DNA of 64,000 bases, from NCBI GenBank assembly GCA_021776475.1, contig JAJFFV010000005.1:558001-622000 (forward strand), given 5' to 3'. A program made the position numbers and the translations under genes. This DNA comes from Parvularculaceae bacterium. Its GTDB lineage: Bacteria > Pseudomonadota > Alphaproteobacteria > Caulobacterales > Parvularculaceae. Positions 1 through 64,000 of the stretch are shown piece after piece. Below the pieces are notes generated by a model. That model did no database searches. It worked only from the letters and a program-made list of their open reading frames with translations, and was not told the DNA's origin. The stretch's first letter is position 1. Each line of letters starts with the position of its first letter.

Positions 1-942
1 GCGTTTGATCAAAATGCCCACTGCCTTTAATCCAAACGCCATCCACACAAATACGCTCACCAGCAGCAGGAATAGTTTCGGGTAGGGTTTGCGGAAATGA
101 GTCCAGAAATATCGCACAAGACTTTGTGCTTTGCGCGCTTCCACCCGCAGCCGATTGGTCCTGCTGGAGCTCTTATAATGCAGAATACTGACACCTGGCG
201 CAAAGAATACGTCACCCCCAGCATTGCGCAGTCGCAGGCAAAAATCGACATCCTCCACATGCAAGAAGTAATCTTCATCCATCCCGTCAATCGAGAAAAA
301 GGTCTCCCGCTTCATTAACATGCAGGCGCCTGAAATCACCGGAATTGGAACGGTTATGTCGGGGCAGGGGTCCTGGTGCATATTGAACCGGCGAAAATAG
401 GGATGACGAGGCGCAAACTTGTAGAGCTTTGTCAGTTCGACGAAAGCCGTCCATGGTGTTAGCGGGCTGCGCCGGGAGCCTGCTTGTTCTGTGCCATCCG
501 GATTAATCAGCTTACCACCAAGCACCCAGTCTCCGCGGAACAACGCCGCCTCAGTCAGTAATTCAGCGACTGCGCGATCTGGTAAAATCGCATCGGGATT
601 GAGGATAAACAGATAACGGCCGGTCGCTGCCTTCGCGCCAAGGTTACAGGCGCCTGCGTATCCAACATTTCCATGACCTGAAACTATCCGTAGCTTCCCG
701 GCCTCATCACCGGCAAGCGCCGATAACCGCTCTATAGCATTAGACCAATTGCCATTGTTGACCACAATAATTTCAGCGACTTCAGGCTGGCGCATGGCAG
801 AAAGAACCGAGCGCACCAATAAAGGCCCGGTCCAATAGGAGACAATAATCACGCTGACGTTTTTGCGAACGCACGGAAGCTGCTCCTCCGCGAGGTCTTC
901 TGCGACACCCTTCGTACTGACGTCCATTGCTGGAATACTCAC
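1..942 (-). CDS. Glycosyltransferase family 2, rhamnosyltransferase-like (3' end outside window)
   Basis: Cytoplasmic GT-A enzyme that probably adds a sugar to a lipid-linked surface polysaccharide. After a short N-terminal tail the protein shows the GT2 opening NVSVIIVSYWTG, then VVNNGNWSN, the conserved GNVGYAGACNLG, ILNPDA in the nucleotide-sugar/metal site and the late acidic motif VEDVDFCLRLRNAGG; this order fits WbbL-like rhamnosyltransferases. About 314 codons are visible and the last ones form a hydrophobic segment before the left edge, so the C-terminus is missing. I chose GTG at 942 because a GGGGG Shine-Dalgarno lies just upstream; ATG at 927 is the alternative. It follows the O-antigen-ligase-like gene on the same strand. 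Family is secure, sugar and acceptor are not known. Confidence 0.85.
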   Translation of the reverse strand, partial: MSIPAMDVSTKGVAEDLAEEQLPCVRKNVSVIIVSYWTGPLLVRSVLSAMRQPEVAEIIVVNNGNWSNAIERLSALAGDEAGKLRIVSGHGNVGYAGACNLGAKAATGRYLFILNPDAILPDRAVAELLTEAALFRGDWVLGGKLINPDGTEQAGSRRSPLTPWTAFVELTKLYKFAPRHPYFRRFNMHQDPCPDITVPIPVISGACMLMKRETFFSIDGMDEDYFLHVEDVDFCLRLRNAGGDVFFAPGVSILHYKSSSRTNRLRVEARKAQSLVRYFWTHFRKPYPKLFLLLVSVFVWMAFGLKAVGILIKR

Positions 943-1002
943 ACTTAATTCCCCCGTACGTGCCTGTTTTGCTTCATAAGCCGCAGCATAACAAGTCTTG
1001 AC

Positions 1003-2307
1003 CTAGCTTTTAACGTAGACGTTCTGGGGAACCTGTCGGCTAACCAGAATAAACGCGAATACACCCAGCGCAAATCCGCCAAACCGCCACATCGTCCAGA
1101 GATTGATCTCAACAGCCACAAAGACAAACGCGACGGCAACCATAGCACAAATACAAGCACTCGCTGCGGGCGTGAATGAATTGGTTACAATAGAACGTAA
1201 CATCTGCGCAAGTGCGACCGCCACCAGGCTGACACCGACAGCGCCAAACTCGAGCCATACCTGTAAAAAAATATTGTGTGGGTGGGTTGGCATAATATCC
1301 AGAGGGATCGACCAGTTCGGCAACTGTACTTGATCACTAGTTTGGGTCAGCGCCCAGCTATAATTGAGACCGCCGCCAAAAAGAAAATTTTCAGGGCCTG
1401 AGAAGATATGTTCTATCGAGAACCGCCAAGCGATCAATCGTTGAACCCAGGAAGCTGGCAGTGAGCCTATTTGGGTCAGCTGATCAATCGGCGGCAACAT
1501 CAAAGCCAAAAACGGGGTCATCATGAGCGCACCCAAGGTCATCAGAAACACCGCCTGCACGGCAACGCGGGGGCGAAAATAGCCGGCCGCAGCGGCACCG
1601 CAAGCCACTGCAAAAGCAAGAACATTTGCTGACAGATCGAGAAGCAGAACAGCGGCTGCGAGTAACCCCAACAAGATGGCAGGTGCAACCTGGCGCAGGC
1701 CGGGGTTGAGCCGCGCACCGACTGCATTATCCGCCATTATGGCCAGCAGAACCGGGATGATCAGATAAAGGGTCTTGCCGCTCCCACGTGCTGCTGCAAT
1801 AATTTCCTTGGCTGACAGGCCTTCGGGCGGAAGAATATCGCGAACCAGACCGCCCGTCAGGCCCTCGATGCCAAGCATCACACAGGCAAGTGTCACCCCA
1901 ATAACATAGGTCCATAAAAGCCGCCGCCCGTTTTTCTCATCGATAGTTAGTGCCGACCAGATGATCGCGGCACAGAGCAAAACAAATAAAATGACCTTTG
2001 CTGCCCATGCCCAGCGCTCGGGCACCGGTGTCCATAAAAGAGAAAGCGCAGCATAGGCGCAAAAGAGCAGGAGCCAGAGAAAAACGCTCGACGGAGTGGG
2101 GGCTTGCAAGTTCTGCACACGAAACACGCGCACAAGCGCTCGCAAGGCATTGGGATAAAAAACAACACCAACCCCCATAAAGACAACCATCCCGGCGACG
2201 TTGCGATGTGACAGAACCAGCATGATCGGCAGCAGGCTTAAAAAACCAAGCTGCACAAATGCTGAAAAACCGACGCGCCAGTTATGTATGCGCGTCTTCA
2301 GGTCCAT
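1003..2307 (-). CDS. O-antigen ligase / Wzy-like polymerase family membrane protein
   Basis: Polytopic inner membrane protein of 434 residues with about ten to twelve hydrophobic segments. The large periplasmic loop holds the family hallmark MPTHPHNIFLQVWLEFG near residues 335-351, typical of the Wzy_C (O-antigen ligase/polymerase) family, which transfers undecaprenyl-linked glycans to lipid A core or to another chain. It starts 2 bases after the thrS stop and is followed by a family 2 glycosyltransferase, so the three genes probably share a transcript. Whether it acts as ligase or polymerase cannot be told from sequence; no flippase gene is visible in the window. Confidence 0.8.
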   Translation of the reverse strand: MDLKTRIHNWRVGFSAFVQLGFLSLLPIMLVLSHRNVAGMVVFMGVGVVFYPNALRALVRVFRVQNLQAPTPSSVFLWLLLFCAYAALSLLWTPVPERWAWAAKVILFVLLCAAIIWSALTIDEKNGRRLLWTYVIGVTLACVMLGIEGLTGGLVRDILPPEGLSAKEIIAAARGSGKTLYLIIPVLLAIMADNAVGARLNPGLRQVAPAILLGLLAAAVLLLDLSANVLAFAVACGAAAAGYFRPRVAVQAVFLMTLGALMMTPFLALMLPPIDQLTQIGSLPASWVQRLIAWRFSIEHIFSGPENFLFGGGLNYSWALTQTSDQVQLPNWSIPLDIMPTHPHNIFLQVWLEFGAVGVSLVAVALAQMLRSIVTNSFTPAASACICAMVAVAFVFVAVEINLWTMWRFGGFALGVFAFILVSRQVPQNVYVKS

Positions 2308-2309
2308 GA

Positions 2310-4274
2310 TCAGACCTGTTTTAGATCTGGTGGCAGTGCCTCTGACGCCAATAACTGAATTGCTTCGTCCAATGCAATGACAGTCGACTGTTTCGACCCC
2401 AACCGACGCAGCGAGACCTTGCGCTCGTCAGCTTCACGCGCCCCGACAACTGCAATGATAGGCACTTTTGCATGCGAATGCTCGCGCACTTTGTAGTTTA
2501 TTTTCTCATTCCGTAGATCGGTTTCGGCCCGAAGGCCCACCGCAGATAACTCGGCCGTGGCTTTGTCTGCGTAGTCATTGGCATCACTGGTGATGGTTGC
2601 AACAACGACCTGAAGCGGTGCCAACCAAAGCGGTAACTTCCCAGCGTAGTGCTCAATTAAAAGACCAATGAACCGCTCAAACGTGCCAAACACGGCGCGG
2701 TGCAGCAGCACCGGCCGCTCGCGGGCGCCGCTTTCAGCAACGTAGGAGGCATTAAGGCGTTCCGGTAGCACATAATCGAGCTGATAGGTGCCCGCCTGCC
2801 AGGTGCGCCCGATGGCATCAGTCAGATGGAATTCTAGCTTTGGCCCGTAAAAAGCGCCCTCGCCTTCGGCGTAGTCAAATTCAAGTCCCGCTGCGGTGAG
2901 CGCTGCGGCGAGTGCTTTTTCTGCACGGTCCCAAGTTACGTCATCGCCGGCACGGATCTCCGGCCGGGTCGCAAGCTTATAGGTGATGTTGGTCATCCCC
3001 ATATCTTCATAAACGCGCGCGAACAATCTGAGGAATCGCCTGGTTTCCTCCGTGATCTGATCCTCCCGGCAGAAAATATGCGCATCATCCTGGGTCATCT
3101 GGCGCACGCGCAAGAGACCATGCAGCGCGCCGTGGGCCTCATTGCGATGGCAGCACCCGAACTCCGCCATCCGGATCGGGAGATCACGGTAGGATTTGAT
3201 CCCTTGGTTGAATATTTGGATATGCGCCGGACAATTCATCGGCTTTAAGGCCAGCAAATCGCTTGTACCAGAGAGCACTGGTCCATCGTCGTCCGTTGAC
3301 GGAATTTCGTCGGGCACAACAAACATGTTTTCCCGGAACTTGCCCCAATGACCAGATTTCTCCCACAGCTTGGAATCAAGAAGCTGTGGGCTTTTCACCT
3401 CCCCGTAGCCGTCAGCATCGAGCCGGCGGCGAATATAAGCTTCAAGCGCGCGCCAGATGAGATAACCCTTAGCGTGCCAGAAAACTGATCCTTGCGCTTC
3501 GGCCTGAAAATGAAACAGATCCATCTCCCGGCCGAGCTTGCGATGATCCCGTTTTTCAGCCTCTTCAAGTCTCGTCAGATAGGCCTTCATGTCCTTTTCG
3601 TTCAACCAGGCCGTACCATAAATTCTCTGCAACATGGCGTTGCTAGAATCGCCGCGCCAATAGGCGCCGGCGAGTTTCATCAGCTTGAATGCCTTGCCAA
3701 TGTGTTTTGTGGACGGCAAGTGTGGCCCGCGACACAGGTCGTGCCAGTCGCCATGATGGTAGACCCTAATCTCCTCGCCTGCTGGAAAGTCGCGGATAAG
3801 TTCCGCCTTGTAGCGCTCCCCCATCCCGTCGAAATGGGCGACACAGGCATCGCGCGGCATGACGTCCTTGCGGGTCGGCAGATCGGCATCCACCAGTTCT
3901 GCCATTTTGCGTTCGATCTTTTCAAAGTCTTCCGTCGAGAACGGCGCATCGCGCGCAAAATCGTAATAGAATCCGTCTTCGATCACCGGACCGATCGTGA
4001 CCTGCGTTTCGGGATATAACGCCTGTACCGCCTGGGCAAGCAAGTGGGCCGCATCATGGCGCACGAGGTTAAGGCCCTCTTCGCTGTCGCGGACGACGAT
4101 CTCGACCTCGGCATCGCGATCGATCGCCTCGAAGATATCGCTCAGTTCACCATCGATTTTCACAGCAACGGCTTTTTTGGCGAGAGATTTGGAAATGTCC
4201 TCGGCGATCTGCGTGCCTGTAACTGTTCCATCAAATGAGCGGACCGACCCGTCTGGCAGCGTAATCTGAGGCAT
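2310..4274 (-). CDS. thrS: Threonyl-tRNA synthetase
   Basis: Class II aminoacyl-tRNA synthetase that charges tRNA-Thr, about 654 residues, the normal full length. In order: TGS domain ([16 protein letters not shown]), editing domain with HDAAH and [15 protein letters not shown], catalytic core with [10 protein letters not shown] (zinc-site Cys) and the motif 2 region [16 protein letters not shown], and a C-terminal anticodon-binding domain ([16 protein letters not shown]). The frame is open 48 codons upstream, but ATG at 4274 matches the family N-terminus and has a purine-rich GAAGAAGAGA upstream. It heads a row that continues into two polysaccharide genes. Divergent from a secreted DUF1579 protein. 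Confidence 0.97.
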
Positions 4275-4443
4275 AAGATTTCTCTTCTTCGCAAGTGCAA
4301 TATCGAATTGCTTGACTTTCCTCAGTTGAGCAAAAAGGTCAATAGGACCGGGCCAAAACAGATTAATTCCTTGCAACTTGAACGCTGGCCAGCAGCGGCG
4401 CAGCATCCAGCTGGACAAAGCAGATAATCACGGAGGGCATGCC

Positions 4444-4968
4444 ATGAAGAATTGTATGATAGTGTTTGGTCTGATGATGGCGGTTGCAATACCGGCTTTT
4501 GCTCAAGAAGACACACCTGCGCCACCACCGCCAGCGTGCCAAAGCGATGAATACCGGGCCTTTGATTTCTGGCTTGGCGCGTGGGATGTCTACTCAACCG
4601 ACCACTCCCTTGCGGGCAGCAACAGCATCACCGCAGAAGAAAACGGCTGCATGTTGCTCGAAAAATGGACCAGTGCGCAGGGCGCCACCGGCCAGAGTTA
4701 CAATTTCTATGATCCAGGCATGCAGAAATTCCGCCAGATCTGGGTCTCCGCTGGCGCGGTGATCGACTATGCAGGTGGCCTTAACGATGATGGTCAAATG
4801 GTTCTGGAAGGCAGCATTAACTATCACAATGGCCAGACCGCTCCCTTTCGCGGCACCTGGACCCTTCAGGAAAATGGAATGGTCCTGCAGTATTTCCAGC
4901 AATATGACAGCGAAAATGACCAATGGAATGACTGGTTCACTGGCCTCTACGAGCGCCAGGCAGAGTGA
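4444..4968 (+). CDS. Secreted DUF1579-family protein
   Basis: Periplasmic or secreted protein of 174 residues with a signal peptide (MKNCMIVFGLMMAVAIPAFAQ, probable cut after AFA). The mature part begins with a proline-rich stretch and then the DUF1579 signature FDFWLGAWDVYSTD, followed by NGCMLLEKWTSAQG, YDPGMQKFRQIWVS and a terminal FTGLYERQ. The fold is expected to be a lipocalin-like beta barrel; its ligand is unknown. ATG at 4444 follows a GGAGGG Shine-Dalgarno (4432-4437); the open frame upstream is noncoding. It stands alone, divergent from thrS, and ends in a bidirectional terminator. Confidence 0.8.
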   Translation: MKNCMIVFGLMMAVAIPAFAQEDTPAPPPPACQSDEYRAFDFWLGAWDVYSTDHSLAGSNSITAEENGCMLLEKWTSAQGATGQSYNFYDPGMQKFRQIWVSAGAVIDYAGGLNDDGQMVLEGSINYHNGQTAPFRGTWTLQENGMVLQYFQQYDSENDQWNDWFTGLYERQAE

Positions 4969-4999
4969 AAAGACCACGCGGTTTAACGCCTGGTCTTTT
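4968..4999. terminator. Bidirectional hairpin terminator between convergent genes
   Basis: A perfect 9-base inverted repeat, AAAAGACCA and TGGTCTTTT, encloses a second short GCG/CGC stem with loop GTTTAA. The A and T runs at the outer ends make it work as an intrinsic terminator in either direction. It sits exactly between the stop codon of the DUF1579 gene and the end of the convergent gene at 5017-5838. Confidence 0.8.
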
Positions 5000-5016
5000 A
5001 AATCGTTGGTGTTGTC

Positions 5017-5838
5017 TTACCTTTTGTCGCCGGCAAGATCATTGAGGATCTTGTCTTCATAGTCATCAGGAATAAGCAAGCCCCAGCCTGACCGCCAAGT
5101 CTCGAAGCCATTGATTTGTGTTAAATCGACCACTTGACTGCCGATACCTGCAAAGCCGGCCTTGAACAGAAACGGCATGTCGGAGCCGGCAAGGTCTGTC
5201 ACGAATGCCTCCGTGAGGGCAGTATCGTCGAGAGAGACCGCCACAAATGATCCGCCGGCACCCCAGCGTTCTGGTGCCTTTGCAACTTTCTGGTTGCCAA
5301 GCTGTTTTAGAATCTGATGAGCGATCTGTGTACCGCGCATAAAAAACACGATGTGCGAGTCGATGCACTGCTCAGCACATTCAGGTACGGCGGGCATGGA
5401 ATAACGGAGCGAAACATTGCCGCCTTTTTCAGCCACATAATGGCCCAGCGGCGTGGTCCCGTTCAGATCGTTGGCGATTACGCTCGTGATATTGATGCCA
5501 GCAGCGGCTGTCGGGATCGGGTGGACTGCACGCATAAACAGACACCCCTCGGGGGCGCAATCTGAAAACCCAAAAACGAATGTCTGCTGATAAACTGTTG
5601 CGGCAAATACTCTGGCTGTTCCGTCCGTTGATCTCTGGTCCGACTGCATCACAAACCCAGCATCAACCAGCTTCGCTTTGACCGCTTCGGGATTAAACAG
5701 GATAAAGCCCTGGGCCTGCAAAGCCTGGTAGTCAACGGCGGGCGCGGTTGACTGATCGAGTGAGTTGGAGACTTGTGCCCCGGCGGCGCCAATTATTGTC
5801 GCACAGGCGGCCACGATGCACAGGAAGTTTTTTAGCAT
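5017..5838 (-). CDS. Secreted protein, possibly YbjN-like
   Basis: 273-residue protein with a clear signal peptide (MLKNFLCIVAACATIIGAAGAQ). The middle carries cysteine pairs (FSDCAPEGCLFMRAV and VPECAEQCIDSH) that would be disulfide-bonded in the periplasm. The part from about residue 200, GAGGSFVAVSLDDTALTEAF followed by VDLTQINGFETWRSGWGLL, loosely recalls YbjN/type III chaperone-like domains found in secreted alphaproteobacterial proteins, but I am not certain of the family. A monocistronic gene convergent with the DUF1579 gene. No function is claimed. Confidence 0.65.
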   Translation of the reverse strand: MLKNFLCIVAACATIIGAAGAQVSNSLDQSTAPAVDYQALQAQGFILFNPEAVKAKLVDAGFVMQSDQRSTDGTARVFAATVYQQTFVFGFSDCAPEGCLFMRAVHPIPTAAAGINITSVIANDLNGTTPLGHYVAEKGGNVSLRYSMPAVPECAEQCIDSHIVFFMRGTQIAHQILKQLGNQKVAKAPERWGAGGSFVAVSLDDTALTEAFVTDLAGSDMPFLFKAGFAGIGSQVVDLTQINGFETWRSGWGLLIPDDYEDKILNDLAGDKR

Positions 5839-6003
5839 GTTAAATACCCCAGTTTTGTGAACCGCAAGGTAGGGGCATATTCCGAGCCGTGCAATATCCG
5901 GAAAGCCTCACAAGCCGGAATAATTCTCCCTTCATTCATTTGCCGTCTCTAGGCTTTTGTGCCAAAGCTGGCGCTCACAGAGCAACTTCGAAAACGGCTA
6001 TTT

Positions 6004-6825
6004 ATGGGCATTTCCAGCGCGCTAACCAGTTTGGCGAACCCCGAGCGGTTCATGACCTACTCCAGACCAATTCTCTGGATCACAGCGATTCTCACCTTGG
6101 GGCTGCTCCTGACCGGTGCCGTTTGGGCGCTGTTTTTCACACCGCCCGACTACCAGATGGGCGAGAGCGTGCGAATATTGTATGTCCATGTGCCCGCGGC
6201 CTGGATGACGCTTGGCACCTACACATTCATGGTGATCGCCAGTTTTGTCGGCTATGTCTGGCGCCATCAGCTGGCCGATTTGGCGGCGCGGGAAGCAGCG
6301 CCGATCGGCCTCGTGTTTTGTATTCTTGCCCTCTTAACAGGCAGCATTTGGGGCAAAATCACCTGGGGCGTGTGGTGGGACTGGGACGCCCGAATGACCT
6401 CCGTTCTGGTTCTGGCTTTCATTTATGCCGGCTACATCGTGCTGTGGCGCTCGATCGATAATCAAGCGCAGGCAGCACGCTTTGCCGCGCTTTTGTGTTT
6501 TGTTGGCGCAATCAATGTACCGATCATCAAATACTCGGTTGAATTTTGGGGTAGCCTGCACCAACCGGCAACCGTGATCACCGCCGAAGGGCCGAAAATG
6601 CCGGTGGAGATGCTGTGGCCCCTGCTCATCATGGCGCTCGCCTATACCGTAATGTTTAGCTTTTACGTCACGCTGCGCTTGCGCACGGTTTTGCGTCAGC
6701 TCCGAGCAGGTCGCGGTCTATCGTCCCGCCCCGTGAGTGTCGCCCAACCGGTGACGATGACGGACGTACCCCCTGCCCACGACATCACGCTCAGCGCCGA
6801 TGCCGACAGACAAGGAAAAGAGTAA
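6004..6825 (+). CDS. ccmC: Cytochrome c maturation heme-handling protein CcmC
   Basis: Inner membrane protein of about 273 residues with six transmembrane segments that presents heme to CcmE in System I cytochrome c biogenesis. The tryptophan-rich WWD motif is present as ITWGVWWDWDARMTSVL, and the two heme-ligand histidine regions are seen as YVHVPAAWM and WGSLHQPAT. The frame is open to a GTG at 5959; ATG at 6004 fits the family N-terminus better, although neither has a strong Shine-Dalgarno. Its stop overlaps the ccmD start (TAATG). ccmA, ccmB and ccmF are not in the window. Confidence 0.93.
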   Translation: MGISSALTSLANPERFMTYSRPILWITAILTLGLLLTGAVWALFFTPPDYQMGESVRILYVHVPAAWMTLGTYTFMVIASFVGYVWRHQLADLAAREAAPIGLVFCILALLTGSIWGKITWGVWWDWDARMTSVLVLAFIYAGYIVLWRSIDNQAQAARFAALLCFVGAINVPIIKYSVEFWGSLHQPATVITAEGPKMPVEMLWPLLIMALAYTVMFSFYVTLRLRTVLRQLRAGRGLSSRPVSVAQPVTMTDVPPAHDITLSADADRQGKE

Positions 6826-6959
6826 TGGAAGGCACGCTGCTCAATACTGATGTGACCGCTTATGTTGCATCTGCCTGGAGTGTATCTATCTTACTGTTAG
6901 GCGGACTGATGGCATGGGCGATCAATGAGGCCGTGCAGAGCGACAATGATGGAAGTTAG
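6825..6959 (+). CDS. ccmD: Heme exporter protein CcmD
   Basis: Small single-span membrane protein of 44 residues (starts MEGTLLNTDVTAYVASAWSV, then a hydrophobic segment around SILLLGGLMAWAI, and a polar tail). CcmD helps release holo-CcmE from the CcmABC complex. Identification rests on size, one transmembrane helix, the YVASAW opening seen in alphaproteobacterial CcmD, and its position between ccmC and ccmE. Its ATG overlaps the ccmC stop by one base, suggesting translational coupling. Confidence 0.88.
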   Translation: MEGTLLNTDVTAYVASAWSVSILLLGGLMAWAINEAVQSDNDGS

Positions 6960-6965
6960 TCTACC

Positions 6966-7460
6966 GTGACAACCACAAGCGACCCGAGACAACAGCAGCA
7001 GAAACGCCCGCGTATGCGGCGCCGGCGCCGGCGGCTGCTTATTGTTGGCCTGTTGTTACCGACCCTGATGGGGGCGGCTGTTTTGGCCTTGATCGCCATT
7101 CGCGGCACATCAGTGTATTTTTATGCCCCGAAGGATTTGCCGGAAACGCAGGAAATCGCCGGACGCACTATTCGCATCGGCGGCATGGTCGCAGAGGGTT
7201 CTGTCAAGCCCGGGACCGGACTGGAGACAAGGTTCGACGTAACTGACTTTGAGAAAACTGTAACTGTACTGACAACGGAGGCTTTGCCCGGTTTATTCAG
7301 AGACAATCAGGGTGTCGTCGTCCAGGGCAAACTCGGGCAAGACGGCGTTTTCGTCGCCTCGCAGGTGATGGCGAAGCATGACGAAAACTACATGTCGCCG
7401 GAAGTCGAAAAAGCATTGAAAGCGACCGGCCGCTACGAGGAATACACCAAACCCGAGTGA
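6966..7460 (+). CDS. ccmE: Cytochrome c-type biogenesis heme chaperone CcmE
   Basis: Periplasmic heme chaperone of 164 residues anchored by one N-terminal helix (about residues 24-46) after an arginine-rich leader. The beta-barrel OB-fold domain follows, and the covalent heme site is visible as HDENYMSPE with the histidine at about residue 138. It receives heme from CcmC and passes it to CcmF. Start is GTG at 6966, six bases after ccmD; ATG at 7014 is a possible shorter start that would remove the basic leader. Confidence 0.95.
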   Translation: MTTTSDPRQQQQKRPRMRRRRRRLLIVGLLLPTLMGAAVLALIAIRGTSVYFYAPKDLPETQEIAGRTIRIGGMVAEGSVKPGTGLETRFDVTDFEKTVTVLTTEALPGLFRDNQGVVVQGKLGQDGVFVASQVMAKHDENYMSPEVEKALKATGRYEEYTKPE

Positions 7461-7497
7461 CCCGGCCTTATCTATTGACCCTATCGGCAGCGGCAAA

Positions 7498-8154
7498 TCA
7501 GCCCGCGGCGTGATGGCGGGCAAATCGGGTCATTGCTGGCCCCATCGCGGCGCCGGCGATAAAGCCGCCGAGGTGAGCCTGCCAGGCCAGGCCGCCTTGC
7601 ATGGCAAGCGTCATCACGACGTTGATAATCACCAGTCCACCTAAGGTCCCGAGCACCGGTCGAAGGGTAGTTCCCTTGGACCAGCGCGCCATCGCCTCCC
7701 AGTATTGCCAAAGGCCGAGAAAACCGAATGCGGCACCGGAGGCACCGATCATTGGCCCCTGGGTGTCCGCCAGCAGCGCAAACGCGAAGCCACCAGCAGC
7801 AGCGCTTACAGCAAAAAGCAGAAGCATCGGCCACGGGCCGGTATAATCGGCAATGAACTTGCCAAGCGACAGCAGGATCGCGCCGTTCATCAAGAGATGC
7901 AAAAGACTGCCATGCAAAAAGGCATGGCTGAGGAACATTGTCCAGGCTTGACCGGCCATTAACGGCGGAAGCTCGCCCGTCAGAACCGGCCGCCAGAACG
8001 CGCCGAAGCCAAACGCAATCGCACGCCAGTCCGCTGTGCCAATCAAGCCACCATCAGCGCTGGATAGCAGCATTTCGATCAGTGCCATCGAACCGACCAG
8101 GAACCAAAGTTCAATCGGCACCTGACCAACGGATCCAGCCGGACGAGCAGACAT
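7498..8154 (-). CDS. Rhomboid-family intramembrane serine protease
   Basis: About 218 residues, six predicted membrane helices. The catalytic dyad is visible: Ser139 in IGASGAAFGFLG and His194 in WQAHLGGFIAG, with the helix 2 motif HLLMNGAILLSLG supplying the conserved Asn. Rhomboids cut single-span membrane proteins within or next to the bilayer. I chose ATG at 8154, which has GAGAGG five bases upstream, over GTG at 8160. Convergent with ccmE; the substrate is unknown and nothing nearby points to one. Confidence 0.9.
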   Translation of the reverse strand: MSARPAGSVGQVPIELWFLVGSMALIEMLLSSADGGLIGTADWRAIAFGFGAFWRPVLTGELPPLMAGQAWTMFLSHAFLHGSLLHLLMNGAILLSLGKFIADYTGPWPMLLLFAVSAAAGGFAFALLADTQGPMIGASGAAFGFLGLWQYWEAMARWSKGTTLRPVLGTLGGLVIINVVMTLAMQGGLAWQAHLGGFIAGAAMGPAMTRFARHHAAG

Positions 8155-8316
8155 CGCCACCTCTCAAAAACTCCAGCGCTGGCAGTCGCATCTCGCATGG
8201 CGAGGGTCAAGAGGCAACCTTAAAAGGCTAACTTAACTAACTTTATTGGCGAAACATTTAGTCTCTACAAAGATGCATTGGTGTCTGGCGCCGAGGGTTG
8301 ATGACGATTCGCGAAA

Positions 8317-8880
8317 CTATCCCAACACCGCCTTGTGCCGGTTGTAATATTTCTCCACCGCTTCAGCAGAGGAAGAAACGTCGGCGGAAAGCCTTTTCAG
8401 GCCCTCCAACTTGTGCGCGACGGAATACTCATTACCCGACCTGGTTTCCTCTCGGTATTCCTGCAGCCTGTCATTCGCATTTTTGTATTCCGCAACAATC
8501 CTCTTAAATTCTTCTTTATACCCCTTAATTTGTTTGGCCTCGTCTCGTTCAAGCTCTGAAAGAGAGGTCATAAATTTGCGTTCAAATTCCCGCAACAGTT
8601 TGTCGATATCCGAAAACGTCCTGTCATGCCCATACTGGTATTTCACTTCGGATTGGCAAATATGGAAAATATTCTGTGCCCTGTTGCCGTTGTGGCTTGT
8701 CTCAACCACCAGATCCAAGAACGGAAATTCAACGATCTCTTTTGGCGCGCAAACCGCTAGATTACGATCACCGGGATCAACCGGTCCGATCGGTCCATCC
8801 TTCGGCCGTCGGTTAAAAACCAGCAACCCCACATAAGCTAGCGTGGCCAGAAGGAGCAAAAAAACGACAACAAAATTCAT
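8317..8880 (-). CDS. Small membrane-anchored coiled-coil protein, unknown
   Basis: 187 residues. An N-terminal hydrophobic anchor (about residues 2-22) is followed by a short proline-rich linker, a segment with EIVEFPFLDLVVETSHNGNR, and a highly charged helical C-terminal half (from about residue 85) that looks like a coiled coil (KLLREFERKFMTSLSELERD). AGGGA precedes the ATG. Single gene; I do not recognise the family and give no function. Confidence 0.6.
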   Translation of the reverse strand: MNFVVVFLLLLATLAYVGLLVFNRRPKDGPIGPVDPGDRNLAVCAPKEIVEFPFLDLVVETSHNGNRAQNIFHICQSEVKYQYGHDRTFSDIDKLLREFERKFMTSLSELERDEAKQIKGYKEEFKRIVAEYKNANDRLQEYREETRSGNEYSVAHKLEGLKRLSADVSSSAEAVEKYYNRHKAVLG

Positions 8881-9018
8881 AGTTGTTCCCTATCCCGCGC
8901 CGGTGGTGAGATGGCGCAATCCCCTGTTTCATTTCATTATACCCTAAAAAACCCACTATCGCGATAGCGGTCAGGCTCCGGCTAAAGTCCCGGTTCAGAG
9001 CCGCGCGCTCGCCTATTT

Positions 9019-9095
9019 GTGAGCAACGGCTCACATTTTTCTTGACAACGATCCGCAATCGCCCTACCGTGAGTGAACGCTTACTTATGAGCGTT
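9019..9095. promoter_or_regulatory. Putative TetR operators and promoter of the acyltransferase operon
   Basis: A perfect palindrome GTGAGC-aacg-GCTCAC lies at 9019-9034, and a related imperfect one, GTGAG-tgaacg-CTTAC, at 9069-9084. A further AACGCT/AGCGTT inverted repeat covers 9076-9095. Between the two GTGAG sites is a TTGACA box (9042-9047), 17 bases before a weak TACCGT. This arrangement suits autorepression by the TetR protein encoded 18 bases downstream. Confidence 0.6.
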
Positions 9096-9112
9096 TTGTA
9101 TGAGGATCACAC

Positions 9113-9736
9113 ATGGCGCGAACCGCGACGAAGAAAAAAGTTGCCGCAAGTCAGCGCGGCGTTACAGCCATTGACGGAAGCACTAAAGCCAGGATCGAAC
9201 GGGCCGCCTTGTCTCTTTTTCAAAATGGCGAAATGGATAAGGCGACGACCAGAGCCATCGCCGCAAAAGCCGGCATTTCTGAAGGGGCGCTTTATCGCCA
9301 TTACACCAGCAAGGAAGACATCTGGGCTGGCTTGTTCTTCAACATTCATGAACGTCTTGGCGATCTAGTCATGGCAGCTGCCCTGAATGATGACCACATT
9401 CGCGGGCAAGCCGGTGCACTCGTCAACGCATATTGTCAGACCGCGGATGATGATTGGCAATTGTTCTGCTTCCATCTGCTATCGCTACACCGTTTCTTGC
9501 CCAAGGAGCACGAGACAAGAAGCGATCCTGTTGTCGCAGCGGAGTTTATGATCAGCAAGGCGATGGAGAACAACCAGATCAGAAAAGGCGATCCTGTTCT
9601 TGTTACTGGCATGGCCCAGGGCGTCGTGATGCAGCCTGCACTCCTAAAAGCCTATGGCCGCCTTTCGGGCAAGCTGAGTGACTATCAGCAGGCATTGACC
9701 GAAAGCGTCATAGCAGTCTTAAGTCCTTTGAACTAA
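9113..9736 (+). CDS. TetR-family transcriptional regulator
   Basis: 207-residue DNA-binding protein. After a basic N-terminal tail the helix-turn-helix is plain: TTRAIAAKAGISEGALYRHY and SKEDIW, residues about 45-75. The C-terminal ligand domain is helical, as usual for TetR proteins that sense small hydrophobic molecules. GAGGA precedes the ATG. It heads an operon with two PlsC-type acyltransferases and an LplT-like transporter, and palindromes upstream suggest it represses this operon, so an acyl or lysophospholipid-type ligand is a reasonable guess only. Confidence 0.9.
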   Translation: MARTATKKKVAASQRGVTAIDGSTKARIERAALSLFQNGEMDKATTRAIAAKAGISEGALYRHYTSKEDIWAGLFFNIHERLGDLVMAAALNDDHIRGQAGALVNAYCQTADDDWQLFCFHLLSLHRFLPKEHETRSDPVVAAEFMISKAMENNQIRKGDPVLVTGMAQGVVMQPALLKAYGRLSGKLSDYQQALTESVIAVLSPLN

Positions 9737-9755
9737 ACGCTTCGGAGTTTGATCC

Positions 9756-10505
9756 ATGCGCTCCATCGGATTTCAGGGTGCTTTTTGGGTGATCTCCGCG
9801 ATCTATGTCTTTGGCGGATCGCCGCTCCTGCTGTTACCAACAAGGCATCCGCTGATGGCATGGGCCCAAAACTACACCCGAGCGGTATGTTTGCTGATGC
9901 GGATTATTGGTGGCATTGACCTTCAGATTTATGGACGCGAACACCTGCCCCAGGGACCCGTTATCATTGCCTGCAAGCATCAAAGCTGGGGCGACGGGTT
10001 TTTCCTGTTTTCTCAGTTCAAAGATGCCGCCTTTATTATCAGTGATCAGTTTTTGAAGTATCCGCTCATCGGTCAGATTTTTCGCAAAATGGAAGCCGTC
10101 ATCGTGGACAATCAACGCGGCGGGCCGATCGGGCGTGAGACAATTCTTGCAAGAACGCTGGAAAACTTAAAAAGCGATAATCGCCCCATATTGGTATATC
10201 CAGAAGGAAAACTTGCCGCACTTGGCCAGAAGCACCGTTATCGCAAAGGCATTTACTATGTATACAAATATTACAATTGTCCGGTCGTGCCTGCCGCAAC
10301 AAATTTGGGTGTTCGATGGCTCGACAAAAGCTGGGATTTCGTCCCAGGTCCAGCTGCTATAGAATTTCTGGATCCGATCGCGCCAGGATTACCGCAAGAA
10401 GAATTTATGCAGCTTCTGGAGACCCGCATTGAAGCCCGGTCGCTTGAAATGCTGATGGATAGCAACATTGATCCGGCTAGCAAAACCACACGAACCAGAG
10501 ACTGA
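9756..10505 (+). CDS. PlsC-type 1-acylglycerol-3-phosphate acyltransferase-like protein (first copy)
   Basis: 249-residue membrane-associated acyltransferase. The catalytic HX4D box is KHQSWGDGFFLF, followed by FRKMEAVIVDN and the glycerophosphate-binding motif VYPEGKLA. Members acylate lysophosphatidic acid or other lysophospholipids. A N-terminal hydrophobic stretch (residues 5-30) should anchor it. GGAG lies 8 bases before ATG. It is a clear paralogue of the next gene: both begin MRSI.FQGA.W and share the KHQSWGDGFF and KHRYRKG blocks. Exact substrate is unknown. Confidence 0.88.
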   Translation: MRSIGFQGAFWVISAIYVFGGSPLLLLPTRHPLMAWAQNYTRAVCLLMRIIGGIDLQIYGREHLPQGPVIIACKHQSWGDGFFLFSQFKDAAFIISDQFLKYPLIGQIFRKMEAVIVDNQRGGPIGRETILARTLENLKSDNRPILVYPEGKLAALGQKHRYRKGIYYVYKYYNCPVVPAATNLGVRWLDKSWDFVPGPAAIEFLDPIAPGLPQEEFMQLLETRIEARSLEMLMDSNIDPASKTTRTRD

Positions 10506-10525
10506 GTAAAGAGGAACAAATCATC

Positions 10526-11260
10526 ATGCGTTCAATCCTGTTTCAGGGTGCTTACTGGCTAACATCCGTTTTCTTCACAGTCGGCTCAATTCCCTTTTTA
10601 CTGATCCCCAGCCGTAAACCGCTGATGTTGTGGATATTGGCCTATACGAGAACCATGTGTTTCCTGATGGAGCACGTGGCAGGCATCACGCTCGAAGTGA
10701 AGGGCAAAGAAAATCTGCCGGCAGGCCCTTGTATTATCGCCGCCAAGCATCAGAGCTGGGGGGACGGGTTTTTCATGTTCTCGCAGTTTTATGATCTGGC
10801 ATTCGTAACAGGCGATCACTTGGAAAAGTTCCCGATCATTGGCAGCGTTTTGCGGAAGATGGGCAGCATCGTTGTCGATAATTGTGGCGGCGCGTCCTCT
10901 CGTAAAAATCTTCTGGCAAAAGCAATGGAAAAGGCGCGTAAGGATGGCCGGCGTATTCTGATATACCCGGAAGGCCATCTTTCCGCGGTTGGCGAAAAAC
11001 ATCGGTACCGCAAGGGCGTATTCTATATGTATAAGGAATATGGCTGCCCGGTCGTACCAGTGGCGACAAATCTCGGCTTGTGTTGGCCGCAACAAAGCAT
11101 GAACCTGAAACAGGGCACCGCAACAATTGAATTTCTGCCCGCCATTATGCCCGGCATGGATAAAAGTGGTTTTATGCGGTTATTAGAGGATGAAATCGAA
11201 ACAAAATCCATTAACATGCTGCCGAATGGCACGCCCGTAATGGCGAAGGAAACCGCATGA
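10526..11260 (+). CDS. PlsC-type acyltransferase-like protein (second, tandem copy)
   Basis: 244 residues with the same layout as the gene before it: N-terminal membrane anchor, KHQSWGDGFFMF (HX4D), LRKMGSIVVDN, IYPEGHLSAVG and KHRYRKGVFYMYKEYG. The two copies are similar along their whole length but clearly diverged, so the duplication is not recent. AGAGGA lies upstream of ATG, and the stop overlaps the transporter start (ATGA). The pair may acylate different lysolipids or the two positions of one lipid. Confidence 0.88.
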   Translation: MRSILFQGAYWLTSVFFTVGSIPFLLIPSRKPLMLWILAYTRTMCFLMEHVAGITLEVKGKENLPAGPCIIAAKHQSWGDGFFMFSQFYDLAFVTGDHLEKFPIIGSVLRKMGSIVVDNCGGASSRKNLLAKAMEKARKDGRRILIYPEGHLSAVGEKHRYRKGVFYMYKEYGCPVVPVATNLGLCWPQQSMNLKQGTATIEFLPAIMPGMDKSGFMRLLEDEIETKSINMLPNGTPVMAKETA

Positions 11261-12603
11261 GCGAGACCATCTCCAGGGACGGAGACTTCTTCTTCCAACG
11301 ACGATTTTTTCCGATGTTCACCGGCTTCACGCTGGGCGTCTTCACAGATAACATGTTGAAGCAGGCGTTGCTGATTGGTTTGACATTCAGTGTCATAACA
11401 ATACCCGGCGTCTCAAACGCTGAATTTATCCTGCCGTTCGCGGGCGCGTTGTTTGCCCTTGCAATACTGATTTTCTCATCTATTTCTGGCCAGGTTGCGG
11501 ACAAGTATGAAACGTCGATGCTATTTCGACAAACAAAGCTGGCCGAATTGTTCCTGATGATTATGGCCGCCATCGGATTTCTGATCAACAGCGGCCCTTT
11601 ATTGGTTCTCACCTTGTTTTTGATGGGTGTTCAATCGGCATTTTTCAGCCCAGCGCGTATTAGTGCGATGCCCAAATACCTTGCGGCCAACGAGCTCGTC
11701 CGGGCCAACGGAATTTGTTATGGTGGCCTGTTTGTTGCCAACCTGACCGGGTATGCCATTGGTGGCTGGTTGATCGGGGAAGATTTCGGCCCCTGGAGTA
11801 TTTCAATCATTCTCGTGGTCATGGCAACTATTGGATGGCGCGCCATTCACTTATCACCACCTGCTGCACCGGATGCACCGGACCTGAAGATAAACTGGAA
11901 TATTTTTCAGCAAACCAATGCAATGATCAAGATGGTGCGCGCCGAACCTCCTATTATTCGCCCGCTGCTCGGGGCAGCTATATTCTGGTTTATCGCAGCA
12001 GCGATCACCGTTGAGTTTACCATTATCACCAAGGAAACACTGCACGCTGACAATATTGTCGCAACCGCCATGATGGGAATTTTTGCGGTTGGCGGGTTGC
12101 TCGGCGCGACCATAACGACTTTTATTTCCAAAAACCAGTCGGGGCTGTCGTGGTCTATTGCTGCGTTCATCGTCGCAATCGTGACGAATATCGCTCTCTT
12201 TATTATTTGTCAGATGATGGCAGGCTCGCATGAAGGTGCGTTACTGACTGCACAGGAATTCTTCCAGCAGCCAGGCGGCATCGCTCTGGCTGTGCTGTTC
12301 ACAATTGCTTCAGCTGCCATGGGCGTATTCCTGGTCCCTCTGCAGGCAGCCATTCAAAGACGCGTCAAGGAAACATACCGGGCGCGTATTATGGCAGCCG
12401 GAAATATGCTCAATGCTTTTGCCGCATTTGTTGGCTCTATTTCCACGTTCACCATTGCGATTACAGCATTGCGCCCACACGACCTCCTGCTGGGCGTCGC
12501 TCTGATTGAACTAGTGATTGTGATCGATATGTATCGGCGCAGTAAAACCGTGCCTGTCGGGTTGTACGACGAGGAACTAGAACAGAAGTCAGTAGACAAC
12601 TAA
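11257..12603 (+). CDS. MFS transporter, LplT-like (lysophospholipid flippase type)
   Basis: 448-residue major facilitator protein with about twelve hydrophobic helices and the loop feature FSSISGQVADKYETS in the 2-3 region. The N-terminus FTGFTLGVFTDNMLKQALLI and the phrase MGVQSAFFSPARISAMPKYL resemble LplT, which in Enterobacteria flips lysophospholipids inward for reacylation by Aas. It overlaps the preceding acyltransferase by 4 bases (ATGA), so the two are translationally coupled. Function is inferred from family and context. Confidence 0.82.
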   Translation: MSETISRDGDFFFQRRFFPMFTGFTLGVFTDNMLKQALLIGLTFSVITIPGVSNAEFILPFAGALFALAILIFSSISGQVADKYETSMLFRQTKLAELFLMIMAAIGFLINSGPLLVLTLFLMGVQSAFFSPARISAMPKYLAANELVRANGICYGGLFVANLTGYAIGGWLIGEDFGPWSISIILVVMATIGWRAIHLSPPAAPDAPDLKINWNIFQQTNAMIKMVRAEPPIIRPLLGAAIFWFIAAAITVEFTIITKETLHADNIVATAMMGIFAVGGLLGATITTFISKNQSGLSWSIAAFIVAIVTNIALFIICQMMAGSHEGALLTAQEFFQQPGGIALAVLFTIASAAMGVFLVPLQAAIQRRVKETYRARIMAAGNMLNAFAAFVGSISTFTIAITALRPHDLLLGVALIELVIVIDMYRRSKTVPVGLYDEELEQKSVDN

Positions 12604-12690
12604 GGTCAGAAACTGCATGGTTCTTGACCTCACGGCCTGAATCTTGCGGCACTCTGCGGCTTGTGTCTCAATCCACCATGGAGAACAAAA

Positions 12691-13362
12691 ATGGGGTATG
12701 GGTCCGGGCTTTCCAAGATATTCCCTGATCTCACCTATCAGTGCAGTCCACAGATAGAAAAAGTTGTGTCGGTCATGCCTGTCAATGCTGTGATGCTAGA
12801 CCTCGGTGCCGGTGGCCGACGCATTCACCCCGCTATCAAAACCGTAGATAGGGTTGATGCCGGCAATACGGATTATATCTGTGATATAACGGAGGTGCCA
12901 CTGCCAGACGGTTCAGTTGATCTTATTGTTGCGACCGGCTTGCTCGAGCATGTCGAAAATGAGCATCATTTTATGCGCGAATGTGCCCGGTTGGTGAAAT
13001 CAGGCGGAACACTGCACATCGAGGTGCCTTTTCTTCAGCAATATCATGACGACCCGATTGATATGCGCAGATACACCGTGTCCGGCTTAAAAGAATTTGT
13101 CGAGAGATACGGATTTGAAACGACCTCTAGTGATTTCCATATCGGCCCGAGTGTCACTATTGTCACTTTGAACGCCTACTACGCGTCACTGCTTTTTGAC
13201 GGCGACAATATTGTCGCAAAAATCCTGTCGAACGGCGCGTTCCTGGTCGCGTCCATCCTTGGCTACCCGTTCAAGTTTCTCGATAAATTTTTGAAAAACA
13301 AAAAGAATGCCCATCGCCTAGCTTTTGGCGTTTATATCACCGCAAAAAGATCCGGCGCGTAA
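12691..13362 (+). CDS. SAM-dependent class I methyltransferase (type 11)
   Basis: 223 residues. The SAM-binding glycine loop is VMLDLGAGGRRIHP, the acidic post-II region ICDITEVPLPDGSVDLIVAT, then LLEHVENEHHFMRECARLVKSGG as in Methyltransf_11 proteins. A C-terminal hydrophobic patch (FLVASILGYPFKFLDKFL) suggests membrane contact. I chose ATG at 12691, which has GGAG seven bases upstream, over TTG at 12661. It lies between the lipid acyl operon and sqdB, so a lipid or glycan substrate is possible, but this is only context. Confidence 0.75.
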   Translation: MGYGSGLSKIFPDLTYQCSPQIEKVVSVMPVNAVMLDLGAGGRRIHPAIKTVDRVDAGNTDYICDITEVPLPDGSVDLIVATGLLEHVENEHHFMRECARLVKSGGTLHIEVPFLQQYHDDPIDMRRYTVSGLKEFVERYGFETTSSDFHIGPSVTIVTLNAYYASLLFDGDNIVAKILSNGAFLVASILGYPFKFLDKFLKNKKNAHRLAFGVYITAKRSGA

Positions 13363-13367
13363 AATGA

Positions 13368-13395
13368 ATAAGCCGGTTTCGTCGAACCAGCTTAT
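13368..13395. terminator. Hairpin between convergent methyltransferase and sqdB
   Basis: ATAAGC-c-GGTT, loop TCGTCG, AACC-a-GCTTAT forms a ten-pair stem with one mismatch just past the methyltransferase stop. There is only a short T tract after it on the plus strand, so intrinsic termination is likely but not certain. Confidence 0.5.
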
Positions 13396-13425
13396 CGCAT
13401 TTTCTATGCTCTGAAGCACCAAGGG

Positions 13426-14640
13426 TTAGGCCGGTTTCGCCAGCCCCTCTTCGGTACCTTCCGCATTTTCTTTGCGCCCATCGTTCCAGTAGGAAACACA
13501 AGGAATACGTGCTTTGTCACACCTGTCTGCATATTTGGTCGCGATCTCGGTCACTTCTTCAAGCAGGCCTGCATCCAGCGTAATCGGATCAAGACCGAGG
13601 CCCAGCAAACGGCTGTTCTCGACATTAAGCTCGTTCTCGTCCGCCTCATTCCGCGGGTTCACCACATTTTCGATCTTTGCGCCGGTTTTCTCCGCAACAA
13701 GCTTAGCCAGATCGCGCACGCGGTGTGTTTCCGTCATCTGATTGAGGATGCGGACCCGTTCGCCTTTTTGAGGCGGGTTCTCGATCGCAAGCTCAATACA
13801 TTTGACCGTATCCTGAATATGAATGAAAGCACGCGTCTGTCCACCTGTGCCATGAACAGTCAAAGGATAACCAACCGCCGCCTGCATCAAGAAACGGTTT
13901 AGCACCGTGCCGTAGTCGCCATCATAGTCGAACCGGTTGATCAGCCGTTCGTCCATTTTGGTTTCCTGCGTCTGCGTCCCCCAGACGATACCCTGATGCA
14001 GATCTGTTACCCGCAGATCATCGTTCTTGTTATAGAACGCGAACAACAGCTGATCCTGCGTCTTGGTCATGTGGTAAATGGAGCCAGGATTTGCCGGATA
14101 GAGGATTTCCTGCGTGATGTGGCTGCCGTCTTCGGCTTCAATCTTGATTGGCAGATAGCCTTCGGGGATTTTGATCCCCGCCGTACCGTAACCGTAAACA
14201 CCCATAGTGCCCAGATGCACGAGATGCGGGTCACCCTCATATTCAACAATCGCCGCCAGAACATTACTGGTTGCGTTGATGTTGTTATCAACGGTGTAGC
14301 GTTTGTGCCACGAGGATTTCATCGAATAAGGCGCGGCCCGTTGTTCAGCAAAGTGCACAATCGCATCGGGCTCAAATTTCTCCATCAGGTAGAGAAGCCG
14401 CATATAGTTATGCGCTATATCGCAATTTTCGTATCTGATTTCCTTACCGGTCAGTTCTTTCCAGGCGCCGAGGCGCGTTGAAAGCGGCTGGATGGGTGTC
14501 AGCGAGTCGACTTCAAGCTCAACATCAATCTTACGCCGGGAGAGGTTGTCGATCAGCAACACCTCGTGACCTATTGCTGACAAATGAAGGGATGTCGGCC
14601 AGCCGCAAAAACCGTCTCCACCGAGTACGATTATTTTCAT
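13426..14640 (-). CDS. sqdB: UDP-sulfoquinovose synthase
   Basis: About 404-residue NAD-dependent short-chain dehydrogenase/epimerase-type enzyme that makes UDP-sulfoquinovose from UDP-glucose and sulfite, the head-group donor for the sulfolipid SQDG. The sequence shows VLGGDGFCGWPTSLHLS (NAD loop), HFAEQRAAPYSMKS, LGTMGVYGYG, catalytic YHMTK, QGIVWGTQT, RFDYDGDYGTVLNRF and NPRNEADENEL, all characteristic of SqdB/SQD1 rather than general epimerases. Start at ATG 14640 with AGGCAGG upstream; the longer frame to 14673 lacks support. No dedicated sulfoquinovosyltransferase is evident in the window. Confidence 0.93.
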   Translation of the reverse strand: MKIIVLGGDGFCGWPTSLHLSAIGHEVLLIDNLSRRKIDVELEVDSLTPIQPLSTRLGAWKELTGKEIRYENCDIAHNYMRLLYLMEKFEPDAIVHFAEQRAAPYSMKSSWHKRYTVDNNINATSNVLAAIVEYEGDPHLVHLGTMGVYGYGTAGIKIPEGYLPIKIEAEDGSHITQEILYPANPGSIYHMTKTQDQLLFAFYNKNDDLRVTDLHQGIVWGTQTQETKMDERLINRFDYDGDYGTVLNRFLMQAAVGYPLTVHGTGGQTRAFIHIQDTVKCIELAIENPPQKGERVRILNQMTETHRVRDLAKLVAEKTGAKIENVVNPRNEADENELNVENSRLLGLGLDPITLDAGLLEEVTEIATKYADRCDKARIPCVSYWNDGRKENAEGTEEGLAKPA

Positions 14641-14897
14641 GAAATACCTGCCTTTTTGAAAAAAGAAACACAACTAACGAAGGCGATCCCGCAACGAGCA
14701 GGCTCCGTCATGACGATAGAGGCCATTAAAACTTACTGGCAAGCTTTTCAACCGTGCAAGTTTGGTGTATTCGGGCAATTATACGATGCCCTTTGTATGA
14801 TCGTGCTCTTTTGGGGAGAATGTCCGATCCTGAATACACGTTAAACGAAGACAAACAAATTTATCCCACACTTGTATGACAACGGTGATGGATTGAG

Positions 14898-15839
14898 ATG
14901 ACGTTTTTGATTGCAGTAGTGTGCCTTTTGGCTGGATTGGTGGCAGGGATTTTTGCCTTGCGTCCTCGCGCCATTCAGTCGCTCGATGTCGCCGTCGACA
15001 TGTCCGACAGTTCGGCGAAGGAGGATTTCAGCCTTTCCCGCTCATTGCTGCTGATCGGCCCGGAAATGAATGATGCTGACTGCAAGGCGCAGAGGCGGGA
15101 GTTAAAACGCATCCTCGGCCCCCTGCTTGAGGCAAAATTCAAGATTATCGAGATTTATGGTGATACGGCACCGGCGGAAAATGGCGAGCCCTATGACTGG
15201 CTCGACAACCAGCTGATGCGAAAGACCCTCAATGCCGAGGCTGGATTTCACCTGATCCATGTGAACAGCGAAGGCAAAACCGGTTTTCATAGCGGCCGGG
15301 TAATTACGGCTGAAGCGCTACTCCATATATTCGATCTGTGGGACTTCATTACCGAAGATGCAGGAGAAGACCTGACAAATATCGAAGACGAAGAGACGGC
15401 AGAAGTACGGCCTGTTGAGATTACAGCGCCGGTCGATCAGGTAATTGCAGAAGAGTCTCAGGAATTCGAAAAAGTCGAAGAAGAATTCGCTGCTTCTGCG
15501 CTGCCGGCGGAAATTCCGGCGGCAGAAGAAAATGAAGAACCAGTGATCAGGTCCGCCGTCGAAGTCGAGGAACCGGTTATGGAAGAGAAGCTTCCTCAGG
15601 ACGGGCAACTGCCGCAGATTGAACCTGTCAGTACACCACCGCTGACCGAAGAAGAAAAGCTTATCGAATCCCTCAAGGAAGCGACACACGAGCATTTCGT
15701 GCCGCAAAATCCGCCAGATCAATCTGAAGTATCGCTTGCTGCCCTGCCCGAACTGTCGCCGGAGCCTGCAGAAGAATGCCGCCGCGCACCAAAATCTATC
15801 AGCCAGGCAATTAAAAAACGGACCTCGGCTGGCGGCTGA
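14898..15839 (+). CDS. Membrane-anchored DUF4174 protein with long acidic tail
   Basis: 313 residues in three parts: an N-terminal hydrophobic anchor (about 3-20), a DUF4174-like domain (about 45-153; SLLLIGPEMNDADCKAQRRE, LEAKFKIIEIYGD, AGFHLIHVNSEGKTGFHSG, ITAEALLHIFDLWDF), and an acidic, proline-rich tail of about 150 residues. DUF4174 has a thioredoxin-like look in other proteins, but no CxxC is seen. The tail is unusual for this family. Single gene between divergent sqdB and the convergent sugar transferase. Function unknown. Confidence 0.7.
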   Translation: MTFLIAVVCLLAGLVAGIFALRPRAIQSLDVAVDMSDSSAKEDFSLSRSLLLIGPEMNDADCKAQRRELKRILGPLLEAKFKIIEIYGDTAPAENGEPYDWLDNQLMRKTLNAEAGFHLIHVNSEGKTGFHSGRVITAEALLHIFDLWDFITEDAGEDLTNIEDEETAEVRPVEITAPVDQVIAEESQEFEKVEEEFAASALPAEIPAAEENEEPVIRSAVEVEEPVMEEKLPQDGQLPQIEPVSTPPLTEEEKLIESLKEATHEHFVPQNPPDQSEVSLAALPELSPEPAEECRRAPKSISQAIKKRTSAGG

Positions 15840-15853
15840 TGGTCACGGAGTAG

Positions 15854-17296
15854 TCAGTAGGCATTCTTCGGAAAAACAACCGCCCAGACCGTCATAATCA
15901 ATATGCGCAGATCAAAAAACAGTGACCAGTTTTCGATATAGGAAAGGTCGTAGCGCACCCGCTCTTCCATCATTTCGTTTTCGGACGTCTCGCCGCGGCA
16001 GCCATTAACCTGTGCCCAGCCAGTAATGCCGGGCTTTACCTTGTGGCGCCCGGCATAGTCGGAGATCACTCGGGCATATTGTTCATTATGGGCAACTGCA
16101 TGTGGGCGTGGCCCAACCAGTGACATATCCCCTGTCAGAACATTCCATAGTTGTGGCAATTCATCGAGGGAATATCGGCGCAGAAACGCCCCAAGACGTG
16201 TCACCCGCGGATCATTCAATTGCGCCTGCGGTACATCCACACCGTTTTCCATTACCGTCATGGTTCTGAATTTATGAATTTTGAAAACATCATGCTGGAA
16301 CCCGTGTCGGTTCTGGCTAAAAAAGATCGAGCCCCGGCTATCGAGCTTTACCAGCAACGCTATCACAAGCATCAATGGCGACAACGCGGCGAGCATCAAC
16401 GCAGAAATTACCCGGTCTTCGACTGCCTTCGCGATACCGCCCCAGCCTTCCAGCGGCCGTCTGTGAATATTGAGCAACGGTACCCCGCCGAGATGGGAAA
16501 TGCCGCCGTGAACATTTGTCAGCCATAACATGTCCGGACAAACCACCGTATTTACGGGCAGGACCGCCAGCCGGTGAAACACCTGGTCAATCCTGTTGTC
16601 TGCCGACCATGGCAAAGCAATCACGATGTCATCGATTAAGCCCCGCATACCCATCTCGAAGAGATCATCCAATGACCCGGTCAATGGTGTATCCTCCGAC
16701 AGGTCACGAAAGGGCGCCCGGTCATCATAGATACCTACAATATGGACCCCGCTTTCCTTATTCGACATCAGGCTGACAAATTTTGCAGCAATCTCCGTTG
16801 CGCCGACAATCGCGATCCGACGATTGAGAGAACCGCCAACACGGGTCATTTTCAAAAGGTAATGGCCTGTGATGAAACGCCCCGCAATGATCCCAACACC
16901 ACCGGTCGCAGCCCAGTAGATCATCCAGCGGCGCGAGAAATCCTCCGCGACGCCCGCCAAGAATGCCACCAAAGTGAGCAACAAAAGAGCAACGATCCAG
17001 CGCCAAATCAGGCCCTTCATGTTGCTCCACGTTGACAACAGGCGGTCAAATTCATGATAGCCTTTGTGAGAATACATTTCGGCCGTAATAATCCCGCCAA
17101 AGACGCCAACACTCAGATATTTGACGGGCTCGCTGTACTCTCCCAGAAACACAGAGGCGAGCCACGCTGATACAGCGATAATAATCGCTGTCAGGATCGC
17201 TGCAATATCACTGCATACTTTTCTGGATAGACCGCCGCGCCAGCGCCTTTTGCCACCGGCAACAGCGCCGTCCATGCCCCATTCGTATTCGGCCAT
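15854..17296 (-). CDS. Undecaprenyl-phosphate sugar phosphotransferase (WcaJ/WbaP type)
   Basis: Initiates polysaccharide synthesis by moving a sugar-1-phosphate from UDP-sugar to undecaprenyl phosphate. About 480 residues: N-terminal membrane helices, a CoA-binding-like Rossmann region ([20 protein letters not shown]), then the catalytic bacterial sugar transferase domain with [56 protein letters not shown] and [17 protein letters not shown], ending in the usual basic/aromatic tail. ATG at 17296 preferred; TTG at 17314 and ATG at 17275 are possible. Isolated from other assembly genes but followed across the strand by an O-acylation pair. Confidence 0.92.
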
Positions 17297-17492
17297 AACC
17301 GCACTCAAACACAACTAATACAACGGTTCTGGCGTACCACGCTCATGCATAAGAAACGGTAAAGTGTGCACGTTTATTTAACCAGAAACAGTAATAACTG
17401 GTTAGGCATACTCCGTATGCGCAGGCATTTTGTTAAGGTTTTAAAAACCTGTTGTATCAGCTTGAAACATTGCAGGATCCGAAGAAAAGAAG

Positions 17493-19133
17493 ATGCTGTT
17501 TAACTCGGCCATATTTTTTATTTTTTTCGGGTGTTTCTTCGCCCTGTACTGGTTGTTGTGTGGCCATTTTCGGATCCAGAACGGTCTGATACTAGCCGGG
17601 TCGTATCTGTTTTATGGCTGGTGGGACGAACGCTTCTTAATCCTCGTTGCCCTCTCCACAGCTTGTGACTTCATTTGCGGCCTCGGTACGGCCGGGCCAC
17701 GTTTCGGGCCTGGCATCATCTTCAAGGCAGGTAGTTTGTTAGCTGCTGTCGCATTGCTCGCTACTTTGCCAACGCTACCGTCGAGTTGGCCCTTCCTTGT
17801 CGGGCTGCTCGTCACCCTCCCGCTCGGCTATGGCCTGTTCTGGCGCCTTGAAACGCTCTCGGGACCAGTGCGCCGCAAAGCCTATTTGATCACTTCCCTT
17901 GTGCTCAATCTCGGCCTGCTCGCTGTTTTCAAATATTTTGGTTTCTTTACGGAAAGTTTCATCGAGGCGTTCTCTGCGCTTGGCCTGAAAGTCAACGCGC
18001 CGCTTGTGAATATCATTCTGCCGGTCGGTATCTCCTTCTACACCTTCCAGACCCTGTCCTACACGATCGACATCTATCGCAAGCAGATGCAGCCGACGCA
18101 GAAACTGGTCGATTTTGCTGCCTATGTCGCGTTCTTCCCCCAGCTTGTTGCCGGGCCGATTGAGCGCGCGCGCAATCTGCTGCCGCAGTTTGAACAGAAG
18201 AGAACATGGGACAGCGAGAAAGCCACGAGCGGCGCTCTGCTTTTTGTCTGGGGTCTGTTCAAAAAAATCGTCATTGCGGACAACCTTGCAGCTATCGTTA
18301 ATCTGGCATTCGCCAGTCCCGCTGAGACCGCGCCCGTTCTGATGCTGACCGGTATCATTGCATTTGCGTTTCAAATTTACTGTGACTTTTCAGGGTATTC
18401 CGATATGGCCCGCGGCCTTGCCCGGATGATCGGTTTTGATCTGATGCTGAACTTCAACCTGCCCTATTTCTCCCGCACGCCGTCAGAGTTTTGGCGGCGC
18501 TGGCACATCTCCCTATCAAGTTGGCTAAGAGACTATCTCTACGCGCCCCTTGGCGGTAACCGCAACGGCAAACTGATCACCTATCGCAATTTATGCCTGA
18601 CCATGTTGTTAGGCGGTCTGTGGCATGGCGCCGCCTGGACCTTTATCATCTGGGGCGCTTTTCATGGGCTCATACTATCTGTTTACAGAGTGTTCGATAT
18701 TGATAAATTTGTTTTTGCGCAGAGCCTGAAAACCGCGACAGGGGTTGTGATCCACCTCAGTGCCTGGAGTGTGATGACACTCATCACCCTTGTTGGTTGG
18801 ACATTTTTCCGCGCTGAAACCCTGACCGATGCGCTCACCGCGTTGCATATCGCAGCCACGGCTTTCACCAGCGGCGCTGTCTTCACTGATCTTGGTATCT
18901 TACCAGAGTGGCAGAGATTACTTTTCTTTGTTTGGCCGCTGCTTTTTGTGCAGGCGATCCAGGCCATGACCGGCAAGCTTGAGTTTTTTGCCGGTCTGTT
19001 CACACGGTCAAAAACCGGAGGCCGCGCCGCGGCAATAAAGTTCGCCGGCCTAAACGGTCTCCTCTTCATCTTGTGTGCAATTGCCTTCCTCTCGGCGCAA
19101 GGCGGGCAGCAATTTATCTATTTTGATTTTTGA
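17493..19133 (+). CDS. MBOAT-family O-acyltransferase (AlgI-like)
   Basis: 546-residue polytopic membrane protein that passes acetyl groups across the inner membrane to a periplasmic glycan acetyltransferase. It begins like AlgI (MLFNSAIFFIFFGCFFALYW, then GSYLFYGWWDERFLILV) and has PQLVAGPIERARNLLPQ, the DFSGYSDMARGLARMIGF motif and the active-site histidine in LGGLWHGAAWTFIIWGAFHG. Four bases separate it from the SGNH protein gene. Together they form an alginate-acetylation-like pair, here presumably for an exopolysaccharide. Confidence 0.93.
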   Translation: MLFNSAIFFIFFGCFFALYWLLCGHFRIQNGLILAGSYLFYGWWDERFLILVALSTACDFICGLGTAGPRFGPGIIFKAGSLLAAVALLATLPTLPSSWPFLVGLLVTLPLGYGLFWRLETLSGPVRRKAYLITSLVLNLGLLAVFKYFGFFTESFIEAFSALGLKVNAPLVNIILPVGISFYTFQTLSYTIDIYRKQMQPTQKLVDFAAYVAFFPQLVAGPIERARNLLPQFEQKRTWDSEKATSGALLFVWGLFKKIVIADNLAAIVNLAFASPAETAPVLMLTGIIAFAFQIYCDFSGYSDMARGLARMIGFDLMLNFNLPYFSRTPSEFWRRWHISLSSWLRDYLYAPLGGNRNGKLITYRNLCLTMLLGGLWHGAAWTFIIWGAFHGLILSVYRVFDIDKFVFAQSLKTATGVVIHLSAWSVMTLITLVGWTFFRAETLTDALTALHIAATAFTSGAVFTDLGILPEWQRLLFFVWPLLFVQAIQAMTGKLEFFAGLFTRSKTGGRAAAIKFAGLNGLLFILCAIAFLSAQGGQQFIYFDF

Positions 19134-19137
19134 TCCG

Positions 19138-20217
19138 ATGGCAAAACTCCTCAAAACACCTGGCCTGCTGGTCCTGTTCGCTGCTTATACCCTCTTCTTC
19201 AGCGAGGTTTTCTTGCGCCTGTTCGCGCCGCAACCGATTATCCCGCGCCACGTAACAGCAGCGCCTTACGGGGTGCGGATGAACGTTCCCAACGCCGAGT
19301 ACCGGCAAGTCACGCCCGAAACGCGGGTGACCATCCGGGTCAACGAGCAGGGAATGCGTGCTGAAAAAAAACACCCACTCGAAAAATCGCACGGGATCAC
19401 CCGGATCGCCCTGTTCGGCGATAGCTATTTCATGGGTTATGAGGCGGATCTTGACGACAGCTTTGCTTGGCAACTGGAACAAAGTCTGCGCGCCCGGCAA
19501 TGCCCGGTGGAAGTCATAAATTTTGCCGTTTCCGGTTTCGGCACGGCAGAAATGCTTCGCACGCTTGAACAAAAAGGACTTAGTTTTGCTCCTGATATTG
19601 TCGTTTTTCAGTGGCACCACAGCGACCCGGCGGACAATCTGCGTGCCAATCTTTATCAATTGAACGGCGTTACTCTTGCAACCACCGGCAAGACCTATGT
19701 CCCTGCGATAGGCGCCCGAGAAATCTTGAACCGGGTGCCGCTTTATGAAACCGTCAGCGAGAACAGCCACCTCTATGCGGCAACCCGTGAGCGTGTTTCA
19801 AAATTGATCAAAAATGCGTTGACCGGCGGCGCAGTTGTTGGCGGCACACCGCAAAAAGAGATCAAAACTCTCGATCAACCAGACCGACCAGATGCCAGCC
19901 CGCTCGATGTGGCGCTGCTGCAGGAAGCAAAACGTCTCGCGCACGCAAACAAGGCCGGTTTCTTTGTCGTTGACATCCCCTCAATGCACAACCGAACGTC
20001 TTTCAGTTCGGCCTTTCGCCTGTTGCCTAAAACCTTGACCAGCCAGGCATCCTATATCTCCCCAATCGAAGCATTCCGCGCCGCCGCGTCGCCCGATACC
20101 AAACTCTATTGGGAAAAAGGTCATTACCATTTAACCCCGCAAGGCAACGCTTTGCTGGCAGAGACTGTAGCGACCGAAATTCATAGCACAGCCGCCGCAA
20201 AACTCGCTTGCGATTAA
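19138..20217 (+). CDS. SGNH-hydrolase-like periplasmic protein, partner of the MBOAT acyltransferase
   Basis: 359 residues, N-terminal signal anchor (about 8-29). SGNH block I is ALFGDSYFMGYEADLDDSF with the nucleophile at about Ser96; block II is VINFAVSGFGTAEML. The C-terminal block reads YWEKGHYHLTPQGNALLAE: a histidine is present but the usual Asp three residues before it is Gly or Glu, depending on which histidine is aligned. Start is ATG at 19138, four bases after the MBOAT stop; an open frame continues upstream inside that gene. Likely acetylates a polysaccharide in the periplasm, as AlgJ/AlgX do. Confidence 0.8.
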   Translation: MAKLLKTPGLLVLFAAYTLFFSEVFLRLFAPQPIIPRHVTAAPYGVRMNVPNAEYRQVTPETRVTIRVNEQGMRAEKKHPLEKSHGITRIALFGDSYFMGYEADLDDSFAWQLEQSLRARQCPVEVINFAVSGFGTAEMLRTLEQKGLSFAPDIVVFQWHHSDPADNLRANLYQLNGVTLATTGKTYVPAIGAREILNRVPLYETVSENSHLYAATRERVSKLIKNALTGGAVVGGTPQKEIKTLDQPDRPDASPLDVALLQEAKRLAHANKAGFFVVDIPSMHNRTSFSSAFRLLPKTLTSQASYISPIEAFRAAASPDTKLYWEKGHYHLTPQGNALLAETVATEIHSTAAAKLACD

Positions 20218-20456
20218 AGCCCCATATCCGCCAGCATCACTGTTCCGACGTACGAACGAATACAGATGATCGTTGACTAAGCTCTCATTTGCTGGGCATG
20301 CATGATCCCAAGAGGCAGCGTTGTTTGTCAAAACCGTGTGATCAACAAACAATTAGACCACATCTCGATTTCCTTTTTTTTGATCTCTTGCCATCTCACC
20401 TACATATCGTTAGCTCTGACCGGCACATCAGACAGGCACGATCAGATAAGGTAATT

Positions 20457-21260
20457 ATGGACCAGGCAACTCTTCTCGATCACCTGATCGAGCTGGCACT
20501 CGAAGCAGGCTCGAAAATCTCTGAGCTCTATAACACTGACTTTGGCGTCGAGACCAAAGCAGACGGCTCGGCTGTTACACAAGCAGATAAGCTGGCCGAG
20601 GCGATCATCCTTGCCGGCCTCGAAACCGTGGCGCCGGAAATCCCGGTCATCGCTGAAGAACAAGCCGCCGATGGGCATATCCCAGAGTTTGAGGATCAGT
20701 TTTTCCTCGTCGACCCACTCGATGGTACAAGAGAGTTCGTCGACAAGACCGGCGAATTCACTGTCAACATCGCGCTCATAAAAAATGCCCGCCCTAACCT
20801 TGGCGTCGTCTATGCGCCCGGCTGCGGCAAGCTCTATTATGGGTCTGCCAACAGCGGTGCCTTTCTACAGATCGTGAAACCTGGCCAGGCGCGCAACACT
20901 GTCGCGGCGGCAAAACAAATCAACGCCCGCCCGGTCGATCGCGACAACCTGATTGCCGTTGCAAGCCGCAGCCACCGCTCACCTGAAACAGAAGAGCTTT
21001 TGACCTACCTTGGCGCAAAAGAATTCACGCCTGCCGGGTCATCCCTCAAATTCTGCCTTCTCGCCGAAGCGATCGCAGATGTCTATCCGCGTCTTGGCCG
21101 GACGATGGAGTGGGATACCGCCGCCGGGCAGGCCGTTCTCGAAGCAGCTGGCGGCGCGGTTCACGTTCTTGACGATGGACAAGAAAAAGGCCCTCTCACC
21201 TATGGTAAGCGAGCCCGTGATTTTGACAATCCGCATTTCATTGCCTGGGGCAAGCGCTAA
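20457..21260 (+). CDS. cysQ: 3'(2'),5'-bisphosphate nucleotidase CysQ
   Basis: 267-residue inositol-monophosphatase-fold enzyme that removes phosphate from PAP made during sulfate assimilation. Metal-site motifs are present: VIAEEQA, VDPLDGTREFVDKTGEFTVNIAL and, near the C-terminus, EWDTAAGQAVLEAAGG. The start at ATG 20457 has AAGG six bases upstream and matches family length; the open frame to 20289 is not needed. Sulfite and sulfate use by SqdB in the same region makes a sulfur link plausible. Confidence 0.92.
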   Translation: MDQATLLDHLIELALEAGSKISELYNTDFGVETKADGSAVTQADKLAEAIILAGLETVAPEIPVIAEEQAADGHIPEFEDQFFLVDPLDGTREFVDKTGEFTVNIALIKNARPNLGVVYAPGCGKLYYGSANSGAFLQIVKPGQARNTVAAAKQINARPVDRDNLIAVASRSHRSPETEELLTYLGAKEFTPAGSSLKFCLLAEAIADVYPRLGRTMEWDTAAGQAVLEAAGGAVHVLDDGQEKGPLTYGKRARDFDNPHFIAWGKR

Positions 21261-21320
21261 GCAGTTTTTTTTGAAACGGGTCACCGGTTTCGCGGTTCGA
21301 AAGCGTGGCAGAACAAGTGC

Positions 21321-22901
21321 TTAGTTTGCGCGGCGGATCCAGATATCGTAGGCTGGCGAGAGCTGATCGCGCCGGTTAGCTTTACGATATTCTGCATAAA
21401 GAATACCCTGACTTGACATGCGCGCCTCATCCGTCAGCCTATCAATCGCCAGCGTCGGTGTGACAACGATCTGCGCTGCGCCCAACTCCTGCAGTGTGAT
21501 GGTTGACAATGATGACAGATTACCGGCGCTGACCAGGCCGACCAGCTTCCGCTCCGCGGCAAAGCGCTCTGCCAGTGTCAATCCTTCCTTCATCAGCACG
21601 GCCTGGTCAGCCGGCGTTAAGTCAAACCCCCTGGCGACGCTGGCATCGACTTTCCGGGAGAGAATCAGATCGGCATAATAAGGCTCATCACCAAACGAAA
21701 AACCGAGATCGGCTGTCGCTGCCAGCGGTGCCTTTTGAAATTGCACCAACAGCGCCTCGCTTGCCCGTGAAATGTCAGCACCTGCCAGCAAGAACGGGAT
21801 CAGACTCAACGCCATGATACCAGCAAGCGCCGGATGCTCTGCGCCTTTTGACAGCACACGGTCTTCCGCACTTTTTCTGCTAAATATCGCCAGCAAACAA
21901 GCAATCAGCAACAGCGGTAACAAATCAGCCCCAAACGCCAGCATCGCAGCACCACCACCGACGACCAGCATTGCCAGAAACAGAAACTGTACGAGGCCTC
22001 CCTGGCGCCTGATCAGCAATCCCAAGGGTATCGCCAGCAGCGCCAGCATATGTTGAAGCCCGAAGCTGCCCATCGGCACGTCACCACCAATCTGCTCAAG
22101 TCTTGTCAACAAAAGCCCGTGCTCAACAGTCATATAAGAAAGCAGTTCTGCGGATGCACCGAGCACCAATAGGATCGCCAGCGCCATCATCGTGAAGACC
22201 ATGCCGCGCCGCTCTTGCATCACCAGTGCGGCAATGAAACCGGCAAAGGCGGCGAGAAATAATGGCGTCGCCGTCATATATAAAAACCACAAGGCAAGGC
22301 CGGCGAAGAAACCCTCCGTCTGGGCACAAGTCAAAACGATCCGGTGTGGTCGGGCATATGTGATCAGGCTTAGCCATAAAAACACCGCAACAGAACAGGC
22401 GCCCTGCGCGCCAAGCGCCCCCGATGCTGGTGCCAACAGCGTCAGAACAACAAACACTGTCACCATAAGCGCCGGCAAGATCGGCAGGCGCATCGCCGCG
22501 CCGTAGGCCAGCGGCACAATCATGATCAGCGCCATCAGCCCTCTTGCAACCAGCAGCGCCTCGCCGGGCGTGCCGCCAATCGCGGTCCCCGCATTTACCA
22601 GCATCAAATAAAGGAAGCTGCCATCAGCCAGCGCTTCTGCCGCGATTGCCAGCGACGGCGGGTCATCAACAATCGCCCGTGCATCAAGCCACAGGGCAAG
22701 CACTTCCATGGTCGGACCTGTCACAAAAAGAGACGGAGCAAAGAACACCAAATACAGAAATGGCGCCGCCAGCAAAACTGCCGCCAGGGCGGCAACGAGC
22801 GGCCCGGTTCGGCGAAACGGCAACGCCGCTATAAAAGCGAGAATTGGCGCCGCTGCGGTGGTAGGGTCAGTTTCTGCCGGGTCACGGGCGATGTCCTGCA
22901 T
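21321..22901 (-). CDS. Large polytopic membrane protein with C-terminal soluble domain, unknown
   Basis: 526 residues. About ten to twelve hydrophobic helices fill residues 30-370, followed by a soluble domain of about 140 residues (FSFGDEPYYADLILSRKVDA onward) that ends WIRRAN. The topology with many helices and a terminal periplasmic-size domain resembles GT-C glycosyltransferases, but I see no secure motif. Alanine- and leucine-rich helices are typical of an inner membrane protein. AGAGCAGG precedes ATG. Convergent with cysQ, divergent from queG. Function not assigned. Confidence 0.7.
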   Translation of the reverse strand: MQDIARDPAETDPTTAAAPILAFIAALPFRRTGPLVAALAAVLLAAPFLYLVFFAPSLFVTGPTMEVLALWLDARAIVDDPPSLAIAAEALADGSFLYLMLVNAGTAIGGTPGEALLVARGLMALIMIVPLAYGAAMRLPILPALMVTVFVVLTLLAPASGALGAQGACSVAVFLWLSLITYARPHRIVLTCAQTEGFFAGLALWFLYMTATPLFLAAFAGFIAALVMQERRGMVFTMMALAILLVLGASAELLSYMTVEHGLLLTRLEQIGGDVPMGSFGLQHMLALLAIPLGLLIRRQGGLVQFLFLAMLVVGGGAAMLAFGADLLPLLLIACLLAIFSRKSAEDRVLSKGAEHPALAGIMALSLIPFLLAGADISRASEALLVQFQKAPLAATADLGFSFGDEPYYADLILSRKVDASVARGFDLTPADQAVLMKEGLTLAERFAAERKLVGLVSAGNLSSLSTITLQELGAAQIVVTPTLAIDRLTDEARMSSQGILYAEYRKANRRDQLSPAYDIWIRRAN

Positions 22902-22978
22902 TGGGCCTGCTCTTTTGATAAAGAAAGTCTTAAGAAGGGAGAATGGAAGAACCGTGCCAGTAATGTGAGACCTGCCAA

Positions 22979-24007
22979 ATGCCCCAAACGCGGGAAATTG
23001 AAATCCGGGAAAAAGCGCGAAACGAGGGCTTCGATGTCGTTGGCTTCACCGGTGCACACTTGCCCTCAGAAATCGGCTCAGGGCTCCAGGCCTATCTGAG
23101 CGCCGGCCATCACGGCACGATGGCCTGGCTGGAAAACCGAAAAGAACAGCGCGCCTCTCCCGATGCGCTGTGGCCCGAGGCAAAATCCGTCATCATGCTC
23201 GGCCTTAACTATGGGCCGGACGCAGACCCGATGCAGAAACTCACCCGCACCCGTGAAGCCAATATATCCGTTTACGCACAAAATAAGGACTATCACGACC
23301 TCATCAAGAAACGACTGAAGCGGATCGGTCGCTGGCTCTGTGAAAACCATGACTGTGAGATCAAGGTGTTCGTCGACACAGCCCCGGTGATGGAAAAGCC
23401 GCTCGCGGCGGCTGCCGGTACCGGTTGGCAAGGCAAGCACACCAATCTGGTTTCGCGTAACCTTGGATCATGGCTGTTTCTCGGCGCGATTTTTACGACG
23501 CTTGACCTTACGCGAGATGAACCGGAAGAAGATCACTGCGGCTCCTGTCGCTCATGCCTCGATATCTGTCCGACTGATGCCTTTCCAGCACCGTACAAAA
23601 TCGATGCACGGCGCTGCATCTCCTATCTCACCATCGAGCACAAAGGACCAATCCCGGTGCAATTCCGCAAGGCCATTGGCAACCGCATTTATGGCTGCGA
23701 TGATTGCCTCGCCGTGTGCCCCTGGAACAAATTTGCAGCGCCGACGAAAGAAAGGGCTTTTCATCCACGCGACGCGCTAAAAGCGCCGTTGCTCGCCGAT
23801 CTCGCCCGGCTCGATGAGGCCGCTTTCAGGCAGATGTTCAGCGGATCACCGATAAAACGCATCGGCCGCGACCGCTTCATCCGCAATGTCCTAATCGCGA
23901 TTGGTAACTCGGCGGCACCAGAGTTGAAAGCGATCGCTGGTGATTTGATCAACGACCCATCGCCCCTGGTCCAGGACGCCGCGAAATGGGCGGTACAAGA
24001 ATTATAA
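22979..24007 (+). CDS. queG: Epoxyqueuosine reductase
   Basis: 342-residue cobalamin and iron-sulfur enzyme for the last step of queuosine synthesis in tRNA. Two 4Fe-4S clusters are seen: HCGSCRSCLDICPTDAF and YGCDDCLAVCPWNKF. Upstream are SVIMLGLNYGP, KVFVDTAPVMEKPLAAAAG and GWQGKHTNLVSRNLGSWLFL, all standard QueG motifs, and the C-terminus has the HEAT-like region with FIRNVLIAIGNS. Start at ATG 22979 fits the family although its Shine-Dalgarno is weak. No other queuosine genes are nearby. Confidence 0.95.
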   Translation: MPQTREIEIREKARNEGFDVVGFTGAHLPSEIGSGLQAYLSAGHHGTMAWLENRKEQRASPDALWPEAKSVIMLGLNYGPDADPMQKLTRTREANISVYAQNKDYHDLIKKRLKRIGRWLCENHDCEIKVFVDTAPVMEKPLAAAAGTGWQGKHTNLVSRNLGSWLFLGAIFTTLDLTRDEPEEDHCGSCRSCLDICPTDAFPAPYKIDARRCISYLTIEHKGPIPVQFRKAIGNRIYGCDDCLAVCPWNKFAAPTKERAFHPRDALKAPLLADLARLDEAAFRQMFSGSPIKRIGRDRFIRNVLIAIGNSAAPELKAIAGDLINDPSPLVQDAAKWAVQEL

Positions 24008-24238
24008 GCTAGTTGAGTATGTTCACAATAGGGACAACCGGCACAACGCTCCGGCAAACAAAAAACGCCAAGCGTTAGAGGTACGCCAACAATTCGAGGA
24101 ATAATACCAATCCGATAACGCATGTGCGGAAATTGGAAAAAACAGTATTTTCCTCGGTTGACATCTTTGCTGCCCTGCAGCCAGTTGCCCATATCGAGTT
24201 GATACCTCAGCGGTCAATTCAAGTGTGAAGGAGGCAAT

Positions 24239-24478
24239 ATGCTTGAAATACGCCCCAACTGCGAATGCTGTGACAAGGATCTGCCGCCAGAGGCCGTCGA
24301 CGCGATGATCTGCACCTTCGAATGCACCTTTTGCCAGTCCTGTACCGAGGACAAATTTAACTTTGTCTGTCCCAATTGTGGCGGCAACCAGACCCCGCGC
24401 CCGATCCGCCCGCCGCATCTGCTTGGGAAATATCCAGCATCGGAAAACCGCATCCATAAACCGGAAAACTGCGCCTAA
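24239..24478 (+). CDS. DUF1272 zinc-ribbon-like small protein
   Basis: 79 residues. Four cysteine pairs are typical of DUF1272: NCECCDKDLPPEAVDAMIC, FECTFCQSC and FVCPNCGGN, which should bind zinc; a proline/arginine-rich tail follows. GGAGG lies just upstream of ATG, the best ribosome site in this area. The family is widespread in proteobacteria and has no known role. Confidence 0.88.
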   Translation: MLEIRPNCECCDKDLPPEAVDAMICTFECTFCQSCTEDKFNFVCPNCGGNQTPRPIRPPHLLGKYPASENRIHKPENCA

Positions 24479-24624
24479 AGGATATTATGTTTTGCCCGTA
24501 CTTTTGCGTGGGAGTCACCATGGACGGGATCGTGATCAGGCCCATCTGGAACTTCGTCCGGGTTCGGTGCATGTTGCTCACAGAAATCTTCCTGGATTTG
24601 CTCGAAAATCAAAGGTGGGCGCAA
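24475..24624 (-). CDS. Candidate small protein, 49 residues
   Basis: A short open frame from TTG at 24624 (or CTG at 24627, with AGAGG seven bases before it) to TAG at 24475. It would read LRPPLIFEQIQEDFCEQHAP, then an acidic PDE/DGPDHD stretch and end GDSHAKVRAKHNIL. The composition, soluble and charged with a basic tail, looks protein-like, while the opposite-strand frame is hydrophobic and cysteine-rich. It overlaps the DUF1272 stop by four bases in convergent orientation. No ATG start exists, so this is a weak call. Confidence 0.3.
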   Translation of the reverse strand: MRPPLIFEQIQEDFCEQHAPNPDEVPDGPDHDPVHGDSHAKVRAKHNIL

Positions 24625-24789
24625 CAGGCCTGTGCCTCTAAATAAGTAGCAAGTATGGAATCATCAGAGATGTCTCAGGCCAGCTCCGTCATTTGTCGTA
24701 CGGCCCGGAGCGCCCGGCAGCGGAGATGATACTTGCCTAAGCAGCCGTAATCAGGCTCAACTGAACCATCCTGGAGGGGATAATAAAAA

Positions 24790-26253
24790 ATGGCTGACGA
24801 CAGTAAGAGCCTTCGGCTGCAAAAACAGATTGGCGTTTTTCTCGGGCCGGTCGCCGCGGTCGGCCTGTTTTTCAGCGGTGTCCCAGAGGGCCTGTCTACT
24901 GACGGCTGGATCGTTGCCTGCCTGACCCTATTGATGGCGATCTGGTGGGTAAGCGAAGCAATCCCGATCCCGGTGACAGCGCTCCTGCCACTTGTCGTTC
25001 TGCCCGTCAGCGGCGTTCTGCCGATCGACCAGGCCGCCATTCCCTACGCCAGCAAGGTTGTGCTGCTCCTGATGGGCGGGTTTATCATCGCCAAATCGGT
25101 TGAGCGCTGGAATTTACATACGCGCATCGCTCTCAACATCGTCGCTCGCGCCGGTGCCAACCCGGCAGCGCTGATCGGTGGCTTCATGGCCGCCTCAGCC
25201 CTCTTATCCATGTGGATTTCCAATACGGCCACAACGATTATGCTGGTGCCGATCGCGCTTTCTGTCGCCCGGTCAGTTGCCGGCGACAAAATGGATGCAC
25301 CATTTACCCTCGGGATCTTGCTTGGCATTCCTTATGCCGCTTCCATCGGCGGCCTTGGCACGCCCGTGGGTACACCAACAAATCTGATTGTGATCGGCTA
25401 TCTGGAAAAAGAGTTCGACCTGTCGATCAGTTTTGGCCAGTGGATGTTGCTAGGCATTCCCGTCGTCGCGGTGCTTCTGCCTGCAGCATGGTTCGTCCTG
25501 ACCCGCTGGGCCTTGAAGCTCGAGAAACACTCCGGCGAGAGCGGCGCTGTGATCATCAAACAACGCCTCGCTGCGTTGGGCAAAATCCGCGCACCGGAAT
25601 CGCGGGTGCTGACCTGTTTTCTGATTGTCGCGATCTTCTGGATGTTCGGCCGACCGCTGAAAGGCGTGGAACTTTTTGGCGTCACACCCTTTGCGGGTTT
25701 GAGCGATCATGTCGTTGCGATTGCCGGGGCGATCTTGATGTTCCTCGTGCCTTCAGGCGACAAGCAACAAAAGGGTGCCCTGCTTGACTGGGAGACGGCG
25801 GAAAAAATCCCATGGGGCGTGCTGCTTTTATTTGGCGGCGGCCTCAGCCTCGCTGCGGCCATCAGCGCCACGGGCCTTGCCACTTGGCTTGGCGGCCAGA
25901 TGGCTGGGATCGCAACATTGCCTTTGATCATCATCATGTTGATCCTTGTCGTCTTTGTGATCTTTGCCACCGAGCTCACCAGCAATGTTGCGACCGTTTC
26001 GGCGCTCCTGCCGGTGATCGGGGCGATAGCGCTCGGCGGCGATCTGAACCCACTTTTGCTCGCTGCCCCGGCTGCAATGGCCGCAAGCTGCGCCTTTATG
26101 TTGCCGATCGCGACCGGTCCTAACGCCATCGTGTTCGCCACGGGCCACGTACCAATACGCAAGATGGCAGCTGTCGGTTTTCGGTTGAATTTGCTCGGCG
26201 TTCTCCTGATCACGATTGCGGTCTATCTGGTCGCACCGCGGATATTCGGCTAA
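24790..26253 (+). CDS. SLC13/DASS-family anion symporter
   Basis: 487-residue membrane transporter of the divalent anion:sodium symporter family, which carry di- and tricarboxylates, sulfate or phosphate. Two SNT-type motifs mark the binding sites: SMWISNTATTIMLVPIALS and ATELTSNVATVSALLPV, each in a hairpin repeat; SEAIPIPVTALLPLVVLPV and GIPYAASIGGLGTPVGTPTN are also typical. A GGAGGGG lies 12 bases before ATG. Monocistronic. The substrate cannot be set from sequence; a C4-dicarboxylate or sulfate is the usual guess. Confidence 0.9.
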   Translation: MADDSKSLRLQKQIGVFLGPVAAVGLFFSGVPEGLSTDGWIVACLTLLMAIWWVSEAIPIPVTALLPLVVLPVSGVLPIDQAAIPYASKVVLLLMGGFIIAKSVERWNLHTRIALNIVARAGANPAALIGGFMAASALLSMWISNTATTIMLVPIALSVARSVAGDKMDAPFTLGILLGIPYAASIGGLGTPVGTPTNLIVIGYLEKEFDLSISFGQWMLLGIPVVAVLLPAAWFVLTRWALKLEKHSGESGAVIIKQRLAALGKIRAPESRVLTCFLIVAIFWMFGRPLKGVELFGVTPFAGLSDHVVAIAGAILMFLVPSGDKQQKGALLDWETAEKIPWGVLLLFGGGLSLAAAISATGLATWLGGQMAGIATLPLIIIMLILVVFVIFATELTSNVATVSALLPVIGAIALGGDLNPLLLAAPAAMAASCAFMLPIATGPNAIVFATGHVPIRKMAAVGFRLNLLGVLLITIAVYLVAPRIFG

Positions 26254-26336
26254 GGCCGCTGGGGGTGATGGTCAATATCGACAGGCACTGTTTCTGTGCT
26301 ATCCTCCTGGCAGGAGACAAAAACAGGAGCGTCCCC

Positions 26337-26834
26337 ATGCCCAAAATTACTCTTATCCTCGTCGGTGTTGCCGCTTTAGCCCTTACCGCCTGCGCTGCGA
26401 CTGCACCGGTTTATCAGCAAGCCGCATCCGAAGATGCGTACGGCTATCGCGAAACCCCAATCGAAGACAACCGCTACCGCGTCAGTTATCGCGGCAGAGA
26501 CTCCGCTGCGGCAAATGACTTCGCCTTGTTGCGCGCGGCAGAGTTGACATTAGCCCGCGGTTACGACTGGTTCGAAATAGTTAGTGCAGATACAGAACAG
26601 TTGAGCAGTCGCTCATCTGGATCGAGCGTATCAATCGGCGGATCGACAGGCGGTTATCGAAGCGGCGTTGGTGTTGGCGTCGGCATTGGTCTGCCCCTTG
26701 GCGGCGGAAGTTCAGGCGGCAGTGTGCGGATACTTGAGGTCATTATGGGTGAAGGCGACAAGCCGGATAGTCCGAATGCGTATGATGCCTTTACGGTGCA
26801 GCAGAATATTCGCGGTCAGGTAAACGGACAGTAG
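26337..26834 (+). CDS. CC0125/CC1285-family lipoprotein
   Basis: 165 residues. The lipobox ALTACAA puts the lipidated Cys at residue 19. The conserved region YRVSYRGRDSAAANDFALLR then AAELTLARGYDWFEIV marks this alphaproteobacterial lipoprotein family, after which comes a Ser/Gly-rich stretch (GSTGGYRSGVGVGVGIGLP) and a short C-terminal strand. ATG at 26337 preceded by AGGAG; the frame upstream to 26265 is not needed. It overlaps the convergent pxpC by 19 bases. Role unknown, probably outer membrane associated. Confidence 0.85.
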   Translation: MPKITLILVGVAALALTACAATAPVYQQAASEDAYGYRETPIEDNRYRVSYRGRDSAAANDFALLRAAELTLARGYDWFEIVSADTEQLSSRSSGSSVSIGGSTGGYRSGVGVGVGIGLPLGGGSSGGSVRILEVIMGEGDKPDSPNAYDAFTVQQNIRGQVNGQ

Positions 26835-27754
26835 CCTAACCAGTTCTCGTACAAGGCGGATTTTTTACGCAGGATCTGCCCGGCCAGTTCGGTTGTGACG
26901 CGCATCAAGCGAATCGTATCACCTGGCCGGATTTGCCCCATCAAATGCCGGTCGGCACGGATGACCTGCGCGATCCGAGGATAGCCTCCTGTCGTTTGTG
27001 CATCTGCCATAAGCAGAAATGGGTTTCCGTTCGCCGGGCATTGCACCGTACCCGGAAAGACCGGACTACTTGGAATATCGGGCGTTGATGTTTTTAAATG
27101 CTGACCGATCAGCTCTATCCCCATGCGGCTCGCCCTGTTCGACGCCGCAAAGGGTTCCGAGAAAATTATCGCGCCGCTCGCCGGATCCATGAACTCGAAC
27201 TCCGCTCCCGCGACAACACGCAAGATCCAACCGTCGGAAATGAACGGGGTCAGCGCCGCCGGCGTCGCGGACGGTTCGATGGCGCCGGCGTTCCCGATCT
27301 TCAAAACATCGCCCGCTTTTACAATCCGCCCGTGATGACCACCAAATGACGCCGGGAGATATGTCGATTTTGATCCGAATACCTCATCTGCCCGAAATCC
27401 ACCGGCCACGGCGAGATAAGTCCGCGCACCTTTCCTGACTGGACCCACTGACAACTGATCGTCGATCTGCACCCGACAGGTGTGCTGGCTCTTTGTAGGA
27501 CGACCGTTAAGCAGTATCTCGGCAGACCCGCCAGCCAGTGCGAACACTGTCGGTAGATTGAACCGGAGCGTTGCCCCAGTGAGCGTCATCTCCAAGCCTG
27601 GCGCAGCTGCAGAATTCCCAACCAGACGGTTGGCAAGTGCCAGTGAAAGTGGATCAGCTGCGCCGCAGAAAGGCACACCCATATGCCGCCAGCCAGACCG
27701 GCCCTGGTCCTGAATTGTCGTCAGCAAGCCCGGCTGGTCGATCACAACGCTCAT
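26816..27754 (-). CDS. pxpC: 5-oxoprolinase subunit C (biotin-dependent carboxyltransferase family)
   Basis: 312 residues of the KipA/AHS2 fold. Motifs: TTIQDQGRSGWRHMGVPFCG, ANRLVGNSAAAPGLEMTLTG and TYLAVAGGF. With PxpB and PxpA it hydrolyses 5-oxoproline to glutamate with ATP in the cytoplasm. Its start overlaps the pxpB stop by 4 bases (ATGA), and the order A-B-C is as in other bacteria. Confidence 0.92.
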   Translation of the reverse strand: MSVVIDQPGLLTTIQDQGRSGWRHMGVPFCGAADPLSLALANRLVGNSAAAPGLEMTLTGATLRFNLPTVFALAGGSAEILLNGRPTKSQHTCRVQIDDQLSVGPVRKGARTYLAVAGGFRADEVFGSKSTYLPASFGGHHGRIVKAGDVLKIGNAGAIEPSATPAALTPFISDGWILRVVAGAEFEFMDPASGAIIFSEPFAASNRASRMGIELIGQHLKTSTPDIPSSPVFPGTVQCPANGNPFLLMADAQTTGGYPRIAQVIRADRHLMGQIRPGDTIRLMRVTTELAGQILRKKSALYENWLGYCPFT

Positions 27755-28431
27755 TGATGATACTTCCGATAGAGCGCTTTGAACTCATCGCTTGTGACCT
27801 GGCGAAAAGAAACTTCCATCCCGGCGGCAAGCAAAAAAGGGTTACTTCTGCCTGCGTCGAAGAGTTTTAGAGGAGTGCGGCCAATGATCGGCCAACCTCC
27901 CGGACAATCCAGACTATAAATGCCAGTCTGGCGACCGGTGATGCCAACCGAACCTGCCGCTACCCTGGTCCGCGGCGACGCCAGGCGCGCTGTCTCAAGC
28001 GATTGATCGAGTGCGCCACAATAGGCAAACCCGGGCAGAAAGCCAATCATCTGTATCCGGTACGTTCTCGATAAGTGCCTGGAGACTATCTGCTCCGCTG
28101 AAAGTTCGAGCCTGTCTTCCAGCATCGACAGGTCGAGACCATAAGCGCCTTCATAACAGATTGGGACCTCAATAGAGTCTTGAGAAATAGTTGTGGGATT
28201 CGGTATGTCTCTTAAGTGGACCGCCAGCTTGGCTTGCGCCTCAGACAGGCACCATCGGAGATTATCAAACTGCACGACCACGCCCGACATACCGGGTACA
28301 ACTTCCAACCAGTCACCGGTCTCCCTCAAGGCGATCGCAAGAGATTGCAACAATGGGGCATTCTTGTCGCGCGACTCAATGCACAGAAGGTCATCACCAC
28401 ACGGAGATATGCTGAAAGCATTTGTTGTCAT
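27751..28431 (-). CDS. pxpB: 5-oxoprolinase subunit B (KipI/AHS1 family)
   Basis: 226 residues with the AHS1 motifs: EVVPGMSGVVVQFDNL, ICYEGAYGLDLSML, IGFLPGFAYCGALDQSLE, RTRVAAGSVGITGRQTGIYS and CPGGWPIIGRTPLKLFD. Works with PxpC, and PxpA, in ATP-dependent cleavage of 5-oxoproline. It overlaps both neighbours by four bases, so the three subunits are made in step. Confidence 0.93.
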   Translation of the reverse strand: MTTNAFSISPCGDDLLCIESRDKNAPLLQSLAIALRETGDWLEVVPGMSGVVVQFDNLRWCLSEAQAKLAVHLRDIPNPTTISQDSIEVPICYEGAYGLDLSMLEDRLELSAEQIVSRHLSRTYRIQMIGFLPGFAYCGALDQSLETARLASPRTRVAAGSVGITGRQTGIYSLDCPGGWPIIGRTPLKLFDAGRSNPFLLAAGMEVSFRQVTSDEFKALYRKYHQ

Positions 28432-29195
28432 GGACCGCTTGTCAAAGCTGCTACTGCAAACCCGCTTCGCTCCAGCGCCCTGCGAACAGCCTTCGCCGTT
28501 GCCACGGCATCATCATTATCACCATGCAGACACAGCGTGTCAGCTTTGACGCCAACGTCCGAGCCGTCGCACGCTATGATTGTCTGATGTCCTGCTAGTG
28601 ACAACGCCTGCGCTACGCGCTCGCTAACATCACCAATGATTGCGTCTGCTTCACTGCGCGGGACCAGCCTGCCGTTCGCCAAATACCGGCGATCCACAAA
28701 AGCTTCGGTAAAGTATGGTAACCCCTTCAAATCAGCAATCGTCGAAAATACACAATCCGGCATTCCGACCAGTGCCGCGGCCGGCAACACTTCCAGAACA
28801 CAATCAGCAATCATACCTGAAAAAACTGTATCACTCATCGCATCATTATAAAGCGCCCCATGCGGCTTCACATGTCTAATGGAGATATCAAGATCGGTCG
28901 CGACAGACTTCAGGTCGTACAGCTGGTCCAGAATACTTTGCTTCAAAGCTGCGATCGTCATGTCAAGGGATCGCCGTCCAAACCCCTCCTTGTCGGGATA
29001 GGATGGGTGTGCACCGACCATCACACCGGCTATTTTCGCAGCTGCAAGCGTTGCCCTCATAGTGCTTGCGTCACCCGCATGTCCGCCACAGGCAATGTTG
29101 CAGCTGCTCACATAGCCAAGAACCTGCCGTTCACAATCCCGCTGTGCCACAGTCTGGTACTCACCAAGATCAGCATTCAGGTCAATGCTTCGCAT
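28428..29195 (-). CDS. pxpA: 5-oxoprolinase subunit A (LamB/YcsF family)
   Basis: 255 residues. The family opening IDLNADLGE is followed by VSSCNIACGGHAGD, MVGAHPSYPDKEGFGRR, VKPHGALYNDAM and AFVDRRYLANGRLVPR, all standard for PxpA. It catalyses opening of the phosphorylated oxoproline ring in the PxpABC complex. The gene starts 5 bases after the NRAMP-fold transporter stop, preceded by AAGG. Confidence 0.94.
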   Translation of the reverse strand: MRSIDLNADLGEYQTVAQRDCERQVLGYVSSCNIACGGHAGDASTMRATLAAAKIAGVMVGAHPSYPDKEGFGRRSLDMTIAALKQSILDQLYDLKSVATDLDISIRHVKPHGALYNDAMSDTVFSGMIADCVLEVLPAAALVGMPDCVFSTIADLKGLPYFTEAFVDRRYLANGRLVPRSEADAIIGDVSERVAQALSLAGHQTIIACDGSDVGVKADTLCLHGDNDDAVATAKAVRRALERSGFAVAALTSGP

Positions 29196-29200
29196 AAGCC

Positions 29201-30424
29201 TTATGCACCAAAGAGCTTCGTCGCGACCAGCCAGATCAGTCTGGCGCCGATCAGGAATGCAATCACCACGACACCGCAGCCAAGAATGTTTGCCGTGAGT
29301 GAATTTACGTTATCGCCAAGGATGGCCCGGCGATTCATGGCAATCAACAAAAACACGGCGATGATCGGCAACAGCAATCCATTTGCCAGTTGCGCAAAGA
29401 GAATAATGGAAACAGGTTTCAGGCCCAAAAGCCCAATGCTGGCACCGGTCAGCAAAATGCTCAGCGCGACCAGTCGGAACGGTCGCGACGTGGTCCCTCC
29501 CTCAATCTGAAAACACTCAGTGACGGCATAAGCCGTCGCCAACGGCGCCGTAATGGCAGACGAAAGACCAGCAGCCAACAGACCAATTGCGATCAGCCAC
29601 CGGGCAGCGGCACCAAAAGCCGGCTCGAGCTGGACAGCCATGTCCGCTGCGTTGTTGACCGCGAGCCCGCTGGCAAAAAGGCTAGACGCTGCGGTTGAAA
29701 GGATCAGTATGGAGATGAGCCCGCCAAGGCCGACGGACACAATCGTATCCGTCCGGGCACTTTTGATCGCGCCCTCGCCCTTCCAGCGCTCACCGGCCGC
29801 TGCAGCGTGAAGAAACAGGTTATACGGCACGACTGTTGTTCCGATTAAAGCCAGGACTAACAACAAACTACCATCTGGAATTGAGGGTTTAAGGCCTGCC
29901 AACAACAAGCCAATATCCGGTTTGACGATGATGACCGCGACCAGAAAGGCGGCACACATGATCAAGACTAAACCAATCAGGAAAGTTTCGATCAGCCGAT
30001 AGGTTCCACGCAAGAGAAGCGCCATCGCGATAATTGCTATCGCTGCGATATATAATCTGAATGAAAGACCACTGTCTTTCAGCGCCGCCTCAACCCCAAG
30101 AGCTGCGCCAGTAATGTTGCCAGCCTCATACGCCGCATTCCCAACATATAGCGCTGACAGCACCAACCCAATCGTCAGATACCGCAAATAAGGTGTGTCA
30201 ATCGTCTGTACCAGAACAGATCCAAGACCCTGCCCGGTGACGACACCAAGACGACCCGACATTTCCTGAAGAATGATGGCCGATAGGGTCGCAAACACCA
30301 GCGCCCAGATCAGCGCGAACCCGAAACTTGCCCCTGCCACTGTGCAGGCCGTCACCGTCCCGGGGCCGATGAAAGCGGCTGCGACCAGCGCACCGGGACC
30401 AAAGGGAAGCTTCAATCCTTTCAA
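29201..30424 (-). CDS. NRAMP-fold transporter lacking the usual metal-binding residues
   Basis: 407 residues, about eleven hydrophobic helices of the NRAMP/LeuT fold. In metal carriers helix 1 holds DPGN and helix 6 holds a Met and His (MPH). Here helix 1 reads AAFIGPGTVTACTVAG (Gly20-Pro-Gly-Thr23) and helix 6 reads LIGTTVVPYNLFLHAAA (Val199-Pro-Tyr-Asn202), so the Asp, Asn, Met and His ligands are all gone. The start is TTG at 30424 with AGGAG seven bases upstream. It sits 16 bases after pckA and 5 before pxpA; B. subtilis ycsG beside ycsF is a similar neighbourhood. I infer an organic substrate, perhaps 5-oxoproline. Confidence 0.85.
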   Translation of the reverse strand: MKGLKLPFGPGALVAAAFIGPGTVTACTVAGASFGFALIWALVFATLSAIILQEMSGRLGVVTGQGLGSVLVQTIDTPYLRYLTIGLVLSALYVGNAAYEAGNITGAALGVEAALKDSGLSFRLYIAAIAIIAMALLLRGTYRLIETFLIGLVLIMCAAFLVAVIIVKPDIGLLLAGLKPSIPDGSLLLVLALIGTTVVPYNLFLHAAAAGERWKGEGAIKSARTDTIVSVGLGGLISILILSTAASSLFASGLAVNNAADMAVQLEPAFGAAARWLIAIGLLAAGLSSAITAPLATAYAVTECFQIEGGTTSRPFRLVALSILLTGASIGLLGLKPVSIILFAQLANGLLLPIIAVFLLIAMNRRAILGDNVNSLTANILGCGVVVIAFLIGARLIWLVATKLFGA

Positions 30425-30440
30425 GACGACACTCCTGACA

Positions 30441-32039
30441 TCACGTCCGTGGTGCTGCCGCCTTCACATCATCACCGACATAAGCTTCAAATTTGGCAAA
30501 ATTTTCGACAAACATCGCCGCAAGTTTTGCGGCCTGTGCATCATACGCATCAGGATCAGTCCAGGTATCGCGCGGATTGAGCGTTTTCGAGACGACATGC
30601 GCGGCTTCAAGCGGGACTTCGAACCCGAATGTTTCATCAACCCGGAATTCCACATCATTTAGCGACCCGTCAAGCGCTGCATTGAGGAGTGAACGCGTCA
30701 CCCGGATCGGCATACGCTCACCCTCGCCAAAAGGCCCACCGGTCCAGCCGGTGTTGACCAACCAACATGTGACGTTGTGCTCCTCAATGAGTTTACCAAG
30801 CAGATCCCCATAAACCGACGGATGCCGGGGCATGAATGGCGCGCCAAAACAGGTGGAAAAAGTCGGCTGTGGCTCCGTCCCCAGTCCTTTTTCCGTGCCT
30901 GCCACTTTGGCAGTAAAGCCCGACAGAAAATGATACATCGCCTGTGCCGAGGTCAGACGGGCAATTGGCGGCATCACGCCGAAAGCATCCGCTGTCAGCA
31001 TGATGACATTTTTCGGGTGACCCGCAACACCGTCCAGGCTGGCATTCGGAATGTAATTGATCGGATAGGCGCCACGCGAATTCTCTGCGAGTGTTGCGTC
31101 ATCAAGATCTAACTCTCGGGTTGCCGGGTCCATAACGACATTTTCGAGAACCGTGGCAAAACGTCTTGTCGTCGCATATATTTCGGGTTCAGCAGATTTC
31201 GATAACCGGATCATTTTGGCGTAACAGCCACCTTCAAAATTAAATAGCCCGTCAGGTGACCACCCATGTTCATCGTCACCGATCAACTCGCGTTTCGGAT
31301 CCGCAGAAAGTGTTGTCTTGCCGGTACCCGACAGACCAAAGAAGATCGCAGAATCATCGTTATTACCAACGTTCACTGAACAGTGCATTGGCATGATACT
31401 TTTTTCCGGCAGGAGGTAATTCAATATCGTAAAAACCGATTTCTTAATCTCGCCAGCATAGGATGTGCCGCCTATCAAAATCATCTTGCGGTCAAAATCA
31501 CAGGCAATCACAGTTTCCGTATTGGAACCATGCCGTGCCGGATCAGCTTCAAATCCTGGTAAGTCGATGATCGTAAAACCGGCACCAAATCCGGCAAGCT
31601 CCTCCAGCTCCGGTCGCCGCAACAAATGCCGGATAAACAAAGAGTGCCAGGCAAATTCAGTTACCACACGAACACTCAACCGGTGACGTGCATCTGCGCC
31701 GCCGAAGAGATCCTGGACAAACAACTGCCGCCCTTCGGCATAGGCAAACATATCTTCCTTGAGAGTGTCAAAATTTGCAGGAGACATCTGTGCTGCATTG
31801 TCCCACCAGATATTTTCTTCCGATGCCGGGTGCCGGACGATGAATTTGTCCTTGGCAGAACGCCCTGTATGTTTGCCGGTTTTCACCACCAGCGGCCCAT
31901 TCGCAGCGATCTCGCCCTCGCCGAGACGGACTGCCATTTCGTACAAAGTCGCTTCGTTCAGATTGATATGGGCAGCTTCGAGTTTCTTGAAGCCAAGATC
32001 ATGCAATAGGGCATCCCCGCCCAGGGCCGTCCCGTCCAT
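30441..32039 (-). CDS. pckA: Phosphoenolpyruvate carboxykinase (ATP)
   Basis: 532-residue cytosolic enzyme that converts oxaloacetate and ATP to phosphoenolpyruvate, the entry to gluconeogenesis. Motifs: [31 protein letters not shown], the kinase loop [20 protein letters not shown] with DDEHGW, and [18 protein letters not shown] at 32039 follows GGAGGA at six bases; the frame extends to TTG 32051, which is part of that ribosome site. Followed closely by the NRAMP-fold gene and pxpABC. In many alphaproteobacteria chvI-chvG stands divergent from pckA; here it does not. Confidence 0.96.
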
Positions 32040-32473
32040 TATTTCCTCCAACGACTAACCGCTTTTTATTTTCTATTTGCATACAACCACGGTCTGCCTG
32101 GTGTAAACTAGTAGCTGCTCTTTTTGTGGTTGGTGTAGGATCCATCGGCCCGGACAAGCAGCCGAGGGCACAACGGATGGCTCGATTAGCACGAGAAGGC
32201 AAGCGCCGCGTATGGCCAGCACCAGTGCTGCAACTTGCTAGTCGCAGTTCGCTTTGCATCGCAACTTACTGCCAACGAGTGGCTAAAATAGGCGGATCAG
32301 CGTCATAATAAACCAACGGCCGCACGGCGTGGGCAGAGGGCGCCGGCAAGGAATTCTGCGCTGGATGATCACCTATATCGGGCCGCTGATTATCTGCACG
32401 GAACTAGCCAAATGATCCGTGAAGGCGTATGGGAACACCGAAATTACACGTTTTTAGAACGAAGGAGTAAGCC
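32040..32473. other. Intergenic region between divergent pckA and ugd
   Basis: 434 bases without a supported gene. It holds the ribosome sites of both genes (GGAGGA for pckA, AAGGAG for ugd). A plus-strand frame open from about 32295 to 32490, reading ALDDHLYRAADYLHGTSQMI and further, overlaps the ugd start and has no suitable start codon; it may be a gene remnant or chance. Reading frames at 32126-32308 on either strand lack support. No clear terminator or operator was found. Confidence 0.5.
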
Positions 32474-33793
32474 ATGCGCGTTGCAATGATCGGGACCGGA
32501 TATGTCGGCCTTGTTTCGGGGGCGTGCTTTTCTGACTTCGGCCACAGCGTAATTTGTGTCGACAAGGACAAGGACAAGATCAACCGCCTGCAGAACGGCG
32601 AAATTCCGATTTACGAGCCAGGCTTGAACGAATTGGTCGAGGAGAACGTCAAGGCAGACCGGCTCTCATTCACAACCGATCTGGCCGCGGCTGTGCCCAA
32701 CGCGGACGCCATATTTATAGCGGTCGGTACGCCCTCGAGGCGCGGCGACGGGTTTGCCGATCTTTCCTATGTTTACGCTGCTGCCGAAGAAATTGCCGGC
32801 CTGTTGCAGGACTATACAATTATTGTCACCAAATCGACGGTGCCCGTGGGAACCGGGGCGGAAGTTGAAGAGATCATCACCCGCGAACGCCCCGAATTTA
32901 AGGCCGGTGTTGATTTTTCTGTTGCATCAAATCCAGAATTCCTTCGCGAAGGGGCAGCGATCGAAGACTTTAAACGACCGGACCGGGTCGTCGCCGGCGT
33001 CGAAGATGAAAAAGCACACGATGTTATGCGGGAGCTTTACCGCCCGCTCTTCATTAACGAGACCCCGATGGTGATCACCAACCGGGTCACCTCTGAACTG
33101 ATAAAATACGCAGCCAACGCCTTCCTTGCGACCAAGATCACCTTCATCAACGAGATGGCGGATCTGTGCGAGAAAGTTGGCGCTAATGTTCAGGAAGTTG
33201 CGAAAGGAATCGGACTAGACGGTCGCATCGGCGGAAAATTTCTGCATGCAGGCCCCGGTTATGGCGGCTCCTGTTTTCCTAAAGATACGCTCGCTCTTGT
33301 TCGCACGGCGCAACTGCACAAAGCGCCCACAAGAATTGTGGAGGCCGTGGTTGAAATTAATGAACGCCGCAAGAAAGCGATGGCGGATAGGATCAAGAAT
33401 GCTGCTGGCGGCAACTTAAAGGGTAAGACCGTCGCCGTCCTCGGCCTTACCTTCAAACCTAACACCGATGACATGCGCGACAGCCCCTCTCTCGACATTA
33501 TCCCGGCTCTGATAAAAGACGGCGCAGAGATTCGCGGGCATGATCCGGCGGGCATGGACGAGGCAAGAAAGCATTTTAAGGACACGATTCAATATTGCGA
33601 TGGTCCGTACCATGCCCTCGAGGGTGCCGATCTTGCCGTGATTATTACGGAATGGGACGCCTATCGGGCGCTTGATCTGGACCGGCTGAAAGAGCTGTTG
33701 TCCGAACCAATCATCGTTGACTTGCGGAATATTTACACACCTGATTTCATGGCGGAAAAAGGATTCAAATATTATTCAATCGGGCGCCCGTAA
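32474..33793 (+). CDS. ugd: UDP-glucose 6-dehydrogenase
   Basis: 439-residue NAD enzyme making UDP-glucuronate, a precursor of acidic polysaccharides. It opens with the NAD loop MRVAMIGTGYVGLVSGACFS, contains TKSTVPVGTG and SNPEFLREGAAIEDFKRPDR, and the catalytic Cys267 is in GPGYGGSCFPKDTLAL; the C-terminal UDP-binding part has TFKPNTDDMRDSPSLDI. AAGGAG precedes ATG. The UDP-glucuronate epimerase-like gene at 36101-37075 would act on its product. Convergent with egtD, 12 bases apart. Confidence 0.96.
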   Translation: MRVAMIGTGYVGLVSGACFSDFGHSVICVDKDKDKINRLQNGEIPIYEPGLNELVEENVKADRLSFTTDLAAAVPNADAIFIAVGTPSRRGDGFADLSYVYAAAEEIAGLLQDYTIIVTKSTVPVGTGAEVEEIITRERPEFKAGVDFSVASNPEFLREGAAIEDFKRPDRVVAGVEDEKAHDVMRELYRPLFINETPMVITNRVTSELIKYAANAFLATKITFINEMADLCEKVGANVQEVAKGIGLDGRIGGKFLHAGPGYGGSCFPKDTLALVRTAQLHKAPTRIVEAVVEINERRKKAMADRIKNAAGGNLKGKTVAVLGLTFKPNTDDMRDSPSLDIIPALIKDGAEIRGHDPAGMDEARKHFKDTIQYCDGPYHALEGADLAVIITEWDAYRALDLDRLKELLSEPIIVDLRNIYTPDFMAEKGFKYYSIGRP

Positions 33794-33805
33794 CCTCTGC
33801 CTTGA

Positions 33806-34756
33806 TCAGCAGACCGCCAGGAATACCCCGAACCAGTCGTTGGGATCGCTCCAAAAGCGCTCAAGCCGCCATCCTGCTTCCTCTAACAGATCTGAAAAAC
33901 TGCTCTCACTATACTTGTAGGAATATTCCGTCCGTATCCTGTCACCGCGGCCAAAGCGAAAATCTTTGCCGGCGACGGTCACGATCTGGTCAGCTATAGA
34001 TTCAATATGGATTTCGATACGACTCATTTGTTCGTTAAATTCTGCGACATGCCTGAACGATGACAGGTCAAAGTTTCCGCCGAGTTCCCGGTTCATGCGC
34101 GTCAGGAGGTTTAAGGTGAAGCGTGGGGTTACCCCCTCATGATCATCGTAAGCTCGGACAAGGATGTTTTTGTCTTTCACCAGATCGGCGCTGATTAGGA
34201 GATGCGCACCCGACCCCATCGCCTCGCGCGTGTGTGTCAGGAAGCGGCGGGCTATTTCTGCCGTAAAATTACCGATGGTAGAGCCTGGGAAAAACCCAAG
34301 CTTGCTGTGCTTGTCCAAAAAAGCTTGCGGTAATTGGTATGGCGCCGTCAGGTCCGCGACGATCGGCATAATTTCGATATCGGGGAAAAGCTGGTGCAGA
34401 TCCTCCGCAGCCGATTGCAAAAACTCATCAGCAATGTCCATCGGCACGTAACAAGCAGGTTGCAGCGCGGAGAGCAGATTACGGGTTTTGATACTGGCGC
34501 CGCTGCCAAACTCAACAATCCCGCTTCCAGGCTTAAACAACACGGCCAGCTCAGGCAAAATATTCTCAAATATCGCCGCTTCAGTTCGGGTCAAATAATA
34601 GTCTTTGACCTGCGTAATTTCTTCAAATATTGCCGAACCGGCGGTATCGTAGAGCCATTTGCTCGACAAGGACCGCGGCGCGGCACTTAATCCGCTAATG
34701 ACGTCTTCGGCAAACACATCTTGTGCTGATGCGGCATGTTGCTTTTCCTTGAGCAT
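33806..34756 (-). CDS. egtD: L-histidine N(alpha)-methyltransferase EgtD
   Basis: 316-residue SAM-dependent enzyme that trimethylates histidine to hercynine, the first step of ergothioneine synthesis. Typical features are SSKWLYDTAGSAIFEEIT, YYLTRTEAAIFENILPELA, the SAM site VEFGSGASIKTRNLL, and GFFPGSTIGNF; the C-terminus has RTEYSYKYSESSFSDLLEEAGW. It starts six bases after the egtB stop in the same unit. Ergothioneine is a thiol antioxidant; no egtE-like lyase is in the window. Confidence 0.95.
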   Translation of the reverse strand: MLKEKQHAASAQDVFAEDVISGLSAAPRSLSSKWLYDTAGSAIFEEITQVKDYYLTRTEAAIFENILPELAVLFKPGSGIVEFGSGASIKTRNLLSALQPACYVPMDIADEFLQSAAEDLHQLFPDIEIMPIVADLTAPYQLPQAFLDKHSKLGFFPGSTIGNFTAEIARRFLTHTREAMGSGAHLLISADLVKDKNILVRAYDDHEGVTPRFTLNLLTRMNRELGGNFDLSSFRHVAEFNEQMSRIEIHIESIADQIVTVAGKDFRFGRGDRIRTEYSYKYSESSFSDLLEEAGWRLERFWSDPNDWFGVFLAVC

Positions 34757-34762
34757 AACAAA

Positions 34763-36025
34763 TTAACAATCCCGTGCGAGCCGTAAGCCGGAGAATTGCC
34801 ACCTTTTCTGGGGGTGAAAGAAATTTCGATAGGTTGACCGGATATGTCCGGCGGGCGTTACGCAAGAACCGCCCTTCAATACCATCTGCCCGTTCATAAA
34901 TTTGCCGTTATATTCACCAACAGCACCAGCCGACACTTTATACCCAGGGTAGGGTGTAAATGGACTTTGGGTCCACTCCCAAACATCACCATAAAATCCC
35001 CTTAAGCCACTCCCGTTTTGCGGACGTGGGCGCAACAATTCTGACTCAGCGAAATTGCCTCCTGCCTCCAGCGATCCAGCAGCAATTTCCCATTCATATT
35101 CAGTTGGCAACCGGGCCTCAACCCAACTGGCATACGCAGCTGCCTCAAAAAAACTCACCTGAGACACCGGCGCTGCAAGATCTATTGGTTGCAAGCCTCG
35201 CAGAGTCATATTTTGCCATACACCGTCCGTATACTCCCAATAGAGTGGCGCTACCCAGCTCTCTTGTCGCAAAATATCCCAACCATCTGCCAGCCACAAA
35301 CTTGCATTCGCGTACCCACCGTCCTCCAGGAAGGCGAGCCATTCCCCGTTTGTCACCGCCCGATCCGCAACTTCAAAAGGTGACAGCAGAACGTCATGCC
35401 GCGGCGTCTCGCAATCAAAACAAAAACTGCCCTCGCCATGGCCTACCGCACGAACGCCGCCGTCAAATGCGTGCCAGGTGATTTCCTCAACACGTCCACA
35501 ATTAACTTCCAGCGGCACCGGATTTCTATATGCTGGTCGTATCGGGTTTTGTGCAAAAAGATGGAGAATATCCGTCAGTAACAACTCTTGATGTTGCTCT
35601 TCGTGATGAAGGCCAAGTTCGACCAGCCTACAAATCTCCAATCTGCGCACGCTGCCGAAAAACGTCGACATTGCGTCATCCACATATTGACGATACGCCA
35701 GTATTTCGTCCTGGGGCGGGCGGGTGAGCAGTCCTCGAAACGATCTTGGATGCCGAGCGCCAACCGCCTCATAATAAGAATTGAACAGATAATCATACGC
35801 CGGATCGAAGCGTTGGTAATTCTTGACATTAGCCGCGAGAATAAATGTCTCGAAAAACCAGCTCGTATGCGCCAAATGCCATTTTGCCGGGCTTGCATCT
35901 TCCATCGATTGCACAGTTGCATCAGCCTCAGACAGGCTGGCTGCAAGAGACACACTTCGCTGTCGCACACTCTCATATTTCTTTTGGAGAACAGGAAGGT
36001 CAGGTGCTGATAGTCGATTTGGCAA
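34763..36025 (-). CDS. egtB: Hercynine oxygenase EgtB
   Basis: 420-residue non-heme iron enzyme that joins hercynine to a thiol donor (gamma-glutamylcysteine or cysteine) with oxygen. N-terminal DinB-like domain: KWHLAHTSWFFETF and GLHHEEQHQELLLTDIL, giving iron ligands around His50/His53, His141 and His145. The C-terminal formylglycine-generating-like domain has EVADRAVTNGEWLAFLEDGG, RLPTEYEWEIAA, GDVWEWTQSPFTPYPGY and GGSCVTPAGHIRSTYRNFF. The start is TTG at 36025 with AAGGAG six bases upstream. Leads the egtB-egtD pair. Confidence 0.95.
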   Translation of the reverse strand: MPNRLSAPDLPVLQKKYESVRQRSVSLAASLSEADATVQSMEDASPAKWHLAHTSWFFETFILAANVKNYQRFDPAYDYLFNSYYEAVGARHPRSFRGLLTRPPQDEILAYRQYVDDAMSTFFGSVRRLEICRLVELGLHHEEQHQELLLTDILHLFAQNPIRPAYRNPVPLEVNCGRVEEITWHAFDGGVRAVGHGEGSFCFDCETPRHDVLLSPFEVADRAVTNGEWLAFLEDGGYANASLWLADGWDILRQESWVAPLYWEYTDGVWQNMTLRGLQPIDLAAPVSQVSFFEAAAYASWVEARLPTEYEWEIAAGSLEAGGNFAESELLRPRPQNGSGLRGFYGDVWEWTQSPFTPYPGYKVSAGAVGEYNGKFMNGQMVLKGGSCVTPAGHIRSTYRNFFHPQKRWQFSGLRLARDC

Positions 36026-36100
36026 ATGTTGCTCCTTGGCTTGGCACTTTTGCAGGAGGCCATCGAGAATACAACAGGTGGCAGAAAAATTTTTGAGCTA

Positions 36101-37075
36101 CTAGATGAAGGGACTCGCCTTGAACCAGGAAATGAACGCCGCAATCCCTTTGGTAAGGGGTATTCCAGGCGTATAGCCCAATTCTGATCTGGCGCGGGAA
36201 ATATCCGCCCACGTATGGATCACGTCACCCTTTTGCATTTCTTCAAAATGTTTCTCTGCTTCGCGCCCCATTCCCTTTTCAACAAGATGAACAAGGCTCA
36301 TCAACTCTTCAGGGTGATCATTGCCAATGTTATATATACGATGCGGGATAGGCATTCCCGACAGCACCGCTGATTTGTCGAGCGCCGCTACCACACCATC
36401 AACTGCATCTGATACATATGTAAAATCGCGCCCCATACGGCCTTTGTTGAAGATCTTGATTGGTTCGTGTCGGCTAATCTTTCCGGCGAAAATCCAGTAC
36501 GCCATATCGGGCCGTCCCCAGGGACCATAAACGGTAAAGAACCGCAGACCAGTGAGCGGAATACCATGCAATCTTGCATAAGAATTGGCGAGCAGCTCGT
36601 TCGATTTCTTCGTCGCTCCATAAAACGAAACCGGATCGTCAGTCATGTCGGCTTCGCTGAAAGGCGTCTTTCGGTTACCACCATAAACAGAAGACGAAGA
36701 GGCATAGACCATATGCTTTACCCGCAGGAGGTGCGCGAGCCCGAGCATGTTTGCGTGTCCAACAAGATTGGACGTGACGTAAGCGGCCGGATTTTCAATG
36801 GAGTATCTCACACCTGCCTGTGCGGCGAGATGAACGATCCGTGTGATGTCCTTGTCTGCAAGCGTTTTTTTCAGCGCCTCAAAATCGGAGAGCTCCAGCT
36901 GATGGAAGGTGAAACCAGACACACCTTGCAGCTCGTTCAAGCGAGCTTGTTTCAGTTCAACTGAATAATAGCCATTGAGATTATCCATGCCGATGACCGT
37001 TTCGCCCCGCGCCAGCAAAGCCCGTGCCGTATGAAAGCCGATAAAACCAGCAACGCCGGTTAACAGGATCGTCAT
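36101..37075 (-). CDS. NAD-dependent epimerase, UDP-glucuronate 4-epimerase-like
   Basis: 324-residue SDR enzyme. NAD loop TILLTGVAGFIGFHTARALL, IGMDNLNGYYSVELKQARL, HLAAQAGVRYSIENP, YASSSSVYGGN, catalytic YGATKKSNELLA and LRFFTVYGPWGRPDMAYWIF match CapI/GAE-type enzymes that interconvert UDP-glucuronate and UDP-galacturonate. ATG at 37075 is preceded by GGAG; the frame open to 37156 is upstream noncoding. It lies 75 bases upstream of egtB on the same strand. With ugd it would supply UDP-galacturonate for surface glycans. Confidence 0.87.
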   Translation of the reverse strand: MTILLTGVAGFIGFHTARALLARGETVIGMDNLNGYYSVELKQARLNELQGVSGFTFHQLELSDFEALKKTLADKDITRIVHLAAQAGVRYSIENPAAYVTSNLVGHANMLGLAHLLRVKHMVYASSSSVYGGNRKTPFSEADMTDDPVSFYGATKKSNELLANSYARLHGIPLTGLRFFTVYGPWGRPDMAYWIFAGKISRHEPIKIFNKGRMGRDFTYVSDAVDGVVAALDKSAVLSGMPIPHRIYNIGNDHPEELMSLVHLVEKGMGREAEKHFEEMQKGDVIHTWADISRARSELGYTPGIPLTKGIAAFISWFKASPFI

Positions 37076-37221
37076 TGGATACTCCAGAATTTCAGCCTTT
37101 TGACTGATCCTTGAACCAGCGTCAAACCTTTGGTTCGCAGCGACGCGATCTCGCAAAAGTCTGTCTTTTCAGTATTTTCCATGCTAGTGCAGCCTATTCC
37201 GGTCTCTTCCTGGAACCTAGT

Positions 37222-37842
37222 ATGCAAGAAACACGCGCCCTTTTCGACGATCTGCGGATTGGATTGCTCGGCGGCTCTTTCAATCCACCTCACGAAGGAC
37301 ACCGCCAGATATCCCTGATCGGGTTGAAAAAGATGAATCTTGATTATGTCTGGTGGCTCGTCACGCCGGGCAACCCGCAAAAAAAACTCGCCGACTATGC
37401 CGACTTTTCATCGCGCATGGCAGCAGCCAAGGCATGTGCCGATCACCCGCGGATCATTATCAGCGACTTCGAACAGCGGCACGGACTGACCTACACGGCG
37501 CATACCATTCAGACACTGAAAACAAAATTTCCGAAGACCAGATTTGTCTGGATGATGGGCGCTGATAACCTCGCTGGCTTTCATACTTGGCGCGACTGGC
37601 GGCTCATAGCCGACAACCTGCCGATAGCGGTGTTTAACCGTCCCGGGCATCGGGTCGCGTGCCTGCAGTCGCCGGCAGCACAAACACTGGAGCACTACCG
37701 CTTACCGGTGACTTCGATCAATCGGCTTCCGGATTTGAAAGCACCGGCGTGGATTTACTACTCGAATGTCATGAACACCCAGAGTTCAACATCTATTCGC
37801 CGCCAAAATCGGGATTGGATAACCTCATTAACTAAAACTTAA
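37222..37842 (+). CDS. nadD: Nicotinate-nucleotide adenylyltransferase
   Basis: 206-residue enzyme of NAD synthesis that adenylates nicotinate mononucleotide. The nucleotidyltransferase opening RIGLLGGSFNPPHEGHRQIS has the HxGH signature; WWLVTPGNPQK, FVWMMGADNLAGFHTWRDW and the late SSTSIR complete the family pattern. ATG at 37222 was chosen because it places the motif near residue 20, as in other NadD; the frame is open to 37111. It begins the nadD-rsfS-rlmH row common in bacteria. Confidence 0.94.
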   Translation: MQETRALFDDLRIGLLGGSFNPPHEGHRQISLIGLKKMNLDYVWWLVTPGNPQKKLADYADFSSRMAAAKACADHPRIIISDFEQRHGLTYTAHTIQTLKTKFPKTRFVWMMGADNLAGFHTWRDWRLIADNLPIAVFNRPGHRVACLQSPAAQTLEHYRLPVTSINRLPDLKAPAWIYYSNVMNTQSSTSIRRQNRDWITSLTKT

Positions 37843-37931
37843 CGTCGTTCAAACTCGTCGTTCACATCCGTTAGAAAGAATGCTAGGCTATCGGCGCGGG
37901 GCACCAATGGCGTCCGTGTTGTAAATGGAGG

Positions 37932-38387
37932 ATGGAACTGAATTCTCAGTCCAGTCAGGCAGTCAACCTTAAAGGTGAAACTGCCAAACGGTCAGATCCT
38001 GCCAGTTGGCAAAATGACCTCAAGGCCGATGAACATTCCAGAAAGTTGCAGGACCTCGTCCTTAAACAGCTGGAAGACGACAAGGCCGAAGACATTATCA
38101 AAATTGATCTCGACGGAAAATCCGATGTTGCAGATGTGATGATAGTTGCCTCCGGGCGATCACAGCGGCATGTGGGTGCTTTAGCAGATCATATTACCAG
38201 AACCATGAAGGAAAAAGGGTTCGGCACATCCTCGGTTGAGGGCGCGCCAACTTGTGACTGGGTTCTGATTGATGCGGGTGATGTACTAGTACATCTTTTC
38301 CGACCAGAAGTGCGCGAGTTTTATAATCTTGAACGCATCTGGTCACCGGAATCTTTCAGTGAGCCTGCGCGCAAGATCAGCAACTAA
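37932..38387 (+). CDS. rsfS: Ribosome silencing factor RsfS
   Basis: 151-residue protein that binds uL14 and keeps the 50S subunit from joining when nutrients are low. The conserved core starts about residue 38: LQDLVLKQLEDDKAEDIIKI, DLDGKSDVADVMIVASGRSQ, EGAPTCDWVLIDAGDVLVH, LFRPEVREFYNLERIW. The start is doubtful: ATG at 37932 has GGAG touching it, so initiation may use CTG at 37938 or another codon; the first 35 residues are not conserved in the family. Confidence 0.93.
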   Translation: MELNSQSSQAVNLKGETAKRSDPASWQNDLKADEHSRKLQDLVLKQLEDDKAEDIIKIDLDGKSDVADVMIVASGRSQRHVGALADHITRTMKEKGFGTSSVEGAPTCDWVLIDAGDVLVHLFRPEVREFYNLERIWSPESFSEPARKISN

Positions 38388-38393
38388 TTCCAG

Positions 38394-38888
38394 ATGCAGA
38401 TTGCAGTTGGCGCTGTCGGCATACTGAAGAAAGGCCCGGAAGCAGAGCTGGTGGCGGCATACCGCTGGCGGTTTGACGGTCTTGGGCGGCAACTTGGATT
38501 CAAGGCCATCCGAGTGGCTGAAATTGACCCCGCCAAATCCCTGCCACGAGGACAACGCCAGACCCGTGAGGCCGATCAGCTCCTTGCGCCGATCAGTCGC
38601 GAAGCGACGATCATCGTGCTGGATGAAGGCGGCAAACCAATTACCAGTAAAGACCTTGCTGACATGTTGGCGAAATTCAGAGATGAAGGCGTGAGCGAGA
38701 CCTGGTTCCTCATCGGCGGCGCTGACGGGCACGGCCCCGCGATACGCAACCTCGTTCAATCGGGAAAGGCAAAACCCATGGCCTTTGGCAGCGCGACTTG
38801 GCCGCACATGCTTGTTCGGGCGATGCTGTGTGAGCAACTTTACCGAGCCCTGACAATTCTCGGCAATCACCCCTATCACAGAGAGTGA
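38394..38888 (+). CDS. rlmH: 23S rRNA (pseudouridine-1915-N3)-methyltransferase RlmH
   Basis: 164-residue SPOUT methyltransferase acting on helix 69 of 23S rRNA. The SAM-binding knot motifs are ATIIVLDEGGKPITSKDLAD, WFLIGGADGHG and FGSATWPHMLVRAMLCEQLY, ending RALTILGNHPYHRE, the standard tail. It follows rsfS by six bases. Its stop overlaps a GTG that could start the EnvC-like gene. Confidence 0.95.
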   Translation: MQIAVGAVGILKKGPEAELVAAYRWRFDGLGRQLGFKAIRVAEIDPAKSLPRGQRQTREADQLLAPISREATIIVLDEGGKPITSKDLADMLAKFRDEGVSETWFLIGGADGHGPAIRNLVQSGKAKPMAFGSATWPHMLVRAMLCEQLYRALTILGNHPYHRE

Positions 38889-38911
38889 GAATCCTGATTT
38901 ATAGTGACGCT

Positions 38912-40141
38912 ATGAAGGCTACACTCGTCATTATCCCCCTGACCCTTGCCTGCACTTTTGTGCCCATAGCAGCTCAACCGGTTCAGACAGATGAAGAAAA
39001 ACGTCTGCAGGAGATCGAGCAACAGCTTCAGGACAACACAAAAAATGCCGAACAGCTGAAGCAGGTTGTGCCGGAGCGAGAACGAGAACTCACCAGCTTG
39101 CGCGCGAGACTGATCGAAGCAGCTGACGCCTTAAAGGCATCAGAGACCAGGGCTACAAATACGGAAATGCGCCTTCAGGACCTGGAAGTCGAGGCATTGC
39201 TCGTACAAGAAGATCTCGATCAGCGACAGCGCGATATCAGCGATGTTCTAGCCGCCCTGCAGTCCCTCGAATGGTCAAAGCCACCAGCACTTGCCGTTTC
39301 ACCAGAGGACGCCGCCAGGGCCGCGCGCGCAGCAATGACACTTTCGAGCACGGTGCCGGATCTGCAGGTGAAGGTAGACGAATTACAGGTTATTATTGAT
39401 CGCAACGCTCTCCTGCAGCGGGAAATGCGCCAAGAGCGCCAAACCCTTGTCCAGGCCAATGAGGAACTAGATGCGCGCAGCGGTATTCTCGAAAACCAGC
39501 TGATTCAGAAAGAAAAAGAATACGAGGAAGTAAATTTAAGGCTGGTCTCGCTTGAACGTGAAAATGCCAGACTTGCCCGCGAAGCGACTTCCATTCGTGA
39601 AATCTTGAATCGCCTCAACGAACGCAACCAGACAAGCGACACCCCAGTTCCGCGGATCAGACCCGCCGACACCTTGCCGGCGATTTCTTCAGAAACTCTG
39701 TCCCGGCGACCTGAACTAAGCGTCTATAATCAACTGCCGCGGGCCTTCAGCCGTGCAAAAGGCAAGCTGCCATTGCCAGTCTCTGGGCGCCTGGCGCGCA
39801 AATATGGCAGTAAATCGGATGATGGAGAGACCCTCGAAGGGATGCGCATCGAAACCCGCAGCGGCGCGATCGTCACTTCGCCGTTCGCTGGCGAAGTCGC
39901 TTTCGCCGAAAATCTCGGCCGCCTTGGCAATGTTTTTATTCTTGATGTCGGCGAGAGTTATCACATCATCATGATGGGCCTGAGCAACCTTGAGGTTGCC
40001 GCAGGCGAGGCCATCTCTGCTGGAGAGCCCATCGGCTATATGCCCGAGATAAATGACCGCGAGGAGCTGCATTTTGAAATCCGCAAGAACCGCGAACCAC
40101 TAGATCCGGCCACATGGTTCCTGCCTGGTTTGCCGGGATAG
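38912..40141 (+). CDS. EnvC-like murein hydrolase activator with degenerate LytM domain
   Basis: About 409 residues. A signal peptide (MKATLVIIPLTLACTFVPIA) is followed by a long coiled coil (about residues 25-250; RLQEIEQQLQDNTKNAEQLK and later heptads) and a C-terminal LytM/M23 domain. The zinc site is broken: where active enzymes have HxxxD the sequence reads TLEGMRIETRSGA, and the final HxH is reduced to ELHFEIRKN. Such proteins activate cell-wall amidases at division. Start ATG 38912 preferred for its signal peptide; GTG 38885 overlaps rlmH. Followed by ctpA. Confidence 0.9.
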   Translation: MKATLVIIPLTLACTFVPIAAQPVQTDEEKRLQEIEQQLQDNTKNAEQLKQVVPERERELTSLRARLIEAADALKASETRATNTEMRLQDLEVEALLVQEDLDQRQRDISDVLAALQSLEWSKPPALAVSPEDAARAARAAMTLSSTVPDLQVKVDELQVIIDRNALLQREMRQERQTLVQANEELDARSGILENQLIQKEKEYEEVNLRLVSLERENARLAREATSIREILNRLNERNQTSDTPVPRIRPADTLPAISSETLSRRPELSVYNQLPRAFSRAKGKLPLPVSGRLARKYGSKSDDGETLEGMRIETRSGAIVTSPFAGEVAFAENLGRLGNVFILDVGESYHIIMMGLSNLEVAAGEAISAGEPIGYMPEINDREELHFEIRKNREPLDPATWFLPGLPG

Positions 40142-40276
40142 GTCCAAAATCTTGAAAATTTACCTAAAATTTAATGTAAATCGCCAACACAATAGAGCCA
40201 AACGGGATTTGCAGATGCATAACTACCATGCCAGTATCTAACTTCGAAACGCAGTACAGAGGAAGAAAGCGTCCAT

Positions 40277-41698
40277 ATGTCTGATAAAAACCGCCGCCGT
40301 CCGAATCGTTCCGCCGTGAAAAAAGCGCATAAACTATCATCGTCTTTCCCGGCGCTGGCCGCCGCGGCAATTACCGGCAGCGTGATCACGGCAGTTTTAA
40401 TGACATCCGGTTTCGCCCGTTCCTCGATTTCGTCAGATACCTTCCGGCAGCTTGACCGTTTTGGCGAGGTTTTCGAGCAGGTGCACGACAACTATGTGGT
40501 TGAGCCTGACAACAAGGAACTGGTCGAGGGCGCCATCGACGGCATGTTGAACAGCCTTGATCCACATTCGAGCTACCTCTCAGCGGACGACTTCCAGTCG
40601 ATGACGGAACAGACCAGGGGTTCTTTCGCGGGCCTTGGCATTCAGGTCACGATGGACAACGAAGGGACCGGCAAAGGCCTTGTGAAGGTGATTGCACCGA
40701 TTGACGATACTCCTGCGGCGCGCGCTGGCCTGCAGACCAATGACCTAATTTATGAGATCGATGGCAAAACTGTTTTCGGCATGACCCTCAATGATGCCAT
40801 TTTGCTGATGAAAGGCGAACGCGGGACCTCAGTAGATCTGAAAATCCTGCGAGAAGAAGTCGACGATCCGATCGAGGTCACGCTTGTCCGCGACATTGTC
40901 ACCGTGAACCCGGTTATTTCCAGGATGGAGCGAGACGCCTATGGGTATGTTCGCCTGACACAATTTACCGAACAGACGTTTCCAAAAATGATGGAGGCGA
41001 TCCGAAAACTCGATAAGGAAACCCCAAGCGGGATGCGCGGCATGGTGCTTGACCTGCGTACCAATCCAGGCGGCCTGCTCGACCAGGCGGTGGGCGTTTC
41101 TGATGCCTTCCTAGAAGGCGGCGAGATTGTTTCGACCAGAGGCCGCCGGGCAAAAGACACAATGCGCGAACTTGGCACGCCCGGTGACATTTTGAATGGC
41201 AGACCCCTGATCGTCCTGATCAATGGCGGCTCAGCATCTGCATCAGAGATTGTCGCCGGCGCGTTGCAGGACCGTAATCGCGGCCTGCTGCTGGGTACGA
41301 AATCATTCGGCAAAGGCTCGGTGCAGACGGTTCTGCCGCTGCAAAACGGTATTAATGGCGCGTTGCGCCTGACGACTGCACGGTACTACACGCCCTCGGG
41401 CCGCTCCATTCAGGCGGTCGGTATTGTGCCGGATATCGTTATGCCGATCACACGCCCCGACCAGGAAGAACCCATTGAGCGACGCAGCGAGAGCGATCTT
41501 GATGGCGCCCTTGCGGCAGAAATAACCGGTGCCTCGGAGATTAACGATGAAACGCAAGCCAAAGACACTTCTCTCCTGGTTGAGCCTGTTGTCTGTCCGC
41601 TGGAAGAAGATTGCCAGCTTAACCGCGCGCTTGACATCCTCGCCGACAGCACCGAGTTCACGCAGCTACTAGCCGACGCGGGCTCCATTGAACGATAG
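40277..41698 (+). CDS. ctpA: Carboxy-terminal processing protease (S41 family)
   Basis: 473-residue periplasmic serine protease. N-terminal signal anchor (about 23-44), a PDZ domain (about 115-190; SFAGLGIQVTMDNEG, APAARAGLQ-like region TPAARAGLQTNDLIYEIDGK), then the S41 core with LDLRTNPGGLLDQAV, NGGSASASEIVAGALQD (Ser321) and GTKSFGKGSVQ (Lys346), the Ser/Lys dyad. Follows the EnvC-like gene as in many alphaproteobacteria; the pair works on cell wall enzymes at division. A polar C-terminal tail of about 75 residues contains a Cys pair (VVCPLEEDCQLN). Confidence 0.95.
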   Translation: MSDKNRRRPNRSAVKKAHKLSSSFPALAAAAITGSVITAVLMTSGFARSSISSDTFRQLDRFGEVFEQVHDNYVVEPDNKELVEGAIDGMLNSLDPHSSYLSADDFQSMTEQTRGSFAGLGIQVTMDNEGTGKGLVKVIAPIDDTPAARAGLQTNDLIYEIDGKTVFGMTLNDAILLMKGERGTSVDLKILREEVDDPIEVTLVRDIVTVNPVISRMERDAYGYVRLTQFTEQTFPKMMEAIRKLDKETPSGMRGMVLDLRTNPGGLLDQAVGVSDAFLEGGEIVSTRGRRAKDTMRELGTPGDILNGRPLIVLINGGSASASEIVAGALQDRNRGLLLGTKSFGKGSVQTVLPLQNGINGALRLTTARYYTPSGRSIQAVGIVPDIVMPITRPDQEEPIERRSESDLDGALAAEITGASEINDETQAKDTSLLVEPVVCPLEEDCQLNRALDILADSTEFTQLLADAGSIER

Positions 41699-41720
41699 AC
41701 TGACGAACGCCCGATCTCAG

Positions 41721-41752
41721 CAAGTCCGTCTGCAAGTCCGTCTGCAAGTCCG
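41721..41752. repeat. 12-base tandem repeat
   Basis: CAAGTCCGTCTG occurs twice in full and then as CAAGTCCG, in the gap between the convergent ctpA and acyl-ACP synthetase genes. No coding or hairpin role is seen. Confidence 0.7.
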
Positions 41753-41771
41753 ATGGCTTTCTTGCAAGATT

Positions 41772-43520
41772 TCAGGCTTTTACTTCTTCCGACTTGGCCA
41801 GCTTCTTTTTGGCCATTTCCGTGAGTTGCACATAATCAACCTTGCCTGAACCAAGTGTCGGAATATCAGATACGATGATAATTTTTCGCGGCACAGCTAG
41901 CTCAGGCACACCATGAGACTGTGCCCAGCTTAGCAGCAATGATCGATCCGGATCCTGACATTCAGTCATCAAAATGATCTGCTCGCCTTTTTTTTGGTCC
42001 GGCAGGGTCACCGCCGCATGCAAGAAATCCGGCCACACAACCGATGCGCAGTTCTCGACGACTGCAAGCGAGACCATTTCGCCGCCCAATTTGGCAAAGC
42101 GTTTCACCCGTCCACGGATCGACATATAACCGCCACCGTCAATATGCACGATATCACCAGTATCGTGCCAGCCATCCTCTAGCGCTTGGATAATGCCAGG
42201 CTGGTCCGACCGAAGATACCCTTTCATGACATTAGGCCCACGCACGAACAGGCGCCCACAATTAGTGAGCCCCTCAACGGTTTCAAGTTTCGTTTCGATA
42301 CCAGGCAACAGCTTGCCAACCGTACCCGGACGAATGTCACCTGGCTGGTTGGCGGCAACCACGGGGGCAGCTTCGGTCATGCCGTAGCCTTCCAGCACGT
42401 TGAACCCGAACCGTGACTTCGCCAGCGCCCGCGTCTCGTCTTTAACATGTTCTGCGCCGCAGACAGCATAACGCAACGTCGTAAGCGCCCCTTCGCGGGC
42501 GGATTTCAAATAGCGGTGCAGAAAGGTGTCGGTAGCAAACATGATCGTACTACCTGTTTTGCGAATGACTTCAGGAATGATCTTGACATGCAACGGTGAT
42601 GGGTAGGGTACAAGCTTCTTTCCGTCGAGCAACGGGTAAAGTGTACCCGCTGTCAATCCATAGGAATGAAAAATCGGCAACGGATTGAAAATAACATCGG
42701 TATCTTCGAGATCCACATGCTCCTTGATCTGTTCCACATTGGCAACCAGATTAAGCTGACTGAGAACGACACCCTTCGGCTCTCCTTCCGTACCCGATGT
42801 AAACAAAACAACACCTGGCGCGTCCGGGTCGAGCGGACGGCGCACAAGTCCCGGAAAGACCGGTCCGACCACAGCGGAGATTTTGTCAATTGTCGTCAAG
42901 CCTTCACGCACATCCTCGAGATACAGGATTTCTGCCTTGGTTTTGAGCTCCTCAACCAATCCTTGCAATTCAGCCAGCTCGATAAACTTGTGGGCAGTAA
43001 TAATTTTTGTGATCTCACCAGTTCGCAGAGCGGAAAACAGGTTCTTCGTCCCCGAACTGAAGTTCAACATTGCCGGCACACGGCCATGCACTTGACAAGC
43101 GAGAAAGGCGATAATGCCGCCAGCGCTGGTCGGCATTAAGACGCCGACATTCTCCCCCTTTTTGGTCCGGCGACGAAAAGCGCTGCCAAGAGCAAAGACA
43201 CCTTGCAGAAGTTTGCCATAGGTGACCTTTGTGCCATCTGCTTCTTCAATCGCCACAGCCTCTTTGCCCATTCGGTTTCTTGCCTTGAGCAGGCGTGCGA
43301 GGACTGTTGCCCGTGATTTCGCCTTGATTTTCCGTTGGTTTTTACGGGCCTGCTGCTCGCGGCGATCGCGCGCGGCGATTTCTTCTCTTTTTTCAGCCGC
43401 TTCTTGCATTTCTTCAACGGAGCCGACTGTCTCTTTATTGTCGCTCGTTGATTGGTTTGTTGCGGTTGCTGTTTTTACCGGCGCTTCGTCGCGCAATATC
43501 TTTTCTTCCACCATCGCCAC
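41772..43520 (-). CDS. AMP-binding acyl-ACP synthetase, related to the C-terminal half of Aas
   Basis: 582-residue adenylate-forming enzyme. The ATP loop is VVLFTSGTEGEPKGVVLSQL, with NPLPIFHSYGLTAGTLYPLL, EGYGMTEAAPVVAANQP and WHDTGDIVHIDGGGYMSIRG; the arrangement matches the synthetase half of E. coli Aas, which loads fatty acids on ACP for lysophospholipid repair. The first 80 residues are highly charged and low in complexity, unusual for the family. Start is GTG 43520 or ATG 43514; neither has a Shine-Dalgarno, while a strong one serves a tiny overlapping frame. It interrupts the ctpA-YibQ row on the opposite strand. Confidence 0.88.
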   Translation of the reverse strand: MAMVEEKILRDEAPVKTATATNQSTSDNKETVGSVEEMQEAAEKREEIAARDRREQQARKNQRKIKAKSRATVLARLLKARNRMGKEAVAIEEADGTKVTYGKLLQGVFALGSAFRRRTKKGENVGVLMPTSAGGIIAFLACQVHGRVPAMLNFSSGTKNLFSALRTGEITKIITAHKFIELAELQGLVEELKTKAEILYLEDVREGLTTIDKISAVVGPVFPGLVRRPLDPDAPGVVLFTSGTEGEPKGVVLSQLNLVANVEQIKEHVDLEDTDVIFNPLPIFHSYGLTAGTLYPLLDGKKLVPYPSPLHVKIIPEVIRKTGSTIMFATDTFLHRYLKSAREGALTTLRYAVCGAEHVKDETRALAKSRFGFNVLEGYGMTEAAPVVAANQPGDIRPGTVGKLLPGIETKLETVEGLTNCGRLFVRGPNVMKGYLRSDQPGIIQALEDGWHDTGDIVHIDGGGYMSIRGRVKRFAKLGGEMVSLAVVENCASVVWPDFLHAAVTLPDQKKGEQIILMTECQDPDRSLLLSWAQSHGVPELAVPRKIIIVSDIPTLGSGKVDYVQLTEMAKKKLAKSEEVKA

Positions 43521-43543
43521 ACTTTGTTTGTTAACCTTTTCAT
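43475..43543 (-). CDS. Candidate 22-residue Trp/Arg/Lys-rich leader peptide
   Basis: ATG at 43543 has GGGAG seven bases upstream and opens a frame of 22 codons, MKRLTNKVWRWWKKRYCATK followed by RR and TAA. It overlaps the start of the acyl-ACP synthetase in another frame, and that gene itself lacks a ribosome site. It could be a regulatory leader or a coupling frame; the peptide itself looks cationic and amphipathic. Confidence 0.35.
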   Translation of the reverse strand: MKRLTNKVWRWWKKRYCATKRR

Positions 43544-43658
43544 AAGGTTACTCCCTAACACCAAGAAATGTCGAGATGAGTCTCGCGCGACCTCGTATCT
43601 CTTTGGTGCTTCGCGTACACTTCATTTCGCATGTTGATTCGCGAACCTTGCAGGAAAA

Positions 43659-44870
43659 ATGCTCAAAAATCCGCCATCAGGCATAGGGAAAAAAGCGCGC
43701 CAGAATGGCGCCCCGGGAACGCTTACCTGGGCCTGGCTTGGTCTGTTCGCTTTGATCGTGAGCGGTGTTCTCATGATCCAGTTTTTTGGCACCGCAGAAC
43801 CCGGCCGAACGGTGGTGACGGTCGCAATTGATGGCGACCCGGAACGTTTTGCGCCGACATCCGGCAAGGACAACCGACAAGCACCCGGAACGGTAATTGA
43901 GGACGCCAACATCGCCCCGCAAGACAGTGACCCGCGACAAGTTGAGGTGATCAACAAGGTCCCGGTCGCAACCGAAGAAGACGCCGTTGCCCTAGAAGGC
44001 GATAGTGCCGAAGTAATCCGCCTTAATGATCTTCCTTCATCCGCAAGCGAGGCCGCACTCACCGGCAATGCGGTCGCCAAAATCGAAATAATCGGCACAC
44101 CACCACCGCTTCCTGATCGCGCTCTGGCGATGAACACCGCCAACGGCTCCTACCCAAAAATCGGATCGGATGGCCGCAAACCGGCAACCTATTACCGCCG
44201 GGGTTTTTCCGATCCTGCAGAGCGGCCGCGCATCGCTGTCATCATCGCCGGCCTTGGTCTCTCAACTAACCTCACGGCTCAAGCCATCAACGATCTCCCG
44301 CCGGAAGTAACGCTGGCCTTTGCGCCTTATAGCAAAGACCTGCCGCAATGGACGGCGCAGGCCCGCGCGGCTGGTCATGAGCTGATGATCGAACTCCCGA
44401 TGGAGGCCGCTGGACTTGAACCAGAAGCCCTCGGGCCCGCCGCATTGCTTTCTGCCCGGAGCGAAGCAGAAAATCGGCAACGGCTGAACTGGTTGCTCTC
44501 GCGCTTTCAAGGATATTTTGCCGTTACAAATTATCTCGGCAGCAAGTTTTCGAAGGACACCCCCGCGGTCTCTCCGGTCTACACTCAGGTGCGCGACGCC
44601 GGTGTGGCTTTTATTGCTGACACTGAAATCGCACCAGACAATCTGCGCGCCAGCGGTATATTAGCGACAACAGTCGATCTCCTGATCAGCGACACATCTG
44701 CTTCACCAGATGCACGCCTCAAGCAGCTGGAGGCCCGCGCGCGGAAAGAACAAAGGGTGTTAGTGAAAATATATCCAACAGAACAGTCTCTGACTGAAAT
44801 CAGTCTTTGGGCGAAAAGCCTCAGAGGTAAGGGCATTGCGCTTGCACCCGCCTCATCCATGCTACAATAA
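43659..44870 (+). CDS. Divergent polysaccharide deacetylase family protein (YibQ-like)
   Basis: 403 residues. An N-terminal membrane anchor (about residues 20-45) is followed by a disordered acidic region and a C-terminal domain (about 170-400) with RIAVIIAGLGLSTNLTAQAI, LPPEVTLAFAPYSKDLPQWT, GHELMIELPMEA and AVTNYLGSKFSKD, the divergent polysaccharide deacetylase pattern. In other alphaproteobacteria it lies between ctpA and rppH, as here. Deacetylase activity is not proven for the family. AGGA is close to the ATG. Eight bases separate it from rppH. Confidence 0.88.
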   Translation: MLKNPPSGIGKKARQNGAPGTLTWAWLGLFALIVSGVLMIQFFGTAEPGRTVVTVAIDGDPERFAPTSGKDNRQAPGTVIEDANIAPQDSDPRQVEVINKVPVATEEDAVALEGDSAEVIRLNDLPSSASEAALTGNAVAKIEIIGTPPPLPDRALAMNTANGSYPKIGSDGRKPATYYRRGFSDPAERPRIAVIIAGLGLSTNLTAQAINDLPPEVTLAFAPYSKDLPQWTAQARAAGHELMIELPMEAAGLEPEALGPAALLSARSEAENRQRLNWLLSRFQGYFAVTNYLGSKFSKDTPAVSPVYTQVRDAGVAFIADTEIAPDNLRASGILATTVDLLISDTSASPDARLKQLEARARKEQRVLVKIYPTEQSLTEISLWAKSLRGKGIALAPASSMLQ

Positions 44871-44878
44871 TCAGTGCG

Positions 44879-45391
44879 ATGATTGAACCTGACTACCTTG
44901 AGGAATACCGGCCAAATGTCGGCATCTGCCTGCTCAGTCGACAAGGCAAGGTTTGGGTAGGGCGCCGGTCGGGCTTAACCTCAGGCGCTGATAAACAGCC
45001 GCATATTTGGCAAATGCCCCAAGGCGGCATTGACTCAGATGAGGACATTGACGCTGCCGCCCGGCGCGAACTTTATGAAGAAACCGGCGCCAAATCCGTG
45101 CGTATCCTGGCGATCACACCGGGCTGGCTGGTTTACGAGTTTCCCGAAGGTTACCGCAAGAAGAAAAAACGAAAATGGCTGGGTCAGCGTCAAAAATGGG
45201 TCGCGATGCTATTTGAGGGTGACGAGCGCGAGATTGATCTCGATGCCCATAATGAAAAAGAATTTGATGATTGGCGCTGGACTGACCTCAACAAAACGCC
45301 GGAACTCATCATTCCGTTCAAACGCGGCGTTTATGAAGAGGTCGTCACCGCCTTCAACCCGCTTGCTGCTTACTTGCGTAAGACCGCCTAA
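44879..45391 (+). CDS. rppH: RNA pyrophosphohydrolase RppH
   Basis: 170-residue Nudix enzyme that removes pyrophosphate from the 5' end of mRNA and starts decay. RPNVGICLLSRQGKVWVGRR, WQMPQGGIDSDEDIDAAARR and ELYEETGAKS give the complete Nudix box (GX5EX7REUXEEXG). Family length is normal. Its stop overlaps that of the convergent atpC by four bases. Last gene of the nadD to rppH row. Confidence 0.95.
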   Translation: MIEPDYLEEYRPNVGICLLSRQGKVWVGRRSGLTSGADKQPHIWQMPQGGIDSDEDIDAAARRELYEETGAKSVRILAITPGWLVYEFPEGYRKKKKRKWLGQRQKWVAMLFEGDEREIDLDAHNEKEFDDWRWTDLNKTPELIIPFKRGVYEEVVTAFNPLAAYLRKTA

Positions 45392-45771
45392 AAGCTCGCG
45401 AGAACAGCGACGGCGCGTTCTGCCATCAACCTTTCATCAGTGGTCTGAGCTGCTTTTAAGTCAGCGGCGGCGGCGTCCTTCTGTGCAGCAAGGACATCAC
45501 CCTTCATCTCTTCGACGGGGATAGCCTGTTCAGCGAGAACGGTGAGGCAGTCAGGTGTCACATCAGCAAAACCGCCATGCACAAAGATCCGGCTCTCCGT
45601 CCCAGATTCTTTGACGACAAGCACACCGGGTAACAGCGTCGACATAACAGGCGCGTGTTGCGCGAAGACACCGAACTCACCCTCGGTGCCTGGCACGATC
45701 ACTTCGTCAACTTCTTTTGCAAAAAGCTCACGCTCAGGGCTCACCAGACTAAACTTCAGTTTCTCTGCCAT
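45388..45771 (-). CDS. atpC: ATP synthase F1 epsilon subunit
   Basis: 127 residues. The beta-sandwich domain is plain (KLKFSLVSPERELFAKEVDE, VIVPGTEGEFGVFAQHAPVM, FVHGGFADVTPDCLTVLAEQ); the C-terminal helical hairpin is shorter than in E. coli. It sits in the F1 central stalk. It starts one base after the stop of a lipoprotein gene rather than after atpD. Confidence 0.95.
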   Translation of the reverse strand: MAEKLKFSLVSPERELFAKEVDEVIVPGTEGEFGVFAQHAPVMSTLLPGVLVVKESGTESRIFVHGGFADVTPDCLTVLAEQAIPVEEMKGDVLAAQKDAAAADLKAAQTTDERLMAERAVAVLASF

Positions 45772-45772
45772 C

Positions 45773-46279
45773 TTACTTGTCCTCAGAATCCAGGGCGTCG
45801 CCTGAAAGAAGGGTAAATTTCAATATATAATCCTGCTCCGGATCGCTTTCCACGAAAGAGATATGCTCCGGCGCGCGCTTTCCATACTTGTCACTGAAGG
45901 CCGCAATTTCTTCTTCACTCAACGCCTTCAACTCTTCATAGTCACCGCGTACAGCCGTCACCGAACAGCGCGATCCGTTCTCCATAACCGAAACCAGTAC
46001 CGGCGCAGATGCGAAGGCCGCTGTGTAGATTACTTCATCAGCCCTCTGACGAAGCCGTTCACTTATGCCGACGGACGCCGTAAAGAGCGCCTCCTCCGCG
46101 AGGGCTGCATGGGACAACCCCCGATCAAGAAAGCCAAAACAGATATCGCGGACGGCGACCGCGAAAACGTCGCCGGCTGGTAACTCGGGAAAAGCAACGG
46201 GCGTATAGGTGTTGGTGCCCGCACACGCAGACAGTGAAGCCGCAGCCAGTACTCCGATAATTGGCCGCTGCATCCACAT
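45773..46279 (-). CDS. Lipoprotein of unknown function between atpD and atpC
   Basis: 168 residues with a signal peptide and lipobox (MWMQRPIIGVLAAASLSACA, Cys19). The mature part is soluble, with two further cysteines (VRDICFGFLDRG and NGSRCSVTAVRGDYEEL) and an acidic tail ending ALDSEDK. ATG 46279 lies four bases after the atpD stop, and its stop is one base before atpC, so it must be cotranscribed with them. I do not recognise the family; an open frame reaches 46669 inside atpD but is not used. A periplasmic lipoprotein is not a known part of ATP synthase. Confidence 0.72.
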   Translation of the reverse strand: MWMQRPIIGVLAAASLSACAGTNTYTPVAFPELPAGDVFAVAVRDICFGFLDRGLSHAALAEEALFTASVGISERLRQRADEVIYTAAFASAPVLVSVMENGSRCSVTAVRGDYEELKALSEEEIAAFSDKYGKRAPEHISFVESDPEQDYILKFTLLSGDALDSEDK

Positions 46280-46283
46280 GATA

Positions 46284-48648
<2,365 letters not shown>

Positions 48649-48657
48649 TGGCCTGCC

Positions 48658-50190
48658 TTACGCAAAGTTTTTAGTGAAGGTCTCGAGAATACTTTTGAGC
48701 TTGGCTTCGTTATCTTCTGACAGTTTCTTGTCATCACGCACAGCCACCAGTAGATCTGCATGTTCGCCGTGAACATGGCGCAGGAGTTCTGTTTCAAAGC
48801 GACCAACTTGGGCAACATCAATTTTGTCGAGATAGCCGGCTGTGCCGGCGAAAATCACCACAACCTGCTCTTCCATCTGGAGCGGCGAATATTGTGGCTG
48901 CTTCAGAAGTTCTGTCAGGCGGGCACCGCGATTAAGGGTTGCCTGCGTCGCCGCATCAAGGTCGGAGCCGAACTGGGCGAAGGCTGCCAGTTCCCGATAT
49001 TGAGCAAGCTCACCTTTAATTTTACCAGCAACCTGCTTCATCGCTTTAGTCTGAGCAGCAGAACCCACACGCGACACGGAAAGACCAACATTCACCGCAG
49101 GACGGATACCCTGATAGAACAAATCTGTCTCAAGAAAGATCTGACCGTCCGTGATCGAAATAACGTTTGTCGGGATATAGGCCGATACGTCGTTCGCCTG
49201 CGTTTCGATGATTGGCAATGCCGTCAATGACCCGGCACCATGATCTTCATTCAGTTTCGCGGCGCGCTCCAGAAGCCGGGAGTGCAAGTAGAACACATCC
49301 CCCGGATAGGCTTCACGACCCGGTGGGCGGCGAAGCAAGAGCGACATCTGACGATACGATACTGCCTGTTTGGACAGATCATCATAAATGATCAGCGCGT
49401 GCATACCATTGTCCCGGAAATACTCACCCATGGCACAGCCAGAAAACGGCGTCAGGAATTGCAGCGGCGCCGGCTCTGACGCCGTCGCTGCAACGACAAT
49501 CGTGTAGTCAAGGGCGCCATTTTCTTCCAGCGTCTTGACAATCTGTGCAACCGTAGAACGCTTCTGACCAATCGCTACATAAACACAAAACAGCTTGCCT
49601 GTATCGTCCGAGGCAGCCGCGTTGATATCTTTCTGATTCAAAATGGTGTCGATACAGATTGCCGTCTTGCCGGTCTGGCGGTCGCCGATCACCAGTTCGC
49701 GTTGGCCACGACCAATCGGGATCATCCCGTCGATCGCCTTGATGCCTGTCTGCACCGGTTCGTGTACAGATTTACGCGGCAAGATGCCGGGCGCCTTTAC
49801 GTCCACGGTACGGCGTTCGGTCGCTTCGATTGGGCCTTTGCCGTCAATCGGATTACCGAGCGGATCAACAACCCGGCCGAGCAGGCCTTTGCCAACCGGC
49901 ACTTCCACGATGCTCTCTGTCCGCTTGACTGTGTCGCCTTCTTTAATGTCGCGGTCCTCGCCGAAGATCACGACACCGACATTGTCGGTCTCGAGGTTCA
50001 GCGCCATACCTTTGATGCCGTTGGAGAATTCCAACATCTCGCCAGCCTGGGCGTTGTCAAGCCCATAAACACGGGCAATACCGTCACCGACTGAAAGCAC
50101 CTGGCCGATTTCCGACACTTGTGCGTCCTGATCAAAATTTTTGATCTGTTGTTTTAGGATCGAGGAGATTTCTGCTGCTGCCAGTTCCAT
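48658..50190 (-). CDS. atpA: ATP synthase F1 alpha subunit
   Basis: 510 residues, regulatory nucleotide-binding subunit. [20 protein letters not shown] is the P-loop; [14 protein letters not shown]-like region reads [40 protein letters not shown] and [20 protein letters not shown] follow, all highly conserved. The N-terminal membrane-facing helix ([15 protein letters not shown]) is intact. Second gene of the F1 operon. Confidence 0.98.
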
Positions 50191-50196
50191 TTTTTC

Positions 50197-50757
50197 TTAC
50201 GCCTCTTTCATGGCCATTTTCAATTGTGTGAGTTTGGTACGCAAGGAGGTATCCACCATGCGCGATCCAACCTTGACGATCAGCCCGCCAAGCAGGTTTT
50301 CATCGGTTTTGGTTTTTAAGTTAATCGCCTTACCAAGACTTGCTTCAATCTCGGTTCGAAGGCGGCGCGTTTGTTCATCGTTGAGCGGTGTTGCGGAAAC
50401 CGCTTCGGCGGTTAGTTCACCTCGGGCATCTGCTGCAAGCTTGCGGAACGCAATGATCATCGCTGGCATCGCAAACAGTCTGCCGTTGGCAGCCATCAGT
50501 GCGGCGACATTCGTCACAAACACCTGCGCTTTGGCACCGGACAGCAAGGCCATGATCGCTTTTTGCTGATCGTCGCGCGCAAACAACGGGTTGGAAATCA
50601 GATTTTGCAGGTCTTCTGACCGCTCAATTGCCGCCGACAGATCGATCAAATCTTGCTCAACTGCTTCCAGCGCATTTTCATCATTCGCCAGATCAAACAG
50701 CGCCGCTGCGTAGCGCCCGCCGATCTCTGCTTCGGCTGAACTTTTGTTGCCTGCCAT
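50197..50757 (-). CDS. atpH: ATP synthase F1 delta subunit
   Basis: 186-residue peripheral stalk subunit linking F1 to the b subunits. Family pattern: GRYAAALFDLANDENALEAV, SAAIERSEDLQNLISNPLFA, VTNVAALMAANGRLFAMPAM and the C-terminal LGGLIVKVGSRMVDTSLRTK. First gene of the operon; the F0 genes are elsewhere, as is usual in alphaproteobacteria. Confidence 0.96.
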   Translation of the reverse strand: MAGNKSSAEAEIGGRYAAALFDLANDENALEAVEQDLIDLSAAIERSEDLQNLISNPLFARDDQQKAIMALLSGAKAQVFVTNVAALMAANGRLFAMPAMIIAFRKLAADARGELTAEAVSATPLNDEQTRRLRTEIEASLGKAINLKTKTDENLLGGLIVKVGSRMVDTSLRTKLTQLKMAMKEA

Positions 50758-51083
50758 CGTTTCTAACTACCACCTGTCCCTACATCCGGGAGTGTCATTT
50801 TTGTTCTTTAAACTTGAAGCCCGCCAGGAACAGCGCACCCCGTTTTGGGCCCGATTTCTTGCGCCAACCAAGCGACCAGTTAACGCTTTGAAACCCTTGC
50901 CATTTTGAAAACGCGGCCCTGCTTTACAGCAACGCCGCGCACCAAATTTCCGGCGGGGTCTAGCACGGGTTTGTAGGGGGGGCAACACCAGTTTGTTGCA
51001 GCGCGGTGAAGTTACGGAATGTGGTCAACAATCGTGCCAACAACGCGCACAAATGGCTGTAAAAGGCAAAGCAGCGAGGCATT
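50758..51083. other. Intergenic region upstream of the ATP synthase operon
   Basis: 326 bases between atpH and the CPBP protease gene, both on the minus strand. It must hold the atp promoter and perhaps the end signal of the protease gene. I see no convincing -35/-10 pair, hairpin or gene; priA, often here in relatives, is absent. Confidence 0.5.
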
Positions 51084-51752
51084 TCAGCCGCCTTGATATA
51101 TCGCGACGAGACCGATGGTGTTGGTGAGCCCGTGCGCCAGCACGGCAGGCCAGATCGCCCCGCGGGCACCCAGGAGCAACACGCCGAAAACCAGTCCGCT
51201 GACCGCGGCGCCGGCGACACCAGTTGGCCCCTGATACATGTGGACCAGCCCGAAAATCACTGCCTGCAGGACAACAGCGACCGTGCTGGCGATTGCCCCG
51301 TCGCCAAGCGACGAAGCAATACTCCGCATCATGACAACGCGGAATGCAATCTCCTCCCCAACTGCCGCAAATGTCCAGCTGAAGGCAAGCGTCGCGGCGA
51401 GCCTGCCAACTGATCCTTGAAGATCTGAGAACCGATCCAGAGCACGCCCAGTGCCAAATAAATTCTCCCAGAGCGGCGCCAAAAAATCAGCACTGACCTG
51501 TAAAACCAGCACGCCAATACCTGCGAGGACAAAATCCGACAGCCGCGGCCTGCGCCAAAAACCAACACGCCTAAACTTTGCACCCGCCCGTATTAAGGCA
51601 AACGCGAAGAACACTGTCAGCAAAACATAAATTGCTGTCGCATATCGAGCAAAAGCGCTGAATGCGGATGGCTCATACGCCGATAACCGCAGCAGCCCCA
51701 CAAAAATCATCGACAGCATGAACAAGACCGTCAAAACAACACGCAGTTTCAT
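51084..51752 (-). CDS. CPBP-family intramembrane glutamic protease
   Basis: 222 residues with about seven membrane helices. The Abi/CAAX-type motifs are present: EEIAFR (glutamate pair and Arg) in SWTFAAVGEEIAFRVVMM, then IFGLVHMYQG, and the last histidine in PAVLAHGLTNTIGLVAIY. Such proteases cut prenylated or membrane proteins; bacterial roles include bacteriocin immunity. Its start overlaps the MarR-family gene by four bases, so the regulator likely controls it. Confidence 0.9.
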   Translation of the reverse strand: MKLRVVLTVLFMLSMIFVGLLRLSAYEPSAFSAFARYATAIYVLLTVFFAFALIRAGAKFRRVGFWRRPRLSDFVLAGIGVLVLQVSADFLAPLWENLFGTGRALDRFSDLQGSVGRLAATLAFSWTFAAVGEEIAFRVVMMRSIASSLGDGAIASTVAVVLQAVIFGLVHMYQGPTGVAGAAVSGLVFGVLLLGARGAIWPAVLAHGLTNTIGLVAIYQGG

Positions 51753-52240
51753 GACCGAGCCTCCGGCCCGCCTTTTAGATGTCGCTGTTGCCCCTCAAAA
51801 ACACCATGCGCTGCGAGCAGGCTTTCAAGAATGTCTTTCAGACCAAGCAGTTCGTCATCGGTCAGCTTGTCGTGTAAGGCCGCTTTCACATATCGACCGA
51901 GGAGGTCTCTTGACCTTGCAAACGCGTCTTCTCCTGCAGGGGTGAGCACAGCGCTAAGCGAGCGACGATCGCCTTCGACCTTTTGCCGCTGAACGAGCCC
52001 AGCCTGTTCAAGACGGTCAAGCATCCGGGTAATCCCAGCCTTCGAGAAGTAGATGCGCCGGCTCAACTCTGTGAGTGTCAGCGCCCCACCATTTACATGC
52101 AGCTGCTTGATCAGATCCTGCTCGGACAAGCCAAACCCGAGCTCCGCACGCAGGGCCTGTTCTAGCCCGTGCCGCAGATAAGTCGACGCGTGGATCAGAC
52201 TGACCCATGTTTGCATCCAGTCCTGTTTTCTGATGGCCAT
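51749..52240 (-). CDS. MarR-family transcriptional regulator
   Basis: 163-residue winged helix regulator. The DNA-binding part is GALTLTELSRRIYFSKAGIT with RMLDRLEQAGLVQRQKVEGD and the wing DRRSLSAVLTPAGEDAF. I chose ATG at 52240 because a long inverted repeat ends four bases upstream; the frame extends to 52360, but longer starts would place the operator inside the gene. Upstream of, and overlapping, a CPBP protease gene. Confidence 0.9.
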   Translation of the reverse strand: MAIRKQDWMQTWVSLIHASTYLRHGLEQALRAELGFGLSEQDLIKQLHVNGGALTLTELSRRIYFSKAGITRMLDRLEQAGLVQRQKVEGDRRSLSAVLTPAGEDAFARSRDLLGRYVKAALHDKLTDDELLGLKDILESLLAAHGVFEGQQRHLKGGPEARS

Positions 52241-52243
52241 AAC

Positions 52244-52282
52244 ATATTGTTTACCACGCAACTGTTGTTTGGTCAACAATAT
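52244..52282. promoter_or_regulatory. MarR operator overlapping its promoter
   Basis: Arms ATATTGTTTACC and GGTCAACAATAT (12 bases, one mismatch) flank a 15-base spacer containing the small palindrome CAACTGTTG. On the minus strand TTGACC, 17 bases and TAAACA lie within this element, a fair sigma70-like pair ending 7 bases before the regulator ATG. Binding by the MarR protein would block its own promoter; a divergent lipoprotein gene starts 90 bases away. Confidence 0.6.
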
Positions 52283-52372
52283 CTTGCGCATTTCAATATT
52301 ACGTTGATGCACTTTTAATGTAACCTCCGCATCGTTTTGAGATAATATCGATGGCAACAAAGGGTCTGAAGC

Positions 52373-53287
52373 ATGAATAAACTCACAATGTTGCTGACGG
52401 CGGTAACGGCGGTCGCTCTCACCGGTTGCTCAAGTGACGCCAAAGACACTTCAGTGTGCGCACCGCTTGGGCTCAGCAAAGGCGCCTTGTTCGAACTGCG
52501 CGAGAACAGCTTCATCCTTGAAAGCGATACAGACACGGATCAATTCGCTCTTGAGCTCGTCGAGTGTCTCGGCAACCCGGATCCAGACCTTCGCGACAAA
52601 ATCGCCTTTGAGGGCCTGTCCCTTCTAATGCGCCAGGAACAGATCAGTACAGACGCTGTCAAACAGATTGGCACAACACTTGTCGAAAAACTGACAGATC
52701 CGGATCCGAACGGATTTACCCAGCCTTTTGCCGCGCTGGTGTTATCAGAGGTCGCGCGGGTCGACCGGGTCAGTCCTTTTCTTAGACCCGATGAGCGGGC
52801 CGATCTGGTGACCGCAGCGATCAACTACGTAAGTTCGGTTACTGACTACCGCGGCTTTAGTGAAACCGAGGGGTGGCGACACGGCGTTGCCCACGGCGCC
52901 GATTTTCTGATGCAGCTGGCCCTCAACGAGGCAGTAACACGCGGCCAACTACTCCAGATTCGAGATGCCGTGGCGACACAAATTATACCGCAAAACAACC
53001 ACTTCTACATTTACGGTGAAAGCGAACGACTGGCCCGGCCGATCCTGTTCATTGCCAACCGGAACGTCCTGACGGAAGAAGAATGGACCGGGTGGTTCAA
53101 CACACTCACATTGCCGGCTCCCTTTGCGTCCTGGGACGATGTTTTTTTCTCACAGGAAGGCCTCGCCCGGCGTCATAACATTCGGGCTTTTGCCCTTGCG
53201 ATCTATGTCAACGCCGACGCTGGCGGCTCACCAGAACTGCAAGCGCTTATACCAGGCGCATTGGCGATCCTGCGGGCAACTGGCTGA
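52373..53287 (+). CDS. DUF2785 lipoprotein
   Basis: 304 residues. The lipobox ALTGCSS gives a lipidated Cys at about residue 19. The rest is an all-helical DUF2785-type domain: GNPDPDLRDKIAFEGLSLLM, QPFAALVLSEVARVDRVSPF, YVSSVTDYRGFSETEGWRHG, VAHGADFLMQLALN. The domain resembles HEAT-type repeats; function unknown. Divergent from the MarR-CPBP pair and sharing its control region. Confidence 0.85.
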   Translation: MNKLTMLLTAVTAVALTGCSSDAKDTSVCAPLGLSKGALFELRENSFILESDTDTDQFALELVECLGNPDPDLRDKIAFEGLSLLMRQEQISTDAVKQIGTTLVEKLTDPDPNGFTQPFAALVLSEVARVDRVSPFLRPDERADLVTAAINYVSSVTDYRGFSETEGWRHGVAHGADFLMQLALNEAVTRGQLLQIRDAVATQIIPQNNHFYIYGESERLARPILFIANRNVLTEEEWTGWFNTLTLPAPFASWDDVFFSQEGLARRHNIRAFALAIYVNADAGGSPELQALIPGALAILRATG

Positions 53288-53609
53288 GCAGCCGGTCCCA
53301 CACGCCCACGACAACATGCTTCAGCCGCGCCTGAACTTCGAATGGCGATCTCACCTAAGTAAGGCCAACATCGAGGCGCGCGGATCCACAAAGGCCACGT
53401 CAACCGTGCTGCCCGCTGCTGGGCTATATACAGGCAAAAACTCAATATCGATTTTCAATTTCAGTGTGCACACAAATCCCTCATGTCGAGGGGGGGCTTT
53501 ACGTATTAAGACGTTGAGTCATCCCGTTGTCACATATTATTGATGCCGACTTTCCCTGCGCGACCCCTGCCGGGAAATTTTTGATCCAATCATTATGAGC
53601 TTTGCAGCA
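53288..53609. other. Intergenic region between convergent genes
   Basis: 322 bases between the DUF2785 and MBL-fold genes. Frames here are short and have no ribosome site. No strong hairpin terminator was seen. Confidence 0.5.
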
Positions 53610-54593
53610 TTACTCTGTGTATAAACAAAATGACTCTTTTTCTTCCGCTACCCTGAAACCGGCTGCGGCAATTTCAGCGGTTGCTGCCGACGTCGCATAC
53701 CGCGCCGGATTAGTATGGTTCAGATGAATAAACCGGACCTTGCGTTGATCCTTCTCTGGCAAGGAGGAGAAACGCTTCATCGAATCGCGAATCCGCGGAT
53801 GCGGAAAGCCTGACATATCCCGGCCCGGAATCTCGTCATTATCAAAAAATGTCGCATCCAGATAAGCGACATCGACGGGGCTGATCATGTCCTCAATGCG
53901 GATGTCATATTCATTTTCCCACCTGTCCCAGTCATCAATATCCGGCAGGAATAGGGCTGACCGGTCCGGGCTTTCAATTACAAATCCCACGGTTTCAGAA
54001 TACTCATCACGGTGTGGAACAGAATAGGGTGTCACAACAAGGCCGTCGCCAATCGCTGCGCCCTCGCCCTCCGCAAGAGGCAGCACGACAATATTTTCAT
54101 AGCGCACAAGTTGATCCCATGGGCCATTACTTGATAGATAACGCTGCATGCGCGGCATTGCATAAACGCTGACGTTCTTCGCACCGATGGATTCATGCCC
54201 AAGAAACATCAGGCCGGCATAGTGGCCAATATGGGCATGGGTGAGAAAAATAGCATCGAGCCCCGGCTTCGGTTTCGCAGACGGCGCATATTCATCCAGC
54301 ATTTGAAGCTGTGCCCGCATGTCCGGTGTTGCCTCAAACAGAAACCGCGCATCGACGCGATGATCAATTAACCCGATTGAGGCGGCATGCCGCCGAAGCG
54401 ACGGATCACTCCACGCACGATCATCAGGATTGCCGATCTGCGGCGCTCCACCATCTTGCGCAATGCCAAGGACGACCAGGTCGACGACACAGCTTTCGGT
54501 CGACAGAACGGCGTCTCTTTGCGATACGCACGCTGCAGCCAATGACAAAATCCACAGCCCCGATACTGCCAGAGATCGTTTCATACGACACAT
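53610..54593 (-). CDS. MBL-fold exported hydrolase, PqqB-like
   Basis: 327 residues with a signal sequence ending SLAAACVSQ, a likely lipoprotein. The fold's metal motif is FLTHAHIGHYAGLM, where Gly replaces the Asp of HxHxDH; later ligands SVPHRDEYSETVGF, PDIDDW and FIHLNHTNP are present. VVLGIAQDGGAPQIG at the start resembles PqqB-type proteins. ATG 54593 has AGGA upstream. It stands near a PQQ-type sugar dehydrogenase on the same strand, but a role in PQQ handling is only inference. Confidence 0.8.
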   Translation of the reverse strand: MCRMKRSLAVSGLWILSLAAACVSQRDAVLSTESCVVDLVVLGIAQDGGAPQIGNPDDRAWSDPSLRRHAASIGLIDHRVDARFLFEATPDMRAQLQMLDEYAPSAKPKPGLDAIFLTHAHIGHYAGLMFLGHESIGAKNVSVYAMPRMQRYLSSNGPWDQLVRYENIVVLPLAEGEGAAIGDGLVVTPYSVPHRDEYSETVGFVIESPDRSALFLPDIDDWDRWENEYDIRIEDMISPVDVAYLDATFFDNDEIPGRDMSGFPHPRIRDSMKRFSSLPEKDQRKVRFIHLNHTNPARYATSAATAEIAAAGFRVAEEKESFCLYTE

Positions 54594-54793
54594 GGTAGTC
54601 CTAACGGCCGCAGATTGTCTATCGGGTGCTTTGGGTTGATATGATTGGCCATGGGTCTGAGAATTTTATTGTTGGGTGAGGCAGATTGGAGATATGCTCT
54701 TTTGCTTCTATGGATCAGTCGGCTTCGCACCCGCCTCTCATTTACAACCACGCGCGCAAGCCACACGCACCCAGCGGCACCGGCGTTCTATTG

Positions 54794-56302
54794 TTATTCG
54801 ACAGCAACCTGAAAGATTTCACCATCAAAATCGACAATATACAGATTATTATCTGCATCTACGCCAAAGCTGGAAATATTATCGATGGCGCCAAAATCAG
54901 GTGTGAAATCTGAGGTCAACTCTTCCAGGTCACCACCCAAAATCGGCGTCGCGGTGTCCAGCTGATCCGCCTGCGCAGCATAAACTCGTCCCAGAACGAA
55001 GTCGCCGAAAATATATTTACCGCGAAGCAAGTCAGAACCACCTCGATAAACATACCCCCCGGTCACTGAAAAACCGAAACCACCGGAATGGGTATAATCA
55101 ATGACAGGCCCGGTGAATGACGGATCATTGGCGCCGCCATTAAAAGGCGCAACACCTTCCCTTGTGTTCCAACCGAAATTCGCACCGGCATCAGTTGCCG
55201 GATCGAGAATATCAACTTCTTCATGCTCGCCCTGGCCAACATCGGCGATATACATCAAGCCAGTGTTTCGATCAAAGCTCGCACGATAAGGATTGCGCAA
55301 TCCGTAAGCGAATATTTCAGGTGCGCCGCCGCCAGAGGCGAACGGATTGCCCGCTGGAATTCTGTAGTCCCGAAGCGTATCCGCCGGAAAATCATCGCCC
55401 GTTACATCTATGCGCATAATCGTGCCCAGCAGCGTGTCAGTATCCTGTCCGTTGGCGAACGGATCACCGCCGCCACCGCCATCGCCAAGGGCAATATAGA
55501 GAAATCCATCAGCGCCAAATTCGATCGAGCCGCCATTGTGGTTGCTCGCAGGTTGAGCAACCGTCAAAATAACATCGCCCGTTGCCGGATCGGCCACATC
55601 CATATTGCCCGAGATGGTCTGATATCGACGGATTTCAGAATCGCCGCTCAAATTGGTCACGGCAACATAAAACGTACCGCTAGAGGAAAAATCGGGGGCA
55701 AGAGCAAACCCGAGCAGACCGCGTTCCGAATTCGACAAAAGTTCATTGGTGATATTGAGAAACTTGGTCGACGAAATGAGCCCAGTACTGACGTCAACGA
55801 TTTCAATTTCCCCTGCCTTCTCCAATACGTAAAGCCGGTTCGATCCATCGACGAAACCAGCGGCAAACAATGGCTGGTTCAAGCCGGAGACAATCCGGGT
55901 GACTTGAAATCCTTCAATGACGTTGTTGATTGTCACCGTGAGATTAAGCCGGGCAACCCGGCTCGCGTCACCGGCCTGTATGGTCACCTCATAGACGTTG
56001 TCAGCATTCGTATCTTGCGGATTTTCGAAATCAGGGGAGATTGTGAACGAAAGAACGCCTGTGCCTGGCACAATCGAAAACAAGTTTCGGTCGGTACCGC
56101 CAGAAATGAGGTAGCTTAGCTGGGCAGCATCGAAGCTGCTGACATCAAACGTGAACGCTATGGCTTGCGTTTTTTCATCAATAGAAACACTGGAGTTAAT
56201 GGAAAATGCCAGTTGGGCAACTTGAGGCGCCGGGGTACTGCCGCCGCTGCACGCGGCAAGAAGGATAACAGACAAATAGCAGTGCAGCACCGTGCGGAGC
56301 AT
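54794..56302 (-). CDS. PQQ-dependent sugar dehydrogenase (GSDH family) with N-terminal cadherin-like domain
   Basis: 502-residue lipoprotein (lipobox LLAACSGG). Residues about 30-130 form a cadherin-like repeat with the calcium motif DFENPQDTNADNVYEVTIQA. The six-bladed propeller of soluble glucose/sorbosone dehydrogenases follows: SNHNGGSIEFGADGFLYIAL, GDGGGGGDPFANGQD, YGLRNPYRASFDRNTG, DVGQGEHEEVDIL, ANFGWNTREG and GGYVYRG. It should oxidise aldose sugars in the periplasm; the substrate is unknown. The terminal blade and C-terminus look complete. Confidence 0.9.
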   Translation of the reverse strand: MLRTVLHCYLSVILLAACSGGSTPAPQVAQLAFSINSSVSIDEKTQAIAFTFDVSSFDAAQLSYLISGGTDRNLFSIVPGTGVLSFTISPDFENPQDTNADNVYEVTIQAGDASRVARLNLTVTINNVIEGFQVTRIVSGLNQPLFAAGFVDGSNRLYVLEKAGEIEIVDVSTGLISSTKFLNITNELLSNSERGLLGFALAPDFSSSGTFYVAVTNLSGDSEIRRYQTISGNMDVADPATGDVILTVAQPASNHNGGSIEFGADGFLYIALGDGGGGGDPFANGQDTDTLLGTIMRIDVTGDDFPADTLRDYRIPAGNPFASGGGAPEIFAYGLRNPYRASFDRNTGLMYIADVGQGEHEEVDILDPATDAGANFGWNTREGVAPFNGGANDPSFTGPVIDYTHSGGFGFSVTGGYVYRGGSDLLRGKYIFGDFVLGRVYAAQADQLDTATPILGGDLEELTSDFTPDFGAIDNISSFGVDADNNLYIVDFDGEIFQVAVE

Positions 56303-56402
56303 ACTCGGATCCTTCCGGTCAAATTATACTCCCGAAACTATAACCAGGATTTGGGTGGAAAGCCAATAAGATTGGCGAGATCTCATCTGTACCCGGGGCC
56401 GG

Positions 56403-57638
56403 TCAGGAAAATACTGGAGCCGGTGTTTTGAAGCTTATCCCACTGTGAAAAAAGGCACGCCGTACGCTCAAAAAGAGAAGGCCCATAACAATCGCCAGGC
56501 CCGCCTGGGCGCCGACATATTTTGCGAGACCTGGTAGAAACAATGGCGCCAACCAGATAAGCGCGAGGCTGATTTCCTCTCCAGGCAGCCAGCCATCTTC
56601 CATTGCTCGTTTGACGATCACGACAACCGGCAACACTAAGACAGTCATTTCATAATAATACGCATAGGGACTACATAGGAATACTGCGGAGCAGAGCACC
56701 GCTGCGCGCAAATCCCAATCTTTGACTTTGCGCCAGACGAAGCCAATGATGCTCATTGCGGCCAGCGCTGACATCAGCTGCAAACCCATAGAGATGTCGC
56801 TCGGCAAACCGGATTTATGGAATGCCGCGAACACTGTCGGCATTTTATGGATCGGATAAATACTGTTCTTAACGCCGCCGCCGACACTAATGATGCTTTG
56901 AATGAATGCCTGCCACGTCTCGGGGCCAAATGCGACAATACTCGCAACGGCAAGGAGGATCGCCGTGAAACCAGCGACCAAGAAGGCGCGCCAGCAGCCG
57001 GCTGCCAAAAACGCAATCGGCAACAGCACACCAAGTTGAGGTTTGATGGTCAAAAGGCCCGCGGCAATTCCGGCCAGCAAAGGGCGCCGATCCGGGCAGG
57101 ACGCTGCAATCGCGAGCAGTGCTGCGGTCAAAAACCCGTTCTGCCCGGTGATCACGGCGTTGAACATCACCGGCGTGGCGAACAGGACAAAGATGCCAAC
57201 TTTATTGAGTTTGCAGAACTTTGTGAGAACAAACAGGAACAAGGCCATTGTTCCGCCGGACCACAGAAAATAGCCGGGCAGGAAGGGCAGGAAAGCCAGA
57301 GGCAGAATGAAGAAATAATAGGTAGGCGGATATTGCCAGGTGAGGCCAAACCGCTCTCGTGGCATGGCATTTTCCAGAAGGTAGGCCTCGAAATTTTTCA
57401 TCTGATAAATGTCTGCAGCAAAGCCGTCCAACACTGCGCGCGCAGCGCCCCAAAAGGCGACAAAATCGCCGCCCACTGGTGGACCAGCCTGCAGGTTCAT
57501 GTTCTCCGCAGTGAAAAGAGCCTGCGCGTACACGCCGTAGCTCATGGCAACAAGGATCGCGCAGATGATGATGGCACGTTCGGGTGTTACAACCAGCGTG
57601 CCTTTTATGGCGGGGATATCTTTTAGCCGTGAATACAT
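56403..57638 (-). CDS. GT-C glycosyltransferase family 87 (DUF2029) membrane protein
   Basis: 411 residues with about ten helices. DUF2029/GT87 features: GGDFVAFWGAARAVLDGFAA, DIYQMKNFEAYLLENAM, WQYPPTYYFFILPLAFLPF and AAGLLTIKPQLGVLLPIAFL; the Asp in GGDF is the usual catalytic candidate. Such enzymes use polyprenyl-phosphate sugars at the outer face. The divergent GtrB-like gene could make its donor. Substrate unknown. Confidence 0.85.
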   Translation of the reverse strand: MYSRLKDIPAIKGTLVVTPERAIIICAILVAMSYGVYAQALFTAENMNLQAGPPVGGDFVAFWGAARAVLDGFAADIYQMKNFEAYLLENAMPRERFGLTWQYPPTYYFFILPLAFLPFLPGYFLWSGGTMALFLFVLTKFCKLNKVGIFVLFATPVMFNAVITGQNGFLTAALLAIAASCPDRRPLLAGIAAGLLTIKPQLGVLLPIAFLAAGCWRAFLVAGFTAILLAVASIVAFGPETWQAFIQSIISVGGGVKNSIYPIHKMPTVFAAFHKSGLPSDISMGLQLMSALAAMSIIGFVWRKVKDWDLRAAVLCSAVFLCSPYAYYYEMTVLVLPVVVIVKRAMEDGWLPGEEISLALIWLAPLFLPGLAKYVGAQAGLAIVMGLLFLSVRRAFFHSGISFKTPAPVFS

Positions 57639-57736
57639 CGTTAGGGTTTCTAGGACAGTATGGTGAACAAAGACTTATGAAACCGCCAATTCTGACTCAG
57701 TAGAGCAAACGAGGCGTTAAGAAACTGGTAAGTATA

Positions 57737-58798
57737 ATGACCAAAGTAACTACCACTCTCTCAGCAAGAATGGATGCGCGTCCACAGCTCCTCTCGATAG
57801 TGTGCCCGGCATACAACGAAGAGGAAGTGCTTGCGTTATTTCATCGGCGCGTCCGCAAGGCGATGGTGGATATCGGTCAACCTTTTGAAGTTGTCTTTAT
57901 CAACGATGGCAGCACGGATCAAACCTTGCTCCTTATGCAGCAGTTGCGGGAGCGCCATCCCAACACCACGATCGTTGATCTTAGCCGTAATTTCGGCAAG
58001 GAGATTGCGTTGACCGCAGGGCTTGATGCCGCAAAAGGTGACGCCGTTATCGTTATCGATGCTGATCTGCAGGATCCGCCGGAACTGATTGGTGAGCTGA
58101 TCAAGGGCTGGCATGAAGGTTATGACGTTGTTTATGCGCAGCGTGCTGTACGGCATGGTGAAAGCTGGTTGAAAAAAAAGTCCGCTGCCGCTTTTTATCG
58201 GGTAATGCGGAATATCGGTTCTGTCCCACTGCCTGAAAACACCGGCGATTTTCGTTTGATGAGCCGCAAGGTTGTTGACGCGGTCTGTCTATTGCGCGAG
58301 CGTCACCGCTTCATGAAAGGTGTCTTTGCCTGGGTCGGTTTTCCCTCAAAATCTGTCAAATATGAGCGGGACCCACGTGCAGCCGGAAAAACAAAATGGA
58401 ATTACTGGAAGCTTTGGAACTTGTCGATTGAAGGCATCACCTCCTTTACCATCGCACCGTTGAAATTCTCTTCCTATCTCGGCTTCGCCACGGCAACGTT
58501 CGCAATACTCGCCGGTATTTTCTACATGGCCAAGGCGTTGATTTATGGCGATCCTGTTGCCGGCTTCCCGACTTTGATCACTGTCATGCTGTTTCTCGGC
58601 GGCGTACAGCTGGCCGTTTTGGGCGTTATGGGGGAGTATCTAGGTCGCATTTTCAATGAAACCAAAGCCCGCCCGCTGTATTTCGCCAACTTGGTCATAC
58701 AGTCAGAAATATCGGCCTTGGGTCCCGCCAGCGCTTCGAGAAGTGAGACACAGGTCGCGCGACCAGAAGGCCGCGCCATACCGGCTCAGCTTCGCTAA
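57737..58798 (+). CDS. GtrB/ArnC-like polyprenyl-phosphate glycosyltransferase (GT2)
   Basis: 353 residues. The GT2 core: LSIVCPAYNEEEVLALFHRR, VVFINDGSTDQTLLLMQQLR, VDLSRNFGKEIALTAGLDAA, VIDADLQDPPELIGELIKGW, VYAQRAVRHGESWLKK and TGDFRLMSRKVVDAV. Two C-terminal helices (about 240-320) end with VMGEYLGRIFNETKARPLYF, typical of enzymes that load sugars on undecaprenyl phosphate. It would supply donors for the divergent GT87 protein. ATG 57737 taken; ATG 57770 possible. Confidence 0.9.
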   Translation: MTKVTTTLSARMDARPQLLSIVCPAYNEEEVLALFHRRVRKAMVDIGQPFEVVFINDGSTDQTLLLMQQLRERHPNTTIVDLSRNFGKEIALTAGLDAAKGDAVIVIDADLQDPPELIGELIKGWHEGYDVVYAQRAVRHGESWLKKKSAAAFYRVMRNIGSVPLPENTGDFRLMSRKVVDAVCLLRERHRFMKGVFAWVGFPSKSVKYERDPRAAGKTKWNYWKLWNLSIEGITSFTIAPLKFSSYLGFATATFAILAGIFYMAKALIYGDPVAGFPTLITVMLFLGGVQLAVLGVMGEYLGRIFNETKARPLYFANLVIQSEISALGPASASRSETQVARPEGRAIPAQLR

Positions 58799-58829
58799 GG
58801 TTTTCTCCGAATCGGCCTAGTCATAGAAA

Positions 58830-60290
58830 ATGACAAAGAACATTATGGAAACAGCCATCACGGCTGTGCAGGCTGGATCATCGGTACCCTTTGGCTGGGC
58901 AGTGCTCGGCTGGGGCCTGGTACTGGTTTTGGCTGTGCTTTTCTTTCGGCACCGCAAAGAACTGCAAAAGAAAACTGATGCGATCCAGAAAGCTGACCTT
59001 GAGGCTGCCAGGACAACAGCGCGGCTTGAAGAACTTGATGGACTGCAAGATGCGCTGAATTTTGAGCGCGAGAAAAATGCTGACCTTGAAAAAAAGCAAG
59101 TCGAGCTTTCAACGCAACTTCGAGAGCGGGAGCGTTCGCTGACAGAGATGCGCACGCGATTTGAAAACGATTTTCAGGCGATTGCATCCAGACTGTTGGG
59201 GTCAGCCCACGAAACATTTCTTGAACGCGCCAACGAGACTTTCGAAAAACATCAACTGGCGGCACACTCAAGTTTTGAGAGCCGCCAGAAAGAGGTTGAT
59301 AACCTGATTAAGCCTATGCGTGATACATTGACCCTTTATGAGCAAGGCTTGCGCGAGATGCGTGACCAGCAAAAGAAAGCACAAGGAGAGCTGACCGGTC
59401 AGATAGAAGTACTGGCAAAATCAGCGGGCGGTGTCCAAGCTGAGGCGGCCAAATTATCAACCGCCTTAAGATCCGGTCCCAAGACGCGGGGGCGCTGGGG
59501 GGAAGAACAATTGCGCAACGTCGTCGAGATGACCGGGCTGTCCTCTTATTGCGATTTTACTCAACAAAAATCCGTACAGGATGGTGATAAACTAAAGCAG
59601 CCTGATATGGTCGTCCGGTTGCCTGGCAACCGGGTTATTGCCGTAGATTCCAAGGTCTCTCTCAATGCCTATCTGGACGCAGTTGAACAGACTGATGACG
59701 CAAGCAGGCAGGTTTTGTTTACAAAACACGGTGAGGAAATCTGGAACCATGTGCGTTTGCTTGCGTCTAAGGACTATGCCGGTGCCCTGCGTAAGGCGAA
59801 CTCGCTTGATTTTGTGGTCATGTTTATCCCGGGCGAGAACTTTTTTGCAGCGGCGCTTGAAGCACGCCCTGCGCTTTTCCAGGACGCTTTCGACAGGGGC
59901 ATTTTAATGGCGACGCCGACCACGCTGATTGCGATCCTCAAATCGATTGCGTATGGCTGGCGCCAGGAAAAGGCGTCGGAGAATGCGCATGAGGTTGCTG
60001 ATCTGGCACAAGATCTTTATACGTCGCTACGCCTTATGGGCAACAATCTGGCGACGCTCGGAAAATCACTGGATTCAACCGTCAAAAATTACAATAAAAC
60101 GCTCGGCAGTATTGAAGGCAACGTTATGCCAAAAGCACGGAAGTTCGCAGACTATGAGATGCCGGGCACGGAAGAAGTATTGGCAATTCTTGAGCCCATC
60201 GAAACCGATACACGCGAAGTGCGTACCGATCGTGATATGATCCTGAAAAATGCACAAAGGGAGCAGCGTGTGCTCCCTTTGGCAAAATAA
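58830..60290 (+). CDS. rmuC: DNA recombination protein RmuC
   Basis: 486 residues: an N-terminal helix (about 17-37), a coiled coil to about 200, and the nuclease-like RmuC domain. Conserved parts are LRSGPKTRGRWGEEQLRNVV, MVVRLPGNRVIAVDSKVSLN, FVVMFIPGENFFAAALEARP and ILMATPTTLIAILKSIAYGW. RmuC limits inversion at short repeats in E. coli and has a restriction-endonuclease-like fold. Convergent with a second, divergent RmuC-family gene. Confidence 0.93.
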   Translation: MTKNIMETAITAVQAGSSVPFGWAVLGWGLVLVLAVLFFRHRKELQKKTDAIQKADLEAARTTARLEELDGLQDALNFEREKNADLEKKQVELSTQLRERERSLTEMRTRFENDFQAIASRLLGSAHETFLERANETFEKHQLAAHSSFESRQKEVDNLIKPMRDTLTLYEQGLREMRDQQKKAQGELTGQIEVLAKSAGGVQAEAAKLSTALRSGPKTRGRWGEEQLRNVVEMTGLSSYCDFTQQKSVQDGDKLKQPDMVVRLPGNRVIAVDSKVSLNAYLDAVEQTDDASRQVLFTKHGEEIWNHVRLLASKDYAGALRKANSLDFVVMFIPGENFFAAALEARPALFQDAFDRGILMATPTTLIAILKSIAYGWRQEKASENAHEVADLAQDLYTSLRLMGNNLATLGKSLDSTVKNYNKTLGSIEGNVMPKARKFADYEMPGTEEVLAILEPIETDTREVRTDRDMILKNAQREQRVLPLAK

Positions 60291-60308
60291 ACTGAACCGG
60301 TATTCTGC

Positions 60309-62435
60309 TTAGCGCAAATTATCAGGCCGGGCGTTTTTATCATCATATAGAGATGGCGATTGAGGTTCGCGGCGCTCTCGGTCACGGTTTTCGTCTGCCG
60401 GAGTGCCCGGCCACTCAGGCTTATTGTCGTAGAGTTGATCCATCAGCGTGTTGTGTGGTGGCGCTGTGCCTTGGCCTTGCTGCGGCGTGCCACGTGACAT
60501 GACCTTATTTGTAGCGTCGAGAAGGGAACGTAACTCTGATTGCGTTTTTTCAAAATTCTGCGCCAGAAGGCTCGCCCGTGAGCGCAACGATTCCATTTCA
60601 GACATGACCTCTTGCGTCTCGCGTTTCACCGTTTCGGCACTCTGTGTGCCGCGATTATCGCGCAAGACGCCGCGAAGAGTTTGCAAAGTTCCCATCAACG
60701 TAGATGGTGAAACGATCCACACGCGCGCGCGGAAACTGTCTCTTACAAGATCAGGGAACCGAGCATGCAAGGTAGTATAAATGGATTCCGTTGGCAGGAA
60801 TAGAAGCGCTGAATCAGCTGTCTCACCCGGGACGATAAAGCGCTCTGCTACGTCGATAATATGTCTCAGGACGGAGCGCCGGAATGCATCTTCGGCCGCC
60901 TTGGCTTGCGGCGTGCCTCGAGCGACATCTTCACGACCCGGTAGCGCACTGAAGGCATCCAACGGGAATTTTGTGTCGATGACAATTGCTCCCGGGGGAT
61001 GCGGCAGACGGATCAGACAGTCGGCGCGATTGTTGTTAGACAACAGCGCCTTGAATTCATAGTCACCAGGCGACAGACTTGACCGGATGACGTCGCTCAG
61101 CTGTACATCCGCCATAACGTCCTGGTGGGCGCGGTCGATTAATGACTGTTCAAGCTTGCTAAGCTTGTCATCAAACGAGTCAAATCTTTCGCCAATATTC
61201 CTTACCTCTCCATAAACATGAGAGACGCTATCCAGTCGATCATCCAGAATTTGTGTAATAGCCCTGATGCGCTGTCCCTGGTTATCGAGGGTAGATTGCA
61301 GGGTAGTGATCTTGTTTGTAACTTCGGGGGTCAGCTTTGCTATAGGTTGGATTGATTCGTGTTGGCTCTGACGCGTGGTTTCGGCAAGGTTTTCAATCTT
61401 GCGATCAAGCGCATTAATGATCAAATCAAGGCGGTTGTTATTTTCCGCTTTCAGTGCACTGATCTGGCGCGTCATCTCGTCACGCAAATCGCCAATATGT
61501 GCGGCCTGATGTTGCTCCAGCTTTTCCATATCTTCACGCAGTACAGTGGGCGCAATGTAGGGGCGCGCTCGCGCAGTATCTGGGTCAGTCTCCTGAAAGT
61601 TTCCCGTGTCATCGTCTGAGATCCCGGAGAAAGCTATCGGCGTGCGCGGCGTCGATGCAAATGCATACCGAACTTTGGCATCTTCTTGCTCAGTTTCTTC
61701 CGGCACCGGTTGTTTGGAATATGCGTTCTCATTCGCAACAGCTTCGTCTAGATCGTCTTCCGGCAAATCCGAAGACACGCTGTCATCGTCAAGCGGATCT
61801 TCTTCGAGGTCTTGTTGTTCTGCCCGATTTTGAAGCCGGATCACATTCTCATTGTCGTCAAAGACCGTCTGCAAGTCTTCCGGCAGCACCTCTTCTTCAT
61901 CTGGATGGTCTACGATATCTTGAACAGCATGGTCCTCAATTGAGGCCTGAGTTTCAGGTAGTTCCGATGTCGCTGATGAAAAAGCAAATGCTGGTTCGGG
62001 CTCTTCGATACCGACGTTGTCCTCATCGTCGTCATCCATGATTGTGCGCTGAAGATCTTCGTCTTGTTCTGTGACAATTTCGATTTCTTCGTCATGGACC
62101 GCAAATTGATCCTCAAAAAGCGGGTTTTCGACGGTGTCACTATCGCCATCGGCAGAATTGCGAATGTTGCGACGGATCATCCCCAACATAATCAGAGCGA
62201 CTATGATGACCACAGCGATAGCTATCCAAACACCGATATTGATGCCGCCATCTCCCGCGCCGCCCGCCTGGGCAGCATTCAACGCTTCAGCAACTTGACG
62301 CTCGCCCTGCTGACGCAATTCATCAATTTCATTCTCGATACGAGATTGTGCTACAGAAATTATCTGACGCAGCACGCCAAGCGCCTCTCTCGGAACTTGG
62401 GCTATGTTGTCCCGACCATACTCAAAATACGACAT
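60309..62435 (-). CDS. Second RmuC-family protein with membrane anchor and long acidic insert
   Basis: 708 residues. A helical opening, then a transmembrane segment (about residues 66-87), a very acidic low-complexity region (about 95-280; for example DEEIEIVTEQDEDLQRTIMD), a coiled coil, and an RmuC domain (about 430-640): DCLIRLPHPPGAIVIDTKFP, FRRSVLRHIIDVAERFIVPG, SALLFLPTESIYTTLHARFP and RVWIVSPSTLMGTLQTLRGV. The core clearly matches RmuC but differs from the neighbour, and a proline-rich polar tail ends it. ATG 62435 chosen over GTG 62444; neither has a strong ribosome site. Divergent from def. Confidence 0.85.
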   Translation of the reverse strand: MSYFEYGRDNIAQVPREALGVLRQIISVAQSRIENEIDELRQQGERQVAEALNAAQAGGAGDGGINIGVWIAIAVVIIVALIMLGMIRRNIRNSADGDSDTVENPLFEDQFAVHDEEIEIVTEQDEDLQRTIMDDDDEDNVGIEEPEPAFAFSSATSELPETQASIEDHAVQDIVDHPDEEEVLPEDLQTVFDDNENVIRLQNRAEQQDLEEDPLDDDSVSSDLPEDDLDEAVANENAYSKQPVPEETEQEDAKVRYAFASTPRTPIAFSGISDDDTGNFQETDPDTARARPYIAPTVLREDMEKLEQHQAAHIGDLRDEMTRQISALKAENNNRLDLIINALDRKIENLAETTRQSQHESIQPIAKLTPEVTNKITTLQSTLDNQGQRIRAITQILDDRLDSVSHVYGEVRNIGERFDSFDDKLSKLEQSLIDRAHQDVMADVQLSDVIRSSLSPGDYEFKALLSNNNRADCLIRLPHPPGAIVIDTKFPLDAFSALPGREDVARGTPQAKAAEDAFRRSVLRHIIDVAERFIVPGETADSALLFLPTESIYTTLHARFPDLVRDSFRARVWIVSPSTLMGTLQTLRGVLRDNRGTQSAETVKRETQEVMSEMESLRSRASLLAQNFEKTQSELRSLLDATNKVMSRGTPQQGQGTAPPHNTLMDQLYDNKPEWPGTPADENRDRERREPQSPSLYDDKNARPDNLR

Positions 62436-62586
62436 GTTTACCACGCGAATGTCCAGATCCCCACTAGATCATTGTATTATTAGAACAAATTTACTCAAAA
62501 GGCGAGCATATGGTTGGCCATGGTTAAGCAGATATCATGCCACTCAACTTATTGACGAGGGACATATAGGTGCTTAGGTGATCGCT

Positions 62587-63105
62587 ATGGCCATTAGAGA
62601 AATATTGACAGCCCCTGATGAGCGATTGAGACTCGTTTCAGAGCCTGTTTTGACCGTTGATGACGAGCTGCGACGGCTCATGGATGACATGCTTGAGACG
62701 ATGTATGCGGCGCCGGGTATCGGTCTGGCGGCGATCCAGATAGGGGTCCCGAAACGGGCGATTGTCATGGACCTTTCGGGTGCCGAAGATGACCCCGACC
62801 CGCGCTACTTTGTGAATCCTGAGGTTGTAAAATCATCAGAAGAAACAACGCCTTACGAAGAGGGTTGTTTGTCGGTTCCTGAATATTACGAGGAAGTTGA
62901 ACGGCCCGTTCATTGTACAGTCAAATATCTGGATTATCACGGCAACCCACAGATTTTGGCGGCAGAAGGTCTCCTCGCGGTTTGTATTCAACATGAAATA
63001 GATCATCTGGAAGGTGTCCTTTTCGTTGATCACATTTCTCGTCTCAAACGAGAGCGAATTTTGCGAAAGCTCAAAAAAGAGCAAAAGCTTGCTGAGGTTC
63101 CCTGA
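62587..63105 (+). CDS. def: Peptide deformylase
   Basis: 172-residue metalloenzyme that removes the formyl group from new proteins. All three motifs are present: [21 protein letters not shown] (Cys94) and [10 protein letters not shown] (His136, Glu137, His140). ATG 62587 with AGGTGA upstream is preferred over GTG 62578. Next to fmt, which adds the same formyl group to the initiator tRNA. Confidence 0.97.
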
Positions 63106-63166
63106 ATTCCTTGCTATCTGCAAAATACACGTATCTAGGGTAGATAATCACACGGGGAGTATCGGG

Positions 63167-64000
63167 ATGCGCCTAGCATTTATGGGCACACCTCAGTTCG
63201 CAGTGCCGAGTTTGAGTGAGCTGATCGCCAATGGTCACGACGTCGCGGCGGTATACACACAACCACCGCGTCGCGCGGGGCGTGGACAGAAGCTGCAACC
63301 ATCGCCGGTCCAGCTTTTGGCTGAGGTTCACGGTCTGGAAATACGCACACCTTCGAGTTTCAGGGGCGAGGATGTACAAAGTGCCTTTGCTGATCTCTCG
63401 CTCGATGTTGCGATTGTCGTTGCGTACGGCCTCATCCTGCCGGCGGCCATTCTCAAAGCACCGCAACACGGATGTGTAAATTTACACGGCTCTCTTTTGC
63501 CGCGCTGGCGCGGTGCAGCGCCGGTCCAGCGGGCCATAATGGCGGGCGACCGCGAAACTGGCGTTCAGCTGATGCAGATGGAAAAAGGGTTGGATACCGG
63601 CGCGATACTTTTATCGGAAACTGTACCGATCACGAGTACGGATACCAGTGGCACACTGCAAGAAACGCTTTCGCACATTGGGGCGAGCTTGTTGCCACGC
63701 GCACTGGCAGCTCTTTCACGGGGCAAGCTGGAAGCGGTACCACAGCAAGAACACGGTGTGCTGTACGCTGATAAAATAGTCCCGGCGGAAGCCCGTATCG
63801 ACTGGGCCAGGCCAGTCAGGGAAGTTGATTGGCATATTCGTGGGCTCTCTCCGATTCCAGGTGCCTGGTTTGAAATTCGTGCAGCAGACGGCGAGAGAGT
63901 TCGCTGTAAGGTGCTAATGTCGTCTGTTTCCAAGAGCGCTTTCAACGGTCCGCCCGGCACGCTTGTCAGATCGGATGACAGGTTGCTGGTTACCTGTGCC
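63167..64000 (+). CDS. fmt: Methionyl-tRNA formyltransferase (3' end outside window)
   Basis: 278 codons are visible of about 310. The formyltransferase opening LAFMGTPQFAVPSLSELIA, VVAYGLILPAAIL and the catalytic loop VNLHGSLLPRWRGAAPVQRA (HGSLLP) are plain; the C-terminal tRNA-binding domain has begun. It formylates Met-tRNA for translation start. GGGGAG precedes ATG. Forms the usual def-fmt pair. Confidence 0.96.
   Translation, partial: MRLAFMGTPQFAVPSLSELIANGHDVAAVYTQPPRRAGRGQKLQPSPVQLLAEVHGLEIRTPSSFRGEDVQSAFADLSLDVAIVVAYGLILPAAILKAPQHGCVNLHGSLLPRWRGAAPVQRAIMAGDRETGVQLMQMEKGLDTGAILLSETVPITSTDTSGTLQETLSHIGASLLPRALAALSRGKLEAVPQQEHGVLYADKIVPAEARIDWARPVREVDWHIRGLSPIPGAWFEIRAADGERVRCKVLMSSVSKSAFNGPPGTLVRSDDRLLVTCA

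Follow-up and report, generated by a model that had tools for sequence, protein, structure and literature searches.

The locus described here raises the question of what a protein with the fold of a divalent-metal carrier would transport when the residues that hold the metal are absent and its gene lies immediately ahead of genes for a 5-oxoprolinase. The window, by which we mean the whole 64,000-nucleotide stretch of a Parvularculaceae contig that was analyzed, presents the following features at this locus, given in window coordinates.

26816..27754, minus strand: pxpC-type carboxyltransferase subunit; 4-base overlap with pxpB; PF02626, 277 bits; TIGR00724 above cut-off
27751..28431, minus strand: pxpB (5-oxoprolinase subunit B); 4-base overlap with pxpA; PF02682, 187 bits; TIGR00370 above cut-off
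28428..29195, minus strand: pxpA (LamB/YcsF family, 5-oxoprolinase subunit A); PF03746, 263 bits; NF003814 above cut-off
29201..30424, minus strand: NRAMP-fold transporter gene, 407 aa, TTG start; orphan-outgroup-like branch; putative 5-oxoproline importer
29822..29830, minus strand: V199-P200-Y201 codons; helix-6 break, where MntH has M-P-H
30356..30367, minus strand: GPGT codons (G20-P21-G22-T23); helix-1 break, where MntH has D-P-G-N
30425..30440, minus strand: 16-base gap between the pckA stop and the transporter start, with a ribosome-binding-like AGGAG inside
30441..32051, minus strand: pckA (ATP-type PEP carboxykinase, PEPCK_ATP); 16 bases upstream of the transporter, same strand

Read along the minus strand, the genes follow one another in the order pckA, transporter, pxpA, pxpB and pxpC-type gene. 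The coordinates of the open reading frames agree with the 5-base spacing between transporter and pxpA on which the sequence-only reading had remarked, and the AGGAG stands 7 bases 5' of the TTG start of the transporter. The third subunit gene scores 234 bits with the PxpC equivalog model NF045499, below its cut-off of 500, and its NCBIfam name is oxoprolinase/urea amidolyase family. As for pckA, it is a possible operon partner at this locus only; among the 80 nearest relatives of the transporter a pckA match was found in just one (L102), some 3 kb off, and its neighborhood is therefore treated as local.

The transporter, the only PF01566 gene in the 3.4-Mb genome, belongs to the NRAMP superfamily with a score of 276.3 bits over residues 25-375 (Pfam gathering score 29.8). 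The equivalog model NF037982, 'Nramp family divalent metal transporter', scores 93 bits against a cut-off of 50, and automatic annotation would therefore label the gene a metal transporter, a result that we count against a 5-oxoproline reading. Both MntH models remain below their cut-offs (NF001923, 165 of 430; TIGR01197, 86 of 272.5).

A rebuilt substrate site in a separate branch of the NRAMP family

The branch to which the protein belongs is represented here by 89 members, comprising the window protein, 80 loci gathered by a genome scan with a four-sequence alignment and, in smaller numbers, loci from other genomes (three), from plasmids (three) and from the phylum of a Streptomyces (two). 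In the transporter, helix 1 has the sequence I-G20-P-G-T23 and helix 6 the sequence V-V199-P-Y201-N. When 180 NRAMP-family proteins are aligned, 32 of the 33 canonical MntH proteins have D, N, M and H in the four metal-ligand columns, the remaining one being incomplete (--MH), and all 89 branch members, the window protein included, have G, T, V and Y; this upholds the claim, made from the letters alone, that GPGT in helix 1 and VVPYN in helix 6 leave the protein with none of the four ligands. Neither the canonical Slc11/MntH motifs (D-x-x-N in helix 1, M-P-H in helix 6) nor the NRMT signature DxxG-TxxA/T is found in the window protein, the Asp place of the latter being G in 89/89. Since one fixed set of residues replaces the four ligands throughout the branch, the site has been rebuilt rather than left to decay. 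A second ligand-less branch, here termed YcsG type, has G, F, G and Y in the same columns (10/10); that PF01566 proteins of this kind have lost their metal ligands had been published before (PMC10606218, PMC12873925).

The sequence-only reading had proposed that an alignment be combined with a predicted structure in order to view the central site, and the outcome places the replaced residues at the helix-1 and helix-6 breaks. An AlphaFold model built from an alignment of the window protein with 59 relatives (mean pLDDT 93.4, pTM 0.92) shows breaks in helix 1 (residues 19-20) and in helix 6 (residue 199), the broken helices that characterize the LeuT fold and the APC superfamily. Because these breaks coincide with the changed residues, the replacements lie at the unwound substrate site and are not the product of misalignment there. 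The best solved structures for the model are those of DraNramp (Z 49, rmsd 2.3-2.5, 374-386 residues aligned), followed by EleNRMT (Z 45-46) and BfraNramp, with the amino-acid transporters AgcS, AdiC and ApcT ranking below the NRAMPs at Z 29-30.

The possibility that the metal ligands have merely shifted by a few residues was approached through a survey of conserved residues, which suggests that a remade metal site is unlikely. The positions at which 85% or more of the members share a D, E, H, C, M, K or R residue are M55, R58, E100, E146, M156, H206, D226 and D261; among these, E146, H206 and D226 are the residues of MntH at the same positions, and M156 (helix 5) is present in 89/89 members and absent from MntH. 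Position 100 in helix 3 is Glu in 80/89 members and Gln in 9, and in our alignment it falls on an MntH Asp. Helix 3 is aligned with a 5-residue gap that sets the MntH Glu on N103, an Asn in 89/89, both in our alignment and in HMMER pairwise comparison; the outgroup letters given by Cellier seem to imply another helix-3 register, in which E100 would be the kept Glu (PMC10606218).

Phylogenetic analysis relied on two trees, a quick one with 85 proteins and a careful one with 67, the latter calculated after ten site columns had been removed. Both agree in setting the window branch, MntH and the YcsG type apart as separate clades, with careful-tree support of 97/86, 100/100 and 100/100 (10 rows), respectively, and in clustering the groups with an acid at the helix-1 Asp place without the window branch (careful tree, 92/89; quick tree, 95). 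In the careful tree the long YcsG-type and GxGD branches come together, and their mutual order is unsure. The tree check asked for by the sequence-only reading thus finds the branch apart from MntH, with the reservation that an AU test for the two as one clade gives p = 0.068, a non-rejection; for the window branch and the YcsG type as one clade, a pairing absent from the free tree, the AU test gives p 0.199, likewise a non-rejection. The window protein has a median identity of 51% within its own branch, which drops to 26% with MntH and 20% with the YcsG type. A closer kinship with the YcsG-type proteins, which the sequence-only reading had proposed to include in an alignment, did not hold: the window protein shares 18-20% identity with the B. 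subtilis YcsG model 9a52 and falls in a separate clade, so that the gene is not regarded as a YcsG ortholog.

Linkage to two unrelated enzymes

Within 1.5 kb of the transporter gene, pxpA is present in 51 of the 89 branch members, always on the same strand and, in 40 of the 51, with a gap of -9 to +57 bases. Another 17 loci carry hyuA/hyuB-type genes within the same distance (divergent at 2 loci and on the transporter's strand at 15). The last 21 loci have neither enzyme, a number counted against a 5-oxoproline reading; 4 of these 21 meet a contig end within 1.5 kb. PxpABC and HyuA/HyuB have no Pfam family in common. Most of the hyu-type neighbors (12/17) are fusions of some 1200 aa, and the three that were checked for domains contain Hydant_A_N, Hydantoinase_A and Hydantoinase_B, the architecture of the single-chain ATP-dependent 5-oxoprolinase. 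These enzymes could nonetheless act on a lactam other than 5-oxoproline, and for one of them (L064, from Henriciella) the best PDB match is an N-methylhydantoinase, with a chain that its depositors name 5-oxoprolinase in second place. On two haloarchaeal plasmids, a split hyuA-hyuB pair (annotated hydantoinase/oxoprolinase) begins directly after the transporter stop. In the phylum of a Streptomyces, one of the two loci presents hyuA and hyuB and the other hyuA up to the end of the locus; at one of the loci of this phylum (L160), where hyuA lies downstream, the upstream gene matches (278 bits) the D-glutamate cyclase of the Acinetobacter baumannii locus L138 discussed below.

On a quick tree of the 89 members, the label pxp or hyu changes four times, unlabelled rows being left out and 24 of the 86 inner branches being weak. 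The site consensus of helices 1, 6 and 10 is identical at conserved positions in the pxp- and hyu-linked sets. A transporter branch tied to two unrelated enzymes while its site stays constant has 5-oxoproline, as a substrate, for its simplest common factor.

YcsG-type genes have pxpA within 1.5 kb in 8/10 loci and within 6 kb in 9/10, and among 82 other NRAMP-family genes, outside both ligand-less branches, pxpA was found within 1.5 kb in none. A hyu gene lies near one of these controls (L175), which adjoins a window-branch cluster. Only 34 of the 82 controls have at least 1.5 kb of sequence on both sides, the other 48 having less on at least one side and 7 of these less than 1 kb. With L175 set aside, a Fisher test of 68/89 against 0/81 gives 4e-29, which is a description and not a clean probability because of the short control flanks and the kinship of the 89 members; moreover, 80 of the 89 were chosen as nearest relatives, and 68/89 therefore overstates adjacency for the branch as a whole.

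A third partner was sought among 10 neighbor proteins from 8 of the 21 enzyme-less loci and was not found in this set, whose proteins either matched no family or fell into unrelated ones, among them chemoreceptor, malic enzyme, acyl-CoA dehydrogenase and aminotransferase. The whole genomes behind 19 of the 21 loci (L066 and the plasmid locus L046 were left out) contain pxpA in 14 cases, about 2 kb away in L072 and farther in the others. Among the five genomes with no pxpA, a full-length 1211-aa hydantoinase-type frame occurs in one (L083), a match split over two frames in another (L078), and in two more (L070 and L077) a hydantoinase B whose kind is uncertain. The genome of L086, a MAG, matches neither pxpA nor the hydantoinase-type family and is counted against a 5-oxoproline reading.

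Co-occurrence was also assessed in 299 genomes of the phylum that had been sampled evenly, with the window's genome among them. The branch is present in 8 of the 299, with scores of 417-583 bits and a next match at 236. Seven of these 8 genomes hold pxpA, against 85 of the 291 others (92/299 overall), which corresponds to a one-sided Fisher value of 0.0013, or 0.0038 if the window's genome is left out; in the eighth (G087), a 1216-aa hydantoinase-type enzyme adjoins the transporter. Only 3 of the 8 members, the window among them, have an adjacent oxoprolinase gene, a fact that we count against a 5-oxoproline reading. In the remaining five, all from family f21, pxpA lies elsewhere in the genome, and these carry little weight because two further genomes of that family (G007 and G299) have pxpA and lack the branch.

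Proposed substrate and alternative readings

From this gene linkage we infer, with a probability of about 0.8, that the window transporter is a 5-oxoproline importer. The sequence-only reading had suggested an organic solute, perhaps 5-oxoproline, and the association with PxpABC and with the unrelated HyuA/HyuB-type enzyme, together with the 299-genome sample, lends independent support to that suggestion. The reading draws on the gene order at the locus, the adjacency of pxpA in 51/89 members, the exchange of enzymes, the co-occurrence in the sample, the L160 locus, the genetics of pxpT in the other ligand-less branch and the structural model. The exchange of enzymes weighs most, and as it is independent of the helix-3 register, of the flank lengths of the controls and of the presence of the window's genome in the sample, checks on these three points left the odds as they were. 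Among the papers listed in our literature search we found no function for the window branch and no uptake measurement, the latter being counted against the reading; nor did we find in them a connection between hydantoinase-type enzymes and an NRAMP of this or any other branch.

Glycine-rich helix breaks of amino-acid transporters in the APC superfamily bind the carboxylate of their solutes through backbone amides. In the mechanism that we propose, an NRAMP/LeuT-fold secondary transporter would import 5-oxoproline (pyroglutamate), a process probably coupled to a proton or some other ion, and at its G-P-G-T break in helix 1 the solute carboxylate would be met in a comparable manner by backbone amides and a threonine. 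Conservation leads us to guess that helix 6 (V-P-Y), helix 3 (N103) and helix 10 (N348-G349) may line the rest of the pocket, and that E100 in helix 3 may carry the proton. The transporter gene is probably cotranscribed with pxpA-pxpB-pxpC, and the ATP-dependent PxpABC 5-oxoprolinase would turn the imported 5-oxoproline into glutamate. PxpABC is a 5-oxoprolinase by published work (as cited in PMC13274462).

Proteins of the YcsG type bear directly on one alternative to this proposal, since some of them have been assigned to manganese. B. subtilis YcsG has been renamed MntG as a Mn importer whose overexpression raised cellular Mn, and the promoter of the ycsG operon binds MntR (PMC10448178). On the other hand, C. 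glutamicum PxpT is 50% identical to YcsG and deletion of pxpT abolishes growth on 5-oxoproline, although its authors leave metals as possible substrates (PMC13274462). A. baumannii MumT has been described as a Mn importer in an operon, mumTLUHC, with urea enzymes, and in the delta-mumT mutant Mn was lower and was restored by mumT (PMC5050338). In A. baumannii strain X4-300 (L138) we find the same gene order as in mumTLUHC, starting with a YcsG-type NRAMP of tetrad GFGY and continuing with a PxpA match, a D-glutamate cyclase (PF07286), a protein with CT_C_D and CT_A_B domains only and a biotin carboxylase with a biotinyl domain; a domain search found no amidase domain in the gene at the mumH place. 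Judged by its domains, the operon described for 'manganese and urea' in A. baumannii has the make-up of a PxpABC-type cluster. The measured Mn phenotypes of MumT still stand, but an indirect cause for them becomes worth testing. The open reading frame ahead of the L138 cluster is called LysR-like here after the regulator description in PMC5050338.

The Mn effects reported for MntG and MumT, which are ligand-less relatives (PMC10448178, PMC5050338), imply that the loss of ligands does not by itself settle the substrate, and they give some substance to a divalent-metal importer that would use a shifted or carbonyl-based site and supply Mn2+ (or Mg2+) to the cell or to PxpABC. Fold and family are those of metal carriers, NF037982 is above its cut-off, and another Mn route is not obvious in a genome where this is the sole PF01566 gene, where no PF01297 (ZnuA/SitA-type) binding protein was found and where ZIP gave one match. 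EleNRMT, which is devoid of the canonical motif, carries Mg2+ and Mn2+ (PMC8806188), and the MntH residues H206, Q345, Q53 and E146 are kept in at least 88/89 members. The Glu at position 100 is also of interest in this context: in the register that Cellier seems to use, it would correspond to the MntH helix-3 Glu, a residue that binds Mn in BfraNramp (PMC12873925). Against these arguments, D, N, M and H are absent from the four ligand positions in 89/89 members, the Asp of the NRMT signature is G, and both our alignment and the HMMER pairwise comparison put the MntH helix-3 Glu on an invariant Asn. Furthermore, a supplier of metal need not track the common substrate when the enzyme changes, whereas this branch is linked to two unrelated enzymes, and we consider metal import improbable.

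A carrier of another small lactam, a hydantoin or a D-compound such as 5-oxo-D-proline, with 5-oxo-L-proline as a side substrate, is a second alternative. The HyuA/HyuB family includes hydantoinases, among them the best PDB match mentioned above, and the NCBIfam caprolactamase models stay below cut-off; an aspartate/glutamate racemase family gene lies downstream of the transporter at one locus (L047), a D-glutamate cyclase-like gene neighbors that of L160, and MHP1 with a hydantoin compound appears among the weaker Foldseek matches. Nevertheless, 5-oxoproline is the common denominator of both enzyme families, and the enzyme adjoining the transporter in the 51 pxpA loci belongs to a published 5-oxoprolinase (cited in PMC13274462), so that we grant this alternative a slender chance. 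The direction of transport could also be the reverse of the one proposed, the protein acting as an outward carrier, overflow valve or sensor that releases 5-oxoproline made inside the cell instead of importing a nutrient. Sequence does not reveal direction and 5-oxoproline arises spontaneously in cells (PMC13274462), but coupling to a degrading enzyme makes import the simpler assumption, and the analogous pxpT is needed for growth on external 5-oxoproline (PMC13274462); release thus seems very improbable. Import of 5-oxoproline for the neighboring oxoprolinase is, hence, the reading that we retain.

Were this reading to hold, it would provide a testable substrate for a PF01566 branch that is labelled 'Nramp family divalent metal transporter' in database records and treated as orphan or uncharacterized in the literature, and it would portray a single transporter branch that keeps its link to 5-oxoproline while its enzyme partner is exchanged. 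It would also bear on the dispute in which one YcsG-type protein has been assigned to 5-oxoproline (PxpT) and its relatives to Mn (MntG, MumT), and it would point to a possible organic-solute ancestor for a family of metal transporters. Taken further, and offered here as a tentative scheme that may well prove too broad, the ligand-less NRAMP divisions would transport mainly small organic acids, with 5-oxoproline foremost; oxoprolinases would be served by no fewer than two separate branches, that of YcsG/PxpT/MumT and the 'orphan' one to which the window protein belongs; the metal site of true NRAMPs would derive from such an ancestor; and MntG and MumT would then be 5-oxoproline carriers with indirect effects on Mn.

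Comparison with known systems

With respect to the PxpABC 5-oxoprolinase, the locus is conventional in that pxpA, pxpB and a pxpC-type gene are all present and in order; it differs in its third gene falling under the PxpC equivalog cut-off and presents otherwise nothing unusual. The transporter shares with MntH and DraNramp the fold, 24-28% identity and several framework residues, but it lacks DPGN and MPH, belongs to another branch, has other gene neighbors and differs in helix 3 by the 5-residue gap. A similar situation applies to EleNRMT and the NRMT Mg2+ transporters, which have the fold and are likewise devoid of the canonical motif, but in which the helix-1 Asp is kept (DxxG-TxxA/T, PMC8806188) where the window protein has G.

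The closest functional parallel is provided by PxpT of C. glutamicum and YcsG of B. subtilis, which have the NRAMP fold and pxpA-B-C neighbors in common with the window protein. Our YcsG-type rows come from Bacillus badius, Acinetobacter, Klebsiella, Moraxella, Thioclava, Lactiplantibacillus, Ilyobacter and three more genomes, and the placement of PxpT and YcsG with them rests on the published 50% identity of the two, on gene order (pxpA-NRAMP-cyclase in B. badius) and on the low identity between the YcsG model and the window protein. The sampled YcsG-type proteins resemble the window branch in having no metal ligands, with G at the Asp place and Y at the His place, and in sharing N103, N348 and, mostly, G349. 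They differ in forming a separate branch, in the tetrad (GFGY versus GTVY) and in the positions that are P200, N202, H206 and Q345 in the window branch and G, I, G and G in theirs.

In Cellier's scheme PF01566 falls into three parts, namely Slc11, NRMT and an 'orphan' outgroup (PMC10606218, PMC9606685), and the same author has mutated Slc11 proteins in silico to outgroup residues (PMC10606218). The outgroup residues reported there are D to G and N to T in helix 1, GYGNGG with four invariant Gs in helix 3, T, V and Y in helix 6, A-N-G in helix 10 and G in helix 11. Carried through our alignment, these letters match, in unchanged order, the window-branch consensus at G20 and T23; G95, Y99, G102, N103, G106 and G110; T196, V199 and Y201; A344, N348 and G349; and G393. 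A discrepancy lies in helix 7, where a change of N to T is reported (PMC10606218) and 66/89 window-branch members have S. Judging from these published residue letters, the window branch is very probably Cellier's orphan outgroup, for which the parts of the 2022 and 2023 articles consulted give no function (PMC9606685, PMC10606218). In a similar vein, Ray, Berry and Gaudet describe the Nramp-related proteins as paraphyletic, place MntG in a 'G-motif 3' group and regard the groups other than that one and the NRMT-like proteins as entirely uncharacterized (PMC12873925). What was known before is, therefore, an NRAMP-fold carrier of 5-oxoproline in one branch, established by genetics; what is added here is a separate branch, with no function assigned to it so far, whose site has been rebuilt in another way and whose genes pair with either of two enzymes.

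Neighbouring genes and metal uptake genes in the window's own genome

Upstream of the transporter gene (29201-30424, minus strand), two further features were recorded in the window:

30441-32051, same strand as the transporter, 16 bases upstream of it: pckA
33806-36025, minus strand: two ORFs, one resembling a methyltransferase of the EgtD type, the other a sulfoxide synthase of the EgtB type

The spacing and orientation of pckA are such that it may share one transcript with the transporter, an arrangement that, if real, would fit gluconeogenesis from glutamate; pckA was not seen as such a neighbour among the 80 relatives from named genomes. The ORF pair, assessed by eye from its translations, reads like putative ergothioneine genes. 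Searches of the whole genome found neither a PF01566 gene besides the window transporter nor a PF01297 binding protein, and returned a single ZIP match (44.5 bits).

Window-branch transporters in other replicons

Relatives of the window gene, the proposed 5-oxoproline importers, were also located on other replicons. In two haloarchaeal plasmids (L047 and L048), split hyuA and hyuB genes lie directly downstream of the transporter, and a gene for a CopG-family regulator lies just upstream in both. In a Pseudoalteromonas plasmid the transporter is directly preceded by soxR, and no oxoprolinase gene was found within 6 kb of it. The window-branch NRAMP-hyuA-hyuB cluster of one genome, which belongs to the same phylum as a Streptomyces, has another PF01566-type transporter, this one of a GxGD kind, as its neighbour.

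Oxoprolinase gene clusters of YcsG-type transporters

The YcsG-type branch, which likewise lacks the metal ligands, is found with a biotin carboxylase gene as well as PxpA and PxpB/C at seven of the ten loci sampled (L134, L136, L137, L138, L139, L043 and L044), a combination that suggests a biotin-dependent variant of 5-oxoprolinase. A D-glutamate cyclase-like gene is also present at five of these seven (L043, L044, L137, L138 and L139), and at L135, outside this set.

YcsG-type NRAMP genes are matched by 168 plasmid-collection records, 93 of them from Klebsiella; the one record opened (L139) carries the cluster GntR-NRAMP-PxpA-cyclase-PxpBC-BC. On an Ilyobacter polytropus plasmid, ZIP, ferritin-like and desulfoferrodoxin genes occur in the same stretch as a YcsG-type NRAMP, near which no pxp genes were found.

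One of the seven biotin carboxylase loci, L138, belongs to Acinetobacter baumannii:

6712-14172, record NZ_CP064203.1: locus in the gene order of the mum operon

A domain search detected no amidase domain in the gene at the mumH position, so the label of allophanate hydrolase is doubtful there. Preceded by a LysR-like ORF, this cluster, which follows the order of the operon described in print as a manganese importer with urea enzymes (mumTLUHC; PMC5050338), reads by its domains, in order, as a YcsG-type NRAMP lacking metal ligands, PxpA, D-glutamate cyclase, a fused PxpBC and a biotin carboxylase-BCCP.
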